Shown here piece by piece: positions 1-64,000 of a DNA stretch of 64,000 nt. Where the stretch lies: contig NZ_LDZY01000003.1 in NCBI RefSeq assembly GCF_001029285.1, positions 1 to 64,000 on the forward strand, in the 5' to 3' direction. Source of the DNA: Desulfosporosinus acididurans (GTDB lineage Bacteria > Bacillota > Desulfitobacteriia > Desulfitobacteriales > Desulfitobacteriaceae). The stretch's first letter is position 1. The number at the start of each line of letters is the position of its first letter. A model generated the notes under the pieces. The model searched no databases and had not been told where the DNA came from. It saw only the letters and a program-made list of their open reading frames with translations. Both the position numbers and the translations under genes were made by a program.

Positions 1-2408
1 CTTCCCAGTGCCGGCAGCGCCGAAACATTACTCACATTAATGTTTACTCCAGGCAAGCTTGCCTGTTTTCCGTTCTTCCCTGTTTCCTGAATCACCAAGG
101 TATGCTTCCCGTTCGTAAGTTTCGTTGTATCCAAGCTGTAGTGATACCCCGAATTACTGTTGTTATACGCCGGAAGTGCTGCTGCCACATCCGTTCGCGA
201 GTCTCCATAGCTTGCCGTTCCTACGGGACTGTTATCGATGAGTACTTGTACCGTGCTCACTCCGCTGCCGTCCAAATACCACCCCCATAAGTTGACAGTC
301 CCGCTCAGCGTCCCGCTTATGTTCGTATCTAAACTTCCTTTCGCCGGTAACGAGGTATAATAAGGTGTTAAAGCATTGAAAAAGGCATCAACATCCAATG
401 AACCAAGTCCTGTAACTGCATCCCATCCAGTTCCGGCATTATAACATCCATTATAGCCAACCGTTATATCGTGAAACACAGAAAAGTTTCCTTGATATAA
501 TTTATATAAGTTGGGATTAAGTAATCCCAGCCGAGTATTTTGCTCAGCATTATAGGCTGCTATCCATCCGGCCAAAGTTGGCGCTGAGGCACTGGTACCC
601 ACCATAGCATTATCTTGCGGAGGATCACTCAAATAAGTATCATAGCCCGGACTAGTAGCTGCAAAGCTAAGATCGGGCACTCCCCTCCCTGTAGCACTGC
701 TAGAAACAATTCCGTTTTGCCAGGCTGGAACCGGGAAATCAGTGGAAAATCCTCCTCCGGAGGCATTCGGATAACCATTCCAGTTGTTGTCCCAAGACCA
801 TCCCCACTCGCTTGCCGTTTCATTAGTATTGCTATTAATTGCTAACTGCGTTCCTCCAACGCTTAACACATAAGGACTGGCAGACGGCATTTGTGCAAAT
901 GGTGAAGCCATGGGATTTGTCGAACCTAGATTTTCATAAGCGCCGTTATCTCCTGAAGAAGCAACAACTGTTATTCCTTCAGCCGCTGCTGCCTCCAATT
1001 GAGTTTCCCAAGCATTTTCGTAATCAGTTGGTAAAGGTCCTATAAATCCGTAACTTATAGAATATACTGAGACTCTATCTTCCTGAACCGCTGCAGTCAA
1101 TCCATCAAGCATATCTCCATAATCTGCGTAGAAATAAATTGTTGCTCCAGGTGCCGATGACTCTACCCGTTGAATGTCCAAATCAGCTTCTTCAACAGCT
1201 CCAGAATCGGGAGAATTGCCCGTTTGATCAACTGGTACAGGAATAAAATTCGCAGCAGGCAGCCCATATTTATTTTCAAAAGCAGCGAGAACATTAGGGT
1301 CGGGCATAGTATCACCATAGATCCCTACACTTGCATTATGACCTGATAAATTATTCACAATATTGGTTGCATCATAAGCGGTATTGATTTGATTCGGCGT
1401 AAATGCAGTCTGTACGATATTTGGCCCTGTCCATGTTAAAGAAATAGAATTTGTCGCTGTCCCACCTGAAGAATCAGGGATTGAAAATGAAAAGTTTTCA
1501 GTCCCTGCCTGATAGGCCTTAATATAAAGGTCCATTTCTCCATTAGAATCTGTATTATTAGGCTCAAATGATGAGGCCCACAATGCTGAAGCTGGAATAT
1601 TACCTCCAAGCAAAGAAACGGATAATCGCGCATTAGTTATATAATTACCACTTTGATCTTTTGCTATAATCCGCAGATATATATTTTGCCCTGTCGGAGC
1701 AGATAGTCCATTTTGAAATCGACTATCTGAAGTTATTGTTAAGCTATCTCCCGATGTTGAATTAGGTATGACTGCATCAGAAGAAATCGGTATTTTTATT
1801 AGATTGTGTGTAGAGGAGCTATCCGGATGCTTAATTTCGTGTGGTGTAAGGCCTGTAATTGTCTCAATATATGAAGATACTTCTGCTGGCACATTAATTG
1901 CCATAGTTGCAGTTGGCATAACTTTAGCATCTATTTTAACTTGCTTAATTTGAGTTTTAAATAATTTCGCTATTGTTCCAACAGTTCCTGTATATTCTAA
2001 ATGAGATTTTAATTTGTCCGCTTTATCTCGAGTTAATCCAAAGGACGTAAAATACGAATTCACACTTGTTACTGCAGAATCAGGAGGACCAAACATCGCA
2101 TTTAATTGATCCGGCGTTAAAAAATGATGGTAATTTGGTGATTTGGGATCCGACACCGATTTAACATAATTATCCAATCCCTCTGGATCAGACATTTTTA
2201 AGTATATATGTACAGGGATTACGGTACTATCCGGAATGGGTACAACCGCATGATTTACCAGAATTGAAGGGTCAGGCGTAATTATTAGGGGGTGTGTCTT
2301 ATTACCAAGGCCTGCTGGGACTTCACTCGCATAAACTGTTTCCACGGAGCTAAAAATGAAAAACATTAACATCAAAACGCTAAAAATTTTTAATAACTTT
2401 CTTTTCAT
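1..2408 (-). CDS. Secreted S53 (sedolisin/kumamolisin) serine-carboxyl peptidase, C-terminus cut by window edge
   Basis: The open frame starts at ATG 2408, after a GAGGATGGGG stretch, and runs off the left edge (at least 802 residues). A basic, hydrophobic signal peptide ends near VYA. Residues about 45-205 match the pro-kumamolisin activation domain, including YHHFLTPDQ. Residues about 335-682 are the S53 catalytic domain. Glu407 and Asp411 sit in EADLDIQ, the oxyanion Asp487 in ASSGD, and Ser606 in GTSASAP. The calcium-site motif HDITVGYNG is followed by GWDAVTGLG. Between prodomain and catalytic domain, residues about 220-330 look like a bacterial Ig-like domain, which is unusual. After the catalytic domain comes another Ig-like domain beginning GWYLDGSGV. 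Family knowledge says such enzymes are autoactivated acidic endopeptidases. What lies beyond residue 802, for example a cell-wall anchor, cannot be seen. It is divergent from the S-layer gene to its right. Confidence 0.9.
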   Translation of the reverse strand, partial: MKRKLLKIFSVLMLMFFIFSSVETVYASEVPAGLGNKTHPLIITPDPSILVNHAVVPIPDSTVIPVHIYLKMSDPEGLDNYVKSVSDPKSPNYHHFLTPDQLNAMFGPPDSAVTSVNSYFTSFGLTRDKADKLKSHLEYTGTVGTIAKLFKTQIKQVKIDAKVMPTATMAINVPAEVSSYIETITGLTPHEIKHPDSSSTHNLIKIPISSDAVIPNSTSGDSLTITSDSRFQNGLSAPTGQNIYLRIIAKDQSGNYITNARLSVSLLGGNIPASALWASSFEPNNTDSNGEMDLYIKAYQAGTENFSFSIPDSSGGTATNSISLTWTGPNIVQTAFTPNQINTAYDATNIVNNLSGHNASVGIYGDTMPDPNVLAAFENKYGLPAANFIPVPVDQTGNSPDSGAVEEADLDIQRVESSAPGATIYFYADYGDMLDGLTAAVQEDRVSVYSISYGFIGPLPTDYENAWETQLEAAAAEGITVVASSGDNGAYENLGSTNPMASPFAQMPSASPYVLSVGGTQLAINSNTNETASEWGWSWDNNWNGYPNASGGGFSTDFPVPAWQNGIVSSSATGRGVPDLSFAATSPGYDTYLSDPPQDNAMVGTSASAPTLAGWIAAYNAEQNTRLGLLNPNLYKLYQGNFSVFHDITVGYNGCYNAGTGWDAVTGLGSLDVDAFFNALTPYYTSLPAKGSLDTNISGTLSGTVNLWGWYLDGSGVSTVQVLIDNSPVGTASYGDSRTDVAAALPAYNNSNSGYHYSLDTTKLTNGKHTLVIQETGKNGKQASLPGVNINVSNVSALPALG

Positions 2409-3051
2409 TTATCCCCATCCTCAATACAAAAATTATTATGCAAATACCTAATAAAATCCCATTATCCCTCCTTTAAAAGATTCCTCAATTTTCTTTCTGT
2501 CCATACATATCTTTACAATACTATAGATCGTCTGTAAAATCTATATTTTTCAAAATACTGCTATCCTGAGGTCTATAAAGATAATTAATACCTTGTTGTT
2601 CCTTCATATGAACTTACTGCCTGCTTTTTTAATCTTTTTTCCTTTTAAAGAGGATGGGGAAAATTGGAGTAATTAATATTCATATTACACACTGCATTAA
2701 TATATAATATTCAAAATATTTTAAAATTTTCTCCCAATTTGAAGGAGTTCTTTTATCGAATGTAGAATTGTTTTTGTATACATTTTCTATGATATACATT
2801 TTTAGTAATTAATTATTTATTTTTCCATCTTAAGCCTCCACTTCTACAGTGGGAGTGGAGGCTATAGCTTGCTTCGATGGGGGTAGAGCTCCCACCGAAG
2901 CCTGATGTTCAGCTTCAGCTGAACGAGTTCACTAGAATCCTTTCTTAGAAATTTAAATAGGGGGGTGCACGACAAACTATTAAACGGTTTCGGAAAAGAG
3001 ATATTCATCCACTACACAGAAAGATCCAAAGACAGAGGAGGTTTTTTCCAA
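2409..3051. other. Intergenic region between the S53 peptidase and the plus-strand S-layer gene
   Basis: About 640 bp of AT-rich DNA separates two divergent genes. It contains an IS200/IS605-like remnant (2825-2932). The last ~95 bp form a leader that aligns by eye with the leader of the minus-strand paralogue: GGGGGTG, then GGAAAAGAGATA, then GATCCAAAGAC. A weak promoter-like stretch, TTGTTT followed by TATGATATAC, lies near 2771-2802, upstream of the remnant. No gene was recognised here. Confidence 0.5.
2825..2932 (-). mobile_element. IS200/IS605-like remnant, copy A
   Basis: Read on the minus strand it begins GTGAACTCGTTCAGCTGAAG and runs through a CTCTACCCCC block. It ends with a hairpin (CCACTCCCACT...GAAGTGGAGGC) followed by TTAAGATGG. 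The same ordered blocks recur at 26548, 41960 and 49044. The terminal GAAGTGGGAGTCT hairpin resembles IS200/IS605 right ends. No transposase remains. It lies only ~20 bp before the conserved leader of the plus-strand S-layer gene. Confidence 0.5.
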
Positions 3052-6000
3052 ATGAAAAAAACTCAAAATATCTTTGCATCATTGGCTATTATGAGTATGA
3101 CCCTAACCACAGTGCCATTACATGCTTTCGCGGACAGCATGGTGCCAACTCGTATAGCAGGTAATACCGCAGCTCAAACTGCTGCAGCAATCGCAGATCA
3201 AACCGGCTGGACTGGCATAGCAATTCTTGCTTCCTCAGCCTCCTATGGTATGGTAGATGCCCTGACTGCAGGACCACTTTCTACTTATTTGAAAGCTCCG
3301 ATCCTTTTAACCGGTCCTGGAAACACCTTGGACCCTGACACAAAAAATGAACTTACCAAACTCAATGTTAAAACGGTTTATGTCACCAGCGGTACCGCTG
3401 TAATCAGCCAAGCGGTGCTTGATCAATTATCAGGCATGGGCATTTCAGTTATTTCCCTTGGTGGTCAAGACCGTGCAGAAACTTCCGTTAACATTGCTAA
3501 AAGAATGGTTGGCGTAACTAAGGTTGCCGTTGCCAATGGATTACAAGATGCTCTTTCCATTGCTTCCGTTGCTTCCGCTGCCAATGAGCCTATTCTCTTA
3601 ACTGACAAAAATTCCGTTCCTCCAAGTGTTGCAGCTTACTTAACAGCTAACCCGAGCATCACTTCATCTGATGTTATCGGCGGAACAGGTGTTATCAGTG
3701 ATGCAGTAGCGGCTCAATTCCCGCACGCTACCCGCCATTTCGGAAACACCGCTTATGATACCAATAACCAAGTTATCCAAGACTTCAGTTCATCGCTCAA
3801 ATTCGATAATGTCTATGTAGCCAATGGCAACACTGGTATTGATGCTCTTGCAGGTGCGCCTCTTGCAGCTATGACCAACTCCCCCATTGTCCTCACAGAC
3901 GGAACAGTTCCTGCAGCAGCTGCGTATGTTCACGGTAAACTAGCCGCTGATGCTGTTGTAACTGCTCTCGGCGGTGCAGCTGTTGTTTCTGATCAAGTAC
4001 GTACCGGTATTCTCACAGGGCAAGTAAATAACCCAGGTGGACCTGTAGCTGTTACCTCTGTAACTGCTGTAAGCGCTGCGAGCTTCGAAGTAAAATTCAG
4101 CTCAGCACCTGCTGATCCATCTAAAGTTTCTTTCACAGTTACCAATACAGGCTCTCCCGTTACTGTAACTACCAGCTGGGACTCCACCAATACAGTAGCT
4201 ACCTTGTCTTGCGCTAATAACTTGCCTGAAGGAAGCTACGCTATCGATGTTCAAAATAACTCGTTTGATCTTGGCACAAGCACCGTAGCTATTACTGCAC
4301 AAAAAATTGCTAAGATCACTATCAATTCAACGAAACTTGCTGTGACCACAGCAAATTCAACCACTGCCGGCGGAATTGGTTATGCTACCTTTATAGCTCA
4401 GGACCAATATGGCAGTGATATTACCAGCAGCTATCTGGCCAATAACATTACCTGGACTACTGGTGTCGGTTCTATTACTGTTCCAACGCATGGTGTATTA
4501 CAGGTAACACCTAATACCATGAATCTTCTCACCTTCTCCACAGTGGTTATCACAGGTTATGATTCAAGCTCCGGTGTTTCTACAAGTGCAACTTTAAATA
4601 CTTCTACAGCGGCTGGAACATTAAGCAGTATAACGCTTAATAAACTGATCAACTCAAACAATGCAATTCTTACCGCTCAGGATACCAGCAACATTTGGTA
4701 TATTGATTACACCGCTAAAGATATGAGTGGCAATCCCACGAATGATTATAACCTTGTAAAAAACGGCTTAATTACAATTGGAACCGACTACGAGATAACA
4801 TGCTCCAATCCCTATGTAACTGCCAAAGTTGTACAAGATCCTAATGACAGCAACAAAGCTGCAATTCAAGTTACAGTTAATAGTACCTCTGTTCAAATGG
4901 ATATGCCCGTAACTATTACAGCTATGTGTTATGGAGGAACCCCTTCCTCTTTGACTTTAACGCTGAAGAAACAACAATCTGTTGAAACCTTCACTCTGAT
5001 GGCTCCGAATCAAGTAATTGCTTCTGGTGAATACAAACAAATTCCGTTTATGGCCTATGACCAAAACGGAGTTCAACTTACCAGATATAGTGATCTTACG
5101 AATGTTATTTTAAGTCCTCTATATTCCAATTCAAGTCAACCAGGAGCACAGTTAATACAAAATCCTGACGGTACAGCAAGTTTATGGTATCAGGCTAGCA
5201 CACTTCCTGCTGGTTCCAACCAAAGCCAGCCCGGAGTCATTACGGCAAGTGTCCCCGGATCAGGTAAAATCAGCACTATCACCATTAATATCCAAACACT
5301 TCCCAAAGCCAACACGCTGACTTTAAATAGTCATATTATGATCAGTTCTATGGAAGCGCCCACTGTTGCGTGCAATTTGATTCCTACCTCCGCCGCAGAC
5401 TACGGCGCAATTGAAAAAGTTGACTTCGGTTACAACTATGGGGGCTTAACCGTTAACGATCAATATGGCAGACCTATGGACTTTACCTCGCTTGCTAAAT
5501 ACGGAGCCGATGGTAACCGGTATCAAGTTGCGGCAACTACTACAGGAGGCTCCATTGCTTTGGATCAATGTGGTTCTGATAAAGAAGTTATGCTGCCTGC
5601 AGGTTATGGAGTAAGGTATGCTGTTGCCAATGCTGGGAAAAGCATCGAAATCAGGTCCTTAAAGCCAGGTCAGCAAACAGTTCGTTTCTATTTGTATGAT
5701 ACTTACCAAACGGCTAATGTTTCTGGCAGAAGGTCAGATGGTTCAACCTATAACAGAGGTGATTACATTTTTAATAACAGCATCAAGAACTACAACGATT
5801 TATCCCCAATTGATTCTAAGTCTGTGACTTACTCAGTGCTCCAAAATAAAGATATTAAAGGCTATACTATTGCTAAAGAGCCAAATCCAATATATGCAAA
5901 AATTCCTGCAACGACAAATTCAGCTCCAACAACAGCAGGGGCAATTACACTTCAGCAACAGGAGTACGAAGCTAACCCTTATGTATTTGGGCTGACAGCA

Positions 6001-6711
6001 GGCGGTGGTTTAGTAGTGCTTGCCGGCTATTCTATACAAGGGGCTTATGTTAATTCCAGCGACTTCTTAGTTGACACAGAAAATACCGGTGAGGTAAGTT
6101 GCGCGAAGCATACTGCCGATGCTGTCTATGTTGCGGCCAAAAAATTGGATCCTTCTAAGTCTTCGTCAAGCACTACCTTGACTGTAACTATAAAAGGTGC
6201 TGACGGGCTGACACATGCCGTAACAACGCCTATTACTTCGTCAACGACAAACCCTGTTGCACAATCGATGGGCGTGTATGTCGACCAAACAATAAATGGC
6301 GCCTCTCTCTCTGACGACGGCACCACGGTTTATATTAAAGCGGGCTCCGATGCCGATACTACAGGTTTAGCTGTAGGAAAATATCTCTCCCGTTATATTC
6401 CTGCCGCAGCTGCATTAAATGTTGGCGGAAAAAATCGCGCTGTAGTGTACTTCTATGCTAAAGATTCCTACGGAACAAAAGGTATCGATTTAGCATCAAT
6501 AAGCCTAGTGGGCAATACTGGTGATTTTACTGCAACTAATGTTACCAGTAATGGCGAGTTTAGCCTTAACAGTGATGGCAGCATTGCAAAAAATACATTA
6601 GGCCAAGAAGTACTAAGCAGTTCAGAGCCCGGCTTTACTAAGTATGTGACTGTTACCGGCGTAACAACAAGCGGATTACTGCAAACAGTCAAGATCGTAT
6701 ACACTAAGTAA
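3052..6711 (+). CDS. S-layer-like surface protein with three N-terminal CWB2 repeats (copy 1)
   Basis: The ATG at 3052 is preceded by AGAGGAGG at good spacing and is followed by a signal peptide ending AFA, so it is preferred over a GTG at 2965 in the same frame. The product is 1219 aa. Residues about 30-325 are three cell-wall-binding repeat 2 units with typical blocks (TRIAGNT, ILLTGPG, VISLGGQDR, VIGGTGVIS, ALGGAAVVS). The remaining ~890 residues are Thr/Ser/Val-rich Ig-like beta domains. In C. difficile such proteins form the S-layer and bind a wall polysaccharide through CWB2; here that is inference. DNA at 3141-3921 is almost identical to the opposite-strand paralogue at 9015-12623, whereas the central part is diverged. 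The leader is shortened by a mobile remnant, so it may be weakly expressed. Confidence 0.9.
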   Translation: MKKTQNIFASLAIMSMTLTTVPLHAFADSMVPTRIAGNTAAQTAAAIADQTGWTGIAILASSASYGMVDALTAGPLSTYLKAPILLTGPGNTLDPDTKNELTKLNVKTVYVTSGTAVISQAVLDQLSGMGISVISLGGQDRAETSVNIAKRMVGVTKVAVANGLQDALSIASVASAANEPILLTDKNSVPPSVAAYLTANPSITSSDVIGGTGVISDAVAAQFPHATRHFGNTAYDTNNQVIQDFSSSLKFDNVYVANGNTGIDALAGAPLAAMTNSPIVLTDGTVPAAAAYVHGKLAADAVVTALGGAAVVSDQVRTGILTGQVNNPGGPVAVTSVTAVSAASFEVKFSSAPADPSKVSFTVTNTGSPVTVTTSWDSTNTVATLSCANNLPEGSYAIDVQNNSFDLGTSTVAITAQKIAKITINSTKLAVTTANSTTAGGIGYATFIAQDQYGSDITSSYLANNITWTTGVGSITVPTHGVLQVTPNTMNLLTFSTVVITGYDSSSGVSTSATLNTSTAAGTLSSITLNKLINSNNAILTAQDTSNIWYIDYTAKDMSGNPTNDYNLVKNGLITIGTDYEITCSNPYVTAKVVQDPNDSNKAAIQVTVNSTSVQMDMPVTITAMCYGGTPSSLTLTLKKQQSVETFTLMAPNQVIASGEYKQIPFMAYDQNGVQLTRYSDLTNVILSPLYSNSSQPGAQLIQNPDGTASLWYQASTLPAGSNQSQPGVITASVPGSGKISTITINIQTLPKANTLTLNSHIMISSMEAPTVACNLIPTSAADYGAIEKVDFGYNYGGLTVNDQYGRPMDFTSLAKYGADGNRYQVAATTTGGSIALDQCGSDKEVMLPAGYGVRYAVANAGKSIEIRSLKPGQQTVRFYLYDTYQTANVSGRRSDGSTYNRGDYIFNNSIKNYNDLSPIDSKSVTYSVLQNKDIKGYTIAKEPNPIYAKIPATTNSAPTTAGAITLQQQEYEANPYVFGLTAGGGLVVLAGYSIQGAYVNSSDFLVDTENTGEVSCAKHTADAVYVAAKKLDPSKSSSSTTLTVTIKGADGLTHAVTTPITSSTTNPVAQSMGVYVDQTINGASLSDDGTTVYIKAGSDADTTGLAVGKYLSRYIPAAAALNVGGKNRAVVYFYAKDSYGTKGIDLASISLVGNTGDFTATNVTSNGEFSLNSDGSIAKNTLGQEVLSSSEPGFTKYVTVTGVTTSGLLQTVKIVYTK
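3141..3921. repeat. Near-identical inverted repeat, left arm
   Basis: Comparing by eye with the reverse complement of about 11745-12535, I find only about three mismatches in ~780 bp, even at silent positions. The segment encodes the CWB2 region. Outside this block identity drops within ~200 bp. Such homogeneity in otherwise diverged paralogues indicates recent gene conversion or inversion. Confidence 0.85.
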
Positions 6712-7013
6712 TAGGAACACATTAGAGTGATTAATAATATCCTGGCTTCCGCCGAGCTCTGCTGAGGACAGAAGCCATTAATTAAAGTTAATGCTTAAAA
6801 AGTATACTTTGTAATAGTTGAATGAAAACTGGCCCTGAATTTCAGAAAGAAAAATCAGGGCCAGTTTTCATTCTATTATTATCGTCCCATTATCGTTCTG
6901 TTATTGTTGTTTTATGATTGTTATTGTATTTGCAGGCCCCCAAAATGATCACTGCGAAAGTAAGAGGCCTCCGTCTATTGGATTCCTAATCTCAAACCTT
7001 GAGATTATCAAAA
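6712..7013. other. Convergent intergenic region
   Basis: This 302-bp gap lies between convergent surface-protein genes. It contains a strong bidirectional terminator at 6821-6872. Otherwise it is AT-rich, with no recognisable gene. Confidence 0.6.
6821..6872. terminator. Bidirectional rho-independent terminator
   Basis: A perfect 18-bp stem (AATGAAAACTGGCCCTGA paired with TCAGGGCCAGTTTTCATT) and a 16-nt loop lie 110 bp after the plus-strand S-layer gene and before the end of the convergent CWB2-FN3 gene. Confidence 0.8.
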
Positions 7014-8675
7014 TCACTTTGTGGCAGTGTAGGTAATATTCGAGAAATCACTTGGGCCTTTAGCACCAACCGCCTGCACTTTATAATAATAAACCTTACC
7101 AGTGGATACCGAACTGTCAAGATACGTTACAAAGGCCGGAGAGGCAATTTTCTCATACGTTCCAGAAAATGATGTTGCCCTATAAATGTTGTAATAAGCA
7201 GCATTACTGACTCCGCTCCAACTCAACAGGATTTGCGAATTATTCTGGCCCACTGCAACAAGATTTGTAGGTGGAGAAAAAACACTCTGGTCTAGTAAAG
7301 CCGTTGCGTACACCACGTTTGAGAATGCACCAGTGCCTGTTGTATTTACCGCCTGAACTTTATAGTAGTATGTTACGCCAGACGAAACGGTATCATCCGT
7401 ATAGTATGGAAAAGTAGCCGAAGTAACAAGTTGATATATCCCCGAATCAGCAGTGGTTCTATAAACATTATATGAAATGGCATTATTTACCGAATCCCAA
7501 GACAAATCGATCTCGTTCGTATCTACGGCATCCGCCTCAAAATGATTTGGACTTCCAAGTATACCGTTATTATCAACACCGGTATTAGTTCCACTATTAT
7601 TTCCCGTATTAGATCCGCTGTCAGTACCGCCATTGACACCACTAGTAGTACTACCCTTAGTCCCGCTATCAGTAGCAGTTCCAGAAGCAGCACTAGTATT
7701 AGTTGTAATAGTGCTTAGCAAATTATCCGATACGACTGCTGTTCCACCTAAAGCCGTTACCTTTTTAATGTTGTTCATATTATCCGTAAAAAAACTCAAG
7801 GTTTCAGCGTTAAGTGGTTCTTTTACAAGAATGACCGGCGATTTTGTTAGTGAGGCAAGTACAGATCCAGACAATGCATCGGGGTAGGTTTCTCCTGTTG
7901 CTACATAGCATGTGCTCAAATCAAGATCTTTAGCAAACGTTTTTATGATTTCGATATTTGTACTATAGTGATCAGTAGAATTTATTCTTTGGGGAGAAGG
8001 AAGTTGCTTAACAACACCATCACTAATATAACTCTCATCACCTAAAACATAGGTTTTCTCTACTGATTTCTCTACATAATCCTTGATATCCGGCTGGAGC
8101 AAATTTTCGGGCGTAAGTATAATTGGCATTTGTTTTAGTGCCGCAATAGGTGCAACAGATAATACATCTTGAAAATCATCACCTGAAGCAATCACTGCAT
8201 CATCAGACTTACCTAAAACTTGAGCTACATCTAAAGATGTTGCATAGCGATCTTGTCCGGCAATTCTCCATACATTAATGCCTAAATTCTCTATTTCTTG
8301 CTGCACTCCTGCGGAGAGAATTCCTTGTCCTCCAATCATAATTACACTTTTTACATGCAAATTTAAAAGTTCTTCTTTCGTTGCGTCCTCCAGGTGATTG
8401 ACAGAATTAAGCAAAATGGGAGCATCATATTTTGCGGCTAGAGGAGCAGCACATAATGCATCAGGAAAATTCTCCCCACTGGCGACGACTGCGTAATAGG
8501 ACGAAGTCCACCCTGCATTAGCAATAGCTGCAGCAGTCTGATACTGATCTTCTCCGGCAAGACGGGTATTCTGAATCTTCGTCGCTGTTACTGCATAGGC
8601 ACCCTTGGGCACCATTATCATTGAAACTAATAGGCAAAGTGAGATAGCAACTGATTTGAGTTTCAATTTTTGCAT
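7014..8675 (-). CDS. CWB2 surface protein with two fibronectin type III domains
   Basis: ATG 8675 (MQKLKLKSVAISL) follows GGAAGAG and starts a signal peptide ending AYA. A TTG 24 bp upstream in frame is less likely. The 553-aa product has three CWB2 repeats (about residues 35-330). Then comes a Ser/Gly/Thr/Asn-rich linker (about 335-375) and two FN3 modules, each with a YYYKVQAV strand. The CWB2 part should hold it on the wall while the FN3 pair projects outwards. No catalytic motif was seen, so an adhesive or structural role is likely but unproven. It is the only gene wholly inside the segment that would flip if the flanking inverted S-layer copies recombined. Confidence 0.88.
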   Translation of the reverse strand: MQKLKLKSVAISLCLLVSMIMVPKGAYAVTATKIQNTRLAGEDQYQTAAAIANAGWTSSYYAVVASGENFPDALCAAPLAAKYDAPILLNSVNHLEDATKEELLNLHVKSVIMIGGQGILSAGVQQEIENLGINVWRIAGQDRYATSLDVAQVLGKSDDAVIASGDDFQDVLSVAPIAALKQMPIILTPENLLQPDIKDYVEKSVEKTYVLGDESYISDGVVKQLPSPQRINSTDHYSTNIEIIKTFAKDLDLSTCYVATGETYPDALSGSVLASLTKSPVILVKEPLNAETLSFFTDNMNNIKKVTALGGTAVVSDNLLSTITTNTSAASGTATDSGTKGSTTSGVNGGTDSGSNTGNNSGTNTGVDNNGILGSPNHFEADAVDTNEIDLSWDSVNNAISYNVYRTTADSGIYQLVTSATFPYYTDDTVSSGVTYYYKVQAVNTTGTGAFSNVVYATALLDQSVFSPPTNLVAVGQNNSQILLSWSGVSNAAYYNIYRATSFSGTYEKIASPAFVTYLDSSVSTGKVYYYKVQAVGAKGPSDFSNITYTATK

Positions 8676-9014
8676 CACTATTGTCTCTCTTCCTTTCAAA
8701 ATAATTTTTACTCTTCATATTATTTTCAATACTGATCAAACCTCTTTGATATATGATGGAGCAATAAATTTATAGCCAAATTATACCACGAAAAACATGA
8801 AAAACCTGCAATAATTACTTAAATTTACAAGTCGTGAGTCAATTATCTCTTAAGATAGGTGCCAAATAGCTGTATCTATTTTCACTGACCGTCTATAAAC
8901 CTTTACAGTGAGTTTTTTTCTCAATTCTATGTAAGAAAAGGAGCCAATACACCCGAAAGCATATTGACTCCCTATCTCAATTAGTAACTTATGCAGTAAA
9001 CTTTGGATCTGAGA
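8676..9014. other. Intergenic region with terminator and possible promoter
   Basis: The 339-bp gap lies between two minus-strand genes. It holds the terminator of the upstream S-layer gene (8933-8972). A TATAAT-like -10 (complement of 8780-8785) could serve the CWB2-FN3 gene, but no good -35 was found. No additional gene is seen. Confidence 0.5.
8933..8972 (-). terminator. Rho-independent terminator of minus-strand S-layer gene
   Basis: On the minus strand GGAGTCAATA and TATTGGCTCC form a stem with one mismatch, followed by TTTTCTT. It lies 43 bp past the stop of the S-layer gene. Confidence 0.7.
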
Positions 9015-12000
9015 TTACTGTACTACATTAATCTTAACGGTTTGTACTAATCCACTTGTTGTTACAGCAGTAACAGTAAAGTAATAGTGTCCGTTTGCAG
9101 CAATAGCAGCGTTAATAGCACTAGCATCTACGTGAGTAATTCGTCCATATTGGTCAATTTGGAAATTGGTATGGCTGGCATCAGATGTTGCGTCAATGTC
9201 ATCTGAATTGTCAACGAGGCTGACATTTGCTAAATCCATACCTTTTGAACCATAGGAATCTTTAGCGTAGAAGTAAAGAGGTGCAGGATTTTTACCATCT
9301 TTTACGTCTGCTCCGCTACCTGTGATATTGGCATCAGAAGGATTGATATAGCGTGCCAGATATTGTCCTTGAACAAGGTCAGCAACCGGAACTGTAGCTG
9401 TTGTTCCATCATCGGAGAGTGTAACACCCGGTACTGTTGTATCAACATACAGGTTAATCGATTGTGCTACAGGATTTGTTGTGGAAGAAGTGATCGGAGT
9501 AGTTACTGTATGCGTTAATCCATCAGCGCCTTGGATGATTACTGTCAAAGTAGTGTTTGAACCAGTCTTCGAGGCATCTAATTTATTTGCTGCAACATAG
9601 ACCGCATCATAGTTTCCAGCTCCCGACAAGGTACCATAAGAAATAGAACCTTTTTCGGTCGGGTCAACTGTGAAGTCAGTTGAATCAACATACGCTCCTT
9701 TTATTGCGCCGTTTTTCAATACTACTTTACCGCCGCCGGCTGTTGTTCCCCATACATATGGATTAGCCTCATAGGCCTTAACACGAGGTGTAAAACCTCT
9801 GCCAAGCGTTGAGTCATATTCCGTATAGAGAGGACTAGCTACTTTATCAATAGCATAACCTTTGATATCAGTATTTTTGATTACCGAGAATGTTATAGTC
9901 TTGGTATCAATTGATGTTGTTAATGCACTAAAGTTCTTGAGAGCGGGATTAAATGCGGCATTATTCGCTTGTGTAATATCATACAGAGCAAAAGTAACGG
10001 TTTGTTGGCCTGTGGCGTCTGATAAGATTTCTACACCTTCGCCGCCATTACCACTGCCATCTAAGCCATTGATTAGAACTTGAGATTGAATAGCAGAGCT
10101 AGTAGTTCCATCTCCATAGGTTTGATGCAGCTCTATCGAACTTCCTGTTGTGGATGCGACAACTACGAATCTGTCATTGGGGTTGGTCGTACCATTGTAG
10201 GTGATGCCACCGTCTCCATATTTGGTGAGATCGGTGAAATCCATCGGTCTGCCATATTGGTCAAGAACCGATAAGCCGCCATAGTTGTAGCCAAAGTCTA
10301 TACGTTGTTGTGCACCGTCAGATTGCATTGTACTTACAACTTTTGTGCTGTCTAAGGACAATGTGTTAGCTTTAACAGGAGTTTGGACGTTAATGGTTAT
10401 TGTGCTGATCTTACCGGTTACAGGAACGCTTGCAGTAATAACACCCGGTTGACTTTGGTTAGTGTTATTGACAGCAGCTTGATACCACAGGCTGGCAGTT
10501 CCATCTGGATTTTGGACCAGCTTAACTCCGGTAGTCCCAGGGCCTGTATATTGAGGGCTTAAAACAACATCCTTAAGATCGCTGTATTTGGTGAGTTGAA
10601 CCCCATTTTGGTCATAGGCCATAAATGGAATTTGTTTGTATTCACCGGAAGCGATGCTGTAAGACGGAGCCATTAAAGTGAAAGTATTTACACTAGCCTG
10701 TTTCTTTAATGTCAAGTTCAATGATGAAGGAGCTCCACCATAAGTCATGGCTGTGATCGTTACAGGCATATCCATTTGAACAGAGGTGCTGTTAACTGTA
10801 ACTTGAATAGCTGCTTTGTTGCTGTCATTAGGGTCTTGGACAACTTTAGCAGTTACATACGGATTAGAACTTGTTAGTTCTAGGTCATCCCCAGTTGTGA
10901 TCAAACCGTTTTTAACGAGGTTATAATCATTGGTAGAATTTCCGCTTAGATCCGTAGCAGTATAATCGATATACCAAATGTCGCTGGTATCTTGAGCGGT
11001 AAGAACTGCGTTGTTTGAACTGGTCAGTTTGTTAAGCGTAATGCCGCTTAATGTACCAGCAGCTGTGGAAGTATTTAAGGTTGCACTTGTAGAAACACCT
11101 GAGCTTGAATCATAACCTGTGATAACTACTGTGGAGAAGGTAAGAAGATTCGTGGTGCCACTAGGTGTTACTTCCAATACGCCGTGTGATGGAACAGTAA
11201 CAGAACCGACACCGGTTGTCCAGGTAATGTTGTTAGCCAGATAACTGCTGGTGATATCAACGCCATATTGGTCGTATACTTTAAACGTAGCATAACCAAT
11301 TCCGCCGGTGATGCTTGAACTTGTTGTGGTCACAGCAAGTTTCGTTGAATTGATATCAATCTTAGCAATCTTTTGTGCAGTGATAGCTACAGTGCTTGTA
11401 CCAAGATCAACTGAGTCATTTTGAACATCGATTGAATAGCTTCCTTCAGGCAAGTTATTAGCGCAAGACAAGGTAGCTACTGTATTGGTGGAGTCCCAGC
11501 TAGTAGTTACAGCAACAGGAGAGCCTGTATTGGTAACTGCGAAAGAAACTTTAGATGGATCAGCGGGTGCTGAGCTAAATTTTACTTCGAAGCTCGTAGC
11601 GCTGACAGCAGTTACGGAGGTAACAGCTACAGGGCCGCTTGGATTAGTTACTTGTCCTGTAAGAATACCGGTACGTACTTGATCAGAAACAACAGCTGCA
11701 CCGCCGAGAGCAGTTACAACAGCATCAGTAGCCAGTTTACCGTGAACATACGTAGCTGCTGCAGGAACTGTTCCGTCTGTGAGGACAATGGGGGAGTTGG
11801 TCATAGCTGCAAGAGGCGCACCTGCAAGAGCATCAATACCAGTGTTGCCATTGGCTACATAGACATTATCGAATTTGAGCGATGAACTGAAGTCTTGGAT
11901 AACTTGGTTATTGGTATCATAAGCGGTGTTTCCGAAATGGCGGGTAGCGTGCGGGAATTGAGCCGCTACTGCATCACTGATAACACCTGTTCCGCCGATA

Positions 12001-12623
12001 ACATCAGATGAAGTGATGCTCGGGTTAGCTGTTAAGTAAGCTGCAACACTTGGAGGAACGGAATTTTTGTCAGTTAAGAGAATAGGCTCATTGGCAGCGG
12101 AAGCAACGGAAGCAATGGAAAGAGCATCTTGTAATCCATTGGCAACGGCAACCTTAGTTACGCCAACCATTCTTTTAGCAATGTTAACGGAAGTTTCTGC
12201 ACGGTCTTGACCACCAAGGGAAATAACTGAAATGCCCATGCCTGATAATTGATCAAGCACCGCTTGGCTGATTACAGCGGTACCGCTGGTGACATAAACC
12301 GTTTTAACATTGAGTTTGGTAAGTTCATTTTTTGTGTCAGGGTCTAAGGTGTTTCCAGGACCGGTTAAAAGGATCGGAGCTTTCAAATAAGTAGAAAGCG
12401 GTCCTGCAGTCAGGGCATCTACCATACCATAGGAGGCTGAGGAAGCAAGAATTGCTGTGCCAGTCCAGCCGGTTTGATCTGCGATTGCTGCAGCAGTTTG
12501 AGCTGCGGTATTACCTGCTATACGAGTTGGCACCGTGCTATCAGCAAAAGCATTGAACGGTACTACTGTTAAGGCCATTCCAGCAATAGCTAAAGATGCT
12601 AAAGCTTTTTTAGTTTTTTTCAT
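9015..12623 (-). CDS. S-layer-like surface protein with three N-terminal CWB2 repeats (copy 2)
   Basis: ATG 12623 (MKKTKKALASLAIAG) follows GAGAGGAG and begins a signal peptide ending AFA. The product is 1202 aa. Residues about 30-325 carry three CWB2 repeats, nearly identical in protein and DNA to those of the gene at 3052-6711. The remainder is a long array of beta-rich Ig-like modules. Some modules match the paralogue closely (around PYVTAKVVQDPNDSNKA and GADGLTH) and others are unrelated. It retains a long leader with several hairpins (12624-13080), which fits a highly expressed, stable surface-protein mRNA. A terminator follows the gene. It probably forms the S-layer or a major wall protein; this rests on the CWB2 family and size, not on direct evidence. 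Confidence 0.9.
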   Translation of the reverse strand: MKKTKKALASLAIAGMALTVVPFNAFADSTVPTRIAGNTAAQTAAAIADQTGWTGTAILASSASYGMVDALTAGPLSTYLKAPILLTGPGNTLDPDTKNELTKLNVKTVYVTSGTAVISQAVLDQLSGMGISVISLGGQDRAETSVNIAKRMVGVTKVAVANGLQDALSIASVASAANEPILLTDKNSVPPSVAAYLTANPSITSSDVIGGTGVISDAVAAQFPHATRHFGNTAYDTNNQVIQDFSSSLKFDNVYVANGNTGIDALAGAPLAAMTNSPIVLTDGTVPAAATYVHGKLATDAVVTALGGAAVVSDQVRTGILTGQVTNPSGPVAVTSVTAVSATSFEVKFSSAPADPSKVSFAVTNTGSPVAVTTSWDSTNTVATLSCANNLPEGSYSIDVQNDSVDLGTSTVAITAQKIAKIDINSTKLAVTTTSSSITGGIGYATFKVYDQYGVDITSSYLANNITWTTGVGSVTVPSHGVLEVTPSGTTNLLTFSTVVITGYDSSSGVSTSATLNTSTAAGTLSGITLNKLTSSNNAVLTAQDTSDIWYIDYTATDLSGNSTNDYNLVKNGLITTGDDLELTSSNPYVTAKVVQDPNDSNKAAIQVTVNSTSVQMDMPVTITAMTYGGAPSSLNLTLKKQASVNTFTLMAPSYSIASGEYKQIPFMAYDQNGVQLTKYSDLKDVVLSPQYTGPGTTGVKLVQNPDGTASLWYQAAVNNTNQSQPGVITASVPVTGKISTITINVQTPVKANTLSLDSTKVVSTMQSDGAQQRIDFGYNYGGLSVLDQYGRPMDFTDLTKYGDGGITYNGTTNPNDRFVVVASTTGSSIELHQTYGDGTTSSAIQSQVLINGLDGSGNGGEGVEILSDATGQQTVTFALYDITQANNAAFNPALKNFSALTTSIDTKTITFSVIKNTDIKGYAIDKVASPLYTEYDSTLGRGFTPRVKAYEANPYVWGTTAGGGKVVLKNGAIKGAYVDSTDFTVDPTEKGSISYGTLSGAGNYDAVYVAANKLDASKTGSNTTLTVIIQGADGLTHTVTTPITSSTTNPVAQSINLYVDTTVPGVTLSDDGTTATVPVADLVQGQYLARYINPSDANITGSGADVKDGKNPAPLYFYAKDSYGSKGMDLANVSLVDNSDDIDATSDASHTNFQIDQYGRITHVDASAINAAIAANGHYYFTVTAVTTSGLVQTVKINVVQ
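11745..12535. repeat. Near-identical inverted repeat, right arm
   Basis: Reverse-complement partner of 3141-3921, located in the CWB2 part of the minus-strand S-layer gene. The arms are ~7.8 kb apart and point towards each other, the geometry needed for inversion of the DNA between them. Confidence 0.85.
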
Positions 12624-13224
12624 GTAGTGAATATCTCCTCTCGTCTTTGGATCTCTTCTGTCTGGTGAATGACTATCTCTTTTCCTTACCTAGGACGTCT
12701 TTTAGTCGTCCCTCACCCCCTTAACATGAGTAGCACAATCTTTAGACATTGCGCAATATCTAAAAGTAGACCTAAGACTTTAGCGGGAGCGTCCCCCCTG
12801 AAGATGATATCTCATCCGCTCAGGCTACCCTTTAGAACCGCATAAAATATGAAACCACAAAAAAGGGTCTACATTAGCTATATGTATTCTCCATAATAAC
12901 TAATATTCCTGCTTACTGTCCGATTTTTTTTTATAAGTCTTTTAATTCAAGCCCAAAAATCCCCGAACAGACCACAGTCAGTACTTGTATAGTCTACACT
13001 AAAACTAACTAGTTTTCCACTATTTAGCCAAAAATATACTCTACAAGTAAGCTTATCTGAGTATAGCATAGTTTTTTGACCAAGATGTGAAAATCTTGTT
13101 AACATCTAATAAATATGTTATTTAGAAGTTTTAGCGAATAGTACAAGCTTAGGAAAAATTGAGCATATAGACTTGGCTGAATACCCGAGATCACTTTTAA
13201 TTCTCTTCGTATGAAAATACGTCT
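12624..13224 (-). promoter_or_regulatory. Long structured leader and upstream region of the S-layer gene
   Basis: The 601-bp gap holds several potential RNA hairpins on the minus strand: GGACG/CGTCC at 12693-12711, the near-palindrome GACATTGCGCAATATC at 12745-12760, and CCTGA..GATGA/TCATC..TCAGG near 12796-12826. A TATACT hexamer near 13062 is a possible -10, without a convincing -35; if used, the leader would be over 400 nt. No known riboswitch consensus was matched. The last ~95 bp align with the leader of the plus-strand copy. The amidase gene ends at 13225 and no clear terminator was found after it. Confidence 0.45.
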
Positions 13225-14817
13225 CTAGTACCCTTTATACTTCAAAATTCCTTCACATATCCCTGCGGCTGCCTTCTCTTGGAAATCCGGTGACCCCAAA
13301 AGTTTTTCCTCATTGGGGTTGGAAATAAATCCAATTTCGATAAGAACCGCCGGCATCTTCGTGTTTTTAATGACATAAAAGGGAGCATCTTTTACTCCTC
13401 GGTCGTTCAATCCTATCGCTGACACTAATTCACTTTGTACATTTTTGGCAAGAGCCTGGGATTGATCAGCTACAGGACTTGCTGAACTGTAGTAGCTTGT
13501 TGTCCCTGAAGCGCTTGGATTGCTGAAGGAATCATTGTGCAAGCAGATGAACATGTCCGCATTGGCATCGTTGGCAATTTTTGTACGTGCTTGAAGGTCA
13601 GAAAGCTCGGAATACGTCCCCTGAGCAGGAGATACATCTGTACTTCGAGTCATGATTACCCGTGCCCCAGCCGAACGCAAATCATTTTCCAGATCTAAGC
13701 CAACCGCCAACGTGTTGTTCTTTTCATAGGTTCCTGAAGGGCCAATAGCACCGGTATCCGGTCCTCCATGTCCCGGGTCAACAACAATAGTTAGTCCGGC
13801 TAATAATGAAGAGGGCGGAATTGTCCCTTCAAGCATACCCTTAACTTGATCACTAATGACTGCAGGCCCACCAATAATAACCATATTGAGCGGGCTAGCG
13901 GTTGGCCTTGATAAAACGGAGTATGTTGGCCCCGGCAACGTGGTTCCTTGAGTCATAACAATCTCCGCGTGCTGTTTTGCTGCCAATGCTCCGGCAGCAA
14001 GAGCATCCGGAAAATTTTCCCCGGTTACTACGTACATCGTTGTCGCAGTGAGATCGTTCTGAGCGAAGTCATAGACGTCTGCGGCGGTCTCGTAACGATC
14101 ATTTCCGGCTATGCGCTGCACATTGTTTAAGCCAGTTAAGGTTGAACTGGAAACAACTGCCTCACCACCCACAACAACAATATTAATATCTCCGTATTTT
14201 TGTCGTAATGTGTCAAGTTCTTGTTTTGTAGCATTAGGCATCGTATTAGCCTGCGTAAGAAGAATCGGTGTCTCTGTCTCACCGGCGTAAGCGGAAATCG
14301 CCAAGGCATCCGGGAACTGATCTCCATTGGCCAAAATTACTTGGCCTTTAAATCCTACACGTTCAGCAACCTTTTGAGCCGTTTCGTATTGGTCTTGGCC
14401 CCAAATCCGTTCCGGCTGTGGAAAACCTGCATTTTCCAGATCCGTTTCCACTTGAGAGCTTAGAGCCATGACTCCGCCTAAGAGAATGACCTTTTTGGCA
14501 CCTAAGCGTTTAATTTCCTGCATGACATAAGGATCAACTCCCTGGGACTGGGTCAAAAGAATGGGGGCATCTAATTGATGGGAAAGGGGTGCGGCAACTA
14601 AGGCATCCGGAAAATGATCACAATTTGCCAATAAAACTGTATCCGCATGCTGCCAGCCCGCTTGAGAAACTTTTATGGCCGTGTCAATCTGCCTTACCCC
14701 GTAAATTCTTGTGGTTCCAAAGTCCAAGGGAGATGCATTCGCGGGATTTTGAAACGCTATAAGGAAACTAAAAACTGCGATAACTATCCCAATGATCTTC
14801 CATTTTAAATGAGCCAA
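13225..14817 (-). CDS. N-acetylmuramoyl-L-alanine amidase (Amidase_3) with three CWB2 repeats
   Basis: The gene starts at TTG 14817, nine bases after AAGGAGGG, giving a 530-aa precursor with a signal peptide ending NANA. Residues about 33-330 are three CWB2 repeats. Residues about 340-528 are an Amidase_3 domain. Zinc ligands are His in DPGHGG, Glu in YEKNNTLA and His in CLHND; the catalytic Glu is in IEIGFISN (near residue 495). It should cleave the bond between muramic acid and the stem peptide while held on the wall by CWB2, as for C. difficile Cwp6-type enzymes. A TGTCGAA box (14854-14860) lies ~40 bp upstream on the coding strand, suggesting Spo0A control. All key residues are present. 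Confidence 0.93.
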   Translation of the reverse strand: MAHLKWKIIGIVIAVFSFLIAFQNPANASPLDFGTTRIYGVRQIDTAIKVSQAGWQHADTVLLANCDHFPDALVAAPLSHQLDAPILLTQSQGVDPYVMQEIKRLGAKKVILLGGVMALSSQVETDLENAGFPQPERIWGQDQYETAQKVAERVGFKGQVILANGDQFPDALAISAYAGETETPILLTQANTMPNATKQELDTLRQKYGDINIVVVGGEAVVSSSTLTGLNNVQRIAGNDRYETAADVYDFAQNDLTATTMYVVTGENFPDALAAGALAAKQHAEIVMTQGTTLPGPTYSVLSRPTASPLNMVIIGGPAVISDQVKGMLEGTIPPSSLLAGLTIVVDPGHGGPDTGAIGPSGTYEKNNTLAVGLDLENDLRSAGARVIMTRSTDVSPAQGTYSELSDLQARTKIANDANADMFICLHNDSFSNPSASGTTSYYSSASPVADQSQALAKNVQSELVSAIGLNDRGVKDAPFYVIKNTKMPAVLIEIGFISNPNEEKLLGSPDFQEKAAAGICEGILKYKGY

Positions 14818-14853
14818 TTATGATCCCTCCTTTTTAGCAACAAATTACTATTA

Positions 14854-14860
14854 TTCGACA
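14854..14860 (-). promoter_or_regulatory. Putative Spo0A (0A) box before the CWB2 amidase
   Basis: TGTCGAA on the minus strand, matching the core 0A box, lies 37 bp upstream of the TTG start. Confidence 0.5.
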
Positions 14861-14905
14861 TATCTAAATGATGTCCTGCAAAAAATTATGGTATTTTATC
14901 CCTTG

Positions 14906-17614
14906 CTAACGCAGCATGGCCTCTACCTTCTGGACGACACTGTCGGGCAGAGCGACCTTCCCGCCCAAAGTTTCAATTTCTTTTCCTTTCCACGACCTCA
15001 AAAGGGCCGCTAAACTTGAAGGTATTTCCGTCTTTGTCGGGACTAAGACAATCATTGAACCTTCCATAGCTGCCCGCACAGCTCCTGTAAGAGCATCCGG
15101 GAAGTTTTCTCCGGTAGCTAACTCCAGCTTTGACGAAAGAGGAGGATAGGATTGTAAAACAGCCGTTGCGGTGTCATAGACTGTGTTCCCGGCAATCCTT
15201 TTAGGAAGAGAAAGTTGATCTTCGATCTCGGAGCTAATGACAGCTGTTCCTCCTACAAGCAGCGTATCCGTGACCTGGAGTTCCTCAAGAGCGGTTTGCG
15301 TATCTTCAGATAAAACATCAGCTTCTGTCAGCAGTATGGGGACTCCCTGGCGTGCAGCCCAGGCGGAAATGGTTAACGTATCTTGAAAATGATTTACATT
15401 GGCAATCACTGCTCTTCCTTTTGTTCCTAATGCCTCAGCGATAGCACGGGCAGTACCTTCCGCAGTATAGCCGTAAAGTCGTTTAACGGTATAAGTCTGT
15501 CGCAGCTCAATTTCGATTGCTGAAGAAAGGGCAGCCGGACCGCCTAAGAGATAGATCGTCTTTGGAGCAAGGCGTTGGATTTCCTCCCGAACCTCAGGTG
15601 TCAATGAAGAACTGGAGGTAAGCAGAATAGGCGCCTGCAGCTTGTAAGCAAGAGGGGCACCGGCCAGAGCATCCGGAAACTGATTGGCCTGGGCGAGTAT
15701 CACCGCATCCGCTCCTGTCGGAAAGGCAGCCTGGGAAATTGCCACCGCGGTTTCTTCAGATGTAATACCCGCAAAACGCTGAGTTAATTGATCGGCGGCT
15801 TGAGCTGTCCCTGCCGCATAAATGCCCGGATTAAAAAGGCCAAGATGTATTTCTCCGGTTTGAAGTTCTCCCCCTAAGGCAATCCAGCGCTCGCCATCCC
15901 AGTGATAAATAATTTCGTTCGCTGTTCCCTTCAAAGATGGATCAGTGCAATTTAGGGAAAGCATTTCTTGAGGGGTCTCTGTTCCCCATTCCACATCAAA
16001 GGCCGGAGTTAAAATCCTTGCCCCGTTAGGAAGAGCCGCCGGGGTAGGAACGGTAGTCAGGGAAACATCAGCTGGAGAGTCAAAAGCCTGTGAGGGGACT
16101 GACAAACTAAAACTAGCCGACCCATCCGTGCTTTGCACATTTCCTCCCAGAATGCCCACTTTTGCCGGGGAAGAAAGAGTTTGCTCTGTTTGAGCGGCAA
16201 GGGTCAAAGCAAGTTTGACATCAACTAATCCATATCCGTATTTATTGTCTCTTCCAGGAGTTCCAAGATCTTTAACGCCTGCTTCCATGGCCGCAACGAC
16301 TTGCTCTCGCGTCCAATCAGGATGTAAACCCCAGATGAGAGCCGCCTCCCCGGCAACAAAGGGAGAAGCCATTGAGGTACCGCTGGCATTGGCATAACCT
16401 AGCCCCTCAGACATACTCCACCAATCACTGACGATTCCATCCCCTGGAGCAGCTAAACTGATCTGCGGCCCTGTTGCAGAAAAGGAAGCGATACTATCAT
16501 ATTTATCCGTGGCGGCAACAGCCAGGACATGTGGGTCTGCTCCAGGATAACTGACTCCGGCGCTTTGGGGCGACGAAGGATCGATATTTCCGGCGGAGGC
16601 GACTAATAAACATCCTTTGTTATAAGCATGTTTAACAGCTTGCTTTATCACCTCAGACGAGACTCCATTCTCCGAGCCGAGACTAAGATTGATGATCTTT
16701 GCTCCATGATCGGCGGCCCAAACTATTCCGGCAGCGATAGCATCATCATATCCATCTCCCTTAAAATCAACTGCCTTAATAGGCATAATTTTCGCCTGAT
16801 AGGCTACACCGACAATTCCCACATCATTGCGTTCCGCTGCAGCGATCCCGGCAACATGTGTACCATGTCCATTATCATCTTGATTATCCCCGGGGGCATC
16901 ACTTTGGGTGATCGCATTGTAGCCGGGGACAATATTATCCTTTAAATCCGGATGGTTGAGGGCAATCCCAGAATCTACGATGGCAATTGTTACCCCCTTG
17001 CCTGTTGCCCCCATGTCCCAAGCTCCCTGAACATCCCCGTTGACGATAGACCATTGATACTTAAAATACGGATCTTGAGGTGATGAGGAATCAACAGCAG
17101 CTATCTTATGAAGGTGATTCTCTTCCGCAGTGAGAACCCCAGGGAACCTTTTGAGGCTGGGAATTAGAGAAACTGCATTAGTCGTGCTGTTAAATTCCAG
17201 GGTCGCAAAATTTAACGGCCCGCGACGTAGAACCGTGGCCTTAAATGCCTTAGCCACATTTGTAATATCTGTTTTAGAGGATACGGAGACGACAATTTGC
17301 TTTGATTGTAATGAATCCGATGCCAAGTTTGGCGATTGAGTTTGAACATTTGTTTTTTTACCATTCATTTGGCTTAAAAATAAAGACTTATTCGATGCGG
17401 TATTTTTTATCGAGCTAAGAGTCTTTGCTTGAGCTTGGGTTCGAGCTTGTTTTTGAGTCTTAATTGCTCTTATGGCAAGATCGTCCCGCCCCATTGAGGA
17501 AATAAGTAGATTAGAGTTTAATATTAATCCAATTATTAAAAATGGAACAATCCCATATTTAGTTTTATGTGCAGATCTAATAGCGAAACTCACTTTACCG
17601 AAGATATCTCCCAC
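14906..17614 (-). CDS. Subtilisin-like (S8) serine protease with C-terminal CWB2 repeats
   Basis: The GTG start at 17614 follows AAAGGGA closely; an internal start would lose the hydrophobic export segment (about residues 22-42), so it is retained. The product is 902 aa. Residues about 105-170 resemble an I9-type propeptide. Residues about 200-470 are the S8 domain, with catalytic Asp in VDSGIALNHPDL (near 212), His in GHGTHVAG (near 250) and Ser in GTSMASP (near 413). A beta-rich spacer follows (about 490-600), then three CWB2 repeats to the end. It is probably a wall-anchored protease that could mature S-layer precursors or process hydrolases. C. difficile uses the unrelated cysteine protease Cwp84 for that job, so the role is inference. 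A perfect 0A-type box is 35 bp upstream. Confidence 0.92.
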   Translation of the reverse strand: MGDIFGKVSFAIRSAHKTKYGIVPFLIIGLILNSNLLISSMGRDDLAIRAIKTQKQARTQAQAKTLSSIKNTASNKSLFLSQMNGKKTNVQTQSPNLASDSLQSKQIVVSVSSKTDITNVAKAFKATVLRRGPLNFATLEFNSTTNAVSLIPSLKRFPGVLTAEENHLHKIAAVDSSSPQDPYFKYQWSIVNGDVQGAWDMGATGKGVTIAIVDSGIALNHPDLKDNIVPGYNAITQSDAPGDNQDDNGHGTHVAGIAAAERNDVGIVGVAYQAKIMPIKAVDFKGDGYDDAIAAGIVWAADHGAKIINLSLGSENGVSSEVIKQAVKHAYNKGCLLVASAGNIDPSSPQSAGVSYPGADPHVLAVAATDKYDSIASFSATGPQISLAAPGDGIVSDWWSMSEGLGYANASGTSMASPFVAGEAALIWGLHPDWTREQVVAAMEAGVKDLGTPGRDNKYGYGLVDVKLALTLAAQTEQTLSSPAKVGILGGNVQSTDGSASFSLSVPSQAFDSPADVSLTTVPTPAALPNGARILTPAFDVEWGTETPQEMLSLNCTDPSLKGTANEIIYHWDGERWIALGGELQTGEIHLGLFNPGIYAAGTAQAADQLTQRFAGITSEETAVAISQAAFPTGADAVILAQANQFPDALAGAPLAYKLQAPILLTSSSSLTPEVREEIQRLAPKTIYLLGGPAALSSAIEIELRQTYTVKRLYGYTAEGTARAIAEALGTKGRAVIANVNHFQDTLTISAWAARQGVPILLTEADVLSEDTQTALEELQVTDTLLVGGTAVISSEIEDQLSLPKRIAGNTVYDTATAVLQSYPPLSSKLELATGENFPDALTGAVRAAMEGSMIVLVPTKTEIPSSLAALLRSWKGKEIETLGGKVALPDSVVQKVEAMLR

Positions 17615-17648
17615 TCCCTTTAATTCAAAGCATTTATATAGCGACTAA

Positions 17649-17655
17649 TTCGACA
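17649..17655 (-). promoter_or_regulatory. Putative Spo0A box before the subtilisin gene
   Basis: TTGTCGAAT on the minus strand contains the full TGTCGAA core, 35 bp before the GTG start, in a divergent promoter region. Confidence 0.5.
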
Positions 17656-17736
17656 AAAATCGCCGCTTTCCTTTTCTTCTTTTTGCGTCAATCAAAAGCA
17701 ATCTCCTGTAATACCCCTAATTGTTTGATATTGGCA

Positions 17737-17750
17737 TTCGACTTGTCGAA
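17737..17750 (+). promoter_or_regulatory. Putative paired Spo0A boxes in the divergent promoter region
   Basis: TTCGACTTGTCGAA is an inverted pair of 0A-like cores; the right half TTGTCGAA is perfect. It lies ~80 bp before the GH18 gene and ~125 bp before the divergent subtilisin gene. Confidence 0.55.
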
Positions 17751-17828
17751 ATTTCGGCAGGTGTTCTCATTTTTGTAACGAATACTTAATGGCAACAAAT
17801 AAACCCGCTGCCAAAAAAGGAGGGGAAG

Positions 17829-19904
17829 ATGATTAAATTCTTCACAAAAAAATCTAAGCCAACTAATCACAATCAGCCATACAGCACCAACAAGCACAAA
17901 TTTCGCCTGGTCTCCTGCACTATTGCCCTTATATGCGGTTTAGCCGTTATAAGCAATCTGGTTCCCTTTCATTCCCTTGTGGCCCAGGCCGCTCCTGCTG
18001 ATTCCATCACAGATCGAATCTACGGCAATACCCTCTATGATACTGCCATCGAAATCTCCAAAGCCGGATGGGATCAAGCTCCTGTTGCTGTCCTCGCTAC
18101 AGGGCAAAACTTCCCGGATGCGCTCACAGGATCTGTCTTGGCGCATAAAGTAAATGGACCCCTGCTGCTTACAGAATCCGATCATTTAGATCCTGCTGTT
18201 TTAAGCGAGCTGAAACGACTGGGGACAAAAAATGTCTATCTTCTCGGCGGAACCGTTGCTCTAAGCAGTTCTATCGAGCAAACCCTGATAGATCAGGGGA
18301 TTACGCCGACACGTCTCGCTGGGACGGATCAATATGGAACTGCTGCAGCGATTGCCGGTGTGGCAACTCCGACCTCGGACCAAGCTTTCATCGTTAATGG
18401 TGAACATTTTCCCGATGCGTTAAGTATTTCTTCTTATGCGGCGGCTCACGGGATACCAATTTTACTTACGCGTCCGGATTCCTTACCTTCAGACACCGCC
18501 TCAGCTCTTGCCAAAATGGGAGTCCGGCAGGTTACTCTGATCGGCGGAACAGCTGTTATTCAGAAAACCATAGAAGACCAGCTGGCGAAACTCCCGCAGC
18601 CGGTCACTGTTACCGCCCGTTATGCAGGATATGATCAGTACGAAACAAATAGTATCGTTCTAAATCAGCTTCCCTTTGACAGTTCCAAAGTCTATGTTGC
18701 CACAGGCGAAAATTTCCCCGATGCCTTAGCAGGTGCGGCCCTCGCGGCAAAAACCAATTCGCCGATCTTTTTGTTTCCTTCAAAACCATTAGCTTCTTAT
18801 ACATCCGCTTATCTCGATCAAAAACGATCATCGGGCACTGCCTTTACGATTCTTGGGGGGTGGGGCGTGATTAATTACAAGATGGAAAGTATCCTGCGTA
18901 CAGGAGTTATACAGCCACGAATTTCCTTGCAGTTTACTCAAGGCGGGCTCAGCGGAGCAACGGGAATGCTCAGCCAGCTCCAATCAATCCCTTCACCGGC
19001 TACCGATTATGCAGACCTGATTGGGCCGAGCTGGTATTACCTTGATGACGCGGCCAATGGCAATGTAACCGGGGGCTGGGATGCCACCCCGGGAAACTAT
19101 ACTCAATTCACAAGCGCCGTCCATGCCCGCGATCTTAAGGTTCTTCCCGTAATTCAGTCAAGCTGGGCGTCTCCAAAAACCGTAGACACGGTCTTGTCTT
19201 CAGCAGCAACTCGGGCAGCCTTGGAAAACAAGATTATCGCTTTAATCCAAAGCACTAACTCTGACGGAATTGTCATCGACTTTGAACTTATCAGCGACAG
19301 TACAGGACCCTATCTTACGCAGTTTATGCAAGAACTCTATGCTAAACTTCATCCTCTGAACAAGTTGGTCATTGAAGCGGTTATGGCTCGCACAGGCTCC
19401 GAGTCTTGGCTGACAGAATTTAATTACGCTGCGTTAGCGCAAAACGTGGATTATCTGGATGTTATGACCTATGACTACAGCCATTCAACTCCCGGGCCTA
19501 TTGCACCCCTTGATTGGATGAACAAGGTTATGGAATACACTAAAGGTCAAGGTGTTGATATGCATAAAGTACTCCTCGGTATACCTTACTACGGCAACGA
19601 CTGGTGGACTACGGGCAGCGGAAGTGACGCCACCTATCAGCGAAAAGCCGGCGGTATGGCCGAACTTGAGGCTTTAGCGCAAGGCCCCGTTCAGAGAGAT
19701 TCCTCTCAAATCCCTTATTTCAATTACACGGATTCATCCGGCAACCATACTGTTTATTACGACGATGCTCAAAGCTGGAATGCCAAACTGTCCCTGCTCA
19801 ACCAATATGGACTTGGCGGAATCGGAGCCTGGTCACTCAACTGGTCACTTAATCCTGCAAGCTCCAACGCCATATTCCCGCTCCTCAAGCAATATTTGCG
19901 CTAA
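17829..19904 (+). CDS. CWB2-anchored glycoside hydrolase family 18 protein
   Basis: ATG 17829 follows AAAGGAGGGG perfectly. The 691-aa product has an N-terminal hydrophobic export segment ending AQAA. Three CWB2 repeats span about residues 57-355. A GH18 TIM-barrel domain of the YaaH/chitinase-like type spans about 370-690. The active-site strand reads DGIVIDFEL: catalytic Glu486 and its partner Asp484 are present, while the usual middle Asp is Val, as often seen outside true chitinases. MTYDYS and GIPYYGNDWW are typical later strands. It probably hydrolyses GlcNAc-containing glycan such as peptidoglycan, possibly during sporulation or wall turnover. It is the only enzyme of this CWB2 set on the plus strand and shares a 214-bp divergent promoter region with the subtilisin gene. 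Confidence 0.92.
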   Translation: MIKFFTKKSKPTNHNQPYSTNKHKFRLVSCTIALICGLAVISNLVPFHSLVAQAAPADSITDRIYGNTLYDTAIEISKAGWDQAPVAVLATGQNFPDALTGSVLAHKVNGPLLLTESDHLDPAVLSELKRLGTKNVYLLGGTVALSSSIEQTLIDQGITPTRLAGTDQYGTAAAIAGVATPTSDQAFIVNGEHFPDALSISSYAAAHGIPILLTRPDSLPSDTASALAKMGVRQVTLIGGTAVIQKTIEDQLAKLPQPVTVTARYAGYDQYETNSIVLNQLPFDSSKVYVATGENFPDALAGAALAAKTNSPIFLFPSKPLASYTSAYLDQKRSSGTAFTILGGWGVINYKMESILRTGVIQPRISLQFTQGGLSGATGMLSQLQSIPSPATDYADLIGPSWYYLDDAANGNVTGGWDATPGNYTQFTSAVHARDLKVLPVIQSSWASPKTVDTVLSSAATRAALENKIIALIQSTNSDGIVIDFELISDSTGPYLTQFMQELYAKLHPLNKLVIEAVMARTGSESWLTEFNYAALAQNVDYLDVMTYDYSHSTPGPIAPLDWMNKVMEYTKGQGVDMHKVLLGIPYYGNDWWTTGSGSDATYQRKAGGMAELEALAQGPVQRDSSQIPYFNYTDSSGNHTVYYDDAQSWNAKLSLLNQYGLGGIGAWSLNWSLNPASSNAIFPLLKQYLR

Positions 19905-19907
19905 GAG

Positions 19908-19951
19908 AAAAGCCGCCACTAATTTACTGAATAAAATAGTGGCGGCTTTTT
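19908..19951 (+). terminator. Rho-independent terminator of the GH18 gene
   Basis: Stem AAAAGCCGCCACT / AGTGGCGGCTTTT with a T run, three bases after the stop codon. Confidence 0.85.
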
Positions 19952-19978
19952 GGGGCAAAATTCGAGTACATATTTGCA

Positions 19979-19997
19979 GTGAACTCGTTCAGCTTCT
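19979..19997 (+). mobile_element. IS200/IS605-like remnant, copy B (short end fragment)
   Basis: AGTGAACTCGTTCAGCTT equals the left end of the dispersed remnant family, without the hairpin part. It is a fragment only. Confidence 0.35.
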
Positions 19998-20032
19998 GTT
20001 TATTGTTTATAATATTTCTCCGGATTTGTGTA

Positions 20033-20335
20033 TTAAATCTCATTTTGTCGAGGATGACGAACTAGGAGAATTTCAATTTCATCTTTTTCAAGCCGATAGA
20101 AAACTTTGTACGGCCCAGATTTTCCAATAGATAATAGTAGTAATTTAAGGTTAATGGGGTATCCTTCAATAACTACATCTTTTCCAGGAATATATATAGA
20201 AAAGTCTTGTCGTTGAAAATACTCATTGATGTATCTCCTCAAGAATGCTGCCATAGGTCTAAGTTCTATTTCTCGTCTCCATTTATCTAATGATATGAGT
20301 GAATCAACCGCTGATCTTCTCCAGTGGATTTTCAT
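20033..20335 (-). CDS. ParE/RelE-like toxin of a type II toxin-antitoxin pair
   Basis: A 100-aa basic protein starting at ATG 20333-20335, which overlaps the stop of the upstream small gene by four bases (ATGA). The C-terminal pattern (VFYRLEKDEIEILLVRHPR) is typical of the RelE/ParE fold: a central beta-sheet ending in a strand rich in Val/Leu and a conserved Arg-His. Such toxins cleave ribosome-bound mRNA (RelE) or inhibit gyrase (ParE); which applies is unknown. The assignment rests on fold-like pattern, size and the coupled partner. The pair is alone between the GH18 gene and the glycosylation operon. Confidence 0.7.
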   Translation of the reverse strand: MKIHWRRSAVDSLISLDKWRREIELRPMAAFLRRYINEYFQRQDFSIYIPGKDVVIEGYPINLKLLLLSIGKSGPYKVFYRLEKDEIEILLVRHPRQNEI

Positions 20336-20574
20336 AAAGAACCTAACGCTTTATCAATTTCTGAATCAGAAAGAATCGGGTTATCTCCTTCTAAAGCCTC
20401 TAATAGCAGTCGCTTTTCCTCGTCATCAGTTACTTCGTAAACATTAGCATCATTATTGTCCGGATATTGTTCGACTTCGAATAATAAAAATTTCCGGTTA
20501 CCAATTTCAAAATAAGATGAACCTGAATTAACTGCTTCAAGGATGTCCTTATTTTCGATTTTAGTTGCTTTCAA
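20332..20574 (-). CDS. Probable antitoxin partner
   Basis: Small acidic protein (80 aa from TTG 20574, which has GGAGAGGAG eight bases before it; a TTG at 20595 in frame lacks such a site). The N-terminal half is predicted beta strands (SSYFEIGNRKFLLFEVEQY) and the C-terminal half is acidic helix (DDEEKRLLLEALEGDNP), typical of an antitoxin that wraps its toxin. It is translationally coupled to the downstream toxin by a 4-bp overlap. No DNA-binding motif is obvious. The family was not recognised by name; the function is inferred from arrangement. Confidence 0.6.
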   Translation of the reverse strand: MKATKIENKDILEAVNSGSSYFEIGNRKFLLFEVEQYPDNNDANVYEVTDDEEKRLLLEALEGDNPILSDSEIDKALGSL

Positions 20575-20646
20575 ACTATCAATCTCCTCTCCCAAACAAA
20601 GGATTGAGATAATTATATCATGATTTGCTGGATTGTCCCCAAAAAA

Positions 20647-21357
20647 TTATTGCTCGGGCCAGATCCTGCTCATCATTGAGTTAAGGATGATGGCCAAGCT
20701 CACCTTAAACATATAGTACCCGCTTTTGAAGGGGGTGATTGATGAGCTGCCTGAAATACGAGCGTCCATTTCCACCGAGACTTCTATAACCCGTATGCCG
20801 TTTTTGACCAAGGTTACAATGGCATCGGGTTCCGGGTAGTCTGTTGAATAATGGGCCGAGACCATACGCAGGGCTCTCTGGTTATAGGCACGAAATCCCG
20901 AGGTCGGGTCCGTGTATTTCCGGCGCACAACGGACTGGATCGTTTTACTTAAAAGATAGATTCCCATGCGCCGGGACCGGGAGGATTTATAGGCCGTTTT
21001 GCTCAAAAAACGCGATCCTATGGTAACATCAGCTCTGTCCTTGAGAATGGGCTCGATCAATTTATCAATCTCTTCGGCTCTGTGCTGCCCGTCTCCATCT
21101 ACTTGCAGGGCAGCATCATAGTGGTTTCTAACGGCATAGAGAAACCCCGTTTGTACAGCTCCCCCGATTCCCAAATTCACAGGCAGGGAAATGACCTTTG
21201 CCCCATGTCTGCGGGCAACCTCCGCCGTTTGATCTGTCGATCCGTCATCGATAACCAGAACATCCAGCCAAGAGGATACTTTTTTTAGATTGTCTACTAC
21301 GGTACCGATATTCCGGGCCTCATTCAAGGCCGGAACAATCGCTATTATTCGTTGCAT
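20647..21357 (-). CDS. GT2 glycosyltransferase, polyprenyl-phosphate sugar synthase type
   Basis: 236 aa with the GT-A fold typical of dolichol/undecaprenyl-phosphate mannosyl- or glucosyltransferases. It has IVPALNEARNIGTVV at the N-terminus, VIDDGSTDQT for nucleotide binding, and QVDGDGQH as the metal-binding DxD-type site. The C-terminus has one hydrophobic stretch. It should transfer a sugar from a nucleotide donor to lipid phosphate at the inner membrane face. It is last in a tight minus-strand set (gaps of 9 and 3 bp) with a DUF2304 protein and a GT39-like membrane transferase. That order suggests lipid-linked sugar is made here and used by the GT39 protein outside the membrane. Acceptor and sugar are unknown. 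Confidence 0.85.
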   Translation of the reverse strand: MQRIIAIVPALNEARNIGTVVDNLKKVSSWLDVLVIDDGSTDQTAEVARRHGAKVISLPVNLGIGGAVQTGFLYAVRNHYDAALQVDGDGQHRAEEIDKLIEPILKDRADVTIGSRFLSKTAYKSSRSRRMGIYLLSKTIQSVVRRKYTDPTSGFRAYNQRALRMVSAHYSTDYPEPDAIVTLVKNGIRVIEVSVEMDARISGSSSITPFKSGYYMFKVSLAIILNSMMSRIWPEQ

Positions 21358-21366
21358 ACCTTCGTT

Positions 21367-21783
21367 TTACACGTCCTTATGCGGACTCGTTTCCGCTGCT
21401 TGTTTCCGCTTCCCAGTTTGCGGGGATTTTGTCTGAGGGCTCTGCTGCAAATTTCTTAAATCGTCTTCAAGTAAAGCAATTCTCTGCACCAAAACACGAT
21501 TCGTGGAACTCAATCTAGATATCTCCAGAGAAAAATGGACACAAAGAATAAAGACCAAAACCCCGAAGATTACGAAAATCGCGGAGGGTGCGTAGTAAAT
21601 CCCCATGAGGTTCGCCAAATACTCGATCCCGTTTCTCCACAAGGATAAGAAGATCATGCCAAAGCCCGCAACAATCCAAATTAAGGAATATTCAACGGCC
21701 AGACGACGCTGGCGAACTTGTTCGATAATAAACCCTGTGACCAAAATGCTCATAATGAGTACGACGATTTGGACACGCGTCAT
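21367..21783 (-). CDS. DUF2304 membrane protein
   Basis: 138 aa. Three hydrophobic segments (near residues 5-22, 32-50 and 70-92) are followed by a coiled-coil-like, charged C-terminal tail (RVLVQRIALLEDDLRNLQQ). The size and layout fit DUF2304, often found next to GT2 polyprenyl-phosphate sugar synthases and thought to help them act at the membrane. Here it lies between a GT2 gene and a GT39-like gene. Role inferred from neighbours only. Confidence 0.75.
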   Translation of the reverse strand: MTRVQIVVLIMSILVTGFIIEQVRQRRLAVEYSLIWIVAGFGMIFLSLWRNGIEYLANLMGIYYAPSAIFVIFGVLVFILCVHFSLEISRLSSTNRVLVQRIALLEDDLRNLQQSPQTKSPQTGKRKQAAETSPHKDV

Positions 21784-21786
21784 CGT

Positions 21787-23094
21787 TTATGCCAACCTCC
21801 TAGGGGCTCTTCCCGGTCTCCGCAGCAGCTTCCCGGCTCCTTGAAGGAGCAGAACAAAACCCAGGGACCCCACCAAAATCATTGCCGGCATCACCGGCAG
21901 GCGATAGCGTCCTCCTGAAACAACTGTGATCATACTCACGATAAAGCTGTAGTAAAGTATATAAAGCAAAAGAAAACTGTATTTCTTCAACCAAATAATA
22001 CTTAAGATTATTCCGCTTAAGCCTAAAAGCAGATACCACTTATCAAGGAAGGCCCCTTTCATTTTATAGGCCTGCCCTTCTTCGGGGCTTACGGGCTGCC
22101 AAAACAGGTTCTTTTCTTTGGCAAAAGTGCGCTCCAAGAACAACACTGGATGGCTGACGATATAGGAGACACCCAGACTCTTATACTCTTTTTCCTGCTC
22201 CAGGAGAGGAAGTTTATCGATCCTTGCTTTGACTGCCGGGTCATAGCTGGGTTGATCCATGACGAAATAACTGTTTGTAATCGTTCGAGGGTTATTCCCT
22301 AAATAAAACTCATAAGAACCGTAATTGGAAACGGCTATAAACTGATGATATTTCAACTCATTACGTATCCACCAGGGGCTCATGACTACAACGGTCATGA
22401 AGAGAATCAGCATAAAATCCCGCAGCGCCTGCTTCAGCCGCCAGCCTTTCATCCAGAATATCCAAAATCCCAGAACAGGGAAATAGAGCAAGAGCAAGGG
22501 ACGAACAAGATTGGAAACTCCTATCATCGCTCCCAAAATCAAAAGAGTTGTTAGTTTGGGCCGGCTGATTTCGCGGGCATAGCGCACTGAATAATACAGA
22601 AACAGCCAAATGGCCAAAACATACGTCGTTTCTGTCAAGACATACATCCCCCAGAACGCGAACAAGGGGTAACCAAGTGTCAAGACGTAAGGTATCCAAC
22701 CATACCTCTTACCAAACAGAAGCTCACCGGTCTTGAAAGCAAGTACCGCGCTGGCTGCTCCAAGCACACCATGGAGAACCATAACCACCATTGCGTAACT
22801 TTTAAAACCAAAAACTCCATAGATTAAGGCTAAAAGCAGGGGATACACAGGTCCTATCACATAGTCACGCGTCTTAGGAAAAGCTTGGACAACATGATTA
22901 ACACCTTCCGCAAAATTCGCCGTATTCATCAGGCCTTTGCCCTGGAGAAAGTTCTCAGCGATATTAGAGTAAAGATAGCCATCCGGAGAGATAAAATAGC
23001 GTACAGGATAGGATTTTATATATAGAAGCTCAATGCCTAAGGCTATGAAGAACAGGAGGCCTGTTATCCATAGCCTTTTATATTGCTGTGCCAA
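21787..23094 (-). CDS. GT39/ArnT-like membrane glycosyltransferase
   Basis: 435 aa, from a TTG at 23094 after GGGGG. About ten hydrophobic segments are visible. The first outer loop (YFISPDGYLYSNIAENFLQG) carries the acidic Asp expected of protein mannosyltransferase-type (GT-C) enzymes that use lipid-phosphate sugars. PWWIRNELKYHQFIAVS is a typical motif of this superfamily. It probably transfers a sugar from undecaprenyl phosphate to an extracellular acceptor. With the GT2 and DUF2304 genes downstream and a CWB2 hydrolase upstream (32-bp gap), surface-protein glycosylation is a reasonable inference; wall polymer modification is the alternative. Confidence 0.8.
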   Translation of the reverse strand: MAQQYKRLWITGLLFFIALGIELLYIKSYPVRYFISPDGYLYSNIAENFLQGKGLMNTANFAEGVNHVVQAFPKTRDYVIGPVYPLLLALIYGVFGFKSYAMVVMVLHGVLGAASAVLAFKTGELLFGKRYGWIPYVLTLGYPLFAFWGMYVLTETTYVLAIWLFLYYSVRYAREISRPKLTTLLILGAMIGVSNLVRPLLLLYFPVLGFWIFWMKGWRLKQALRDFMLILFMTVVVMSPWWIRNELKYHQFIAVSNYGSYEFYLGNNPRTITNSYFVMDQPSYDPAVKARIDKLPLLEQEKEYKSLGVSYIVSHPVLFLERTFAKEKNLFWQPVSPEEGQAYKMKGAFLDKWYLLLGLSGIILSIIWLKKYSFLLLYILYYSFIVSMITVVSGGRYRLPVMPAMILVGSLGFVLLLQGAGKLLRRPGRAPRRLA

Positions 23095-23126
23095 TGAATC
23101 AAACCCCCGTGTTCTATTTCATAGAA

Positions 23127-25535
23127 TTAAGAAGACGTCAGCAGACTTTCTAAAGTCTGCTCAGTAGAAGTTGAGATAACTCCTGTTCCGCCGAGTATAT
23201 AAGCCTTCGTTGTTTTTCCGCTTTGGGCCTTCAGGTAGGCCTTTGTATCAGCGTTTAAGCTCCCTTGCGGAATTAAGAGCAAGGGGCTTCCCGTAACGGC
23301 GGCAAAGGCTCCTCCTGCTAATCCGTCCGGAAACGTTTCGCCCGTCGCAATAACTAAAGTTGTTGGGTCTTGTTGAAAATAGTTTACAATCTTAATCATC
23401 GTATCATATTTTGTCTCCCCAGCCAAGCGCACCGGCCCATAGTTCTCCAAGGGACCGCCCTTGCTGTCAAAGGCTGTGGAAACGGCGTATTCCCCGCCGA
23501 CGATAATCGTTTTCGTTACTTTGTAATCTTGCAAAAGCTGCAGTGTTGAGTCAGGCAGCGTATTCCGTTCCGTCAGAAGGATAGGAATCCCCAAGGCAGC
23601 AGCCGGAGCCGAAGCAGATAAAGCATCAGGAAAACTCGTCGCCGAAGCAAGGATAACCTGCGTGCTGGGTCCCATTCTGCTGGCAATTGCCGCAGCAGTA
23701 TCGGCAGCGGAATTCCCAAAAATACGTTCATAGGGCAAATTAGCCTGGGTCAGGGCATCCGTCACTTTTGGGCTGATGGCAGCTTCTCCCCCGATAACAA
23801 ATACTTTTGTCCCTGCGCCCAAGCGTTTCAATTCCTGTAAGACATTGCTCTCCAGTTGGTCAGGGGCTGTTAGAAGGAGGGGTGCCTTTAATTTTCTGGC
23901 CAGCGGGGCTGCCGCCAGAGCATCCTGGAAGCGGTCCACCCGGGCCAGAAGAACAACAGGGGCAGAGTTATCGGCCCAGCCTTCTTGGGAGATCTTAATT
24001 GCCGTATCTTCGGCACGAGTCCCGTAAAGACGGGTTATTGCCGCACCCGCAGGCTGTGGCGGCGCAGGCGAAGTCGGAGTTGAACCCGATGTTGAGCCGG
24101 GAGTCGAGCCTGAAGTTGAACCTGAGGTTGAACCTGAACTAGACCCCGAAGTTGAGCCTGAGGTTGAACCTGAAGACGGAGTCGTTCCAGAGCTTGATGA
24201 ACCCGAGCCGCCGGCTGCCTGATAACCGGTTTGAGCACGTTGTGTAAGAGCGGCATCTAAACCAGGGCCTTGCAAAACTGTTTGATAGTAACCCGCCGCA
24301 GTAGCTTTATCATCTGTTGTCCCTTCAAGGACCAGTTTATCGGCTTCGTCCAATAGCTTATTATAGGCAGTAGGAAGACCGTTGTCTGCCCGCTGAACAA
24401 GATCTGCATCAACACTGGAGCCTTGTAAAACTGTCTCATAGTCTTGAACCGCGCTTTCAACTCCTGAAGCATCTCCCGTCTGAACCAAGTTGTCGGCTTC
24501 ATCCAGTAATTTCCCCAAGGCATTCTTTAAACCTGTGGCAGCCTGGGAAGCAGTATCTTGATTCAAACTTGGTCCTTGAAGAACCGTCCAATAATATTTG
24601 GCAGCAGTGGCATCGGAGGAATCCTTCCCTTCCTGCACGAGGGAATCGGCTTCAGCCAGAAGATTAGTTTGCGCACTTTGGATTTTCTGTGTAACTACGG
24701 TTTTATCGGTAATCGCGGAGCTGTCATAGGCCGTATTATAAAAACCCAGGGCATAGTAGGAGGCCCAGCGGGCATAGTTGAACCAATAATCTCCATTCGC
24801 AGCATCACCACCGCTTCCGCCGCCCGTCGCAAGCAATTGATCCTGATCAATCTTCAAGTCACCGGTATGTGTTTCCGCCGGTGTGCTGTAACGACTGGAA
24901 TTATTAGGCGGATTGACAGAAGGCAGGAGGTTCGCCGGGTACGTGGCGGCCCCGGGTGCAAAGGTAACTGCACTGTTGTATTCTTGACCCATGAGGCTGA
25001 AGATCGAATCCTGATAGGCCGGAGTTCCTGTCCTAAAATTAGGGTTGTTGCGTGAGCCCCAGTTGTTGTAGGCCCAGACGGCAAAATACCAGTTTTCCAG
25101 AACATTGCGGTCGCCGTTGCCAATTTTAGGCGCGGCCCGCCATTTTTGATTAAGTAATTGACAGCCTGTTTCTATGTTATAGTCAATATCGTTTTTCAGT
25201 TTGTCAATCGTCGCTGTATCGGTCGAACTGTAACTCGAGATTTGCATAATCCCGATTCCTATACCGTCCTTCCCAATTAAGGGATGGTCAAGCATGGGCT
25301 GTCCCGAATCATCGAGCTCATATTGCCTCCAGCCGCTTTCCATCCAAGCAATGGCTTTCAAAAGTACCGGAGGGATATTATATTTGTTTGCCCAGTAATC
25401 AAGTTTTTGCCCGATTTCAGTGTAATATGCTGTATTATCTACTGCTGCCGAAGCTGTCCTGACCGGTACCAGCTGCATAAAAAAGAGTGCGACCATAAAA
25501 ATGGCCAATAACCTTTTGTATCGGCGCCAAAACAT
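23127..25535 (-). CDS. Lytic transglycosylase (SLT) with helical repeats and C-terminal CWB2 repeats
   Basis: 802 aa from ATG 25535 after GAAGGAA, with a signal peptide ending ASAA. Residues about 38-190 are a lysozyme-like SLT domain with the catalytic Glu in WMESGW and GIMQIS. Residues about 288-440 contain three ~48-residue alpha-helical repeats, each with a LLDEADKLV-like start and TVLQGP-like end. A low-complexity Gly-Ser-Thr linker follows (about 443-490), then three CWB2 repeats (about 499-800). It should cleave glycan strands between MurNAc and GlcNAc while wall-bound. The three glycosylation genes follow at close spacing, so they may be co-transcribed from its promoter, which has a Spo0A-type box. 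Confidence 0.9.
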   Translation of the reverse strand: MFWRRYKRLLAIFMVALFFMQLVPVRTASAAVDNTAYYTEIGQKLDYWANKYNIPPVLLKAIAWMESGWRQYELDDSGQPMLDHPLIGKDGIGIGIMQISSYSSTDTATIDKLKNDIDYNIETGCQLLNQKWRAAPKIGNGDRNVLENWYFAVWAYNNWGSRNNPNFRTGTPAYQDSIFSLMGQEYNSAVTFAPGAATYPANLLPSVNPPNNSSRYSTPAETHTGDLKIDQDQLLATGGGSGGDAANGDYWFNYARWASYYALGFYNTAYDSSAITDKTVVTQKIQSAQTNLLAEADSLVQEGKDSSDATAAKYYWTVLQGPSLNQDTASQAATGLKNALGKLLDEADNLVQTGDASGVESAVQDYETVLQGSSVDADLVQRADNGLPTAYNKLLDEADKLVLEGTTDDKATAAGYYQTVLQGPGLDAALTQRAQTGYQAAGGSGSSSSGTTPSSGSTSGSTSGSSSGSTSGSTSGSTPGSTSGSTPTSPAPPQPAGAAITRLYGTRAEDTAIKISQEGWADNSAPVVLLARVDRFQDALAAAPLARKLKAPLLLTAPDQLESNVLQELKRLGAGTKVFVIGGEAAISPKVTDALTQANLPYERIFGNSAADTAAAIASRMGPSTQVILASATSFPDALSASAPAAALGIPILLTERNTLPDSTLQLLQDYKVTKTIIVGGEYAVSTAFDSKGGPLENYGPVRLAGETKYDTMIKIVNYFQQDPTTLVIATGETFPDGLAGGAFAAVTGSPLLLIPQGSLNADTKAYLKAQSGKTTKAYILGGTGVISTSTEQTLESLLTSS

Positions 25536-25582
25536 TTCCTTCTTCCCCTTCCAACCCTAATTCTTGTTTCTTTACTCATATA

Positions 25583-25589
25583 TTCGACA
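25583..25589 (-). promoter_or_regulatory. Putative Spo0A box before the lytic transglycosylase operon
   Basis: TTGTCGAATA on the minus strand contains the perfect TGTCGAA core, 48 bp before the ATG. Confidence 0.5.
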
Positions 25590-25674
25590 AGAATTAGGGC
25601 AGTCCTCCCGTGGGGGAAAAAACTCCATTATAAGCTTACAAGCAAAAAGCGCAGAGAATGATATTATTTTAATA

Positions 25675-25713
25675 AAAATTGCCTTAGTCCGGTGAAATTC
25701 CGTACTAAGGCAA
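25675..25713 (-). terminator. Rho-independent terminator after the GNAT gene
   Basis: TTGCCTTAGT and ACTAAGGCAA form a 10-bp stem; on the minus strand it is followed by TTTTTATT. It lies ~80 bp after the acetyltransferase stop. Confidence 0.7.
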
Positions 25714-25790
25714 CAAACTATTTTCTTCAGCCAATCGCTGAATCTCTTCTCTAAAAGCGGGGAACGATACGAGCATACTATTGTTTTGTT

Positions 25791-26450
25791 CTAACCGATC
25801 GAACGCAAAAAGCTTACCGAAGAATCAGTACTTTCCTCCACAATCCAGCCATCTTTCTTGTAGAAGCGGATGGCACGATCGTTCCAGGGAAGCGTTGACA
25901 GACCAACTTTCTTAAAGCCCTCTTGCTTCATTTGCGAACAGAAATGTCCGGTTAATTGATTAGCAATTCCCAAGCCTCGAAAGTTGGGAGCAACACCTAT
26001 GGCCAGGATTCTAGCCGAAGCAAACAAGCTGCGTTCCGAAGGAATTTGGCTATCTTTTGCTTGAAGGCAAAAAAGTGATTTGAAGGCCTCCGAAACATAG
26101 TTCATTCTATCTCTAATATGTTTTCTGACATAATCATCTCTAGCGTAGCGAAGCAGAACTAAGACAACCAGCTTCCAAAAATTTTGCCTGTAAAATTGGG
26201 AAAAAGGACGCCCGTTAATTGTCCCAAAGACAAAACCAACGATTCTACCCTTGTTTTTGGCAACATACCCATAGTTGGTAGGAGAATTCATAAATTGGGC
26301 ACAGAAGGGTCTCAAAAATCTCTGACCCATATGGCCTAAGAAATGATCGCCAAACACTTCCTCATACAATTGAGCGACTTCAGGAATATGATAGGGACTT
26401 AATGGTTCGACCTCAATTTCCGACGAATAATGAGGTTCTTTATTTAACAC
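25791..26450 (-). CDS. GNAT-family N-acetyltransferase
   Basis: 219 aa from GTG 26450, with AAGGAG about eleven bases before it; a GTG at 26462 in frame has no room for a ribosome site. The acetyl-CoA-binding motif A is clear in IGVAPNFRGLGIANQL, followed by WNDRAIRFYKKDGW, typical of GNAT C-termini. The N-terminal part (EPLSPYHIPEVAQLYEEVF) is the usual first strand and helix. An insertion of ~50 basic and hydrophobic residues in the middle is atypical. The substrate is unknown; its position between the wall-protein set and the polysaccharide locus allows, but does not prove, a role in modifying surface sugars or peptides. Confidence 0.8.
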   Translation of the reverse strand: MLNKEPHYSSEIEVEPLSPYHIPEVAQLYEEVFGDHFLGHMGQRFLRPFCAQFMNSPTNYGYVAKNKGRIVGFVFGTINGRPFSQFYRQNFWKLVVLVLLRYARDDYVRKHIRDRMNYVSEAFKSLFCLQAKDSQIPSERSLFASARILAIGVAPNFRGLGIANQLTGHFCSQMKQEGFKKVGLSTLPWNDRAIRFYKKDGWIVEESTDSSVSFLRSIG

Positions 26451-26547
26451 CGGTAAGAACACTCCTTACGTTTGTTTGCAGATTTGACCTTATTTTCTAG
26501 AAATAGCATGCCCATTAACAGAATTAATAACCGTAAGTTAACCAGCA

Positions 26548-26635
26548 GTGAACTCGTTGGGGGACTCTACCCCCACCGAAGCAGAGTACGGGGAACCCAC
26601 TCCCACTTGAAGAAGTGGGAGTCTTACGATTGGAT
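26548..26635 (+). mobile_element. IS200/IS605-like remnant, copy C
   Basis: Reads GTGAACTCGTTGGGG, then ACTCTACCCCCACCGAAG, then CCCACTCCCACTT..GAAGTGGGAGTCT and TTACGATTGGAT. It is an internally shortened copy; the terminal hairpin stem is perfect. Confidence 0.55.
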
Positions 26636-26775
26636 CAATAAGGTAAATCATTGGAGTCGGGTAACTTACATATCTAAATATAGCAAGAAGTTCTTAGAAT
26701 TTAATGTCCCTTTTGTGATGATTCTATGATATCTTCTTAAGGCCAGAGAATGAAATTCCAGCACAGGAAAATAAA

Positions 26776-26819
26776 GAAAGGTGAGGCAGCGAAGTAATGT
26801 CTTCGCTGCCTCACCTTTC
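26776..26819. terminator. Strong hairpin terminator ending the polysaccharide locus
   Basis: A perfect 19-bp stem (GAAAGGTGAGGCAGCGAAG / CTTCGCTGCCTCACCTTTC, 6-nt loop). On the minus strand it is followed by TTTATTTTCC. It lies 120 bp after the sugar-transferase stop. Confidence 0.75.
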
Positions 26820-26938
26820 AGTTGCGGTGTATTTAATCATCGGAGCTGTTTTATCCCGTTTTTAAGACCCCTGCTTCTATAAGTGAGTCCTTCGTTCACT
26901 AGCGTCCGTTCGCCTGTTTTCACCTCCGGTTTCTGGTC

Positions 26939-27595
26939 TTAGTAAGCTCCTTTGCCACTGAAAACTACAAAAACCGTTTGCCAGAGGATTTTTAAATCCA
27001 GCCAAAAACTCCAGGTTCGAACATACTCTAAGTCATAGTTCATGGTTTCACCTAAGGTTAATTCACTGCGGCCGTTGATTTGGGCCAGTCCCGTGACTCC
27101 GGGCAGGACATTAAGCCTTTGCCGCTGCTGGGGCGTATAAAGTTTGGCGATTTCCGGAACCTCTGGCCGCGGACCAACGAGACTCATGTTACCCAGCAGA
27201 ATGTTTAACAATTGAGGCAGTTCGTCTAAACTGGTTTTTCTGAGAAACCGCCCGCTGCGGGTGATTCGCGGATCATCTTTCTCCTGAAATACAAATCCTT
27301 CGAGATCCTTAACCTGGGCCAATTTGTCTTTGATTAGGGCGTCGGCATTCTGGACCATGGTGCGAAACTTGTAAATCGTATACGGCTTACCCTGTAAACC
27401 CACCCTGGTCTGAGTGAATACGGCAGGCCCCTCGGAATCTGAGCGTATCCAGAGGACGATGAGCAGCCAAAAGGGTGATATAAGTACAAGAAGAAATAAA
27501 GCGACCACAAAATCTAACAACCGTTTTAAAACAAGCTGCCACTGAGGATAGGTCACCCTAAGGCTCTCTACGGATGCCGAGGATCGCTGATTCAT
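26939..27595 (-). CDS. Undecaprenyl-phosphate sugar-phosphate transferase (priming enzyme)
   Basis: 218 aa with one N-terminal hydrophobic hairpin (about residues 25-48) and the catalytic core of the bacterial sugar transferase family. Core motifs are YKFRTM, DDPRITRSGRFLRKTSLDELPQ, and GNMSLVGPRPEVP, followed by LPGVTGLAQINGR. This is the short, monotopic form (PglC/WcaJ core type). It transfers a sugar 1-phosphate from a nucleotide sugar to undecaprenyl phosphate, the first step in repeat-unit assembly. It is the last gene of the minus-strand locus. If the WbpM/PglF-like dehydratase upstream supplies its donor, a diacetamido sugar may be the first residue, but that is inference. Confidence 0.92.
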   Translation of the reverse strand: MNQRSSASVESLRVTYPQWQLVLKRLLDFVVALFLLVLISPFWLLIVLWIRSDSEGPAVFTQTRVGLQGKPYTIYKFRTMVQNADALIKDKLAQVKDLEGFVFQEKDDPRITRSGRFLRKTSLDELPQLLNILLGNMSLVGPRPEVPEIAKLYTPQQRQRLNVLPGVTGLAQINGRSELTLGETMNYDLEYVRTWSFWLDLKILWQTVFVVFSGKGAY

Positions 27596-27770
27596 CGTAA
27601 CGTCTCCCTCCTAGTCAAGGACAAAATCTATAGTATCAATTCTTTAATAACTATTTCTTACCTTTGGCTCATGAAGTATAATCCCGATCTTAACTATAGT
27701 CCAGTCTCAGTGTTTATTATTCTAGTCCAAAGTATTAATGCTTAGCTATTGTTTATATCCCAAGTATAGT

Positions 27771-28982
27771 TCACATGCCAAGTTCTTTGAGCCAATGGAC
27801 AATTATTTGCCTCCAGGCATAATGCTCTTGCACAAACTTCCGTCCCAGTTTCCCCATTTCCAGCCGCTGCGGATTCTGCTTTAATTCCACAATCGCCCGG
27901 GCTAATTCAGCACTGTTTTCCGGTTCGACAACAACGCCGCCGCCGGAGGATAACACCAACTCGGCTGCTTCACCTTCTCCGGAATAGATCACCGGAACTT
28001 CCGAACCTAGAGCGGGAAACATTTTCGAAGGACGTGCCCCTGCAAATAGTTTATTCTTTTTTAGCGGAACAATACTTGCTGAAGCCAGAGAAAAATATCT
28101 TGGCATTTCCTGAACGGGCTGAAAATCAACAAAGCTTACATTCTGTAGGCCTTTTTCCTTGACTAAATCCTCCAGCATGGGTTTCTCCGTGCCGTCACCG
28201 ACAAATAAAAAGCAAATCCCCGGCTCTTCTTGAAGGAGCTCCGCCGTTTTGATCACGGTTTCCAACCCCTGAGCGTAACCCATTGTCCCGGCGTAGATCA
28301 GAACAAAGTCATCCTTTTTAATTCCCAATTTCTGTGCCAGTGCTTCATCCCGTTCCCGCGGGGCAAAAAGATCCAAATTCACTCCGTTCGGTAAAAAAGT
28401 CACTTTATGGCTGGGTACACCTCGTTCCAGTAGCGAGGAACGTATTCCTTCCGTCTGACAGGATATTTTCCAGGACCGGCGGTAGAGCAGCTTTTCGAGC
28501 CATTCGGCGGCGCCAATCATCCAGCGGCTGTTGACCAGTCCCAGGGCCACCGCTGATTCCGGCCAGAGGTCTGAGATATTCATAATAATCTTGGTGCGGG
28601 TAAAGCGGCCATAGATTAAGGCTGTTATTCCCAGAAATAAAGGCGGTGATTCAAAGAACAAAATATCCTGTTTTCCGGCTTTGCTTAAGCCCCAAAAGGA
28701 GGAAAAAACGAAGGAAAAATAGTTCAGCAGACGTTTCCAAAAACGTCCCCGCTGAACGGGATAAATCCAGGTCCGCCAAAGGGGAATGCCATCGACCTCA
28801 TCTTTCATGCGCCAATGCCCTTGATATTCGGGAGGAATGATACCGCTGGGATGGTTCGGGAAAGCTGTAACCACCGTCACTTGATGACCGTTGGCCTGCA
28901 GTCCCTTGGCAACTTCTTTAAGCCTAACTTGTGCTGCCCCGGACTCCGGCGGAAAATATTGTGTTAACATTAAAATACGCAA
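27771..28982 (-). CDS. GT4 glycosyltransferase (WbuB-like)
   Basis: 403 aa, TTG start at 28982 with AAGGAG upstream. The N-terminal Rossmann half begins RILMLTQYFPPESGAA and continues VVTAFPNHPSG. The C-terminal half has LIYAGTMGYAQGLE, FVGDGTEKP, and the acidic EGEAAELVLSSGGG region typical of GT4 retaining enzymes. Matches the WbuB/WcaI type that adds N-acetyl-fucosamine-like sugars in O-antigen and capsule loci. It is cytoplasmic, acting on lipid-linked intermediates. The donor is unknown. Confidence 0.85.
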   Translation of the reverse strand: MRILMLTQYFPPESGAAQVRLKEVAKGLQANGHQVTVVTAFPNHPSGIIPPEYQGHWRMKDEVDGIPLWRTWIYPVQRGRFWKRLLNYFSFVFSSFWGLSKAGKQDILFFESPPLFLGITALIYGRFTRTKIIMNISDLWPESAVALGLVNSRWMIGAAEWLEKLLYRRSWKISCQTEGIRSSLLERGVPSHKVTFLPNGVNLDLFAPRERDEALAQKLGIKKDDFVLIYAGTMGYAQGLETVIKTAELLQEEPGICFLFVGDGTEKPMLEDLVKEKGLQNVSFVDFQPVQEMPRYFSLASASIVPLKKNKLFAGARPSKMFPALGSEVPVIYSGEGEAAELVLSSGGGVVVEPENSAELARAIVELKQNPQRLEMGKLGRKFVQEHYAWRQIIVHWLKELGM

Positions 28983-29068
28983 TCGGAACGCCGCTCCTTT
29001 TTACTCCTCGGTAAATGTTCTACTCCATTTTAACATGACACGCCTGCTTAGCCAAAGGGGAGCTTTGA

Positions 29069-30073
29069 TCAGGAGCGTTTGAGGAATTTCTTAATCGTAT
29101 CACTGTGCTTGGCATAGACTGACCGTCCCACTTTTGCCGCTACGGTCCGGTTACGGTAGGCATAGAGATATTTGCGCTCTGTGCTGCCAAAGCTTTTCTT
29201 AAATTTGGCGATACTCGGAATGTTGGCACCTACCATATCATAGAGTTCAATCCCTAAGGCTTGGGCCCGTTTGAGATATTCCCACTGCACAAGGTTATTG
29301 GACATTAGTTTACTGTAGTCCCGATTAGATACCCCATCTAAATAATAGGCGACATTTTTGTCCCGGGGAAAAATACCGCCGGCGATAATTTTGCCCTCAT
29401 AACGAGCCAGCAAAACGACTAAATCCCCTGTCGGATATAGTTTTTGCCAGAGAGCTGTGAAGTATTCCTTGGTAAACGGCGGCTCTTTATCCTGGCGGCG
29501 ATAAACGCCGACTGAAAGCTCATAATAGGGGTCCAGCCATTCTGCCAACGTTGCCGGTGCAAAGACTTCGACACCGGATTTTTCTGCCTTGCGCACGGCG
29601 TTGCGGCAGCGCACTTCCAGGCCGGCCCATAATGTTTCCTCATCTTGGGGCATCGCCAGATCCAACGTCAATAATTCTTCGACGGTGTACCCCTGTGCTT
29701 CGAAACTATCTTTTCCCGCCATATCCGGGAGTCTAACCTCGACATAATCAATATGTTTCTTCATCAGATAATCTTCCAGGGCCGGGAGCACGTCTTGAAG
29801 CCTTACTGCTCCCCAAGGTCCGGCGTGAGGGGTTGCCGCTCCGGACAAGGCACTTCCGGCTAACTTTAAGAGACTCATCTTCCGTTCGGCCAAAGGAAGC
29901 AACCCTCTTAAAACCCCTTCGCCATCGAAAAGGCCCAGCCGCTCAACCTTTAAGCCAAAACCTATTTCGATAATATCCTGCCATTCCCAGCGGTGGAATA
30001 GTGATCCCTGAGGGATTCCTTTAAGGAAATCGTCCCATTCCTTACGCTCAATTGGCTGTATCGTTAAACTCAC
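29069..30073 (-). CDS. FemAB/GNAT-like peptidyl or aminoacyl transferase
   Basis: About 334 aa from GTG 30073; GGGAG lies 11 bases before it, and other GTG/TTG starts are possible up to 30091. It overlaps the end of the upstream polymerase gene. It has two GNAT-like halves, with an N-terminal WDDFLKGIPQGSLFHRWEW and a C-terminal LLARYEGKIIAGGIFPRD, then YYLDGVSN and GANIPSIAKFKKSFG. These are hallmarks of the FemAB/FemX and exosortase-associated "peptidoglycan bridge" group. Family members transfer amino acids from tRNA to peptidoglycan; those in polysaccharide loci may add an amino acid to a sugar. Which applies here is open. Confidence 0.8.
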   Translation of the reverse strand: MSLTIQPIERKEWDDFLKGIPQGSLFHRWEWQDIIEIGFGLKVERLGLFDGEGVLRGLLPLAERKMSLLKLAGSALSGAATPHAGPWGAVRLQDVLPALEDYLMKKHIDYVEVRLPDMAGKDSFEAQGYTVEELLTLDLAMPQDEETLWAGLEVRCRNAVRKAEKSGVEVFAPATLAEWLDPYYELSVGVYRRQDKEPPFTKEYFTALWQKLYPTGDLVVLLARYEGKIIAGGIFPRDKNVAYYLDGVSNRDYSKLMSNNLVQWEYLKRAQALGIELYDMVGANIPSIAKFKKSFGSTERKYLYAYRNRTVAAKVGRSVYAKHSDTIKKFLKRS

Positions 30074-31514
30074 GTCTATTTCCACTCCCAACTTTACCCA
30101 CCAACAGGTGTACCATCATACTCATGCTGAGCCAGATCATAGGATCTTCAAAAAACCGTGCTTCAGACTGTGAACTGATAAATATGGCAGCGATCCATAA
30201 AAAATAGCCGACACCCAACAGATAGTCTCTAGGAAAGCCTGACTTTCGGCTGACTGCTTCCTGTTTACCAGTGTTTTCTGTTGCAGCCTCAAGGTTGGCA
30301 TTATTAAGATCAGTGCCCTTATAAAATTCAGGACGACTTACGCCGCTTTTACTTGCTTCGACTTGTCTGCTCCTGCGCAGGTTCCACAAGTTTCTAAAAA
30401 TGGCCAGCCAAACTAAAGCCAAGGCTGTCAGTCCGACTATACCTAATTCCGCCGCAATGGTCAAGATAGTTGTGTGTGAGAGTGTTACCCCTTGTACATA
30501 AGGAATAACTGTCTTGTAGCTCGGGTAATTCGTTAAGAAAGATTTCTGAAATCCGCCTAAACCAACTCCGAATAGAGGGTGATCGTGAAACATGGCAAAG
30601 GAGACTCTAAAGAGATAGGCACGCTGCTCATCTAACGCTCCCAAGCCGTTGCGAATAGTCAAAATGCGGTTCCAGACCGTCGGCCTGAGGGCCGCAATCA
30701 CCACTCCGATAATTCCCAGTACTCCAATGGGCTGAAGTATTCCTTTACGGGGAATAAGCAGGCACATTAGGATTAAAACAGCTACCAGGGTCACCACTCC
30801 GCTGCGGGATAAGGTAATGGCTAAGGCGCCTAATAAACCTATAAGTGTACCCAGGTAGAGAAATCGCTTGCGGGACTCCTGGCACATATATTGAAGCAGC
30901 AAATTAGCCACGATCCCTAAAACGAGATAGCGGGCAAATATGTTAGGATCGACAAAGGTCGCATTGACCCGGGCAATCATTCCCTCGGCTAAATATCCCC
31001 GCCACAGAAAATGCTTCGTTGCCCCTTCATAGATTGTCAGAGGAACCAGAGCCACTCCCATCCAATGAACAACCTTCAGCGGGAGCAGACCGGTACTCTT
31101 TTCTGCCAGCAGATAAACGCCTAAATACAGCAAAAACATGGTAATAAGCCGGACGACGCCCATGATCGTATCGGCTTTGCTGATCGTGTAGACAATGCTG
31201 AAAGCGCCGACCGCGATATAAATCAGCAAGGCAATGGTCATCGGATGCTTAAACAACTTCTTTAATTCCCGACGTTTCTCAGGGTCTCGCCCAAGAGACC
31301 AGAGGAGTGCGACTATAATCCCTACTGTAAACAGGCGGGCCAAACTGTTAATCTGGGAACCGATTCCCCCGAGAGGGGGAAACCACCTGATGGAGACATC
31401 TAAGGCAACGGCTCCGGCCAAAAAGGAGATTAAGGCGCTTGGTTTTTTCCAGCCGCAATAAACGACGACGGCCAGACTGAGAAGAAAAAAACACCATTGC
31501 AGAACCAGCATCAC
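30048..31514 (-). CDS. O-antigen ligase/polymerase-like membrane protein (Wzy/WaaL family), first copy
   Basis: 488 aa with about twelve hydrophobic segments. A large outer loop before the last third contains GVGLGGFQKSFLTNYPSY and SHTTILTIAAELG, the pattern of the Wzy_C/O-antigen ligase domain. It polymerises or transfers lipid-linked glycan outside the membrane. A charged cytoplasmic insertion (about residues 385-430, SGVSRPEFYKGTDLNNANL) is unusual. ATG 31514 overlaps the upstream stop by 4 bp, so it is translationally coupled to the deacetylase-like gene. A second such protein is at 38490-39824; one may be the polymerase and the other the ligase. Confidence 0.85.
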   Translation of the reverse strand: MMLVLQWCFFLLSLAVVVYCGWKKPSALISFLAGAVALDVSIRWFPPLGGIGSQINSLARLFTVGIIVALLWSLGRDPEKRRELKKLFKHPMTIALLIYIAVGAFSIVYTISKADTIMGVVRLITMFLLYLGVYLLAEKSTGLLPLKVVHWMGVALVPLTIYEGATKHFLWRGYLAEGMIARVNATFVDPNIFARYLVLGIVANLLLQYMCQESRKRFLYLGTLIGLLGALAITLSRSGVVTLVAVLILMCLLIPRKGILQPIGVLGIIGVVIAALRPTVWNRILTIRNGLGALDEQRAYLFRVSFAMFHDHPLFGVGLGGFQKSFLTNYPSYKTVIPYVQGVTLSHTTILTIAAELGIVGLTALALVWLAIFRNLWNLRRSRQVEASKSGVSRPEFYKGTDLNNANLEAATENTGKQEAVSRKSGFPRDYLLGVGYFLWIAAIFISSQSEARFFEDPMIWLSMSMMVHLLVGKVGSGNRREFNDTAN

Positions 31515-33253
31515 CGCGGTTCATCTCCTTCCACTTCTAAGGTTACCAGGGGTTGGGCCGGGATATCGATATACCCTTCGCCCGCCTCATAAGCAACAGA
31601 ACATTCTTTGATCCTGCCTGGATCAAGATAAAGCCGGACTCGCAGAGGAGGCAGGGGAGTATCTGTTGGCCCATCATTGGCTTCTCCGCCAGGTTGAGTA
31701 CAAAATACCTGCCATTTTGCTCCTTCCTTAGTCAAGGTCACTTCAGCTTCCCGTCTCAAACCAAACCATTTCAGCACCTGGCGCGGGATGGCAATCCAAG
31801 CACCGTCCTGCTTCCCTTCAGCGATCAGTTGTTCATAAACTTCTCCCCAAAAACGAGGCGCTGTAAAACTCTGGTTATGCCAAAGCAAGCTGACCGCTCC
31901 GCCGAAGCGCTTAGCCCAGGCCAAGACCGGTTTCGCTTGCTTGAAAGCATCTTCCCGTGTTAAATCAAGGTGTTCTTCGGCCAAAAGGGCTCCATCTTGA
32001 ATATGTAAGGGTAATTCCCATAAAGTCTGGCAGTTCAAAGGATGATAAGGCTGAAGGGTTCCGGCTCGAAAACCTACAACTTCATTATAGCCAAAGGTAG
32101 CATCATATAAAAATCCACCCTCTTCCATGGCCTGGAAAGACGCTGGCGTCTCAAAATAGAGCCAGTGCATACGCACCCCCAGTTCCTTCTGTCCCGTCAG
32201 CTGCGAAATTCGCTTATACTCAGCTCTGGCCGCCGGGGCCGAATGCCAGGAATCGATACCATGAACTCCGGCTTCCCAGCCCTCTTCTTCCAGGCGGGTT
32301 ATCGTTCTGCGGTGTTTAGCAGCATCATAAAAAGAGGCCCGATTGGCAGGAGCGTTCACTTCAGCCTCACCTTGGTTTTTGCCGTCTTGCAGCGCTTGCG
32401 GCAGCAGGCCGGGCTTACCCGGAAAAGGCATAAAATATAAGCTCGAGCGGACACTCAAGCGTTTTTCCAAATGGAGAAGCAGCGGTAAAGCCCTCTGCCA
32501 GACATCCTGGCCCATACCAAATTTCGCCGCCAAAGTGCGAACCATTTCCCAAAGGGTCTGGAGAAATTCCGAGGTCGTTACCTTGCCTGAGCGCCAACGT
32601 TTCCAGTTAACAAGGGAGCTGCGGTAAAAATAGCCTAAAAACGTGCGGGCAATGGGCATTTCCCTCAGACTTAAAATGTCAAGATCGTGAGTGAGGGTCA
32701 TAATGTAAGCATTGCCCCAGGGCTTCGGCGGAAGTTCCAGATAGTTTTTGACTTCCCGGCGCAAAACACTGCGAAGTTCCTCAAGCATCAGATCGAGAGA
32801 AGGTTCCTCTACTCCTGCTTCCCTATAGTCCCGCCCCTCCATGAGTAAGCGTGTCCCCTCTTGGCCAAGATTAAAGGGCAAAGTTTCAAGACGAAGACCG
32901 GGATTTTTTCCTTGAACTGGTCCGCAGACAACAATCAAGGGGCTTGTTCCTGCTGATGGCGTTGTTTCAGCTGCTTTAAGATCTTCCAAAGAAATACCAT
33001 CCACGATAACAACATCACAAGCTAAAAAAGTCTTAGTCTCAGTCCCAGTCTCGGTCTCAGCCTCTGCCTCAGTTTCAGTCTCGATTCCAGTCACAGACTC
33101 GGCCTTAGGCTCTCCTTGCCCCTCCCGGGCTTTTAGCCAAACAGGTGCAGGTATTCCCATCAAGGCAGTCAGCTCCTGATAGACTCTCTCTAACTCTTCG
33201 GCTACAAAAATCCCGATCTTTCCAAGTTCGTTACGGCTGCTCACCCAACTCAC
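31511..33253 (-). CDS. Polysaccharide deacetylase-like (NodB-fold) protein with N-terminal domain
   Basis: 580 aa from GTG 33253, overlapping the epimerase stop by 4 bp. The middle region has the motifs of a divergent NodB-type deacetylase: TLTHDLDIL (metal-binding Asp), a VHGIDSWHS stretch, and a late SLLWHNQSF motif. The N-terminal ~180 residues contain a Thr-Glu low-complexity tract (TETEAEAETETGTETKT) between predicted alpha/beta parts. No signal peptide was seen, so the protein appears cytoplasmic. That resembles polysaccharide-locus deacetylase-fold proteins of unknown substrate rather than secreted chitin deacetylases. It is part of a coupled run wecB, this gene, Wzy-like gene. Activity is unproven. 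Confidence 0.7.
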   Translation of the reverse strand: MSWVSSRNELGKIGIFVAEELERVYQELTALMGIPAPVWLKAREGQGEPKAESVTGIETETEAEAETETGTETKTFLACDVVIVDGISLEDLKAAETTPSAGTSPLIVVCGPVQGKNPGLRLETLPFNLGQEGTRLLMEGRDYREAGVEEPSLDLMLEELRSVLRREVKNYLELPPKPWGNAYIMTLTHDLDILSLREMPIARTFLGYFYRSSLVNWKRWRSGKVTTSEFLQTLWEMVRTLAAKFGMGQDVWQRALPLLLHLEKRLSVRSSLYFMPFPGKPGLLPQALQDGKNQGEAEVNAPANRASFYDAAKHRRTITRLEEEGWEAGVHGIDSWHSAPAARAEYKRISQLTGQKELGVRMHWLYFETPASFQAMEEGGFLYDATFGYNEVVGFRAGTLQPYHPLNCQTLWELPLHIQDGALLAEEHLDLTREDAFKQAKPVLAWAKRFGGAVSLLWHNQSFTAPRFWGEVYEQLIAEGKQDGAWIAIPRQVLKWFGLRREAEVTLTKEGAKWQVFCTQPGGEANDGPTDTPLPPLRVRLYLDPGRIKECSVAYEAGEGYIDIPAQPLVTLEVEGDEPR

Positions 33254-34317
33254 CTTCTTTGCTTTTCCAGAGCCGCTGCGATTTCTTCGCTGGCTCGGCC
33301 GTTTCCATAGAGATTCTCTTGATAAGGGGGTAAAGGATTCTGGCGATAACCGGCAACTGCGGCCGCAATCTTAGCAGCAGAAGCGCCTGTAAGGGTATTC
33401 CAGCCTATTTGCACTGTCTCTACCCATTCCGTTTCATCCCTCATGGTCACACAGGGCACCCGCCAGAGGTAAGCTTCCTTCTGAACTCCTCCTGAATCGG
33501 TAAGAATGAGCTCTGCTCCTTTTTCCAGAAGGACCATTTCTAAATAGCCCACGGGCTCAATCAGCTTAACATTTTCCGGAAGAGAGATATTGTGGTCCTG
33601 CAGAAGTTTTTTCGTACGGGGGTGAAGGGGAAGAATGATCTGTCCCTTAATCCGGGCGAAAGCTTCTACAATTCCTTGCAAGCGCTCAGGGTTATCCGTA
33701 TTTTCGGCGCGGTGAACCGTAGCCAGAAGATACGATTTCTCCGGATAGCGCAAATTTTCTCCCAGCTGGCGATCTTCAGCCCTCCGGGCATGATAATAAA
33801 GAGCATCTGCCATGACATCCCCGGTGCGTACTACGCCTTCAGTCAATCCTTCCAGAGCCAAATTCTCCACAGCCCGGTCTGTGGGGCAGAAAAGTAAGGC
33901 TGACAGATGGTCTGTGAGGACACGATTGATTTCTTCGGGCATTTGCCGGTTATAACTGCGCAGCCCTGCCTCTACATGAGCAATCGGAATATGGAGTTTC
34001 GCAGCCGCCAAGGCCCCGGCCAAGGTCGAGTTCGTATCTCCGTACACTAAAACCCAATCCGGTTTTTCTTTCAGCAGGACCTCTTCGACTTTGGTTAACA
34101 TTTCCCCGGTCTGGGCTCCGTGTTGTTTGGAGCCTACTCCCAGAAAATACTCCGGTTTGGGAATGCCTAATTCTTCAAAAAACACATCCGACATCTGATA
34201 ATCGTAATGTTGTCCCGTGTGGACAATTTTCTCGTCATGGTTCTTCCGCAAAGCCGCGGAAAGGGGTGCCGCTTTAATAAACTGGGGCCGGGCACCGAGG
34301 ACGGTAATTATTTTCAT
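33250..34317 (-). CDS. wecB: UDP-N-acetylglucosamine 2-epimerase (non-hydrolysing) or WbpI-like epimerase
   Basis: 355 aa from ATG 34317. It has ITVLGARPQFIKAAPL at the start, HTGQHYDYQMSD, VYGDTNSTLAGALAA, HVEAGLRSYNRQMPEE and TDSGGVQKEAYLWRVPCVTMRDETEW. All are typical of the non-hydrolysing UDP-GlcNAc 2-epimerase family (GT-B fold). It converts UDP-GlcNAc to UDP-ManNAc. Because WbpA-, WbpB- and WbpD-like genes are present upstream, it could instead be the WbpI-type enzyme that epimerises UDP-diNAcGlcA to the manno form. The two cannot be told apart by eye. It is coupled to the downstream gene by a 4-bp GTGA overlap. Confidence 0.9.
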   Translation of the reverse strand: MKIITVLGARPQFIKAAPLSAALRKNHDEKIVHTGQHYDYQMSDVFFEELGIPKPEYFLGVGSKQHGAQTGEMLTKVEEVLLKEKPDWVLVYGDTNSTLAGALAAAKLHIPIAHVEAGLRSYNRQMPEEINRVLTDHLSALLFCPTDRAVENLALEGLTEGVVRTGDVMADALYYHARRAEDRQLGENLRYPEKSYLLATVHRAENTDNPERLQGIVEAFARIKGQIILPLHPRTKKLLQDHNISLPENVKLIEPVGYLEMVLLEKGAELILTDSGGVQKEAYLWRVPCVTMRDETEWVETVQIGWNTLTGASAAKIAAAVAGYRQNPLPPYQENLYGNGRASEEIAAALEKQRR

Positions 34318-34530
34318 ACTGTTTCTTACCTCAATTCTAATTTGATCCTAATTTCTTTAACAACTTAATTGTTACCTCATCTCTTCCAGACTTAAATGTT
34401 CCTTCTTATCTTTTAGACTTGAACACTTCTTCGAATTCAAAAAGTTAAAACAATATCCGAATATCCATCGTAACGTGAGTCCGTTTCTGTTTAGCTGGCA
34501 ATTATTTATAGTGTTTCCTTTGCAGCCGTT

Positions 34531-35946
34531 TCATAAAGCCCGTCTTGCCTGACGCCAAACATAGCCGCCAATACGTTGAAAGTCGCGATCCAGGCTGATC
34601 AAAATTACGAGATAAATAATTCCTGCAATTCCTCCTGAAAGCAAGGGATGGAGATGACGCAGGAAATGAGCGACCGCCGCCATAACCGCAGACGCCAGAA
34701 CAATAATCGGTAACTGCCGCCAGATGCGCACTTTATAGACTTTTAACCTTACAACGCCATAATACATGACAAAGATATACAGTTCCGTAATAAGTGTTGC
34801 CACACTGGCACCGTAAATTCCATAGCGGGGAATTGCGTAAAGGTTGATCCCGATATTTAAAAGGGCTGCTCCGCCCTGAATCCAAGCTCTCGTCCATTGG
34901 CGGTTGGTTGTTGTTAAAATATCACCTAAGGAGAAGCTCAGACATTCAAGCGCGAAAAACCAACATAGAATCATCATAATGGGAATTGTTTCCTGGTAGC
35001 GATAATGATAAAGCCAGGATAATAGAGGGTTAGCTAAAACAAAGAGCAGCACACTGCCCGGTATCCCCACGGCGCTGAGAACCTTAAAGATCTTTTCGAT
35101 GGTTTCCCGGTGTTTATCGCGGCTCTCCACCCCGAGCTGAAACAAGATGGGATAAATCACACTGGTCAAAATGCCAGGGATAAATAAGAGTACGGCGATC
35201 AAGCGATAGGAGGCTGAATAAATCCCTATTTCCCGGTTAGAACTCATTAAGGTAAGCATGAACATGTCAATTTGAAAATAGACATATAAAAAAATAGCCG
35301 CGGCTCCAAAGGGCAGACCCTTTCTCAGCATCTTAACCAGAAGCCGTCCATTAAACTTAAGACGAATACTTCTTCTCAGGTGAATATAAAGCAAGATTGA
35401 AACGAGCAGGGTCGCGGCCAGTTGAGCAAAGGTAATCATCAAGACATTTCCTTTGCCTAAAACCACCATGATCGTCAGTAAACCGATGAGAAACGTCGAT
35501 AAGAATTGGTACACTGCGGCATAATACATTTGCTGCTTAGCCTGAAAATAGTTATAAACCGAACTGTCTAAGGCATTTAGCGCACTGGCCACCCCAAAGA
35601 CAATAACCATGTTCCTGATCGCTAAATCAAATTTGGCAGGCATCAGAATAAGCATGAGTGCATAAATAGCCAGTGAGGTAAATGTCTTAAAGGCCAAAGT
35701 GTTCCCCAAATAAAGGGGCAAAACACTCTCATCAACGGAGCCTTCCTGAACCATATAGTTGCTCAGGCCGAAATCTACAAAAAGGATAAACGTACTTACA
35801 AAGGCCAGGGCAGAATTATACTCCCCATAGATATCCGGTCCCAAATAACGGGTAACGGCAATGGCCACAACAGCCGTAATAGCTTTTGAAAGTACACTTG
35901 CCAGACTTAAGGCGGCAGCATTCTTAAGAACTAATCGTAGTTCCAC
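34531..35946 (-). CDS. Wzx-like polysaccharide flippase (MOP superfamily)
   Basis: 471 aa from GTG 35946, with AAAGGTGAACC upstream. Twelve to fourteen hydrophobic segments, with the family signature in the first helices (LSKAITAVVAIAVTRYLGP, FVDFGLSNYMVQEGS) and a helical hydrophobic C-terminus. It moves lipid-linked oligosaccharide repeat units across the membrane, linking the cytoplasmic glycosyltransferases to the Wzy-like proteins. It lies between the epimerase and two GT4 glycosyltransferases, all on one strand. Confidence 0.9.
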   Translation of the reverse strand: MELRLVLKNAAALSLASVLSKAITAVVAIAVTRYLGPDIYGEYNSALAFVSTFILFVDFGLSNYMVQEGSVDESVLPLYLGNTLAFKTFTSLAIYALMLILMPAKFDLAIRNMVIVFGVASALNALDSSVYNYFQAKQQMYYAAVYQFLSTFLIGLLTIMVVLGKGNVLMITFAQLAATLLVSILLYIHLRRSIRLKFNGRLLVKMLRKGLPFGAAAIFLYVYFQIDMFMLTLMSSNREIGIYSASYRLIAVLLFIPGILTSVIYPILFQLGVESRDKHRETIEKIFKVLSAVGIPGSVLLFVLANPLLSWLYHYRYQETIPIMMILCWFFALECLSFSLGDILTTTNRQWTRAWIQGGAALLNIGINLYAIPRYGIYGASVATLITELYIFVMYYGVVRLKVYKVRIWRQLPIIVLASAVMAAVAHFLRHLHPLLSGGIAGIIYLVILISLDRDFQRIGGYVWRQARRAL

Positions 35947-36057
35947 TTAGGTTCACCTTTCTATTCAACCATTAATCAACCGTTTTATCCATAAACTTTT
36001 CTACGATCATCAGGTCGTTCGTACTCAAAGTGATAATTAAAACGCGCCCACGTCTTT

Positions 36058-36119
36058 AACCAATCATAAGTCTCCCACTTCTACAACTGGGAAGGGACAG
36101 CTTTAGCTGAACAAGTTCA
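36058..36119 (-). mobile_element. IS200/IS605-like remnant, copy D (shortened)
   Basis: On the minus strand: TTGAACTTGTTCAGCTAAAG, then CCCAGTTGTAGAAGTGGGAGACTTATGATTGG. Both ends of the family are present and the middle block is deleted. Confidence 0.5.
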
Positions 36120-36140
36120 ATTTATTATTATCTAAAAACT

Positions 36141-37361
36141 CTATTTCGCCTTTTCATAAACAGCGAGAGTTTTCTCTGCATTGGAGAGCCAGGTAAATTC
36201 ACGGGTCACAAGCTCCCTCCCTCGAATTCCCATGTCCTGTCGCCGCTGAGGATCTCTAAAAAGTTCCCGCACAGCAGCGGCAATCGCTTGAACATCCTTA
36301 GGGGGAACGGCTTTGCCGACATCGTTATGGTCTAGAATTTCAGCAATTCCCTCACCTTGAGTGCCTATAACCGGCTTTCCATGGGCCATGGCTTCAAGAT
36401 AAACGACTCCGAAGGCTTCCTTCCAGCTTGGTAATATAAAAACGTCGCACCTGGACATCTCACGCATAGCCTCAGAATGGGGCAGACTCCCTAAGAAAAC
36501 GACATGGTCTCTTAAGCCTAATTCCTCGGTGAGTGATTCTAACGTCTGACGTTCCGACCCATCACCCACAATCCGGTATTCCAAGTCAGGGAATTCCCGG
36601 ATAAGCTCCGGCAGAGCCTGCAGGACGACAGCATGGCCTTTGTCAGGACGCAAGAAACCGACACTGAGAAGGCAATGGCGGCCGCCGATTTCTGTATTAC
36701 GATCTGAAGCAGGCATTTCAGCCTGCCTTTCCTTATCGCTAGGACTTGAAACGACATCCTCCAGATCAACGCCATTGTAGATGACCTGATACTTGGCTAA
36801 ATTATCTGCCCAGGTTTCCAAACCGTACTGAGTTTGAAGCTTTTGACTGACCAGGATCACCTGCGAGGCCCCTTTGAGAGTCTTTTTGACACTTTCCGCG
36901 CAGACGCGGCTCCGCTGCAAAGTATAAGCAAAGTCCTGGCCATGAATCGTGACCACAACGGGAAGATGGTACTTCTGGCCGAATGTTAAAGCGGCTGCTC
37001 CGTCAGGATGAGCCACATGAGCATGAATCACGTCGACACCTTGCCTGATCTGTTCGACAACTACCTTTTGCAGCCCCTGGGCAAAGGTTTGCGGATAATA
37101 CTCAAAAAACAGGGAACGGGGAAATTCCAGCACACGAGGATGAAAAACAGGAAATCCATCGGGTTCCTCTAAAAAAGGAACAGACGGATATCCTCCCCAT
37201 TTTCCCCGCCCCGACATAAAACCCGGCACCCATGGTACTGGAGCTACCACCCTTACTTCTGCGCCTAATTGAGTCAAGGCGGCAGCTTGTTGGCGGACAA
37301 AAATCCCCCCTAAAGGGGATACGGAATTCGGGTACATGTGAGACAAGATTAAAACACGCAT
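36141..37361 (-). CDS. GT4 glycosyltransferase
   Basis: 406 aa from ATG 37361 (MRVLILSHMYPNSVSPLGG), with GAGGA nine bases before it; longer in-frame starts lack a ribosome site and would overlap the upstream gene. The N-terminal half has the GIFVRQQAAAL helix and IHAHVAHPDG. The C-terminal half has LLSVGFLRPDKGH, IVGDGSERQ, and PSWKEAFGVVYLEAMAHGKPVIGT, the E-x7-E-type donor site of retaining GT4 enzymes. It likely adds a hexose-type residue to the lipid-linked unit. Sugar specificity is unknown. Start lies immediately after the upstream stop. Confidence 0.88.
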   Translation of the reverse strand: MRVLILSHMYPNSVSPLGGIFVRQQAAALTQLGAEVRVVAPVPWVPGFMSGRGKWGGYPSVPFLEEPDGFPVFHPRVLEFPRSLFFEYYPQTFAQGLQKVVVEQIRQGVDVIHAHVAHPDGAAALTFGQKYHLPVVVTIHGQDFAYTLQRSRVCAESVKKTLKGASQVILVSQKLQTQYGLETWADNLAKYQVIYNGVDLEDVVSSPSDKERQAEMPASDRNTEIGGRHCLLSVGFLRPDKGHAVVLQALPELIREFPDLEYRIVGDGSERQTLESLTEELGLRDHVVFLGSLPHSEAMREMSRCDVFILPSWKEAFGVVYLEAMAHGKPVIGTQGEGIAEILDHNDVGKAVPPKDVQAIAAAVRELFRDPQRRQDMGIRGRELVTREFTWLSNAEKTLAVYEKAK

Positions 37362-37362
37362 C

Positions 37363-38493
37363 TTACAGCTTCCTCGCAGACAAAATTCTTTTATAAAGTC
37401 TGAGCAGTTTGCTTTGTTCTTTCTCCCAGGTATACTCGCGCTGAAAGGCGTCCCAGCCATTTTGACCATAGGTTAAGGATTCTGCAGGATTGTCAATGAA
37501 AGTACATATCGCTTGGGCCAGGCTCTCCGGATCACCAGGTTTGCAGAGCAGCCCGCACTGGTTTTGCTCAATAATTTCTTCAATATAGCCAAAACGCGAG
37601 CCTGCTACAGGCAATCCGGCAGCCATGTATTCTAAGAGCTTGACAGGAATCGCTTTGCGGTAATTCAGGGTGGGCAGCAAAGGGACTAAGGCTATGGAAC
37701 TCTGGGCCAAGATTCCCGGAACCTGCTCATAAGGGACCTTGCCCCGCAGGTGAACGTTTCCCCGCTCTAACCAGGGGGTAAGATCAGAAAAGTCCGGTCC
37801 CAGATCTTCAGTTTCTGCCGGCCCTACTAATTCGCAGACGGCCTCAGGATGTTTTTCCCGAACTAAAGGCATCGCCCGCAGAATGATCTCCAAGCCTCTT
37901 TCCCGGTTAATTCCGCCGAGATATAAGATAACTGGAGGTTTGCTGCCTTCCGGCCGGGGAAATTGGAATTGCCGCTGCAAAGGATAATTATGCAGGATCT
38001 CCCCTTCGGGATTTTCCCGTTTAAAAAGTTCTGCCATATGATTGTTTACCGTAATAATACCGGCAAAAGAACGTGCTGCCCGTTTTTCAACTCGATCCAC
38101 AGTTTTAGCCACAAATTTACGCATTGGTTTAGGCAGCCAGTAACGTGTAAGAAGACTGTCGCCGTAATATTCATGGACATCATAAATAACTGGTTTCCGA
38201 TGTTTCCGGCTCAGGCGCAATCCTACGGGAATCAAATCCGGGTCATGGAAATGATAGATATCCGCCTTTTCCCGCAGGGCTGTTTGGTATAAAGATCTCA
38301 ACCGCCAAATTCGGTCTGACCTGGAGGATAAGGGCGGAACAGCCTGAATCCTAATCCCTTCCTTAACCAAGGAGGTCGTGTATGGTGCAACAATGACCAC
38401 TTCGTAACCTGCCTCAGCTAAGCTGCGGGCTTCCTTATGAAAAATTCGCTCATCAAAAGGAGAATGGGCCGTGGTTAATATGCAGACTTTCAA
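37363..38493 (-). CDS. GT4 glycosyltransferase
   Basis: 376 aa from TTG 38493 with AAGGGG before it, overlapping the upstream stop by 4 bp (TTGA). It begins KVCILTTAHSPFDERIFHKEA, with YHFHDPDLIPVGLRLS and YDVHEYYGDS in the acceptor half and VILYLGGINRERGLE and VKLLEYMAAGLPVAGSRFGY in the donor half. This is a typical GT-B retaining glycosyltransferase of surface polysaccharide loci. The sugar and linkage cannot be read from the sequence. It is the middle of a three-gene coupled run. Confidence 0.88.
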   Translation of the reverse strand: MKVCILTTAHSPFDERIFHKEARSLAEAGYEVVIVAPYTTSLVKEGIRIQAVPPLSSRSDRIWRLRSLYQTALREKADIYHFHDPDLIPVGLRLSRKHRKPVIYDVHEYYGDSLLTRYWLPKPMRKFVAKTVDRVEKRAARSFAGIITVNNHMAELFKRENPEGEILHNYPLQRQFQFPRPEGSKPPVILYLGGINRERGLEIILRAMPLVREKHPEAVCELVGPAETEDLGPDFSDLTPWLERGNVHLRGKVPYEQVPGILAQSSIALVPLLPTLNYRKAIPVKLLEYMAAGLPVAGSRFGYIEEIIEQNQCGLLCKPGDPESLAQAICTFIDNPAESLTYGQNGWDAFQREYTWEKEQSKLLRLYKRILSARKL

Positions 38494-39824
38494 TCGTTTT
38501 CCCCTTCTATCCTATAAATCAAACCCATAAACAAGGCAAAGAAAGTCATTAACTGAAGATTGTAAAATATCCCGGCAGTAATGTTGTAAATAAAGATTGC
38601 CCCTGTCGCAGCAACGTAGGCGATACCAAGCAATATTTTTGTTTCCCTCATGCCTTGTTCGGGACTTGAAAAATTGTAGAACCGGGCTTTCCAAAGAGCA
38701 GCTTTCAGAGGACGCAGAAATAGCCAGAGATAAAATACCAGCCCAATCACACCATAACGTCGGGTAATCAAGGCATATTCGTCATCCACCAACGTCGTCA
38801 TGGTGGTTTTAGCTGTGCCCCAGCCTAAAATGGGAGATTCTTTAATATACTCAAAAGCATTTCCCGCTCGCAGAAGGTGGCCCTGTGCAGAAGTGCTTGT
38901 CTCCAAATTCGTTGCTTCATTAATTCGAGTGGTAAACCCGCGGGGCGAGGTAAAAAAGATTGCTAAGGTTAAAATAAGCAACGCGCCTACCTTTATAAGC
39001 ATGTCCTTTTTCCACCGGAATTTAAACAAAGCCCAAAGACTTAAGAGTACGAGCACAAAGGCTGTTCCCAAAAGGGCCGTTCGAGAAATTGTCATAAAGA
39101 TCAGTTTGATGGTCAATCCGACGGCAGCAAAGAGAAAGATTGACCTGGCACGTTCATTGTCTCGAAAATAAAACAGGGAGACAAATACCGTTAACGTAAT
39201 GACGGAGAAAATTCCCATGACATTGGGATTGTCAAAAGTCCCTAAAACCCGAGGAGGATTGGCATTTACGAGATTGTCTAAATGTGACCGGGCAAAGAAA
39301 GGCGTCAGCCAGGCGTTGACATTGGCAATATTTAAAAACTGCCCCCAGGAAAGAAGGAGTATAAAGGCAAAGCCCACAAGAAAGATATTACGTAAAAGGC
39401 TGAATTCCCCTTCCTGCAAATCCAGAGAAACGGCCAATGTGGCAGCCAGATAGTATTTTGCCAGGGTAACCCCTTCCATGGCATCGCGGAGACCAAAAGG
39501 GGTCTTCAAAAAAATAAGCCCGAATAAATTCGATACAATCATCGATCCCAACAAGAGCAGGAAAACACCTGTAACTGCTCTCATCCCTCGAGCCTGCTCC
39601 TCATGATACGTTAATCCAAGGTCATACTCCGACGGAGTACGATGGATCAGTCCAATTACGATATTGAGGGCAAATACCCCGAAAATCAAGACATCGTCTA
39701 CACGCACGCGGGGTAAACTCGAACGGATTTCTATTGAGGGCAAGATCATGGTCGATAACATGATTGCCAGAATAAGCAGCAATTTATTTGAGTTCTTGCG
39801 TGTAACTCCAATGTTCCAGAACAT
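38490..39824 (-). CDS. O-antigen ligase/polymerase-like membrane protein (second copy)
   Basis: 444 aa from ATG 39824 with AAGGAGG upstream. About eleven hydrophobic segments and an outer loop containing FEYIKESPILGWGTAKTTM before ITRRYGVIGLVFYLWLF, the O-antigen ligase/Wzy_C pattern (GWG followed by a conserved membrane helix). It should polymerise or transfer lipid-linked glycans outside the membrane. It is first in a tightly coupled run with two GT4 genes. The first family member is at 30048-31514. Confidence 0.83.
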   Translation of the reverse strand: MFWNIGVTRKNSNKLLLILAIMLSTMILPSIEIRSSLPRVRVDDVLIFGVFALNIVIGLIHRTPSEYDLGLTYHEEQARGMRAVTGVFLLLLGSMIVSNLFGLIFLKTPFGLRDAMEGVTLAKYYLAATLAVSLDLQEGEFSLLRNIFLVGFAFILLLSWGQFLNIANVNAWLTPFFARSHLDNLVNANPPRVLGTFDNPNVMGIFSVITLTVFVSLFYFRDNERARSIFLFAAVGLTIKLIFMTISRTALLGTAFVLVLLSLWALFKFRWKKDMLIKVGALLILTLAIFFTSPRGFTTRINEATNLETSTSAQGHLLRAGNAFEYIKESPILGWGTAKTTMTTLVDDEYALITRRYGVIGLVFYLWLFLRPLKAALWKARFYNFSSPEQGMRETKILLGIAYVAATGAIFIYNITAGIFYNLQLMTFFALFMGLIYRIEGEND

Positions 39825-39907
39825 CTTTTTCCTCCTTGTTGCCTAACCTTTTACAAAGGCTGCGACCCTATTGTTACTATTCAATACTAATTCAGGACTA
39901 ACAAGGT

Positions 39908-40768
39908 TCAAGGCAAAAGCTCCTCCTCTGGAACCTCTCGCATATCTCTTGCCGGGAAACCTTTAACAACACGTTTGGCTGTGGTATCTTTTGTAACCAG
40001 GGCTCCTGCTGCCACAAAGGTTTCGGGAGCAACCTTGACTCCCGGCAAAAGGATGGACGCACCGCCAATTCTGGCACCTTTTTGAATCGTCGCACCTTTT
40101 ATCGATTTGAAACGCTTTTCCGTGCGTCCCATATAGTTATCATTGGTTGTCGTAACCATGGGAGCAATAAATACCCGTTCCTCAATTTCCATATAGGCTG
40201 TTATGTAGGAACCGGTCTGTATCTTGGTAAAGGAGCCAATCTTAGTATCATTTTCGACGACGACTCCGCTGCCGATCACAACATTTTGACCTACTGAACA
40301 CCGCTCCCGGACTATTGCTCCATCGCCAATGAACGCTTTATCTAAGTAAGTTGTTCCTGCATAGAGAACCGATGAACAACCGATGGTATAGCCATTCCCC
40401 ATGTTAAGGGGGGGAAGGTCTTCCTGGGTTTTTACCGTACTTGTAGCAGCGGCTTTAGGCAAGCGTCCGATAGAAGAACTGCTGCCAATAAAGCCTTCAT
40501 CACCAAGCTGAGTCTGCTGATATATCGTAGTATGGTCTCCTACCCGGGAATGAAGCCCCAGTTTTGCTCCTGATCCAAGGGTCACACAATTTCCGAGTTC
40601 ACTTCCGGCACCTACAATTGCCCCATCAGCGAGAACACAACCGGCTCCCAGAACTACATTTTCGCCCAGGATAACGTTTTCGCCAATCACACAAAACGGC
40701 CCAATCGCTGCGCTTGAGGGCACTACAGCACTCAGGGCAATCTGCCGCGGCACGTTGTTTTGAGACAT
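39908..40768 (-). CDS. Left-handed beta-helix acetyltransferase, WbpD-like
   Basis: 286 aa from ATG 40768 after AAAGGAG. Nearly the whole protein is hexapeptide repeats ([LIV]-G-x4), typical of a left-handed parallel beta-helix that forms trimers and uses acetyl-CoA. The C-terminal ~110 residues resemble WbpD (TTTNDNYMGRT, GATIQKGARIGGAS, VAAGALVTKDTT). The N-terminal half adds extra repeats, making it longer than the usual ~190 aa. WbpD acetylates UDP-3-amino-GlcNAcA to the diacetamido sugar. Sits 16 bp after a WbpB-like dehydrogenase, fitting that pathway. The matching WbpE aminotransferase is not in this window. Confidence 0.8.
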   Translation of the reverse strand: MSQNNVPRQIALSAVVPSSAAIGPFCVIGENVILGENVVLGAGCVLADGAIVGAGSELGNCVTLGSGAKLGLHSRVGDHTTIYQQTQLGDEGFIGSSSSIGRLPKAAATSTVKTQEDLPPLNMGNGYTIGCSSVLYAGTTYLDKAFIGDGAIVRERCSVGQNVVIGSGVVVENDTKIGSFTKIQTGSYITAYMEIEERVFIAPMVTTTNDNYMGRTEKRFKSIKGATIQKGARIGGASILLPGVKVAPETFVAAGALVTKDTTAKRVVKGFPARDMREVPEEELLP

Positions 40769-40784
40769 AGACTCTACTCCTTTT

Positions 40785-41831
40785 TTAGCTTTCTATGAGT
40801 GGAAACACAACGGGCTGTTTTGTTTCTTGGCATTTATAAATGGCCAGAATAATTTCCAGAGCTTTTCGCCCTTCCTCTCCGGGTATGGCCGGAACTCGGT
40901 CTTCACGAATGGCGTGAATCATGTCCAAGATGAGTTCACGGTGTCCGAAGCCATAAACGGTCGGCGGGTCAACTTCCTGGCTGGCAAAGATTTGTTTCTT
41001 CTCTTCTTCGCTGTCCGGAAATTCCCAGACTTCAATGCGGTTCACTGCAATTCCGCCAACAATAACAGACCCCGTTTCTCCGAAAACATTGATCGTTTCT
41101 TCAATGTTCTTGGGGTAAATGGTCGAGGCGGCTTCAATGATACCGATGGCACCGTTCTTAAACTTAATCACGGCTGCGCCCATGTCTTCCATTTCAATTT
41201 TACGCAAAAACGTTGACGTATATCCAAAAACAGAATCCACGGGGCCGAACATCCACTGCAGTAAGTCGATGTTATGGATCGATTGGTTCATAAGAACCCC
41301 GCCGTCTTGAAGCTTTGTTCCGCGCCAGGGGGCTTGGAGGTAGTAATTGTCATTGCGGTTCCAGCGCACAGTAGCCTGTCCATGGGTTAGTTTGCCGAAA
41401 CGTCCATCCTCTAATGCTTTACGCACAAGCTTAATCGAAGCATTGAAACGGTTTTGGTGAATGACCGCTAATTTCACGCCGGCTTTGCGGCAGGCAGCAA
41501 TCAGAGCATCGGCTGTGTTCAGCGTCATGGCCATTGGTTTTTCCACCATGACATGTTTTCCTGCTTCAGCAGCGGCAATTCCGATTTCGGCATGCAAACC
41601 GCTGGGAGTGGCAATCGTCACAACGTCAATGTCCGGTCTCTTGAGCATTTCCTGATAATCCTTATAAGGCTCTGCTCCGTATTTATCCGCAAAGTTTTGG
41701 GCATGTTCAGGTACAATATCACATACAGCAACTAATTCTGCTTCGGGTAAGGCAGCGATAGATTCCGCATGTTTGGGGGCTATTCTTCCGCATCCGATAA
41801 TAGCAAAGCGGATTTTCTTTTCTTCGCTCAT
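40785..41831 (-). CDS. Gfo/Idh/MocA-family NAD-dependent oxidoreductase, WbpB-like
   Basis: 348 aa from ATG 41831 (MSEEKKIRFAIIGCG); an in-frame TTG at 41894 adds 21 unlikely residues. The nucleotide-binding motif is AIIGCGRIAPKHAES, followed by the family core EKPMAMTLNTADALI, in which Lys is catalytic. The C-terminal half has the HNIDLLQWMFGPV dimer/substrate region. In the UDP-2,3-diacetamido-glucuronate pathway, WbpB oxidises UDP-GlcNAcA at C3 ahead of the aminotransferase. The neighbouring WbpA- and WbpD-like genes support that reading; other sugar-acid oxidoreductases in this family cannot be excluded. Confidence 0.82.
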   Translation of the reverse strand: MSEEKKIRFAIIGCGRIAPKHAESIAALPEAELVAVCDIVPEHAQNFADKYGAEPYKDYQEMLKRPDIDVVTIATPSGLHAEIGIAAAEAGKHVMVEKPMAMTLNTADALIAACRKAGVKLAVIHQNRFNASIKLVRKALEDGRFGKLTHGQATVRWNRNDNYYLQAPWRGTKLQDGGVLMNQSIHNIDLLQWMFGPVDSVFGYTSTFLRKIEMEDMGAAVIKFKNGAIGIIEAASTIYPKNIEETINVFGETGSVIVGGIAVNRIEVWEFPDSEEEKKQIFASQEVDPPTVYGFGHRELILDMIHAIREDRVPAIPGEEGRKALEIILAIYKCQETKQPVVFPLIES

Positions 41832-42243
41832 CAATCCACATCTCTTTTCTTTAAAATTTATCTCTGATAACAATCCCAATTGTTCATGGGCCAAACTATA
41901 AAAGTTCCTTTAGGCTTATAACCTATTTCAAATTATTGTTTGTCAGACTTGAGATCTTTATCCAATCATCAGACTCCCACTTCGATAAGTGGAGTAGTTC
42001 CCATGCCTTACTTCGGCGGGGGTAGAGTCCATCCTTCAGCACGAAAGAATTCGTTATAGGCTGGGCGCTTTCGTCACCGAAGACCTGATGTTTAGCTTTA
42101 GCTGAACGAGTTCAGTTAATTTATGACTTTTTGGTAAAAAATAACTATTACTATATACAGGTTTAAGGGGAATCATGAAGATTCCCCTTAAGCGCGTATT
42201 TCAGTCAAGTTTCCGTTTCTCCGCCGTTTCCGGCGCAGAAACC
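41832..42243. other. Intergenic region with IS200/IS605-like remnant
   Basis: About 410 bp between the WbpA-like gene (ends 42244) and the WbpB-like gene. It contains remnant copy E (41960-42114) and a run ATTCCCCTTAAG that pairs loosely with TTAAGGGGAATC, possibly a weak terminator near 42161-42192. No gene was recognised. Confidence 0.5.
41960..42114 (-). mobile_element. IS200/IS605-like remnant, copy E (longest)
   Basis: On the minus strand: GAACTCGTTCAGCTAAAGC, AACATCAGGTCTTCGG, ~45 bp of extra sequence, GACTCTACCCCCGCCGAAG, then CCACTTATCGAAGTGGGAGTCTG and ATGATTGGAT. It has all blocks of the family plus an insertion. It interrupts the run between the WbpA- and WbpB-like genes. Confidence 0.55.
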
Positions 42244-43599
42244 TTATATTTTAGAGATTTTGTCCCGATTGTCCTGGACTTCTTTAGTAGCATTGCGGGT
42301 GTCCACGACCAGCTTCGCCTTTTCCGCCACACGTGCATAATCCACCGCACTATGGTCGGTTAAAATCAGAACTCCGTCGGCATCTGCCAATACTTCATCA
42401 GTCAGAGGTACGCTCTCCAGATGCACCGTACTTCCGCCATGAGGTTCAATCACCGGAATATAGGGATCATGGTAGGTAACATTAGCTCCCTGTTTACGCA
42501 GAAGCTCCATGATCTTTAAGGCCGGAGATTCACGGACATCGTCAATATCCTTTTTATAGGCTACTCCTAAAACAAGTATTTTAGCGTCTTTTAAGCTCTT
42601 ATTTTCGCTGTTGAGCGCTCTGACCAGCTTATTAACAACATAGTAGGATACCTCGACATTAATTTCCCCCGCCAATTCAATGAACCGCGTATGGAAATCG
42701 TATTCGCGAGCCTTCCAGGTAAGATAGAAGGGGTCAATAGGAATACAGTGACCGCCAACACCAGGGCCGGGATAAAAGGTTTGAATACCGAAGGGTTTCG
42801 TTCCGGCAGCTTCCACCACTTCCCAAATATCAATCCCCATGCGGTCGCAAAGCATCATCAGTTCGTTAACCATGGCAATGTTGACGGCCCGATAGGTATT
42901 CTCGAAGACCTTAGTCAGCTCAGCTGCTGCAGGAGAAGAGACGGGAACAACGTTCGTGATGGTTTGCATATAAAGCGCGTAGGCGATCTCTAAGCAAATG
43001 GGAGTCATTCCCCCAACAACTTTAGAGGTGTTTTTCGTGCTGAAACGTTTGTTGCCTGGGTCAACCCGTTCCGGCGAGAAGGCCAAGAAAAAGTCTTTTC
43101 CGACTTTAAGGCCTGACTTTTCCAAGAGGGGTAGAATGACTTCCTCTGTTGTACCAGGATAGGTGGTGCTTTCCAGCGTAATTAATTGTCCTGGGCGAAT
43201 GTATTGGGCAATTTTCTCTGAAGAAGCAGCAATGTAGGAAATATCCGGATCTCGGGTGATGGTCAAAGGGGTCGGAACGCAAATGATTACGACATCACAT
43301 TCAGCCAAACGGGAGAAATCTGTCGTGGCAGTTAACAAGCCTTTGCCCACCATATCTGTCAGGTCCTGATCTTTAACATCACCGATGTAATTATCGGCAG
43401 CATTAACACGATCAACCCGAACAGAATTAATGTCAAAACCAATTACCGAGAAGCCGACCTTACTTTTTTCAACAGCCAAGGGGAGACCTACATATCCCAA
43501 GCCCATGACCCCGATACGAGCTTCGTGTTTTAGGATCTTTTCTTTGAGGGCCTTGGCAATAACATCCTCACTAGTAATCACATTTTTTACGGTCATCAT
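42244..43599 (-). CDS. wbpA: Nucleotide-sugar 6-dehydrogenase, WbpA-like (UDP-GlcNAc dehydrogenase)
   Basis: 451 aa from ATG 43599, AAGGAGG upstream. The NAD motif GVMGLGYVGLPLAVEKSK, the central FENTYRAVNIAMVNE helix and the catalytic Cys in GVGGHCIPIDPFYL are those of UDP-sugar dehydrogenases. The sequence is closer in pattern to the UDP-GlcNAc/UDP-ManNAc type (WbpA, WecC) than to UDP-glucose enzymes. It makes the uronic acid sugar nucleotide, cytoplasmic. With WbpB- and WbpD-like genes downstream it likely starts the path to an acidic diacetamido sugar, which would give the anionic polymer expected to bind CWB2 proteins. Confidence 0.88.
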   Translation of the reverse strand: MMTVKNVITSEDVIAKALKEKILKHEARIGVMGLGYVGLPLAVEKSKVGFSVIGFDINSVRVDRVNAADNYIGDVKDQDLTDMVGKGLLTATTDFSRLAECDVVIICVPTPLTITRDPDISYIAASSEKIAQYIRPGQLITLESTTYPGTTEEVILPLLEKSGLKVGKDFFLAFSPERVDPGNKRFSTKNTSKVVGGMTPICLEIAYALYMQTITNVVPVSSPAAAELTKVFENTYRAVNIAMVNELMMLCDRMGIDIWEVVEAAGTKPFGIQTFYPGPGVGGHCIPIDPFYLTWKAREYDFHTRFIELAGEINVEVSYYVVNKLVRALNSENKSLKDAKILVLGVAYKKDIDDVRESPALKIMELLRKQGANVTYHDPYIPVIEPHGGSTVHLESVPLTDEVLADADGVLILTDHSAVDYARVAEKAKLVVDTRNATKEVQDNRDKISKI

Positions 43600-43616
43600 A
43601 ATGACTCAATTCCTCC

Positions 43617-45488
43617 TTATTTGGCTACAGCGTTAGAGTTCTTCTTGTGAAAGGTCGGAATGACAGTCTGCAACAAGGAGATCACTTCGTCACGTGTCAA
43701 AGAACTGCCCCGCTCGCGAACTATATGCGTAAGTTCTTCCAAAACACTCACGTCAATAAAGCTTGGTTTTGCTACAAATATTCGACTGTGTTTCGTAGAC
43801 GTGATGCCTTCCTCTGCTGTCAATAATTCCTCATAGAGTTTTTCTCCCGGCCGAATCCCTGTGAATTGTATCTTAATATCGACATCAGGCTCAAAACCTG
43901 AAAGCCGAATCAAGTCTTTAGCTAAGTCCAAAATTTTAACCGGTTGGCCCATATCCAAAATAAAGATCTCTCCGCCCTGAGCCATAGCTCCGGCTTGGAT
44001 CACTAACTGGGTCGCTTCCGGGATGGTCATAAAGTAACGTATCATCTCCGGATGAGTTACGGTGACAGGGCCTCCTTTGGCAATTTGTTTCTTAAAGGTC
44101 GGAATAACACTGCCACTGCTTCCTAATACATTGCCAAAACGTACCGCCACAAATTTTGTCTGCGACCTGCGGTCTAAATTCTGGATCATTAATTCAACGG
44201 TCCTCTTAGTTGCTCCCATAATACTGGTAGGGTTGACCGCCTTATCCGTAGATATGGAGACAAAGGTTTTAACCTTAAATTCATCGGCAGCTTCCGCTAG
44301 ATTCTGAGTACCCAGCACATTATTTTTCAGGGCTTCTTCCGGATTCCGCTCCATTAGAGGAACATGCTTATGGGCTGCGGCATGAAAGACTACCCCTGGT
44401 TTATACCGACCAAATACCAAAAATACTTTTTCCCTGTCTTTAATATCCAAAATTTCAGTAACGTAATCAATTCCCGGCCGCTCAGAGCGAAGTTCCTGTT
44501 CAATATCAAAAATACTGTTTTCTCCGTGCCCAATCAGCACCAGTTTCCCGGGATTAAACCTGGCAACCTGTCGGGAAATTTCCGACCCGATGGAACCTCC
44601 GGCACCGGTAATAAATACCGTCTCGCCGGAAACATAACCTGCTACCTCTTCTAAATCCACAGAAACAGGATCACGGCCCAATAAATCTTCCACTTGAATC
44701 TGCCGAATAGGCTTGATATTAATATCTCCGCTGATGACGTCATATACACCCGGCATGATTTTCAAATCGACACCAGACTTTTCGCAAATTTGCACAATCT
44801 CACGGACCGAGTCGCCTGAGGCCGAAGGCATAGCAATAATAACTTCATCAATATTGTGACCTTTGACGACGCGGTTAATATCTTTACGTGTTCCTAAAAC
44901 AGGAATTCCCAGCAGCTGAAGCTTTTGCTTCTCGCTGTCGTCGTCAATAAAGCCGATCGGACGTCCATCACGGTAGTTGCGGTTTTTTAATTCTCTGGCA
45001 GCTAAAACACCGGCATCTCCGGCTCCTACGATGAGCACTTGTTTTTGGGAACCCGGAACATGTCGGTCAAAGACATTTTCCTGCACTATGCGCCAGATAA
45101 AGCGCGAACCGCCAATTAAAAAAACCATGACCAACCAGAGCAAAACGGCAGCGGAGTTGGGCATTCTTAAAGGAAATTTTGATAAACCAATACTATAGTA
45201 ATAAACAACTGCTACTGTCCCGGCTGTTCCAACGGTTACCGCATAGATAATGGAAAGCAGCTCTCCGGTACTGGCATATTGCCAAAGCCTGTTATACAGA
45301 CCAAATATGTAGAAAACAGCAATATACAAGATCGTAGCCGCTGCGGCTGTATGGTAATAAGTTTGATAGTACTCTAACGGAATATGCCCAAAGATCTCAA
45401 AACGTAAATAAAAACTGCTAAAGGCTGCTATGTTGATTAACAGAGCATCAATCAGCATAAGGATTAATGTACGTTTACGAAATAACAC
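43617..45488 (-). CDS. UDP-GlcNAc 4,6-dehydratase-like membrane protein (CapD/PglF/WbpM type)
   Basis: 623 aa, GTG start at 45488 eight bases after AGAAGGGG. Four N-terminal hydrophobic segments (residues about 10-130), then a Rossmann-like region (VLIVGAGDAGVLAAREL) and a second SDR domain beginning VFITGAGGSIGSEISRQ. Its STDKAVNPTSIMGATKR holds the Lys of the catalytic region. This two-domain form is PglF/WbpM/CapD-like: it dehydrates UDP-GlcNAc to the 4-keto-6-deoxy sugar used for diacetamido or N-acetyl-fucosamine/quinovosamine sugars. It acts at the inner membrane face. It ends 17 bp before the WbpA-like gene, so the two are likely co-transcribed. Confidence 0.92.
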   Translation of the reverse strand: MLFRKRTLILMLIDALLINIAAFSSFYLRFEIFGHIPLEYYQTYYHTAAAATILYIAVFYIFGLYNRLWQYASTGELLSIIYAVTVGTAGTVAVVYYYSIGLSKFPLRMPNSAAVLLWLVMVFLIGGSRFIWRIVQENVFDRHVPGSQKQVLIVGAGDAGVLAARELKNRNYRDGRPIGFIDDDSEKQKLQLLGIPVLGTRKDINRVVKGHNIDEVIIAMPSASGDSVREIVQICEKSGVDLKIMPGVYDVISGDINIKPIRQIQVEDLLGRDPVSVDLEEVAGYVSGETVFITGAGGSIGSEISRQVARFNPGKLVLIGHGENSIFDIEQELRSERPGIDYVTEILDIKDREKVFLVFGRYKPGVVFHAAAHKHVPLMERNPEEALKNNVLGTQNLAEAADEFKVKTFVSISTDKAVNPTSIMGATKRTVELMIQNLDRRSQTKFVAVRFGNVLGSSGSVIPTFKKQIAKGGPVTVTHPEMIRYFMTIPEATQLVIQAGAMAQGGEIFILDMGQPVKILDLAKDLIRLSGFEPDVDIKIQFTGIRPGEKLYEELLTAEEGITSTKHSRIFVAKPSFIDVSVLEELTHIVRERGSSLTRDEVISLLQTVIPTFHKKNSNAVAK

Positions 45489-45646
45489 TTAGTTCAGCCC
45501 CTTCTGATATACCTAAAGAAAACAAAATTATACATTCTGCAGTACAAAAAGTAATGAATCTTTATCGTTCTAAAGTTTACTACAACTTATATGCTTTTAC
45601 AACTCAAACATCCCGTCAAACTACAGCCTCTTAGTATTTTTTCGGC

Positions 45647-46765
45647 TTAACGCTTAACCACTTTTTGTTGACCAAAACCGACTAAGTAATAACTAAAGGG
45701 CAAATAACTGATGATGCGAACTCCAGCATAGCTTAAAATTAAGGTAACCGTAAAGACAATTGGATAGAAAACCCATTGATTGGGGCCTATCTGATGACTG
45801 CTTAAAATATTAATCGTTGTTTGATTAAAAAAGAGATGAATGAGATAAATCCCAAAAGAATAATCCCCGAGTCTCGTCATGACCTTTGCAAAAAAATTCC
45901 TGCTCCGGGCCAGGCTGCCGGCCAAGTTCCATAAGAAAAGAAAGGTTACCAGTCTCAAAACCGGATAAACAAGCTCTGAACCCGTTGTGAAATAGGGCGG
46001 AATTTCATCATAGATATGACCAGTGGTTAAACCTATAACAATAAAAAAACTGGCTCCAAAGGTCAAAATCAGAGACATCGTTCCCCAAATCGGCGTCAGG
46101 CTCTTAGGGAACGCTCTTAATTGGACGAAATGGTCAAAGGAATAAATTCCAAGCGTGAAGTAGAAAAGGTAGGCAATTCCGTTAACCTTAATGACATTGG
46201 CATAAGAGGTATGGGCGCCTACCATCCAAAGAACTTGAATAACGAGCATTCCCGTGAGAAAGTATTCTGATTTGCCGCGTGCTTTACAAAAATCATACCC
46301 TTTAATAATTAAAGGGTAAGCAATATACAGCTGAATAATAATGGCAAAAAACCACAAATGATAGGATGCGTCGGAATGCCAGATGCTTTCGGCAATTAGC
46401 TTCAGATTAGCCGGCAGCGAACTGTTCTGCATTTCCTGCCAATGATTAAACGCCGTGTACAAGGCGGAAAAAATTACATATTGGGGAAGAATCGAACGTG
46501 CCCTTTTAACGTAAAACTTCGTCACAGGGAAATTTTGGCGATAATTCTTCGCTAAAACAAAACCGGAAATTGCAATAAATAAAGGAACGGCAAATTGAGA
46601 AAATACATCCGTCCAAATACCTAAAAGAGCTAAAGTTTTATAAGGCTGAACTTTTGTAAAGTAGCCTGTCGTATGAATTGCTAAAACCGCTAAAATACTA
46701 AATCCTCTAAGAAAATTAATTTCGGCAATTTTCTCTGTTTTGGCTTGAGCCCCTTGATTTTTCAT
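45647..46765 (-). CDS. Acyltransferase 3 family membrane protein
   Basis: 372 aa, ATG 46765, GAGGAAAC upstream. About ten hydrophobic segments; the N-terminus has INFLRGFSILAVLAIHTTG, matching the Acyltransferase_3 signature with the catalytic His. SGFVLAKNYRQ and FGIYLIHLFFNQTTI are typical of the family. It moves acyl groups, most often acetate, onto extracellular sugars. In this locus it probably acetylates the polysaccharide. A second family member follows (46926-47990). Confidence 0.87.
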   Translation of the reverse strand: MKNQGAQAKTEKIAEINFLRGFSILAVLAIHTTGYFTKVQPYKTLALLGIWTDVFSQFAVPLFIAISGFVLAKNYRQNFPVTKFYVKRARSILPQYVIFSALYTAFNHWQEMQNSSLPANLKLIAESIWHSDASYHLWFFAIIIQLYIAYPLIIKGYDFCKARGKSEYFLTGMLVIQVLWMVGAHTSYANVIKVNGIAYLFYFTLGIYSFDHFVQLRAFPKSLTPIWGTMSLILTFGASFFIVIGLTTGHIYDEIPPYFTTGSELVYPVLRLVTFLFLWNLAGSLARSRNFFAKVMTRLGDYSFGIYLIHLFFNQTTINILSSHQIGPNQWVFYPIVFTVTLILSYAGVRIISYLPFSYYLVGFGQQKVVKR

Positions 46766-46866
46766 TAATCTCTACGTTTCCTCTTTTAGTATAATTACTC
46801 GTTTATCTGCTCTCGATAAAGACAGACAGCTATATGCACTTGCTGCATACGGGGCCTGCTTAATTT

Positions 46867-46914
46867 ATCCAGTCGCAGGGCTCCCACTTCACAAGCGGGA
46901 GTGATTCCCGAGTT
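46867..46914 (-). mobile_element. IS200/IS605-like remnant, copy F (terminal hairpin only)
   Basis: Minus strand: AACTCGGGAATCACTCCCGC, TTGTGAAGTGGGAGCCC, TGCGACTGGAT. Carries only the family right-end hairpin. Confidence 0.4.
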
Positions 46915-46925
46915 ATCTATTATAA

Positions 46926-47990
46926 TTATACTGATTTGTTGGGAAGATTACAAAAATCGGTCTGGTTTTGGTTATCCTTTTGACGAGTCTCACCCAAAGC
47001 AAAATAGCGTCCGTAAGGGACATGCTGTATTACCTGATAAAAGAGAAGAGGGACAATAATCCCGATAACAAAAAAACGCAGAGGTGTAATGGCCAGGAAC
47101 CGGCGAGCAAAAGCAGCTGCACCGGGATGCAAATACATAATCACCATGGATGCTTCCCCAATATAGCTTAATCCCTGTTTCAACCCCTGAATGTGTTCAA
47201 GGAACATGCTCAGTTGAACGAAAAGCACGATGAACGCTGCCGGAAGCAGAAGGTTTGTTCCGAAATAATAGTATTGACGATGTTTCATATCCAAACCATA
47301 GTCCAGGATATGGTGAGCATATAAATAAATAAAGCCTAAAACTATGATCCATGCAATCCCGAAAGCCATGCGCCGTATTTTCAGGTCTTCCAGAAGCTTT
47401 CTTTGTCTCATGAGATGTCCGAGAGCATAAAACACAATGGCATAGAGGCCGACATCCAAATTCCAAGGCACAAAGGTGTTGGGCAGATAGCGTGATTCAC
47501 CATAAGCCAGCAAGAAGCACCCTGCGATTATCAGCCCTCTCACCAAAGGGGAAGAAAGCTTACGACAGAAAACATCATAAACGACCTGAACAAAAAGCAA
47601 AACAGTGGGAAACCAAAAGGTGGCATATACTCCTCCTAAAAGACTGCCTCCCAATAAAAGGGCTTCCCAATTCTGGTGCCAAAATTCCAGCGCCGAATAA
47701 CCTCTGTAACCATTGAAGACAAGAACCGGCAGAGTCAAAAGAACGAGATAAAACACATAGGGCACTATAAGGTGCTTTACTTTGCGCTGAACATACTGAG
47801 TACCTTTAGACATAGGTTTAAAGCTGTACAAATAGCCGCTGATCCAAAAAAACAAGGGCATATGAAACCAAAACATATAGAAGGAAACTTTGCTTCCTGC
47901 GTGTCCCCAGACAACGGTCAAAATTCCCAGGCCTTTTAAAATATCGGCCCATTCAAGGTGTTTCGTTTCCTGGGCTAAGTTGATTCCCAC
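46926..47990 (-). CDS. Acyltransferase 3 family membrane protein (second copy)
   Basis: 354 aa from GTG 47990. It has an N-terminal WADILKGLGILTVVWGHAGS with the conserved His, FHMPLFFWISGYLYSFK, and about ten hydrophobic segments ending with IMYLHPGAAAFARRFL. These are hallmarks of the Acyltransferase_3/OatA-NodX family. It probably decorates extracellular glycan with acetyl groups, like the neighbouring gene at 45647-46765; the two differ enough to act on different positions. Confidence 0.85.
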   Translation of the reverse strand: MGINLAQETKHLEWADILKGLGILTVVWGHAGSKVSFYMFWFHMPLFFWISGYLYSFKPMSKGTQYVQRKVKHLIVPYVFYLVLLTLPVLVFNGYRGYSALEFWHQNWEALLLGGSLLGGVYATFWFPTVLLFVQVVYDVFCRKLSSPLVRGLIIAGCFLLAYGESRYLPNTFVPWNLDVGLYAIVFYALGHLMRQRKLLEDLKIRRMAFGIAWIIVLGFIYLYAHHILDYGLDMKHRQYYYFGTNLLLPAAFIVLFVQLSMFLEHIQGLKQGLSYIGEASMVIMYLHPGAAAFARRFLAITPLRFFVIGIIVPLLFYQVIQHVPYGRYFALGETRQKDNQNQTDFCNLPNKSV

Positions 47991-48215
47991 CTTTCCCTTC
48001 GGCCTCCCTTGTTCTTTTATTAATTAATTAAACTCAGGATAGTTTATCATAGACCAGCCGTTTCTGCACGCTAAAGAAAGTTTTGCGATGAACTCTGTTT
48101 CTTCCTCAAAAAAGCTCCGCTTAGCAACCAGCAGATTTGTGAGTAAATCTAGCCGTTGGAAGCGGAGCATCTTGCAGTGAGTAAACTCGAGATTACCTCT
48201 AGTTTTTTGGATCTT

Positions 48216-48956
48216 TTAATTACTGATGGAGCTCTCACCGGTAATCAGCCAATGAGAATTCAATTTCATCAGGTTCACGCGAACATGTACATTTTGTTCA
48301 TGCTCTTCCCCGACAGGAACGCTCTCAGTGATATTGTAATCCCTGGCGGTGTAACGGTAATCTACCCGCAGAGTTGCTGTATTATCATCGGCACTTTCTA
48401 CATCGACCCGATCAAAGTTAACGGAGGTGACGTCCAAACCTATGCCCTGAACTAGGAATTCTTCGGCGCGCCGTGCATGTTTTTCATATATCTCTCCGGA
48501 ATAGGCCTTGGCAAGCTTTAAGCGGAAGGTGTCAATATCCACCGACTTCCAAGCATCAAAAAATGTCCCAATATCCTGTTTATAATCGGCAATTATTTGA
48601 TTCTTTAAAGCCTCAGGGACAGAGGTTCCTTTTGCCTGCCCTTGGCTGCCGCCATTTTGAGCTGCTGTATTGGCGCTTAAACTTGAATCGCTCTGACCCG
48701 GAGTGGAAGAGTTTCCCGATGTTTGATCCGAAGTCGAGTTATTTACGGAGGTATCCGTCTCTGTATTGCCCGTTTGCGGGACTTGACTTGAATCAGCAAC
48801 TGGGACCGAAACTGTATGGACATTTTCCTGCCCCCGCAGCTTGTTAATAAAGGAGGCAGCTGAACTGGAATTTGCAACTAATGACATTCCTATTATCCCT
48901 GTCAAAACCCCCAAACCTAGCGTCAACCCGCCTATTAGGTAATTCATTTTACGCAT
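48216..48956 (-). CDS. Membrane-anchored extracellular protein of unknown function
   Basis: 246 aa from ATG 48956, with GAAGGAGA eleven bases upstream; earlier in-frame starts lack such a site. A single N-terminal hydrophobic segment (YLIGGLTLGLGVLTGIIGMS) is followed by a Ser/Thr/Gln-rich linker (about residues 55-110). The C-terminal domain contains NQIIADYKQDIGTFFDAWKS and beta-rich VESADDNTATLRVDYRYTARD. The C-terminal half looks like an NTF2-like or DUF4878-like alpha+beta fold, but I do not recognise it with confidence. It is likely anchored in the membrane with the domain outside. It lies between acyltransferases and galU. Confidence 0.75.
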   Translation of the reverse strand: MRKMNYLIGGLTLGLGVLTGIIGMSLVANSSSAASFINKLRGQENVHTVSVPVADSSQVPQTGNTETDTSVNNSTSDQTSGNSSTPGQSDSSLSANTAAQNGGSQGQAKGTSVPEALKNQIIADYKQDIGTFFDAWKSVDIDTFRLKLAKAYSGEIYEKHARRAEEFLVQGIGLDVTSVNFDRVDVESADDNTATLRVDYRYTARDYNITESVPVGEEHEQNVHVRVNLMKLNSHWLITGESSISN

Positions 48957-49043
48957 AAAGACCAAAATCTCCTTCAACTGGATTTTTACTACTATCATGA
49001 CCAGTGAAAAAGATTTTTAGACATTTAGGCCTTAATTTAGGAA

Positions 49044-49152
49044 GTGAACTCGTTCAGAACATCGAGACTTCGGCGGGGGACTCTACCCCCACCGAAGCAG
49101 AGTACAGGGGGACCCACTCCCACTTAAAGAAGTGGGAGTCTTACGCTTGGAT
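49044..49152 (+). mobile_element. IS200/IS605-like remnant, copy G
   Basis: GTGAACTCGTTCAGAACATC, GGGGGACTCTACCCCCACCG, GGACCCACTCCCACTTAAAG and GAAGTGGGAGTCTTACGCTTGG. A complete-looking member of the family in plus orientation. It stops exactly where the next perfect hairpin begins. Confidence 0.55.
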
Positions 49153-49192
49153 AAATCGCAAGGCCTGTCCATTCGGGCAGGCCTTGCGATTT
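49153..49192. terminator. Rho-independent-type hairpin
   Basis: AAATCGCAAGGCCTG paired with CAGGCCTTGCGATTT, short loop, T-rich on either strand. It may terminate the minus-strand gene at 49535 or act in both directions. Confidence 0.6.
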
Positions 49193-49534
49193 ATTCAATT
49201 GCTATGGGTGGTTTTTCTTGCAACAACTTAATTAGTTTTCAACCTTGTCAAACAAGGTCACAGTCTACTGAATCAAGTTGTTTATTCAGTTGTTTAATAG
49301 CAAGTCAAATTTCGTCTAAGATCATCCCTTTAGACAGCGAAATTCTATTTTAAAATCAGGTTTTCCATGTGTCATCTCAACATGCTTAACCCTTATGTCT
49401 TTTAAAAAATAATCTATGCGAGATACCTATTGCCGTTTGCACCATGGAAATAATTCTGCGCATTCCTTGCCAGTTTAATTGCTCCGACTAAGCTGCATAC
49501 CCCTTCTGTTATTACTGCTTAACCAAACCTCGAA

Positions 49535-50341
49535 TTAGGTCCGTTTAGTTGCAAACGGCGTTGCCCCATAGATTTTAGAATTTGTATCATTGCGAAAGAT
49601 ATGACTATCTAAGTCATGAATCCCCTGATGGAATTGCTCAATTCGAGCCTTATCTTTCGAATCAAAGGCATCGATCCCCGTATTTAGCAGAAGGTCGAAA
49701 TAATTCGTGAACGCTGCCGCTTTGCTTGCATTGGGCTCATTTTTAAGCTGCTTGTCCCAAAGAGTCTTGTGGAAGATGATGTACTTTTTGATATCCTGTT
49801 CGTTCATTTGAGGACCTGCTGCCGGTCCATACAGATAGCCATCCACATATTGATGGATGTTCCACGCAGTGCCAAAGGCTAACGTTTTGGCATCATTGCT
49901 TAAGGCGTTGTCTCCGAAGTAAGCTGCAACCGATGGCGCCAAGTCGATTTTGGTCGTATCCGGTTCCTTATATTTATTTTTGGAACCTGTGTCACCTTGA
50001 GCAGGTGTGTTAATCGTACTGGGAGCAATTACGGTTGGCGTGGCTTTTCCGGGTGCTGCCCCACCGTCAGGCAACGACGCACCAGTCCCAGATCCAGATC
50101 CAGTTCCGGGTCCGGTTCCCGTCCCTGTGCCTGTGCCCGTGCCACTGGCGGCCGCATTGTTGCCAGGTGTATTGGTGTTGTCAACTACTGGATTCTGAAT
50201 AACTGCTTGGTCTGATACCGTGCTTTGTTGCCGAAATACTTTCCACACACTGGGTCCATAAACCCCGGCGGCAACAACAGCGCCTGCCAGAACCAGCGTT
50301 CCCGCAACAGTCGCTATCCGCTTCTTATCCATTGGCCTCAT
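49535..50341 (-). CDS. Membrane-anchored protein with Gly-Thr-rich linker, unknown function
   Basis: 268 aa from ATG 50341, nine bases after AGGAGGG. One N-terminal hydrophobic segment (IATVAGTLVLAGAVVAAGVY) is followed by a Gly/Thr/Ser repeat linker (GTGTGTGTGPGTGSGSG, residues about 65-90). A mainly helical C-terminal domain (about 130-268) carries FGDNALSNDAKTLAFGTAWN and FTNYFDLLLNTGIDAFDSK. No family was recognised. It probably faces outward from the membrane. Sequence-wise it is unlike the other anchored protein at 48216, though the layout is the same. Confidence 0.72.
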   Translation of the reverse strand: MRPMDKKRIATVAGTLVLAGAVVAAGVYGPSVWKVFRQQSTVSDQAVIQNPVVDNTNTPGNNAAASGTGTGTGTGTGPGTGSGSGTGASLPDGGAAPGKATPTVIAPSTINTPAQGDTGSKNKYKEPDTTKIDLAPSVAAYFGDNALSNDAKTLAFGTAWNIHQYVDGYLYGPAAGPQMNEQDIKKYIIFHKTLWDKQLKNEPNASKAAAFTNYFDLLLNTGIDAFDSKDKARIEQFHQGIHDLDSHIFRNDTNSKIYGATPFATKRT

Positions 50342-50536
50342 TGGTCTCTTCCCTCCTTATTTCTTTTTTCTTGGTACGTGAGTATTTTACCAATTATTGG
50401 GAGAGAAGCTTGTCACTTTTGCTGTGTGACACGACCTATTTTCCGTCTCTAGAAGTATCGATTTGCCAACAGACGCTTTAGAGTAATACTTTTTCGCGAA
50501 AATGACTCAGCATTTATCATAATAATTTGTTGATTC

Positions 50537-51424
50537 CTATTCATTGCTACCAATATTTCGTACGAGATTTTGCAAATAACTCATTAGTTCTTCGGCAAGA
50601 TCCTCCCGGCGCAAGGCATATTCAATAGTGGCCTCGACAAACCCCAACTTATCACCCACATCATGCCGGCGTCCGTCAAATTCATAAGCCATAACTTCCT
50701 GATAGCGCCCTAGTTCCTTAATTCCATCTGTAAGCTGTATCTCCCCGCCTTTGCCCGGTGGCAGGGCTTCTAATAGATCAAATATCTCCGGATTTAAAAT
50801 ATAGCGTCCCATAATTGCCAGATGAGTCAGAGGGGCGTCTTCCGGCTGCGGTTTTTCAACCAGATTCTTAGCCCGGTACAGGCGCTCAGCAAACTTTTCA
50901 CCATCAACAATTCCGTATTTAGAAATATCATCCAAAGATACTTCCTGAACCCCGACCATACTGGCACCATAACGCTCATATTGGTTCATCATTTGCCGCA
51001 AGGCAGGTACTTCAGAATTAATAATATCGTCACCCAACAGAACGGCAAAGGGTTCCTGGCCGATAAATTTACGCGCGCTATAGATTGCATGGCCTAAGCC
51101 CAAAGCTTCTTTCTGGCGAACGTAATAGATATCCGCTAACCTTGCGATATCTTGAACCAAATCCAGCAGTTCTTCTTTGGAATTTTTTTCCAGATAGGTC
51201 TCCAGTTCCATGGAGCGGTCAAAGTGGTCTTCAATAGCCCGTTTATTGCGGCCGGTTACGATAATAATATCTTCTATCCCGGAATTAATGGCTTCTTCCA
51301 CAATATATTGAATTGTTGGTTTATCGACAATAGGCAACATCTCTTTCGGTTGGGCCTTCGTTGCCGGTAAAAATCGAGTACCCAGTCCTGCTGCCGGTAT
51401 TACGGCTTTGCGAATTTTGCGCAT
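50537..51424 (-). CDS. galU: UTP-glucose-1-phosphate uridylyltransferase
   Basis: 295 aa from ATG 51424 with AAAGGAGAG seven bases upstream; a longer in-frame start at 51463 is less likely. It has [20 protein letters not shown], the nucleotidyltransferase signature with catalytic Lys/Arg, and [23 protein letters not shown], and [18 protein letters not shown]. It makes UDP-glucose from UTP and glucose-1-phosphate, a precursor for wall and surface glycans. It closes the polysaccharide region on its right side. The only small ambiguity is the start. Confidence 0.96.
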
Positions 51425-51632
51425 AGTTGACTCTCCTTTTTCATAACACTTATTTCTGTCCATTATGTATATAATAGAACTCTCTTACACATTCGCCAAT
51501 AAGCCAAGAAGTTCCTTCCATATACCTATTATTTTAGTATAATAAGGAATTTAAGGAATCACAAGCCACGTCTTCCAATAGATACTTATTAGTACTATGT
51601 ATGGGCCAATTCTGATCAACCATACTAACCCC

Positions 51633-52037
51633 ATGAAAACATTAAAACATTTTCTAATCTACGGAATAGTCGGCCTCGTTCTTGAGGTCATCTATACGGG
51701 GATCGCCTCTCTTCTAAAAGGCGATTACAGTATGCAGGGATTTACCTTTTTGGTTATGTTCCCAATCTATGGCCTTGCTGTATTTCTCGAGCCTCTGCAC
51801 AGCAAAATCCGTACTATCCCTTGGTGGATACGCGGTACCTTTTATTTAACGCTTATTTGGCTTGTTGAGTATACCAGCGGTTTAATGCTGGCGATCATTC
51901 TTGGGCACTGCCCCTGGCACTATTCTGATCCTTTAAACATTAACGGACTTATCACCTTAAAAATGGCCCCTGAATGGTTCTTAGCCGGCTTAGGCTTTGA
52001 GTTTCTGCATGATTATTTAGACAAAATTACAATTTAA
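51633..52037 (+). CDS. CmpB/ABC-transporter-type-IV-like small membrane protein
   Basis: About 134 aa. It starts LKHFLIYGIVGLVLEVIYTG, then FTFLVMFPIYGLAVFLEPL, IRGTFYLTLIWLVEYTSGL and WHYSDPLNINGLITLKMAPEW, the pattern of the "putative ABC-transporter type IV" (CmpB) family with four membrane segments. Neither this ATG nor an in-frame one at 51597 has a clear ribosome site; the shorter start fits family lengths. It is a monocistronic plus-strand gene with its own terminator. Function unknown. Confidence 0.72.
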   Translation: MKTLKHFLIYGIVGLVLEVIYTGIASLLKGDYSMQGFTFLVMFPIYGLAVFLEPLHSKIRTIPWWIRGTFYLTLIWLVEYTSGLMLAIILGHCPWHYSDPLNINGLITLKMAPEWFLAGLGFEFLHDYLDKITI

Positions 52038-52067
52038 TTAACGTTTGGAATTTGCGGACAAATAGCA

Positions 52068-52112
52068 GAAAAGGCTGGAACAAATCGGGACGTCGATTTT
52101 GTTTCAGCCTTT
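52068..52112 (+). terminator. Rho-independent terminator of the CmpB-like gene
   Basis: AAAAGGCTGGAACAAA pairs with TTTTGTTTCAGCCTTT with one gap, followed by AATTTTATT, 31 bp after the stop. Confidence 0.7.
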
Positions 52113-52127
52113 AATTTTATTGCAGCT

Positions 52128-52199
52128 AGTTATAGTCTTTAACTTAGTTATAACCTTTAACTTAGTTATAACCTTTAACTTAGTTATAACCTTTAACTT
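52128..52199. repeat. 18-bp tandem repeat, four copies
   Basis: Unit AGTTATAACCTTTAACTT; the first copy differs at two positions. Sits between the CmpB-like gene and clpP, in non-coding DNA. Confidence 0.85.
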
Positions 52200-52225
52200 T
52201 TATGCCTAACCGCTAAGATTATCTA

Positions 52226-52849
52226 TTAACTATTTTCTTTTGTTTCTTTCTTTAATTCGGCCTTCTCGACTACTTGATCCACTATACCATACTCTTTTGC
52301 TTCTTCAGCAGTCATATAATAATCCCGGTCCGTGTCTTTTTCAACTTTTTCCAATGGTTGGCCTGTTCTTTCAGCCAAAATTTTGTTCATTTTTGCCTTA
52401 GTACGCAGTAATTGTTTGGCATGAATTTCGATTTCCGTTGCTTGCCCGGAAAGGCCATGTCCGCCGATTAAGGGCTGATGGATTAGCACTTCTGCATTAG
52501 GAAGAACAGCGCGTTTTCCTTTAGTTCCGGCAGCTAACAGGAAAGCTCCCATACTGGCAGCCATCCCGATGCAGATGGTGCGTACGTCAGAACGAATGTA
52601 TTGCATGGTGTCGTAAATAGCCATTCCGGCTGTAATTGAACCGCCCGGACTGTTGATGTATAAGTTGATATCCTTTTCAGGATCTTCTGCTTCAAGGAAA
52701 AGCATTTGCGCCACAACAAGATTAGCTACATCGTCGTCGATTGCGCCGCCAAGAAAAATGATTCTGTCTTTAAGAAGACGAGAGTAGATATCATAGGAGC
52801 GTTCTCCGCGATTGGTTTGCTCCACAACCATTGGAACGAGATAACCCAT
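52226..52849 (-). CDS. clpP: ATP-dependent Clp protease proteolytic subunit
   Basis: 207 aa from ATG 52849, with GGGGGAA upstream. Catalytic Ser in [13 protein letters not shown], His in [11 protein letters not shown] and Asp in [10 protein letters not shown] are all present. The N-terminal [20 protein letters not shown] is typical of the axial-pore and hydrophobic-groove region. It forms the 14-mer peptidase that works with ClpX or ClpC. It stands alone; no clpX or tig neighbour is present, so it may be a second clpP in this genome. Confidence 0.95.
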
Positions 52850-52933
52850 TTATAATTCCCCCTATTCACAATATTAATTAGCAGTATTTAACCTAATATA
52901 TTCTGGCCGATTACGTTTATTTTATAACAAAGG

Positions 52934-54989
52934 TCAGTTAAGGTCAAATGATTTAAGCTTAAACTTTACTAAAAATGTTGTTCCCTGCGAATTTGTCACC
53001 ACGTCAATACTGGCATCATGACGGGCTGCAATGCCATAACAAACTGCCAGGCCTAAACCAGTCCCCTGTTCTTTTGTTGTTAAGAAAGGAGTACCTAAGC
53101 GGTCGATAATTTCAGGACTAATACCTGTTCCCTCATCGCGGATCGATAAGATGACCGCCTTCTTTCATGGCTTCCAAACCATTGCGGGACAGATTAATAA
53201 TCAATTGCCGGATCTCTTTGTCGTTTAATAATAAATCCGGCACCTCTCCTTTTTCCAAGACGACCAATTTGTCCTCGCGTATTGCATCCACTTCCAAAAG
53301 AGGCCTAATGGATTCTAAAATATCGTTGAGGTTTCCCCGGGCAAACTCGGTGGCCTTCGTTCGGCTGATGGATAAAAACTCTGTGATAATCGAATTGGCT
53401 CGATCAAGCTCACTGATCATAAGGGGAATATAATTTCTATAATGCTCAGACGTTGGATTGGCTTCAAGGAGTTGCAAAAATCCTCTAACCGTTGTCATGG
53501 GATTCCTAACCTCATGGCCAATGCTCGCAGCCATTTCCCCGATCAAATTCATATGTTCCATTCTTGTCATTTCTTTTTCCAATATTTTTTGGGTTGTTAT
53601 GTCACGAACGATTGTCGACATGCCTATAATCTCTCCCCTTTGATTCTTAATAGGGGAAACGGTCAGGTAGACATAAATCAGCTGCCCGTCTTTCTTTATA
53701 CGCTGAGTCTCGCTGTTGGTTACTGAAATCCCGTGAGAAACGTTCCAAATAATATCTCCAAATTCCTGCATTCTGTCTTGAGGAATTAAGCCTTTTATTG
53801 TTTTGCCAATAATCTCCTGTTTAGTATAGCCGTATATTCTTTCTGCCCCTCGGTTCCAATCCAGGATAATCCCTTCTAAGCTCAAACCGATAATTCCTTC
53901 ATCCGTAGACTCGACAATGGATGCTAAGCGTAAAATACGCTCCTGAAACGCTTGCCGCTCCTTGATCTCCTTCTTCAGGTGTTGATTGGTTATCCTGCTC
54001 TCAACAAAAAAGAGTATTAAACTGATAACTGCGGTCCAAATGATCCCATGAACAACAATCTCTCTGCGTTTCTTAGTGGCTTCCTCGAGAATCAAACCCA
54101 TAGGAACATGAACTGACATAGACCAAGGAGTTGTCGTTCTGCCAATCGTTATAGGTTTATAAATTTCATATGAATCTTTATTCATTGTACTAAAACGTTT
54201 TCCTTGTTTAATCGCCTCTTTTGCGCTGCTGTCTTCGACGGCCGCGCCTATTTTAGAGGGATTGCTGCTCGCCACGACTCGGCCATCATTGGACAAAAGG
54301 CTTATATATCCTCTTTCTAGGGGGCCGGCAGAAGTTATCGCCTTCTGAAAGGTTTCAGAGGAAATGTCAATTCCAACAACTCCATCAAAGGTTCCTTCGA
54401 TCATAATGGGCACAACCACCCTGGTTATCATGACGTTTTTACCCATAATCGGATAGCAACAAGGTTCAATTACTGTTTCCTTATTTGTTCTTTTGGGAAT
54501 TAAGTAATAATCTCCTGCTCCTGGGGTTCCATAATTCACGAGAGGTTCTAAATGAATCTTGCCATTTTGATTACTATAATAAGGTATAAAACGGCCTGTG
54601 CCGTCATAACCTGGTTTGTTCTTATAGTCTGCATCCATACCGTCAAGAGCATTCGGTTCCCATAGAGTCCAGACTGCAGTAAACTGAGGGTTATCTTGCA
54701 GGACTTTAGCAAGAATCCTGCCCATTACCACCCGGTCAGGATGGTGAGTAAGCCGCACTTGTTGAAATGTATAGGACAGTGTTCTCGCCGTGTCCATAGC
54801 AAAATCCAGGTTAGCCTTTACATAGGTGCCATTTTCTTCAGCGCTTTCTTCGGCCGATTGATAAGCTGAATCCTTGGCCATTTCACTCGATTCCATCGAT
54901 AGGATATAAGTGATAATCACAAAGGACAGTAAAGTAATTATGCCAAGTGATAGTAAAATTTTTGCTCTCAAGTCTATATTTTTGTGCAC
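52934..54989 (-). pseudogene. Sporulation-type sensor histidine kinase disrupted by a frameshift
   Basis: The frame starting at GTG 54989 (RBS AGGAGAATG) encodes an N-terminal membrane segment, a dCache-like extracytoplasmic domain (about residues 35-290, with TTPWSMSVHVP near its end) and a second membrane segment. A PAS domain (about 345-465) follows. The HisKA motif contains the phospho-His in IGHEVRNPMTTVRGFLQL, and the N-box is INLSRNGLEAMKEGG. It then meets a stop at 53133. The remaining ATPase motifs continue in another frame to a stop at 52934 (VILSIRDEGTGISPEI, TTKEQGTGLGLAVC). The shift lies near 53152-53168. HisKA pattern fits the KinA-KinE phosphorelay group. It may be a real mutation or a sequence error. 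Confidence 0.85.
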
Positions 54990-55149
54990 TTATTCATTCT
55001 CCTGCTGCCTTAGGCACTTATATTGAAACATGATTAAAAAGTTCTCTAAATTTTTCAATAATCCTTTCTTTAATTGCATTTTTATATTCTATAGTTGAAT
55101 TAATTTCATAATGTCAAAAAAACTAATCCTGTATATCAAAGCGACAAGC

Positions 55150-55191
55150 AAAAAGGTTGGGATCTGACTTCATTTCATCAAATCCCAACCT
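55150..55191 (-). terminator. Rho-independent terminator of glnK
   Basis: On the minus strand AGGTTGGGAT and ATCCCAACCT are followed by TTTTTGC, ~30 bp after the glnK stop. Confidence 0.75.
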
Positions 55192-55222
55192 CAACGCTTT
55201 TTTGCGATAGAAAATATATGGG

Positions 55223-56840
<1,618 letters not shown>

Positions 56841-56864
56841 TTGTTATTCCTCCTGTTGAACAAA

Positions 56865-56917
56865 TAAAATGGCGCTTTGAGTTCACTCCGATTAAAGAGT
56901 TAACTCAAAGCGCCATT
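56865..56917 (-). promoter_or_regulatory. Terminator-like hairpin in the amtB leader (possible attenuator)
   Basis: On the minus strand AATGGCGCTTTGAGTT and AACTCAAAGCGCCATT form a 16-bp stem followed by TTATTTG, ~30 bp before the amtB start. If it terminates transcription it could gate amtB-glnK. Confidence 0.55.
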
Positions 56918-56950
56918 GCTTTGTTTCGGTTTTCTTAATATTGGGTCCAG

Positions 56951-56962
56951 GGTGTGCACACC
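56951..56962 (-). promoter_or_regulatory. Palindrome near the amtB transcription start
   Basis: GGTGTGCACACC is a perfect 12-bp palindrome, at the probable 5' end of the amtB leader. It may be an operator or a short stem. Confidence 0.4.
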
Positions 56963-56973
56963 TTATGGTTGGT

Positions 56974-57003
56974 ATTTTAGCACGTTAAAAGGTCGTTTGG
57001 CAA
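56974..57003 (-). promoter_or_regulatory. Candidate sigma-A-type promoter of amtB
   Basis: On the minus strand TTGCCA, an 18-bp spacer, then TAAAAT. Transcription would start about 56967, leaving a ~125-nt leader with the palindrome and attenuator-like hairpin. Confidence 0.4.
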
Positions 57004-57092
57004 TCCCCTGGTGGGTATGAATTTTGTATACCTGATGGGTCAAGACAGCAATTTCCTTTGATGGAGCATTATATGGAGAATCCTCGGGTCGG

Positions 57093-57341
57093 GGAGCTTC
57101 GCCCACATCGCTCACTCAGCATTCCAAGGCTCGCCCACTCGGTAGCGTGGGAGCTATCTTCAGCGGATAAATATTCTCTGAAGATAGCCGCTTCGAGCGA
57201 AAATGTCCACTGGACACTTTCGTACCAGAACCACAGGGTAATACCTGATGTGAACCACCGGCTTCGCTTCCCACGCAACCTTTGTGGGCCTTGCCGCCTC
57301 TCCATGCAATGAGTTCCCTCTTGTGGGCGAAGCTCCCTTCC
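57093..57341. repeat. Structured repeat with long inverted ends, possible MITE
   Basis: Begins GGGAGCTTCGCCCAC and ends with its complement GTGGGCGAAGCTCCC. Internal hairpins: GCTATCTTCAG/CTGAAGATAGC and GTCCACTGGAC. About 250 bp, no coding sense, in the amtB-DUF445 gap. Not the same as the IS605-like remnants. Confidence 0.5.
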
Positions 57342-57630
57342 TCTAAGGTCTATTTATCAGAGTGGCAAAGGAGGGAGTATTGAAAAACCAGCTTGAGCAG
57401 GTCGAAGACAGCGTCCACTTTCCTTTACAATCCAAACAAGGGACTGATGCAAAATGCATAAACGCTTTTTATTTAACAAAATCCCGCATAAATAGTGGTT
57501 TGAACCCTCCACATATGCAGAATTCCATTTATAAAAACGGATAGATATTCATCATGCAACGGCCCCTTGCGAATAATTGACTGTAAATCTGTATTCCGAA
57601 AAACCAAGTCTGAAGCTTCATATAGGGCCT

Positions 57631-58938
57631 TTAATGGATAAGCTGAGCTACATGCACAATAAATGGTCCAATATAAGGATCATAGACATAGTCTAAGAAG
57701 AAAAACAAGAACATTCCTACAAGGCTGCCGATCATTGAGCCATTGATACGAATCCATTGAAGATCGTTTCCGGCTTTTTCTTCGACAAATTGATTCAAAT
57801 CTTCGTTTGAGTAACTTGTGAGGGTTTCCCTGACGATCATGCCAATTTCGTGGTGTTCATTTTGGATAACCTGACACAAGATGTCTGTGACAAAGGAATT
57901 AAGCTGGTCTTGAAGGTGTTTATTGTTCTGAAAGTCGTTCCAGCCCTGTTGGATATAGGGGGCGATTACGTTGTTTAGGACTTCCGGTTCGGTGGAGGAA
58001 GCTGTGTTCAGGAAAATACTCAGGATTTTGGTGAGGAGTTCCTGGAAAAAGTTCTCTTGCAATAGGCCGTTTTTCCAGGATTCGACTTGTGCTTGGAAAT
58101 CTGTGTCTGCTGTTAAGGATTCCAGATTGTTGACGAGACTTTCTCTTAGGGCTTGGCGCAGGGGATCTGCCGGGTCATTAAACTTACGCAGGGTAAGCAG
58201 TAGTTCGATATGCAGGGCATCTGCTGCTTCTTCCATATTTAATCCGTCAGACATTTCTACAAAACCTAAGAGGGTCCGAAAAATTGTCCCGCCATTGCCT
58301 AGTTTCTCGGCTTTGATGGTCTCCAAATAATTAAGAATAAGCTGGCGAGTCTCTCCTTCTGAGGCCTTTTCCCAAAGCAGTTCCACGAAGCGATCCAAAC
58401 CTTGATCAAGATAGCCTTTAGTTAAGGCCCAGCGGCTTAACTTCTCAACCTTCGGAGCTAAGGGCCAAGTCTGTGCTTTCTGCTGGAGAAACCCGGTTAA
58501 TTTCTCTGCCAGGACAGCTGGGTCCTGTTTTTCCGCCGTGTGCCGCAGGAAAAAAACGGCTTTGTCCGTTAAATAGGCTGCCCCTCCCTGCTTTTCCACA
58601 AACTGAACAAGTGCGTCGAGGTAGGCGACTTCAGAGATTTTCCGGCGAATTATGTCCATGTGCAAGAGTTCTGTTTGGACCATCCCTGCCACAGCTTCGA
58701 TGAGTTTCACGCGATTACGCGGAATGAGCTCTGTATGATACCCCCAGCCCAGCGGTTTTTTAAAAATGGCCGTGACCGCAAACCAATCGGCGATCCCACC
58801 CACCAAGGCTGCTTCAAGGATGAAATTAAGAAGCTGCCAGCCTACGCTTTGTGGGTAAGTGTATTTTAAGAAAACAGACCCTAAAAAGCCAATAAAGACA
58901 AGAGCAAGTGTGATGTTGGCTTTCTTATGATAATTCAT
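57631..58938 (-). CDS. DUF445 family membrane protein
   Basis: 435 aa from ATG 58938, overlapping the stop of the upstream DUF445 gene by 4 bp. The N-terminus has two hydrophobic segments and the family signature AALVGGIADWFAVTAIFKKPLG, RNRVKLIEAVAGMVQTELL; the C-terminus ends with the membrane helix ending GSLVGMFLFFFLDYVYDP. Members are anchored at both ends with a large helical domain between. Function is poorly known; the family includes YheB of B. subtilis. Length is as expected. Confidence 0.85.
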   Translation of the reverse strand: MNYHKKANITLALVFIGFLGSVFLKYTYPQSVGWQLLNFILEAALVGGIADWFAVTAIFKKPLGWGYHTELIPRNRVKLIEAVAGMVQTELLHMDIIRRKISEVAYLDALVQFVEKQGGAAYLTDKAVFFLRHTAEKQDPAVLAEKLTGFLQQKAQTWPLAPKVEKLSRWALTKGYLDQGLDRFVELLWEKASEGETRQLILNYLETIKAEKLGNGGTIFRTLLGFVEMSDGLNMEEAADALHIELLLTLRKFNDPADPLRQALRESLVNNLESLTADTDFQAQVESWKNGLLQENFFQELLTKILSIFLNTASSTEPEVLNNVIAPYIQQGWNDFQNNKHLQDQLNSFVTDILCQVIQNEHHEIGMIVRETLTSYSNEDLNQFVEEKAGNDLQWIRINGSMIGSLVGMFLFFFLDYVYDPYIGPFIVHVAQLIH

Positions 58939-60206
58939 CGGAACACCATCCCCAATACATAAATCAGCATCCCAACCAGGCCGCCCACAAGAGATCCGTT
59001 AATCCGTATCATCTGCAAATCATTGCCCGCCTTCTCTTCGATCAGTGTGACCAGCTTATCATTCGTTAGGGGATAAAGTCCTTCGCGAACCGTTCGTCCA
59101 ATAACATCATGATGATCTTCAATTTGTCTTTCCAGGAAGCTTCGAACTTCTCGATTGAAGGCTTTCCTTAACTCCGGCTTATGCTTTATTGCTTCCAGAT
59201 TTTGATCCCAGTCATCCCGCAGCTTCTTCAAGCCGCGTTCAATAACTTTGGGTACTAGATCAGAACTCGTTTCCCTGGTCGACTCAGCCTCTTCAGGCAG
59301 ATCGCTGTCGGTGTATGTAAGGGCGGTTAAAGCTTTAGCACAAAGTTGACTGACCTTATCCTGCATTTCCGGGTTCGTCTTCAGGTTTATAATGCCCTTC
59401 CGAACCAATTCCTTCAGCCAGCGCTCAACAGTTCCGTCCTGCAAAGCGGTCTTCCCTTTATCTATAATACCCTGGGCAAGAACTTCTGGTGAGGGCAAAA
59501 ACTTGCCAACGAGTTTACGCGTCGGGTTATTAGCTCCATATCGTATTAAGGCTGCCTCTATCATGTTTGTCAATGCTCTATTCACCGTGGGTTGGAGCAG
59601 CAGTTCTTTCATAGCCTTACATAAAGCCTGCAACAAATGATCAATTTGACCATGCTCAAGAGAAAATTCAAGAACGGCAATTAAGGTTTCCGAGAGCTCC
59701 AGCCTAGTCAGGTTCTCTTGGCTGATCAGGTTCTCTTGCAGTAGTCCTTGCAGAGATCGAGATAAACTGTTCGTGTCCAAAGAGCGCTTAATTTCCTCGG
59801 TCAAGTCAACAAGCAGTTGTTTGGCAGATTCCTTGACCTGATCCTGTTGAAAGACCTTAAGCAACTCCCCTGAAAAATCCCACATCCCTAGTTTTTGTTT
59901 CAAGACATCTTTAGTCAGTAATTCGTCCTGAACCATATCCGCCAGAGCGTTGAAAATCCGTTCGCGATTTCTAGGAATAATTTCTGTACGCAGCAGTTTG
60001 CCAGGCCTAATTCCTAAAGGCCGCCGAAATAAAGCTGTCACTGCGAACCAATCGGCAAGTCCTCCTATCATTCCCGCACTGCACCCGCTGGAGATAAGTC
60101 CGCCCCAAAAGCTTGTGGCGTGAAAAGGATAACTCAACAAAAACCCCAAGGTAATTCCCCCTAGGGTGAGGTTAGCGCTTTGGGTATTATTTATTTTCTT
60201 AACCAT
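58935..60206 (-). CDS. DUF445 family membrane protein (paralogue)
   Basis: 423 aa from ATG 60206 with TAGGTGG upstream. Has the same signature (GMIGGLADWFAVTALFRRPLG, PRNRERIFNALADMVQDELL) and a C-terminal NGSLVGGLVGMLIYVLGMVF. The middle helical part differs from the downstream paralogue. The genes overlap by 4 bp, so the two proteins are probably made together and may form one complex. Confidence 0.85.
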   Translation of the reverse strand: MVKKINNTQSANLTLGGITLGFLLSYPFHATSFWGGLISSGCSAGMIGGLADWFAVTALFRRPLGIRPGKLLRTEIIPRNRERIFNALADMVQDELLTKDVLKQKLGMWDFSGELLKVFQQDQVKESAKQLLVDLTEEIKRSLDTNSLSRSLQGLLQENLISQENLTRLELSETLIAVLEFSLEHGQIDHLLQALCKAMKELLLQPTVNRALTNMIEAALIRYGANNPTRKLVGKFLPSPEVLAQGIIDKGKTALQDGTVERWLKELVRKGIINLKTNPEMQDKVSQLCAKALTALTYTDSDLPEEAESTRETSSDLVPKVIERGLKKLRDDWDQNLEAIKHKPELRKAFNREVRSFLERQIEDHHDVIGRTVREGLYPLTNDKLVTLIEEKAGNDLQMIRINGSLVGGLVGMLIYVLGMVFR

Positions 60207-60247
60207 AAAACCACCTACATTAAGCTCTTTAAATCTTGGGCTGAAGA

Positions 60248-60287
60248 GTGAACTCGTTCATACGAAGGGCCCACCCCCACTAACTTC
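60248..60287 (+). mobile_element. IS200/IS605-like remnant, copy H (fragment)
   Basis: GTGAACTCGTTCATACGAAG followed by GGCCCACCCCCACT: the left-end block of the family fused to a short hairpin-side fragment. Confidence 0.35.
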
Positions 60288-60308
60288 TTTCCTAGTTTAT
60301 TCTATTTT

Positions 60309-61496
60309 TTAATCTTGTACCAGAGGCTCAGAAACTTTGATGCTGATTTTACGTCCCGCCAGTATTACAACAAGCACTAAAATGGCTGCTCCCGTCATAT
60401 ACGGCAGCCCCATGTACAAGGCAAAAAGAGCTCCCCCTGTCACAGGCCCGAGGATTCTGCCCAGACTGGCAAACGATTGAAAGAGACCAAGAGATGCTCC
60501 TTGTCCCCGATTGCTTTGTTTAGAGACAAGACTTGAACTAGTGGGAACCATTAAGGAATTGCCTACCATAAAGATAACCGTCGAGGCAATCAGAAAAACT
60601 ATACTTTTATCATCTGCCGAGATAATAATCAATGACAAGCCGACAGCACATAAGAGTGCTCCTGTATTGACGAGTTTAGCATCCCCAAACGTTTTGACTA
60701 ATTTCCCGATAAGTCCTCCCTGAACAATCACAGCAAAGATTCCCATAATAGCAAAGGTTATCCCCATATCCGTAGGGCCGAAACCTACTTTGGCTGCGGC
60801 CAATAAAGCAAAGGTACTCTCAAACATGGACATCGTAAAATTCAAGGTGAAATTAAAGGCGAAGAGGAAAAATAAAGGATCTTTGAGAACCTGAGGAGTA
60901 AGTCTGGCTCTCTTTCGGCCTGAGCCTTTATTCATTTCCTTAAGCGATTCCGGCAAGAAAAACCAGGTAAAGGGAAGGAGTAATAACGCCAATCCCCCTG
61001 CCACAAAAAAAGGAAGAGAGAAACTATATTCTCCCAGGAACCCTCCCAAAGCAGGCCCAAAAATCATTCCCATCCCCATGGCCGCACCGATCATCCCCAT
61101 TCCCTTGGCACGATCAGCTCCTTCGGTAATATCTGCTAAGTACGCCATAGCTGTAGGTAATGTTGCTGAGGAAACGATTCCCGCCAAAGCCCTGAGGACG
61201 ATTAATATATAAAGATTGTTGACCATGCCGAACATTAAAAAGGTTACGCCATAGCCAAGAAGCCCTATGAGGATAACGGGACGTCTTCCAATTCGATCCG
61301 AGAGCTTGCCCCAGACCGGTGCAAAAAAGAACTGCATAATTGAATATGCGGACATGAAAACCCCTAAGGCAAAGGCGCCTCCGCCAAGTTTGCTGACTAA
61401 AAAGGGAAGGATCGGCACAACGATTCCGAACCCTACCATAACCAAAAATTGAATAATAAACAATATTGCCATAGGCCCAATATTTTTTTTGCTCAT
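60309..61496 (-). CDS. MFS drug/solute efflux transporter
   Basis: 395 aa from ATG 61496. Twelve hydrophobic segments; MFS motif A is GKLSDRIGRRPVILIG after helix 2, and helix 5 has a GPALGGFLGEYS motif, the efflux-type signature. Probably a proton-driven exporter of the Bmr/TetA group. It is 93 bp downstream of a MarR regulator on the same strand, suggesting regulated expression by that protein. Substrate unknown. Confidence 0.88.
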   Translation of the reverse strand: MSKKNIGPMAILFIIQFLVMVGFGIVVPILPFLVSKLGGGAFALGVFMSAYSIMQFFFAPVWGKLSDRIGRRPVILIGLLGYGVTFLMFGMVNNLYILIVLRALAGIVSSATLPTAMAYLADITEGADRAKGMGMIGAAMGMGMIFGPALGGFLGEYSFSLPFFVAGGLALLLLPFTWFFLPESLKEMNKGSGRKRARLTPQVLKDPLFFLFAFNFTLNFTMSMFESTFALLAAAKVGFGPTDMGITFAIMGIFAVIVQGGLIGKLVKTFGDAKLVNTGALLCAVGLSLIIISADDKSIVFLIASTVIFMVGNSLMVPTSSSLVSKQSNRGQGASLGLFQSFASLGRILGPVTGGALFALYMGLPYMTGAAILVLVVILAGRKISIKVSEPLVQD

Positions 61497-61589
61497 AAAA
61501 AAACTCCTACTTCTTCCTTTTCATCGTCTTAGCTATCCCCAAATCTGCAATTTCTAAAATATCTTACAGGACTATTCTCTAATTGACGC

Positions 61590-62048
61590 CTATTCAGTAA
61601 AAGGGTTGGCTTCCAATTCAGCCAAAACGGAATTCAATTGCTCCAAAGCCGTATTTAATTTGTTGAGATGCAAAGGATCGAGCCTCTGCATTAAACAACT
61701 AAGTTTTTTCTTTCGCTCCCTCTCAAAGGTTAAGAGTGCATCTTCTCCCTGGGGAGAAAGCTGAATGAGAACAACTCTGCGGTCTTCCTCACTGCGAGTT
61801 CGCATAATCAGGCCCAACTTATGCAAGCGATCCACAAAACTCGTTACGGCACCCAAAGTAATCTCGAACTGCTGAGCAATATCCGAAGGAGTACAGGTGC
61901 CTTTCTGTTCCAATAATTTAAGGAACATCATTTGCTGCATGGATAACTCACATGAAGCAAACATCAAGAAATTCTGGTATTTTTTCCAGACTCTTCTGAA
62001 CAAAAGCTCCGTTTCTTCTACAAGTTTTAAATTCTGATCCTGATCCAT
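61590..62048 (-). CDS. MarR-family transcriptional regulator
   Basis: 152 aa from ATG 62048 with AAGGAGTG seven bases upstream; an in-frame TTG 12 codons earlier is less likely. Winged-helix region CTPSDIAQQFEITLGAVTSF is the recognition helix part, followed by MRTRSEEDRRVVLIQLSPQG, the wing with the conserved DxR pattern. It likely represses itself and the MFS gene downstream until a ligand binds. No operator was identified with confidence. Confidence 0.9.
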   Translation of the reverse strand: MDQDQNLKLVEETELLFRRVWKKYQNFLMFASCELSMQQMMFLKLLEQKGTCTPSDIAQQFEITLGAVTSFVDRLHKLGLIMRTRSEEDRRVVLIQLSPQGEDALLTFERERKKKLSCLMQRLDPLHLNKLNTALEQLNSVLAELEANPFTE

Positions 62049-62382
62049 AGTCTCACTCCTTACCCCGAGAGAGTATTGATCCAAGCTTATTATAAGCTTC
62101 GTAAATACTTCAGGTCAATGTGTCAGGGGGACGGTCCTTTTGACACACTTAACTGCATAAAAGACAGAGAGCCTTCGTAAAAAAACTATTTCAACTTATT
62201 TTGCACCACTGACGATTTGAAAGAGTGTTAATAGGACCGTCCCTTTAACACACCTTTAACAAATTAAAGAGTGTTGAAAGGACCGTCCCTTTGACACACC
62301 TTTACTGCAAATTTTTAATACGTAATTTTTTTATCAATGGGTATGCTAACTTTATGTACTAATAAAAAAAGGAGGTTTCCCG
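62049..62382. other. Intergenic region with three REP-like repeats
   Basis: A 334-bp divergent region between marR and hymA. It has three copies of a GGACGGTCC-type motif with GTGTCA/TGACAC ends. No gene was seen. Confidence 0.5.
62118..62305. repeat. REP-like GTGTCA...GGACGGTCC...TGACAC repeats
   Basis: One copy in one orientation (GTGTCAGGGGGACGGTCC, TTTTGACACAC near 62119-62147) and two in near-direct form (AGGACCGTCCCTTTAACACA near 62234, AGGACCGTCCCTTTGACACA near 62280). The pattern resembles REP sequences served by RAYT (Y1-type) transposases in other bacteria. No transposase is present. Confidence 0.6.
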
Positions 62383-62892
62383 ATGTGTGACAACCCTTCC
62401 CCATATAATCCTTATCAACAGCTTGACCGCTACATTGACGGCCTTCCTTATAAAAAGGAAAATTTGATCGCCATTCTGCATCATGCCCAGCAGCTTTTTG
62501 GCTACTTGCCGGATAAAGTCCAGCGTCATATCGCTGCGAAACTTGATATTCCTTCAGCCAAGGTTTACGGAGTCGTAAGCTTTTACTCTTTTTTTACAAT
62601 GAAACCTCGGGGAAAACATGTTGTTAATGTTTGTATGGGAACCGCTTGCTTTGTCCGAGGTGCTGAGAAATTGCAGCAGGAAATTGAAAAACAGCTTGGA
62701 ATTAAAACCGGCCAAACGACAGAGGATGGGCATTTTTCCCTTGATTCCTTACGTTGTATCGGGGCCTGCGGCCTTGCCCCTGTTATGATGGTCGATGGTA
62801 AAGTTTATGGCCGCCTTATCCATCCGGAAGATATCAAACAGATCTTAGATGAATACCGAGAACCTGCGTTGAAGGAAGGAACATCAACATGA
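62383..62892 (+). CDS. hymA: NuoE/HymA-type [2Fe-2S] thioredoxin-like subunit
   Basis: 169 aa from ATG 62383, AAAGGAGG upstream. Thioredoxin-like 2Fe-2S domain with ligands in NVCMGTACFVRG and LRCIGACGLAPVM, the C-x4-C...C-x3-C pattern of NuoE. HHAQQLFGYLPDKVQRHIA is the helical N-terminal part. Overlaps the next gene by 4 bp (ATGA). It is an electron-transfer subunit of an NAD-linked [FeFe]-hydrogenase or formate dehydrogenase complex; the other subunits lie beyond the window. Confidence 0.93.
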   Translation: MCDNPSPYNPYQQLDRYIDGLPYKKENLIAILHHAQQLFGYLPDKVQRHIAAKLDIPSAKVYGVVSFYSFFTMKPRGKHVVNVCMGTACFVRGAEKLQQEIEKQLGIKTGQTTEDGHFSLDSLRCIGACGLAPVMMVDGKVYGRLIHPEDIKQILDEYREPALKEGTST

Positions 62893-64000
62893 AACTAAAA
62901 ACCAGAGACGACCTTAATAACCTAAAAGCTCAACACCAGGTTCTCCTTCAGAATCGACGATCTGCCCAACCAATTTCTGTCTCTGAGGCTCAAGGAAAGC
63001 CGAGACAGGTTATGGTCTGCGGCGGAACAGGCTGTCACGCCTCGAATAGCCCTCAGATTGTCGAGGCACTTAAGGCAGAACTTCAGCGACGCGGCCTTGC
63101 AGAACAAATTAATGTTCTGCAAACGGGCTGTTTTGGCTTCTGCGAAAAGGGCCCCATTCTTGAAGTTCACCCCGATAACGTCCTTTACCTAGAGGTTTCT
63201 CCCAAAGATGTGCCTGAACTTGTTGAAGAACATTTCATTCAGGGAAAACCCCTTGAACGCCTTCTCTATCAAGATCCAAATACCGAAGAACGCATCGCTT
63301 CAGACCTTCCTTTTTATCACAGCCAAATGCGTATTGCCTTGCGCAACTGCAGCTTGATTTCACCTGAGGATATCCTGGAATATATTGCTGTCGACGGTTA
63401 TCAAGCCTTAGCCAAGGTCTTATTTGCCATGACGCCGGAATCAGTCATTGATGTTATAAAGCAAAGCGGTCTGCGCGGCCGCGGCGGCGGAGGATTTCCC
63501 ACCGGTGTAAAGTGGGAGTTGACTCACAACAATGAGGCAAATAATCGTTATATTATTTGCAATGCTGACGAAGGTGATCCGGGAGCTTTCATGGACCGCT
63601 CAATTTTGGAGGGAGATCCTCACAGCGTCTTAGAGGCTATGTTGATAGCCGGACATACCATTGGTGCCTCTCACGGCTTTATCTATATCCGAGCTGAATA
63701 TCCTCTGGCTATTCATCGCTTAGAAATCGCCATTAAACAAGCCAAGCAGTATGGATTGCTCGGCAAAAACATTTTAAGCAGCGATTTTTGTTTTGACATT
63801 GAAATTAAATACGGAGCAGGAGCCTTTGTCTGCGGAGAGGAAACAGCACTAATCCATTCTATCGAAGGAACCCGCGGCGAACCTTCGGTTAAACCGCCCT
63901 TTCCCGCTCAACAAGGACTTTGGGGGAAACCAACTTGCGTCAATAATGTCGAAACCCTGGCCAATATTCCCCCAATTATTTTAAAAGGAGGGGATTGGTT
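62889..64000 (+). CDS. hymB: NuoF/HymB-type NAD(P)-binding flavoprotein subunit, cut at right edge
   Basis: Starts at ATG 62889 within the hymA stop and is open to the edge (370 codons seen). N-terminal thioredoxin-like ferredoxin domain: VCGGTGCHASNS and LQTGCFGFCEKGPI supply the four Cys. Then the NuoF core: LRGRGGGGFPTGVKWEL (FMN/NAD-binding), CNADEGDPGAFMDRS, and GAFVCGEETALIHSIEG. This is the fused form typical of HymB/HydB/HndC rather than plain NuoF. The catalytic hydrogenase subunit (HymC type) would follow, off-window. Confidence 0.93.
   Translation, partial: MKLKTRDDLNNLKAQHQVLLQNRRSAQPISVSEAQGKPRQVMVCGGTGCHASNSPQIVEALKAELQRRGLAEQINVLQTGCFGFCEKGPILEVHPDNVLYLEVSPKDVPELVEEHFIQGKPLERLLYQDPNTEERIASDLPFYHSQMRIALRNCSLISPEDILEYIAVDGYQALAKVLFAMTPESVIDVIKQSGLRGRGGGGFPTGVKWELTHNNEANNRYIICNADEGDPGAFMDRSILEGDPHSVLEAMLIAGHTIGASHGFIYIRAEYPLAIHRLEIAIKQAKQYGLLGKNILSSDFCFDIEIKYGAGAFVCGEETALIHSIEGTRGEPSVKPPFPAQQGLWGKPTCVNNVETLANIPPIILKGGDW

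Follow-up and report, generated by a model that had tools for sequence, protein, structure and literature searches.

Exchange of S-layer cassettes in Clostridioides difficile occurs between strains, and the sap system of Campylobacter fetus is a family of related S-layer genes in which the anchor part is conserved and the rest varies, organized as promoterless cassettes and one invertible promoter. The slpA and slpB genes of Lactobacillus acidophilus share sequence at their exchange point. One of these two S-layer genes is active and the other silent, and inversion of the slp segment swaps them (Boot et al., 1996, cited in PMC6176008); in C. fetus, antigenic variation is likewise described as the result of DNA inversion (PMC3364211). 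At the RNA level, the SLH motif has been presented as a riboswitch candidate, a structured RNA that in Clostridia lies before S-layer-type genes (Stav et al., 2019; PMC6429828), with about 60% of examples preceding SLH-domain proteins and a distribution given there as Synergistaceae, Clostridia, and Negativicutes. In the open-licence literature that we searched, neither exchange among S-layer genes of Desulfosporosinus nor the leader RNA presented below is described.

We analyzed a window of 64,000 nucleotides from a Desulfosporosinus genome (a 47-contig draft), which starts at the first base of its contig, leaving the left side unseen. Two convergent CWB2 S-layer genes lie in it: gene A (3052–6711, + strand; 1219 amino acids, with three CWB2 stretches matching PF04122, E 3.5e-45) and gene B (9015–12623, − strand; 1202 amino acids; PF04122, E 1.8e-45). 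We placed the start of A at ATG 3052, downstream of AGAGGAGG and in agreement with the family alignment, the GTG at 2965 giving only the longest frame and not a family-supported start. Between A and B lies a gene combining CWB2 with fibronectin-III (FN3; 7014–8699, − strand; PF04122 and PF00041). As with slpA and slpB, this is a pair of S-layer genes with inverted shared sequence; unlike that pair, in which one gene is silent and inversion is reported, both A and B possess an RBS-like sequence and a signal-peptide-like N terminus, the inverted form was not seen, and the pattern of homology fits conversion in which a third paralog, on another contig, takes part. Nor were the promoterless cassettes and invertible promoter of C. 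fetus seen at the A/B locus. The reading that we favor, with a probability of roughly 0.86, is that the shared core of A and B was recently copied from one gene to the other by ectopic gene conversion, amid long-running exchange among paralogs.

A preliminary description of this locus had reported near-identical CWB2 regions lying in inverted orientation about 7.8 kb apart, and the spacing was correct, the coordinates good to within 10 bases, and the near-identity real: the core of A (3141–3921, + strand), which spans the mature N terminus and CWB2 part, differs from that of B (11754–12534, − strand) by 3 mismatches in 781 bases (at 3218, 3276, and 3330), with an uninterrupted perfect match of 591 bases (3331–3921). 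The size of the shared part held only for this core, which makes up about half of the full inverted arms (3034–4513 and 11162–12641; 1480 nt, 94% complementary). These high-identity repeats flank the segment between A and B, and beyond them homology runs on for 609 nt at 82%, then for 122 nt at 71% and 92 nt at 77%. The 5′ edge of the core coincides with the signal-peptide end and is sharp, because in the 89 bases just upstream (3052–3140, mostly signal peptide) A and B differ at 26 positions. On the 3′ side identity declines gradually, from about 95 to 85% across a homology-decay stretch (3922–4513 on the + strand in A; by comparison with A, 11162–11753 on the − strand in B), so that the tract of near-identity is flanked by diverged homologous sequence and the two genes are homologous along their entire length with graded divergence. 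In the assembly the near-100% core occurs at these two sites only, the third paralog (C15, on contig 15) reaching 74%.

Such a core might be thought to need nothing beyond purifying selection on the wall anchor, as CWB2 was the best-conserved part of the protein in a six-gene comparison, but silent sites refute this explanation. Of the 868 codons at which A and B agree in amino acid but could differ silently, 222 do differ, yet residues 94–296 of B hold 199 consecutive identical silent codons. None of 20,000 shuffles matched this run (the longest shuffled run was 48), and the result was again 0/20000 when only residues up to 560 were considered. The identity of the A and B cores is thus due neither to chance nor to protein constraint. 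Within residues 120–289, four-fold sites were identical at 102/102 positions between A and B, as against 61/93 between A and A′ and 72/97 between B and B′ (A′, B′, and C′ being genes of the relative G001). The divergence at silent sites that had been noted for the downstream halves was also borne out, with four-fold identity of 14/37 over residues 701–850.

That a collapsed repeat was placed at both sites during assembly is very improbable. The genome is a draft, so the 591-base perfect run, which exceeds short-read length, could partly stem from the way repeats were resolved; however, the assembly resolves the three mismatches that the core has at its 5′ end, the homology runs on as graded divergence through unique sequence, and the near-complete assemblies of two relatives, G001 (3 contigs) and G010 (1 contig), also contain patches of 95–100% identity. 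If one gene had recently been duplicated in part, instead of undergoing conversion, a highly similar core at two places only would likewise result, but we regard this as scarcely credible, given the full-length graded homology, the presence of an A position in G001 too, where the signal peptide is shared in part, and the conflict between trees of the core and of the C terminus. Because of that shared position and signal peptide, the A locus probably predates the identity. Signal peptides track position clearly for B and B′ and for C15 and C′ (93% amino-acid identity each) and less clearly for A, which matches A′ at 66% of amino acids and 77% of nucleotides and B at 66% and 71%.

For segment trees we took 17 genes, representing 8 genomes, out of a set of 40 genes that came from 18 genomes. 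The larger set was confined to ORFs of at least 500 amino acids in which the CWB2 part was at least 52% identical to that of B and was followed by at least 500 residues. Genes identical over residues 101–500 and over their last 100 residues were counted once, which dropped one of two tandem copies in L058 and any locus retrieved a second time; the trees also exclude a truncated Soudan gene and an SRJS8 gene copy that is cut. Over residues 30–300, A grouped with B (support 100/100), A′ with B′ (95/93), and C15 with C′ (100/99), and AU tests, whose groups were set by position though earlier trees had already been inspected, rejected A with A′ (p 1.3e-50) and B with B′ (p 1.4e-63). Over residues 371–700, A, B, and C15 grouped together (100/99) and C15 with C′ was rejected (p 2.6e-7). 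From residue 701 to the end, three groups each had support of 100/99: B with C15, B′ with C′, and A′ with genes from two other strains. By these trees and tests, the diverged C-terminal part of A (4514–6711, + strand) is akin to B and to the paralog on contig 15 rather than to A′, and the last 500 residues of that of B (9015–11161, − strand) are sister to the contig-15 paralog, which thus takes part in the sequence exchange. Within the tract, A and B stood nearer to one another than to A′ and B′ by the AU tests, and outside it the signal peptides sort by position, clearly for B and C15 and less so for A.

The pattern extends to relatives, in which it occurs both in inverted and in direct pairs. 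Across the 40 genes (15 genomes having at least two), same-genome cherries numbered 7/14 for CWB2, 7/14 for residues 371–700, and 6/13 for residues 701 to the end, the latter two counts each including one low-support cherry (25 and 35); in each segment 0 of 5000 label shuffles, which ignore the relatedness of genomes, reached the observed count (shuffled mean about 0.5). Judging from the trees, the process is not uniform among genomes, because 8 of the 15 multi-copy genomes had no same-genome CWB2 cherry. Crossing over between direct repeats deletes sequence instead of inverting it, and direct-repeat pairs were also patchily near-identical (98.4% over 4.2 kb at L058, and at L066).

The preliminary description had offered gene conversion as a sufficient explanation, and silent sites, conflicting trees with their AU tests, the contig-15 paralog, and the pattern in relatives support it. 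In the mechanism that we propose, the wall-anchor half would be copied from gene to gene by homologous recombination without crossing over, presumably of the RecA type, and the A/B event would be one recent step in a continuing exchange among S-layer paralogs, the contig-15 copy included. The leader and signal peptide would stay with each locus, and the mature protein would be patched one segment at a time; as position markers they would make exchange between loci directly readable. The mature N terminus reads PTRIAGNTAAQTAA in both A and B, PTRLAGNTAAQTAA in B′, and STRLAGTTAAQTAT in A′; because both cores bear the B′-type N terminus, the sequences suggest that transfer most likely ran from B to A. 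We infer that the effect would be to keep the wall anchor uniform and reshuffle the outer part, such that a cell could hold one half constant and diversify the exposed half with no dedicated enzyme in sight.

The same locus had also been described as a possible invertible switch, in which crossing over between the cores would flip the 7.8-kb segment and join each leader and anchor to the outer part of the other gene, much as in slpA/slpB. The convergent genes have their 5′ ends outermost and a near-identical in-frame core, and an inversion would have a consequence for expression, given the leader RNA score of 98 bits before B versus 7.4 bits before A. Inversion by ordinary homologous recombination could physically occur, and since an identical core would result from conversion and two-way exchange alike, an inversion could have been the latest event. 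Nevertheless, a switch is improbable. No visible recombinase had been noted, and we indeed found no such domain in the 40 window proteins scanned (39 of 59 listed ORFs, the other 20 being of at most 165 amino acids, plus the open-ended ORF 3–2408), 3 of which had no Pfam match whatever; site-specific inversion was set aside on this ground. The assembly shows one orientation of the A–B segment and, with the near-identical core at two places only, contains no contig with the alternative junctions expected of the inverted form; A and B each have their own RBS-like sequence and signal peptide; and a switch leaves unexplained the homogenization of the contig-15 paralog and of the direct copies in relatives. 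A scan for promoters and terminators did no better than chance, the promoter count being 27 against 25.9 expected.

In G001, which has the most similar locus, the FN3 gene is the same way round as in the window. To the right of B lies a block on the − strand (13225–17614) made up of a CWB2 amidase (13225–14817) and a CWB2 subtilase (14906–17614), which adjoin each other in 11/12 genomes compared, followed by a CWB2 glycosyl hydrolase 18 (GH18; 17829–19904, + strand) that adjoins the subtilase in 10/12, the stretch ending before GH18 in the eleventh. This amidase–subtilase–GH18 block, which a switch would flip in genomes with divergent pairs, had one orientation in 4/4 such genomes and in 10/10 genomes that contain the block and its right flank. 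Between L064 and L065, which are two other species, the flanks agree and the fragment between convergent S-layer genes is reversed, as a switch would have it, but the reversed material turned out to be an IS66 remnant, for which 10/12 genomes have matches, so that inversion inferred from this pair is confounded by IS mobility. A third S-layer gene in G010 is reversed relative to G003, G006, G008, and G011, but there too the block expected to flip is not. The A- and B-type genes of the FKB strain stand in direct orientation, unlike in the window and G001; inversion from core to core fails to explain this arrangement because both 5′ ends would stay in place. Identity between the window and FKB falls from 87–89% to 74% at about 17.3–17.5 kb, and the CWB2 S-layer locus differs in ancestry from its flank, as in C. 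difficile; unlike there, the A/B exchange is between paralogs within one genome. On this evidence the near-identical stretch probably reflects copying, and a purpose-built on/off switch is probably not the case.

Upstream of B, and not of A, lies a structured leader RNA (12726–12834, − strand; 98.1 bits) with a three-way junction and a near-invariant hairpin. In an alignment fitted to the structure, 14 of 26 pairs had changed on both sides (0/500 shuffles), and in an alignment from sequence only 11 of 26 had (0/500), although there a single measure out of five, that of further pair types (56/500), did not rise above the shuffles. Alignments were made of 24 and of 26 of the 30 leaders with the motif. 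The RNA was present in 52/82 genomes of the class, preceding S-layer-like genes where checked, and each of the 20 matches fetched from outside the genus lies before an ORF whose signal peptide resembles those of the family, CWB2 being found in 8/8 of the downstream proteins scanned out of those 20. Rfam 15 gave no gathering-score match in the window; a permissive scan of 12400–13224 yielded four matches, all far below gathering scores, and a search of viral contigs for the near-invariant hairpin found none. Like the SLH motif it is a structured RNA candidate before S-layer-type genes; unlike that motif, from which we distinguish it by published description, it lies before CWB2 proteins in the instances checked, and all 12 genomes with matches among 398 sampled across the phylum belong to the window's own order. 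Because its structure covaries and it sits at a constant place before one class of gene, it is a candidate cis-regulatory RNA, and a candidate regulator of S-layer synthesis across the order that includes Desulfosporosinus.

It is conceivable, though rather unlikely, that B is an S-layer expression site marked by this riboswitch-like leader, with A as a leaderless partner, and that recombination in the core, whether conversion or an occasional inversion, changes the outer body that is made under this leader's control. An inversion would alter which S-layer body is produced behind the B leader; on this reading an environmental sulfate reducer would have a recombinase-free surface switch, with surface variation tied to an RNA-marked expression site. 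The leader of A (2837–3051, + strand) is without this RNA and resembles that of B only near the ribosome-binding site (77% over 2992–3139); a diverged copy of the leader RNA was sought before A and A′ and not found, the best + strand scores being 7.4 and 5.0 bits. The region carries a dispersed three-hairpin repeat (2840–2933, + strand), identified from BLAST matches and an alignment with 8 fetched copies. A search with a 23-base pattern (up to 3 mismatches) found the repeat in the window only, and we preferred the BLAST matches because the fetched copies differ in length across the pattern region. By those matches the repeat occurs, whole or in part, at 38 further places among 40 matches scored of 228 candidates, and the fold of 2820–3060 has a z score of −3.51.

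The 4.64-Mb genome of Desulfosporosinus acididurans is assembled in 47 contigs, and the window, the opening 64 kb of contig C3, begins with two convergent S-layer genes, gene A (3052–6711, + strand; 1219 residues) and gene B (9015–12623, − strand; 1202 residues), each encoding three CWB2 cell-wall-binding stretches. Between them lies a gene combining CWB2 with fibronectin-III (FN3; 7014–8699, − strand), and B is adjoined by a CWB2 amidase, then a CWB2 subtilase and then a CWB2 glycosyl hydrolase 18 (GH18). A pro-kumamolisin-type protease gene (3–2408) is divergent from A and runs off the contig start.

The preliminary description had proposed that a near-identical inverted core in A and B marks an invertible or gene-converting surface-antigen switch. 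We confirmed the core itself: A 3141–3921 and B 12534–11754 differ at 3 of 781 bases, with the final 591 bases identical. Directly 5′ of the core the two genes differ at 26 of 89 bases, and 3′ of it their identity drops stepwise, to 92% over residues 291–370, 87% over 371–560, 77% over 561–700 and about 60% beyond residue 700. As had been claimed for the downstream halves, divergence extends to silent sites (14 of 37 four-fold sites identical at residues 701–850, compared with 102 of 102 in the core). Because four-fold sites follow the same course as overall identity, protein selection is not the cause of the identity, and a run of 199 consecutive identical silent codons was matched by none of 20000 shuffles. 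The core was matched in 25 of the 29 genomes of the genus (own genome counted), and all 22 named loci related to gene A came from Desulfosporosinus records.

The genome carries one further full paralog on another contig (C15, on contig 15; 74% identical in the core), and G001, whose locus is the most similar among the relatives, has the same convergent pair flanking the same FN3 gene (A′ and B′, at 4.59 Mb) together with two C15-like genes in tandem (C′, at 1.18 Mb). In a comparison of six genes, signal peptides were 93% identical between B and B′ and between C15 and C′, and only 66% between A and A′ (DNA 77%), as they were between A and B (66%; DNA 71%); the stretch SMTLTTVP is common to those of A and A′. 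Beyond the signal peptide, the history of the genes does not track locus position. For residues 30–300 the sister pairs were A with B, A′ with B′ and C15 with C′; for residues 371–700, A, B and C15 formed one clade; and from residue 701 to the end the sister pairs were B with C15 and B′ with C′, with A′ joining genes of two other strains. Trees constrained to join A with A′ were rejected for each of the three segments (p-AU at most 1.3e-50), as were those joining B with B′ (p-AU at most 5.8e-5). These histories are most simply read as an overwriting of A's body by the B/C15 type, with A's own 5′ end retained, followed by a recent second overwriting of the core. Because C15, on another contig, participates, the exchange does not depend on the inverted geometry.

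That geometry allows inversion between the cores. The FN3 gene has the same orientation in the window and G001. In genomes with divergent S-layer pairs a core-to-core inversion would flip the amidase–subtilase–GH18 block; the block has one orientation in all four of them (G003, G006, G008 and G011), and also in 10 of 10 genomes having the block with its right flank. No alternative junction was present in the 47-contig assembly, and, in keeping with the earlier remark that no recombinase was visible, none of 40 window proteins showed a domain of a recombinase, integrase or transposase (39 of 59 ORFs, covering every one longer than 165 aa, plus the open-ended 3–2408). In strain FKB, closer than G001 to the window at 52–61 kb, A-type and B-type genes are direct, not inverted (L043:12103–16071 and 19524–23078); rearrangement of the locus therefore does occur within the genus, though not of the kind that a core-to-core inversion would produce. 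Of the two mechanisms originally proposed, gene conversion between A and B is strongly supported by silent sites and segment trees. The switch, by comparison, is less likely and unproven; a frequent dedicated one is unlikely, though inversion may occur rarely. An IS66 remnant between convergent S-layer pairs of two other species lies in opposite orientations with agreeing flanks (L064:11453–12086 versus L065:6829–7685), which as evidence for inversion is confounded by IS copies. The third S-layer gene of G010 (L066:15790–19518) is reversed relative to G003, G006, G008 and G011; its neighbouring block is not.

Comparison with relatives, as the preliminary description had suggested, showed mosaic patches and same-genome cherries recurring in S-layer genes. 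When 21 sequences (the window and 20 loci) were each compared with themselves, 12 contained S-layer pairs that were 70–98% identical across at least about 2 kb, and nine contained no such pair. Pairs were inverted in the window, L057 and L060–L065, and direct in L058, L060, L061, L063 and L066–L068; mosaic patches at 90–100% recurred, often in the mature gene's opening 800 bases. Segment trees were built for 40 genes drawn from 18 genomes, of which 15 contribute at least two. Genes of the same genome formed 7/14, 7/14 and 6/13 of the cherries in the three segments, where label shuffles, which ignore the relatedness of the genomes, give about 0.5. For CWB2, 8 of the 15 multi-gene genomes had no same-genome cherry. 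The tandem genes of G001 (L058:1391–5602 and 5802–10015) share 98.4% identity across 4.2 kb; close to one end the edge is sharp.

We infer that homologous recombination would repair S-layer genes from one another, their extended homology serving as template, and so copy tracts between loci. The wall-anchor half, where homology is highest, would be homogenised most, and the outer half, patched less often, would diverge; the signal peptide and leader may escape either because homology stops there or because change is selected against. The last event would have run from B to A, since the core of both genes has the B′-type mature N-terminus.

A further layer of exchange is suggested by the flank. 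Against FKB, window identity is 87–89% at 17526–25321, 88–92% at 52–61 kb and 74% at 12601–17299, with a break at about 17300–17526, near the subtilase/GH18 boundary; against G001 it is 76–78% at 13216–25608 and 86% at 12601–13161, the start and leader of B. Judging from these shifts, the S-layer side of the locus probably differs in ancestry from the flank, in the window or in FKB. The S-layer cassette exchange known from Clostridioides difficile is similar. In the Lactobacillus acidophilus slp and Campylobacter fetus sap systems a conserved anchor is joined to a variable remainder, as it is here. Unlike the window locus, which has no demonstrated inversion, L. acidophilus is described as swapping an active and a silent gene by inversion of the slp segment (PMC6176008), and S-layer antigenic variation in C. 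fetus as an outcome of DNA inversion (PMC3364211).

B is preceded by a structured, covarying leader RNA (12726–12834, − strand; also at L059:8754–8862, − strand, and in many relatives), a by-product of the analysis and its more novel result. About 110 nt long and common to B and the majority of the S-layer genes compared, it folds into a three-way junction (P1, P2 and P3) followed by a nearly invariant hairpin, which varies too little to be proof by itself. A pattern search detected its motif in 30 of 42 genes, and two more scored 44.7 and 50.8 bits with a covariance model; of the remaining ten, two are cut too short to tell. In a sequence-only alignment of 26 sequences, 11 of 26 pairs had changed on both sides, a count that none of 500 shuffles reached, for a structure set after viewing single folds; one of five measures, further pair types, was not beyond shuffles (56/500). 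Among 54 order-wide matches (49 distinct), 14 of 26 pairs, including 7 of 8 in P1, had changed on both sides and all five measures exceeded every shuffle, in an alignment fitted to the model and biased in its favour. The model matched 25 of 29 genomes of the genus and, under stricter filters that lost some weak matches, 52 of 82 genomes (17 of 27 genera) of the class and 12 of 398 genomes sampled from the phylum, each of these 12 belonging to the same order as the window. All 20 matches fetched outside the genus lie 40–166 nt before an ORF with a family-like signal peptide (some ORFs being cut by contig ends), and all eight downstream proteins scanned there contain CWB2. Rfam 15 gave no match to the leader RNA in the window; the SLH motif, a structured RNA candidate described as preceding S-layer genes (PMC6429828), is alike in kind and position. 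To judge from the sequences of the genus, UUUAG of the final hairpin could pair with CUAAA upstream of P1, a pairing that would be compatible with switching between two folds.

The leader RNA is absent before A (7.4 bits) and A′ (5.0 bits), and the A-type genes of strains PR and FKB have no leader motif either. Because only B has it, control probably differs between the two loci, and any exchange of bodies, by conversion or rare inversion, alters the body made behind the RNA. The leader of A instead contains a dispersed three-hairpin repeat (2840–2933; copies in L138–L145); the 40 matches scored within the genome include whole or partial copies at 38 other places. Its right edge is sharp, GAGTTCACT, with unrelated sequence beyond, and we would guess that it is possibly the end of an IS200/IS605-type element. 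Another dispersed repeat family occupies intergenic sequence at about 57080–57570, with many short matches across G001, G017 and G009.
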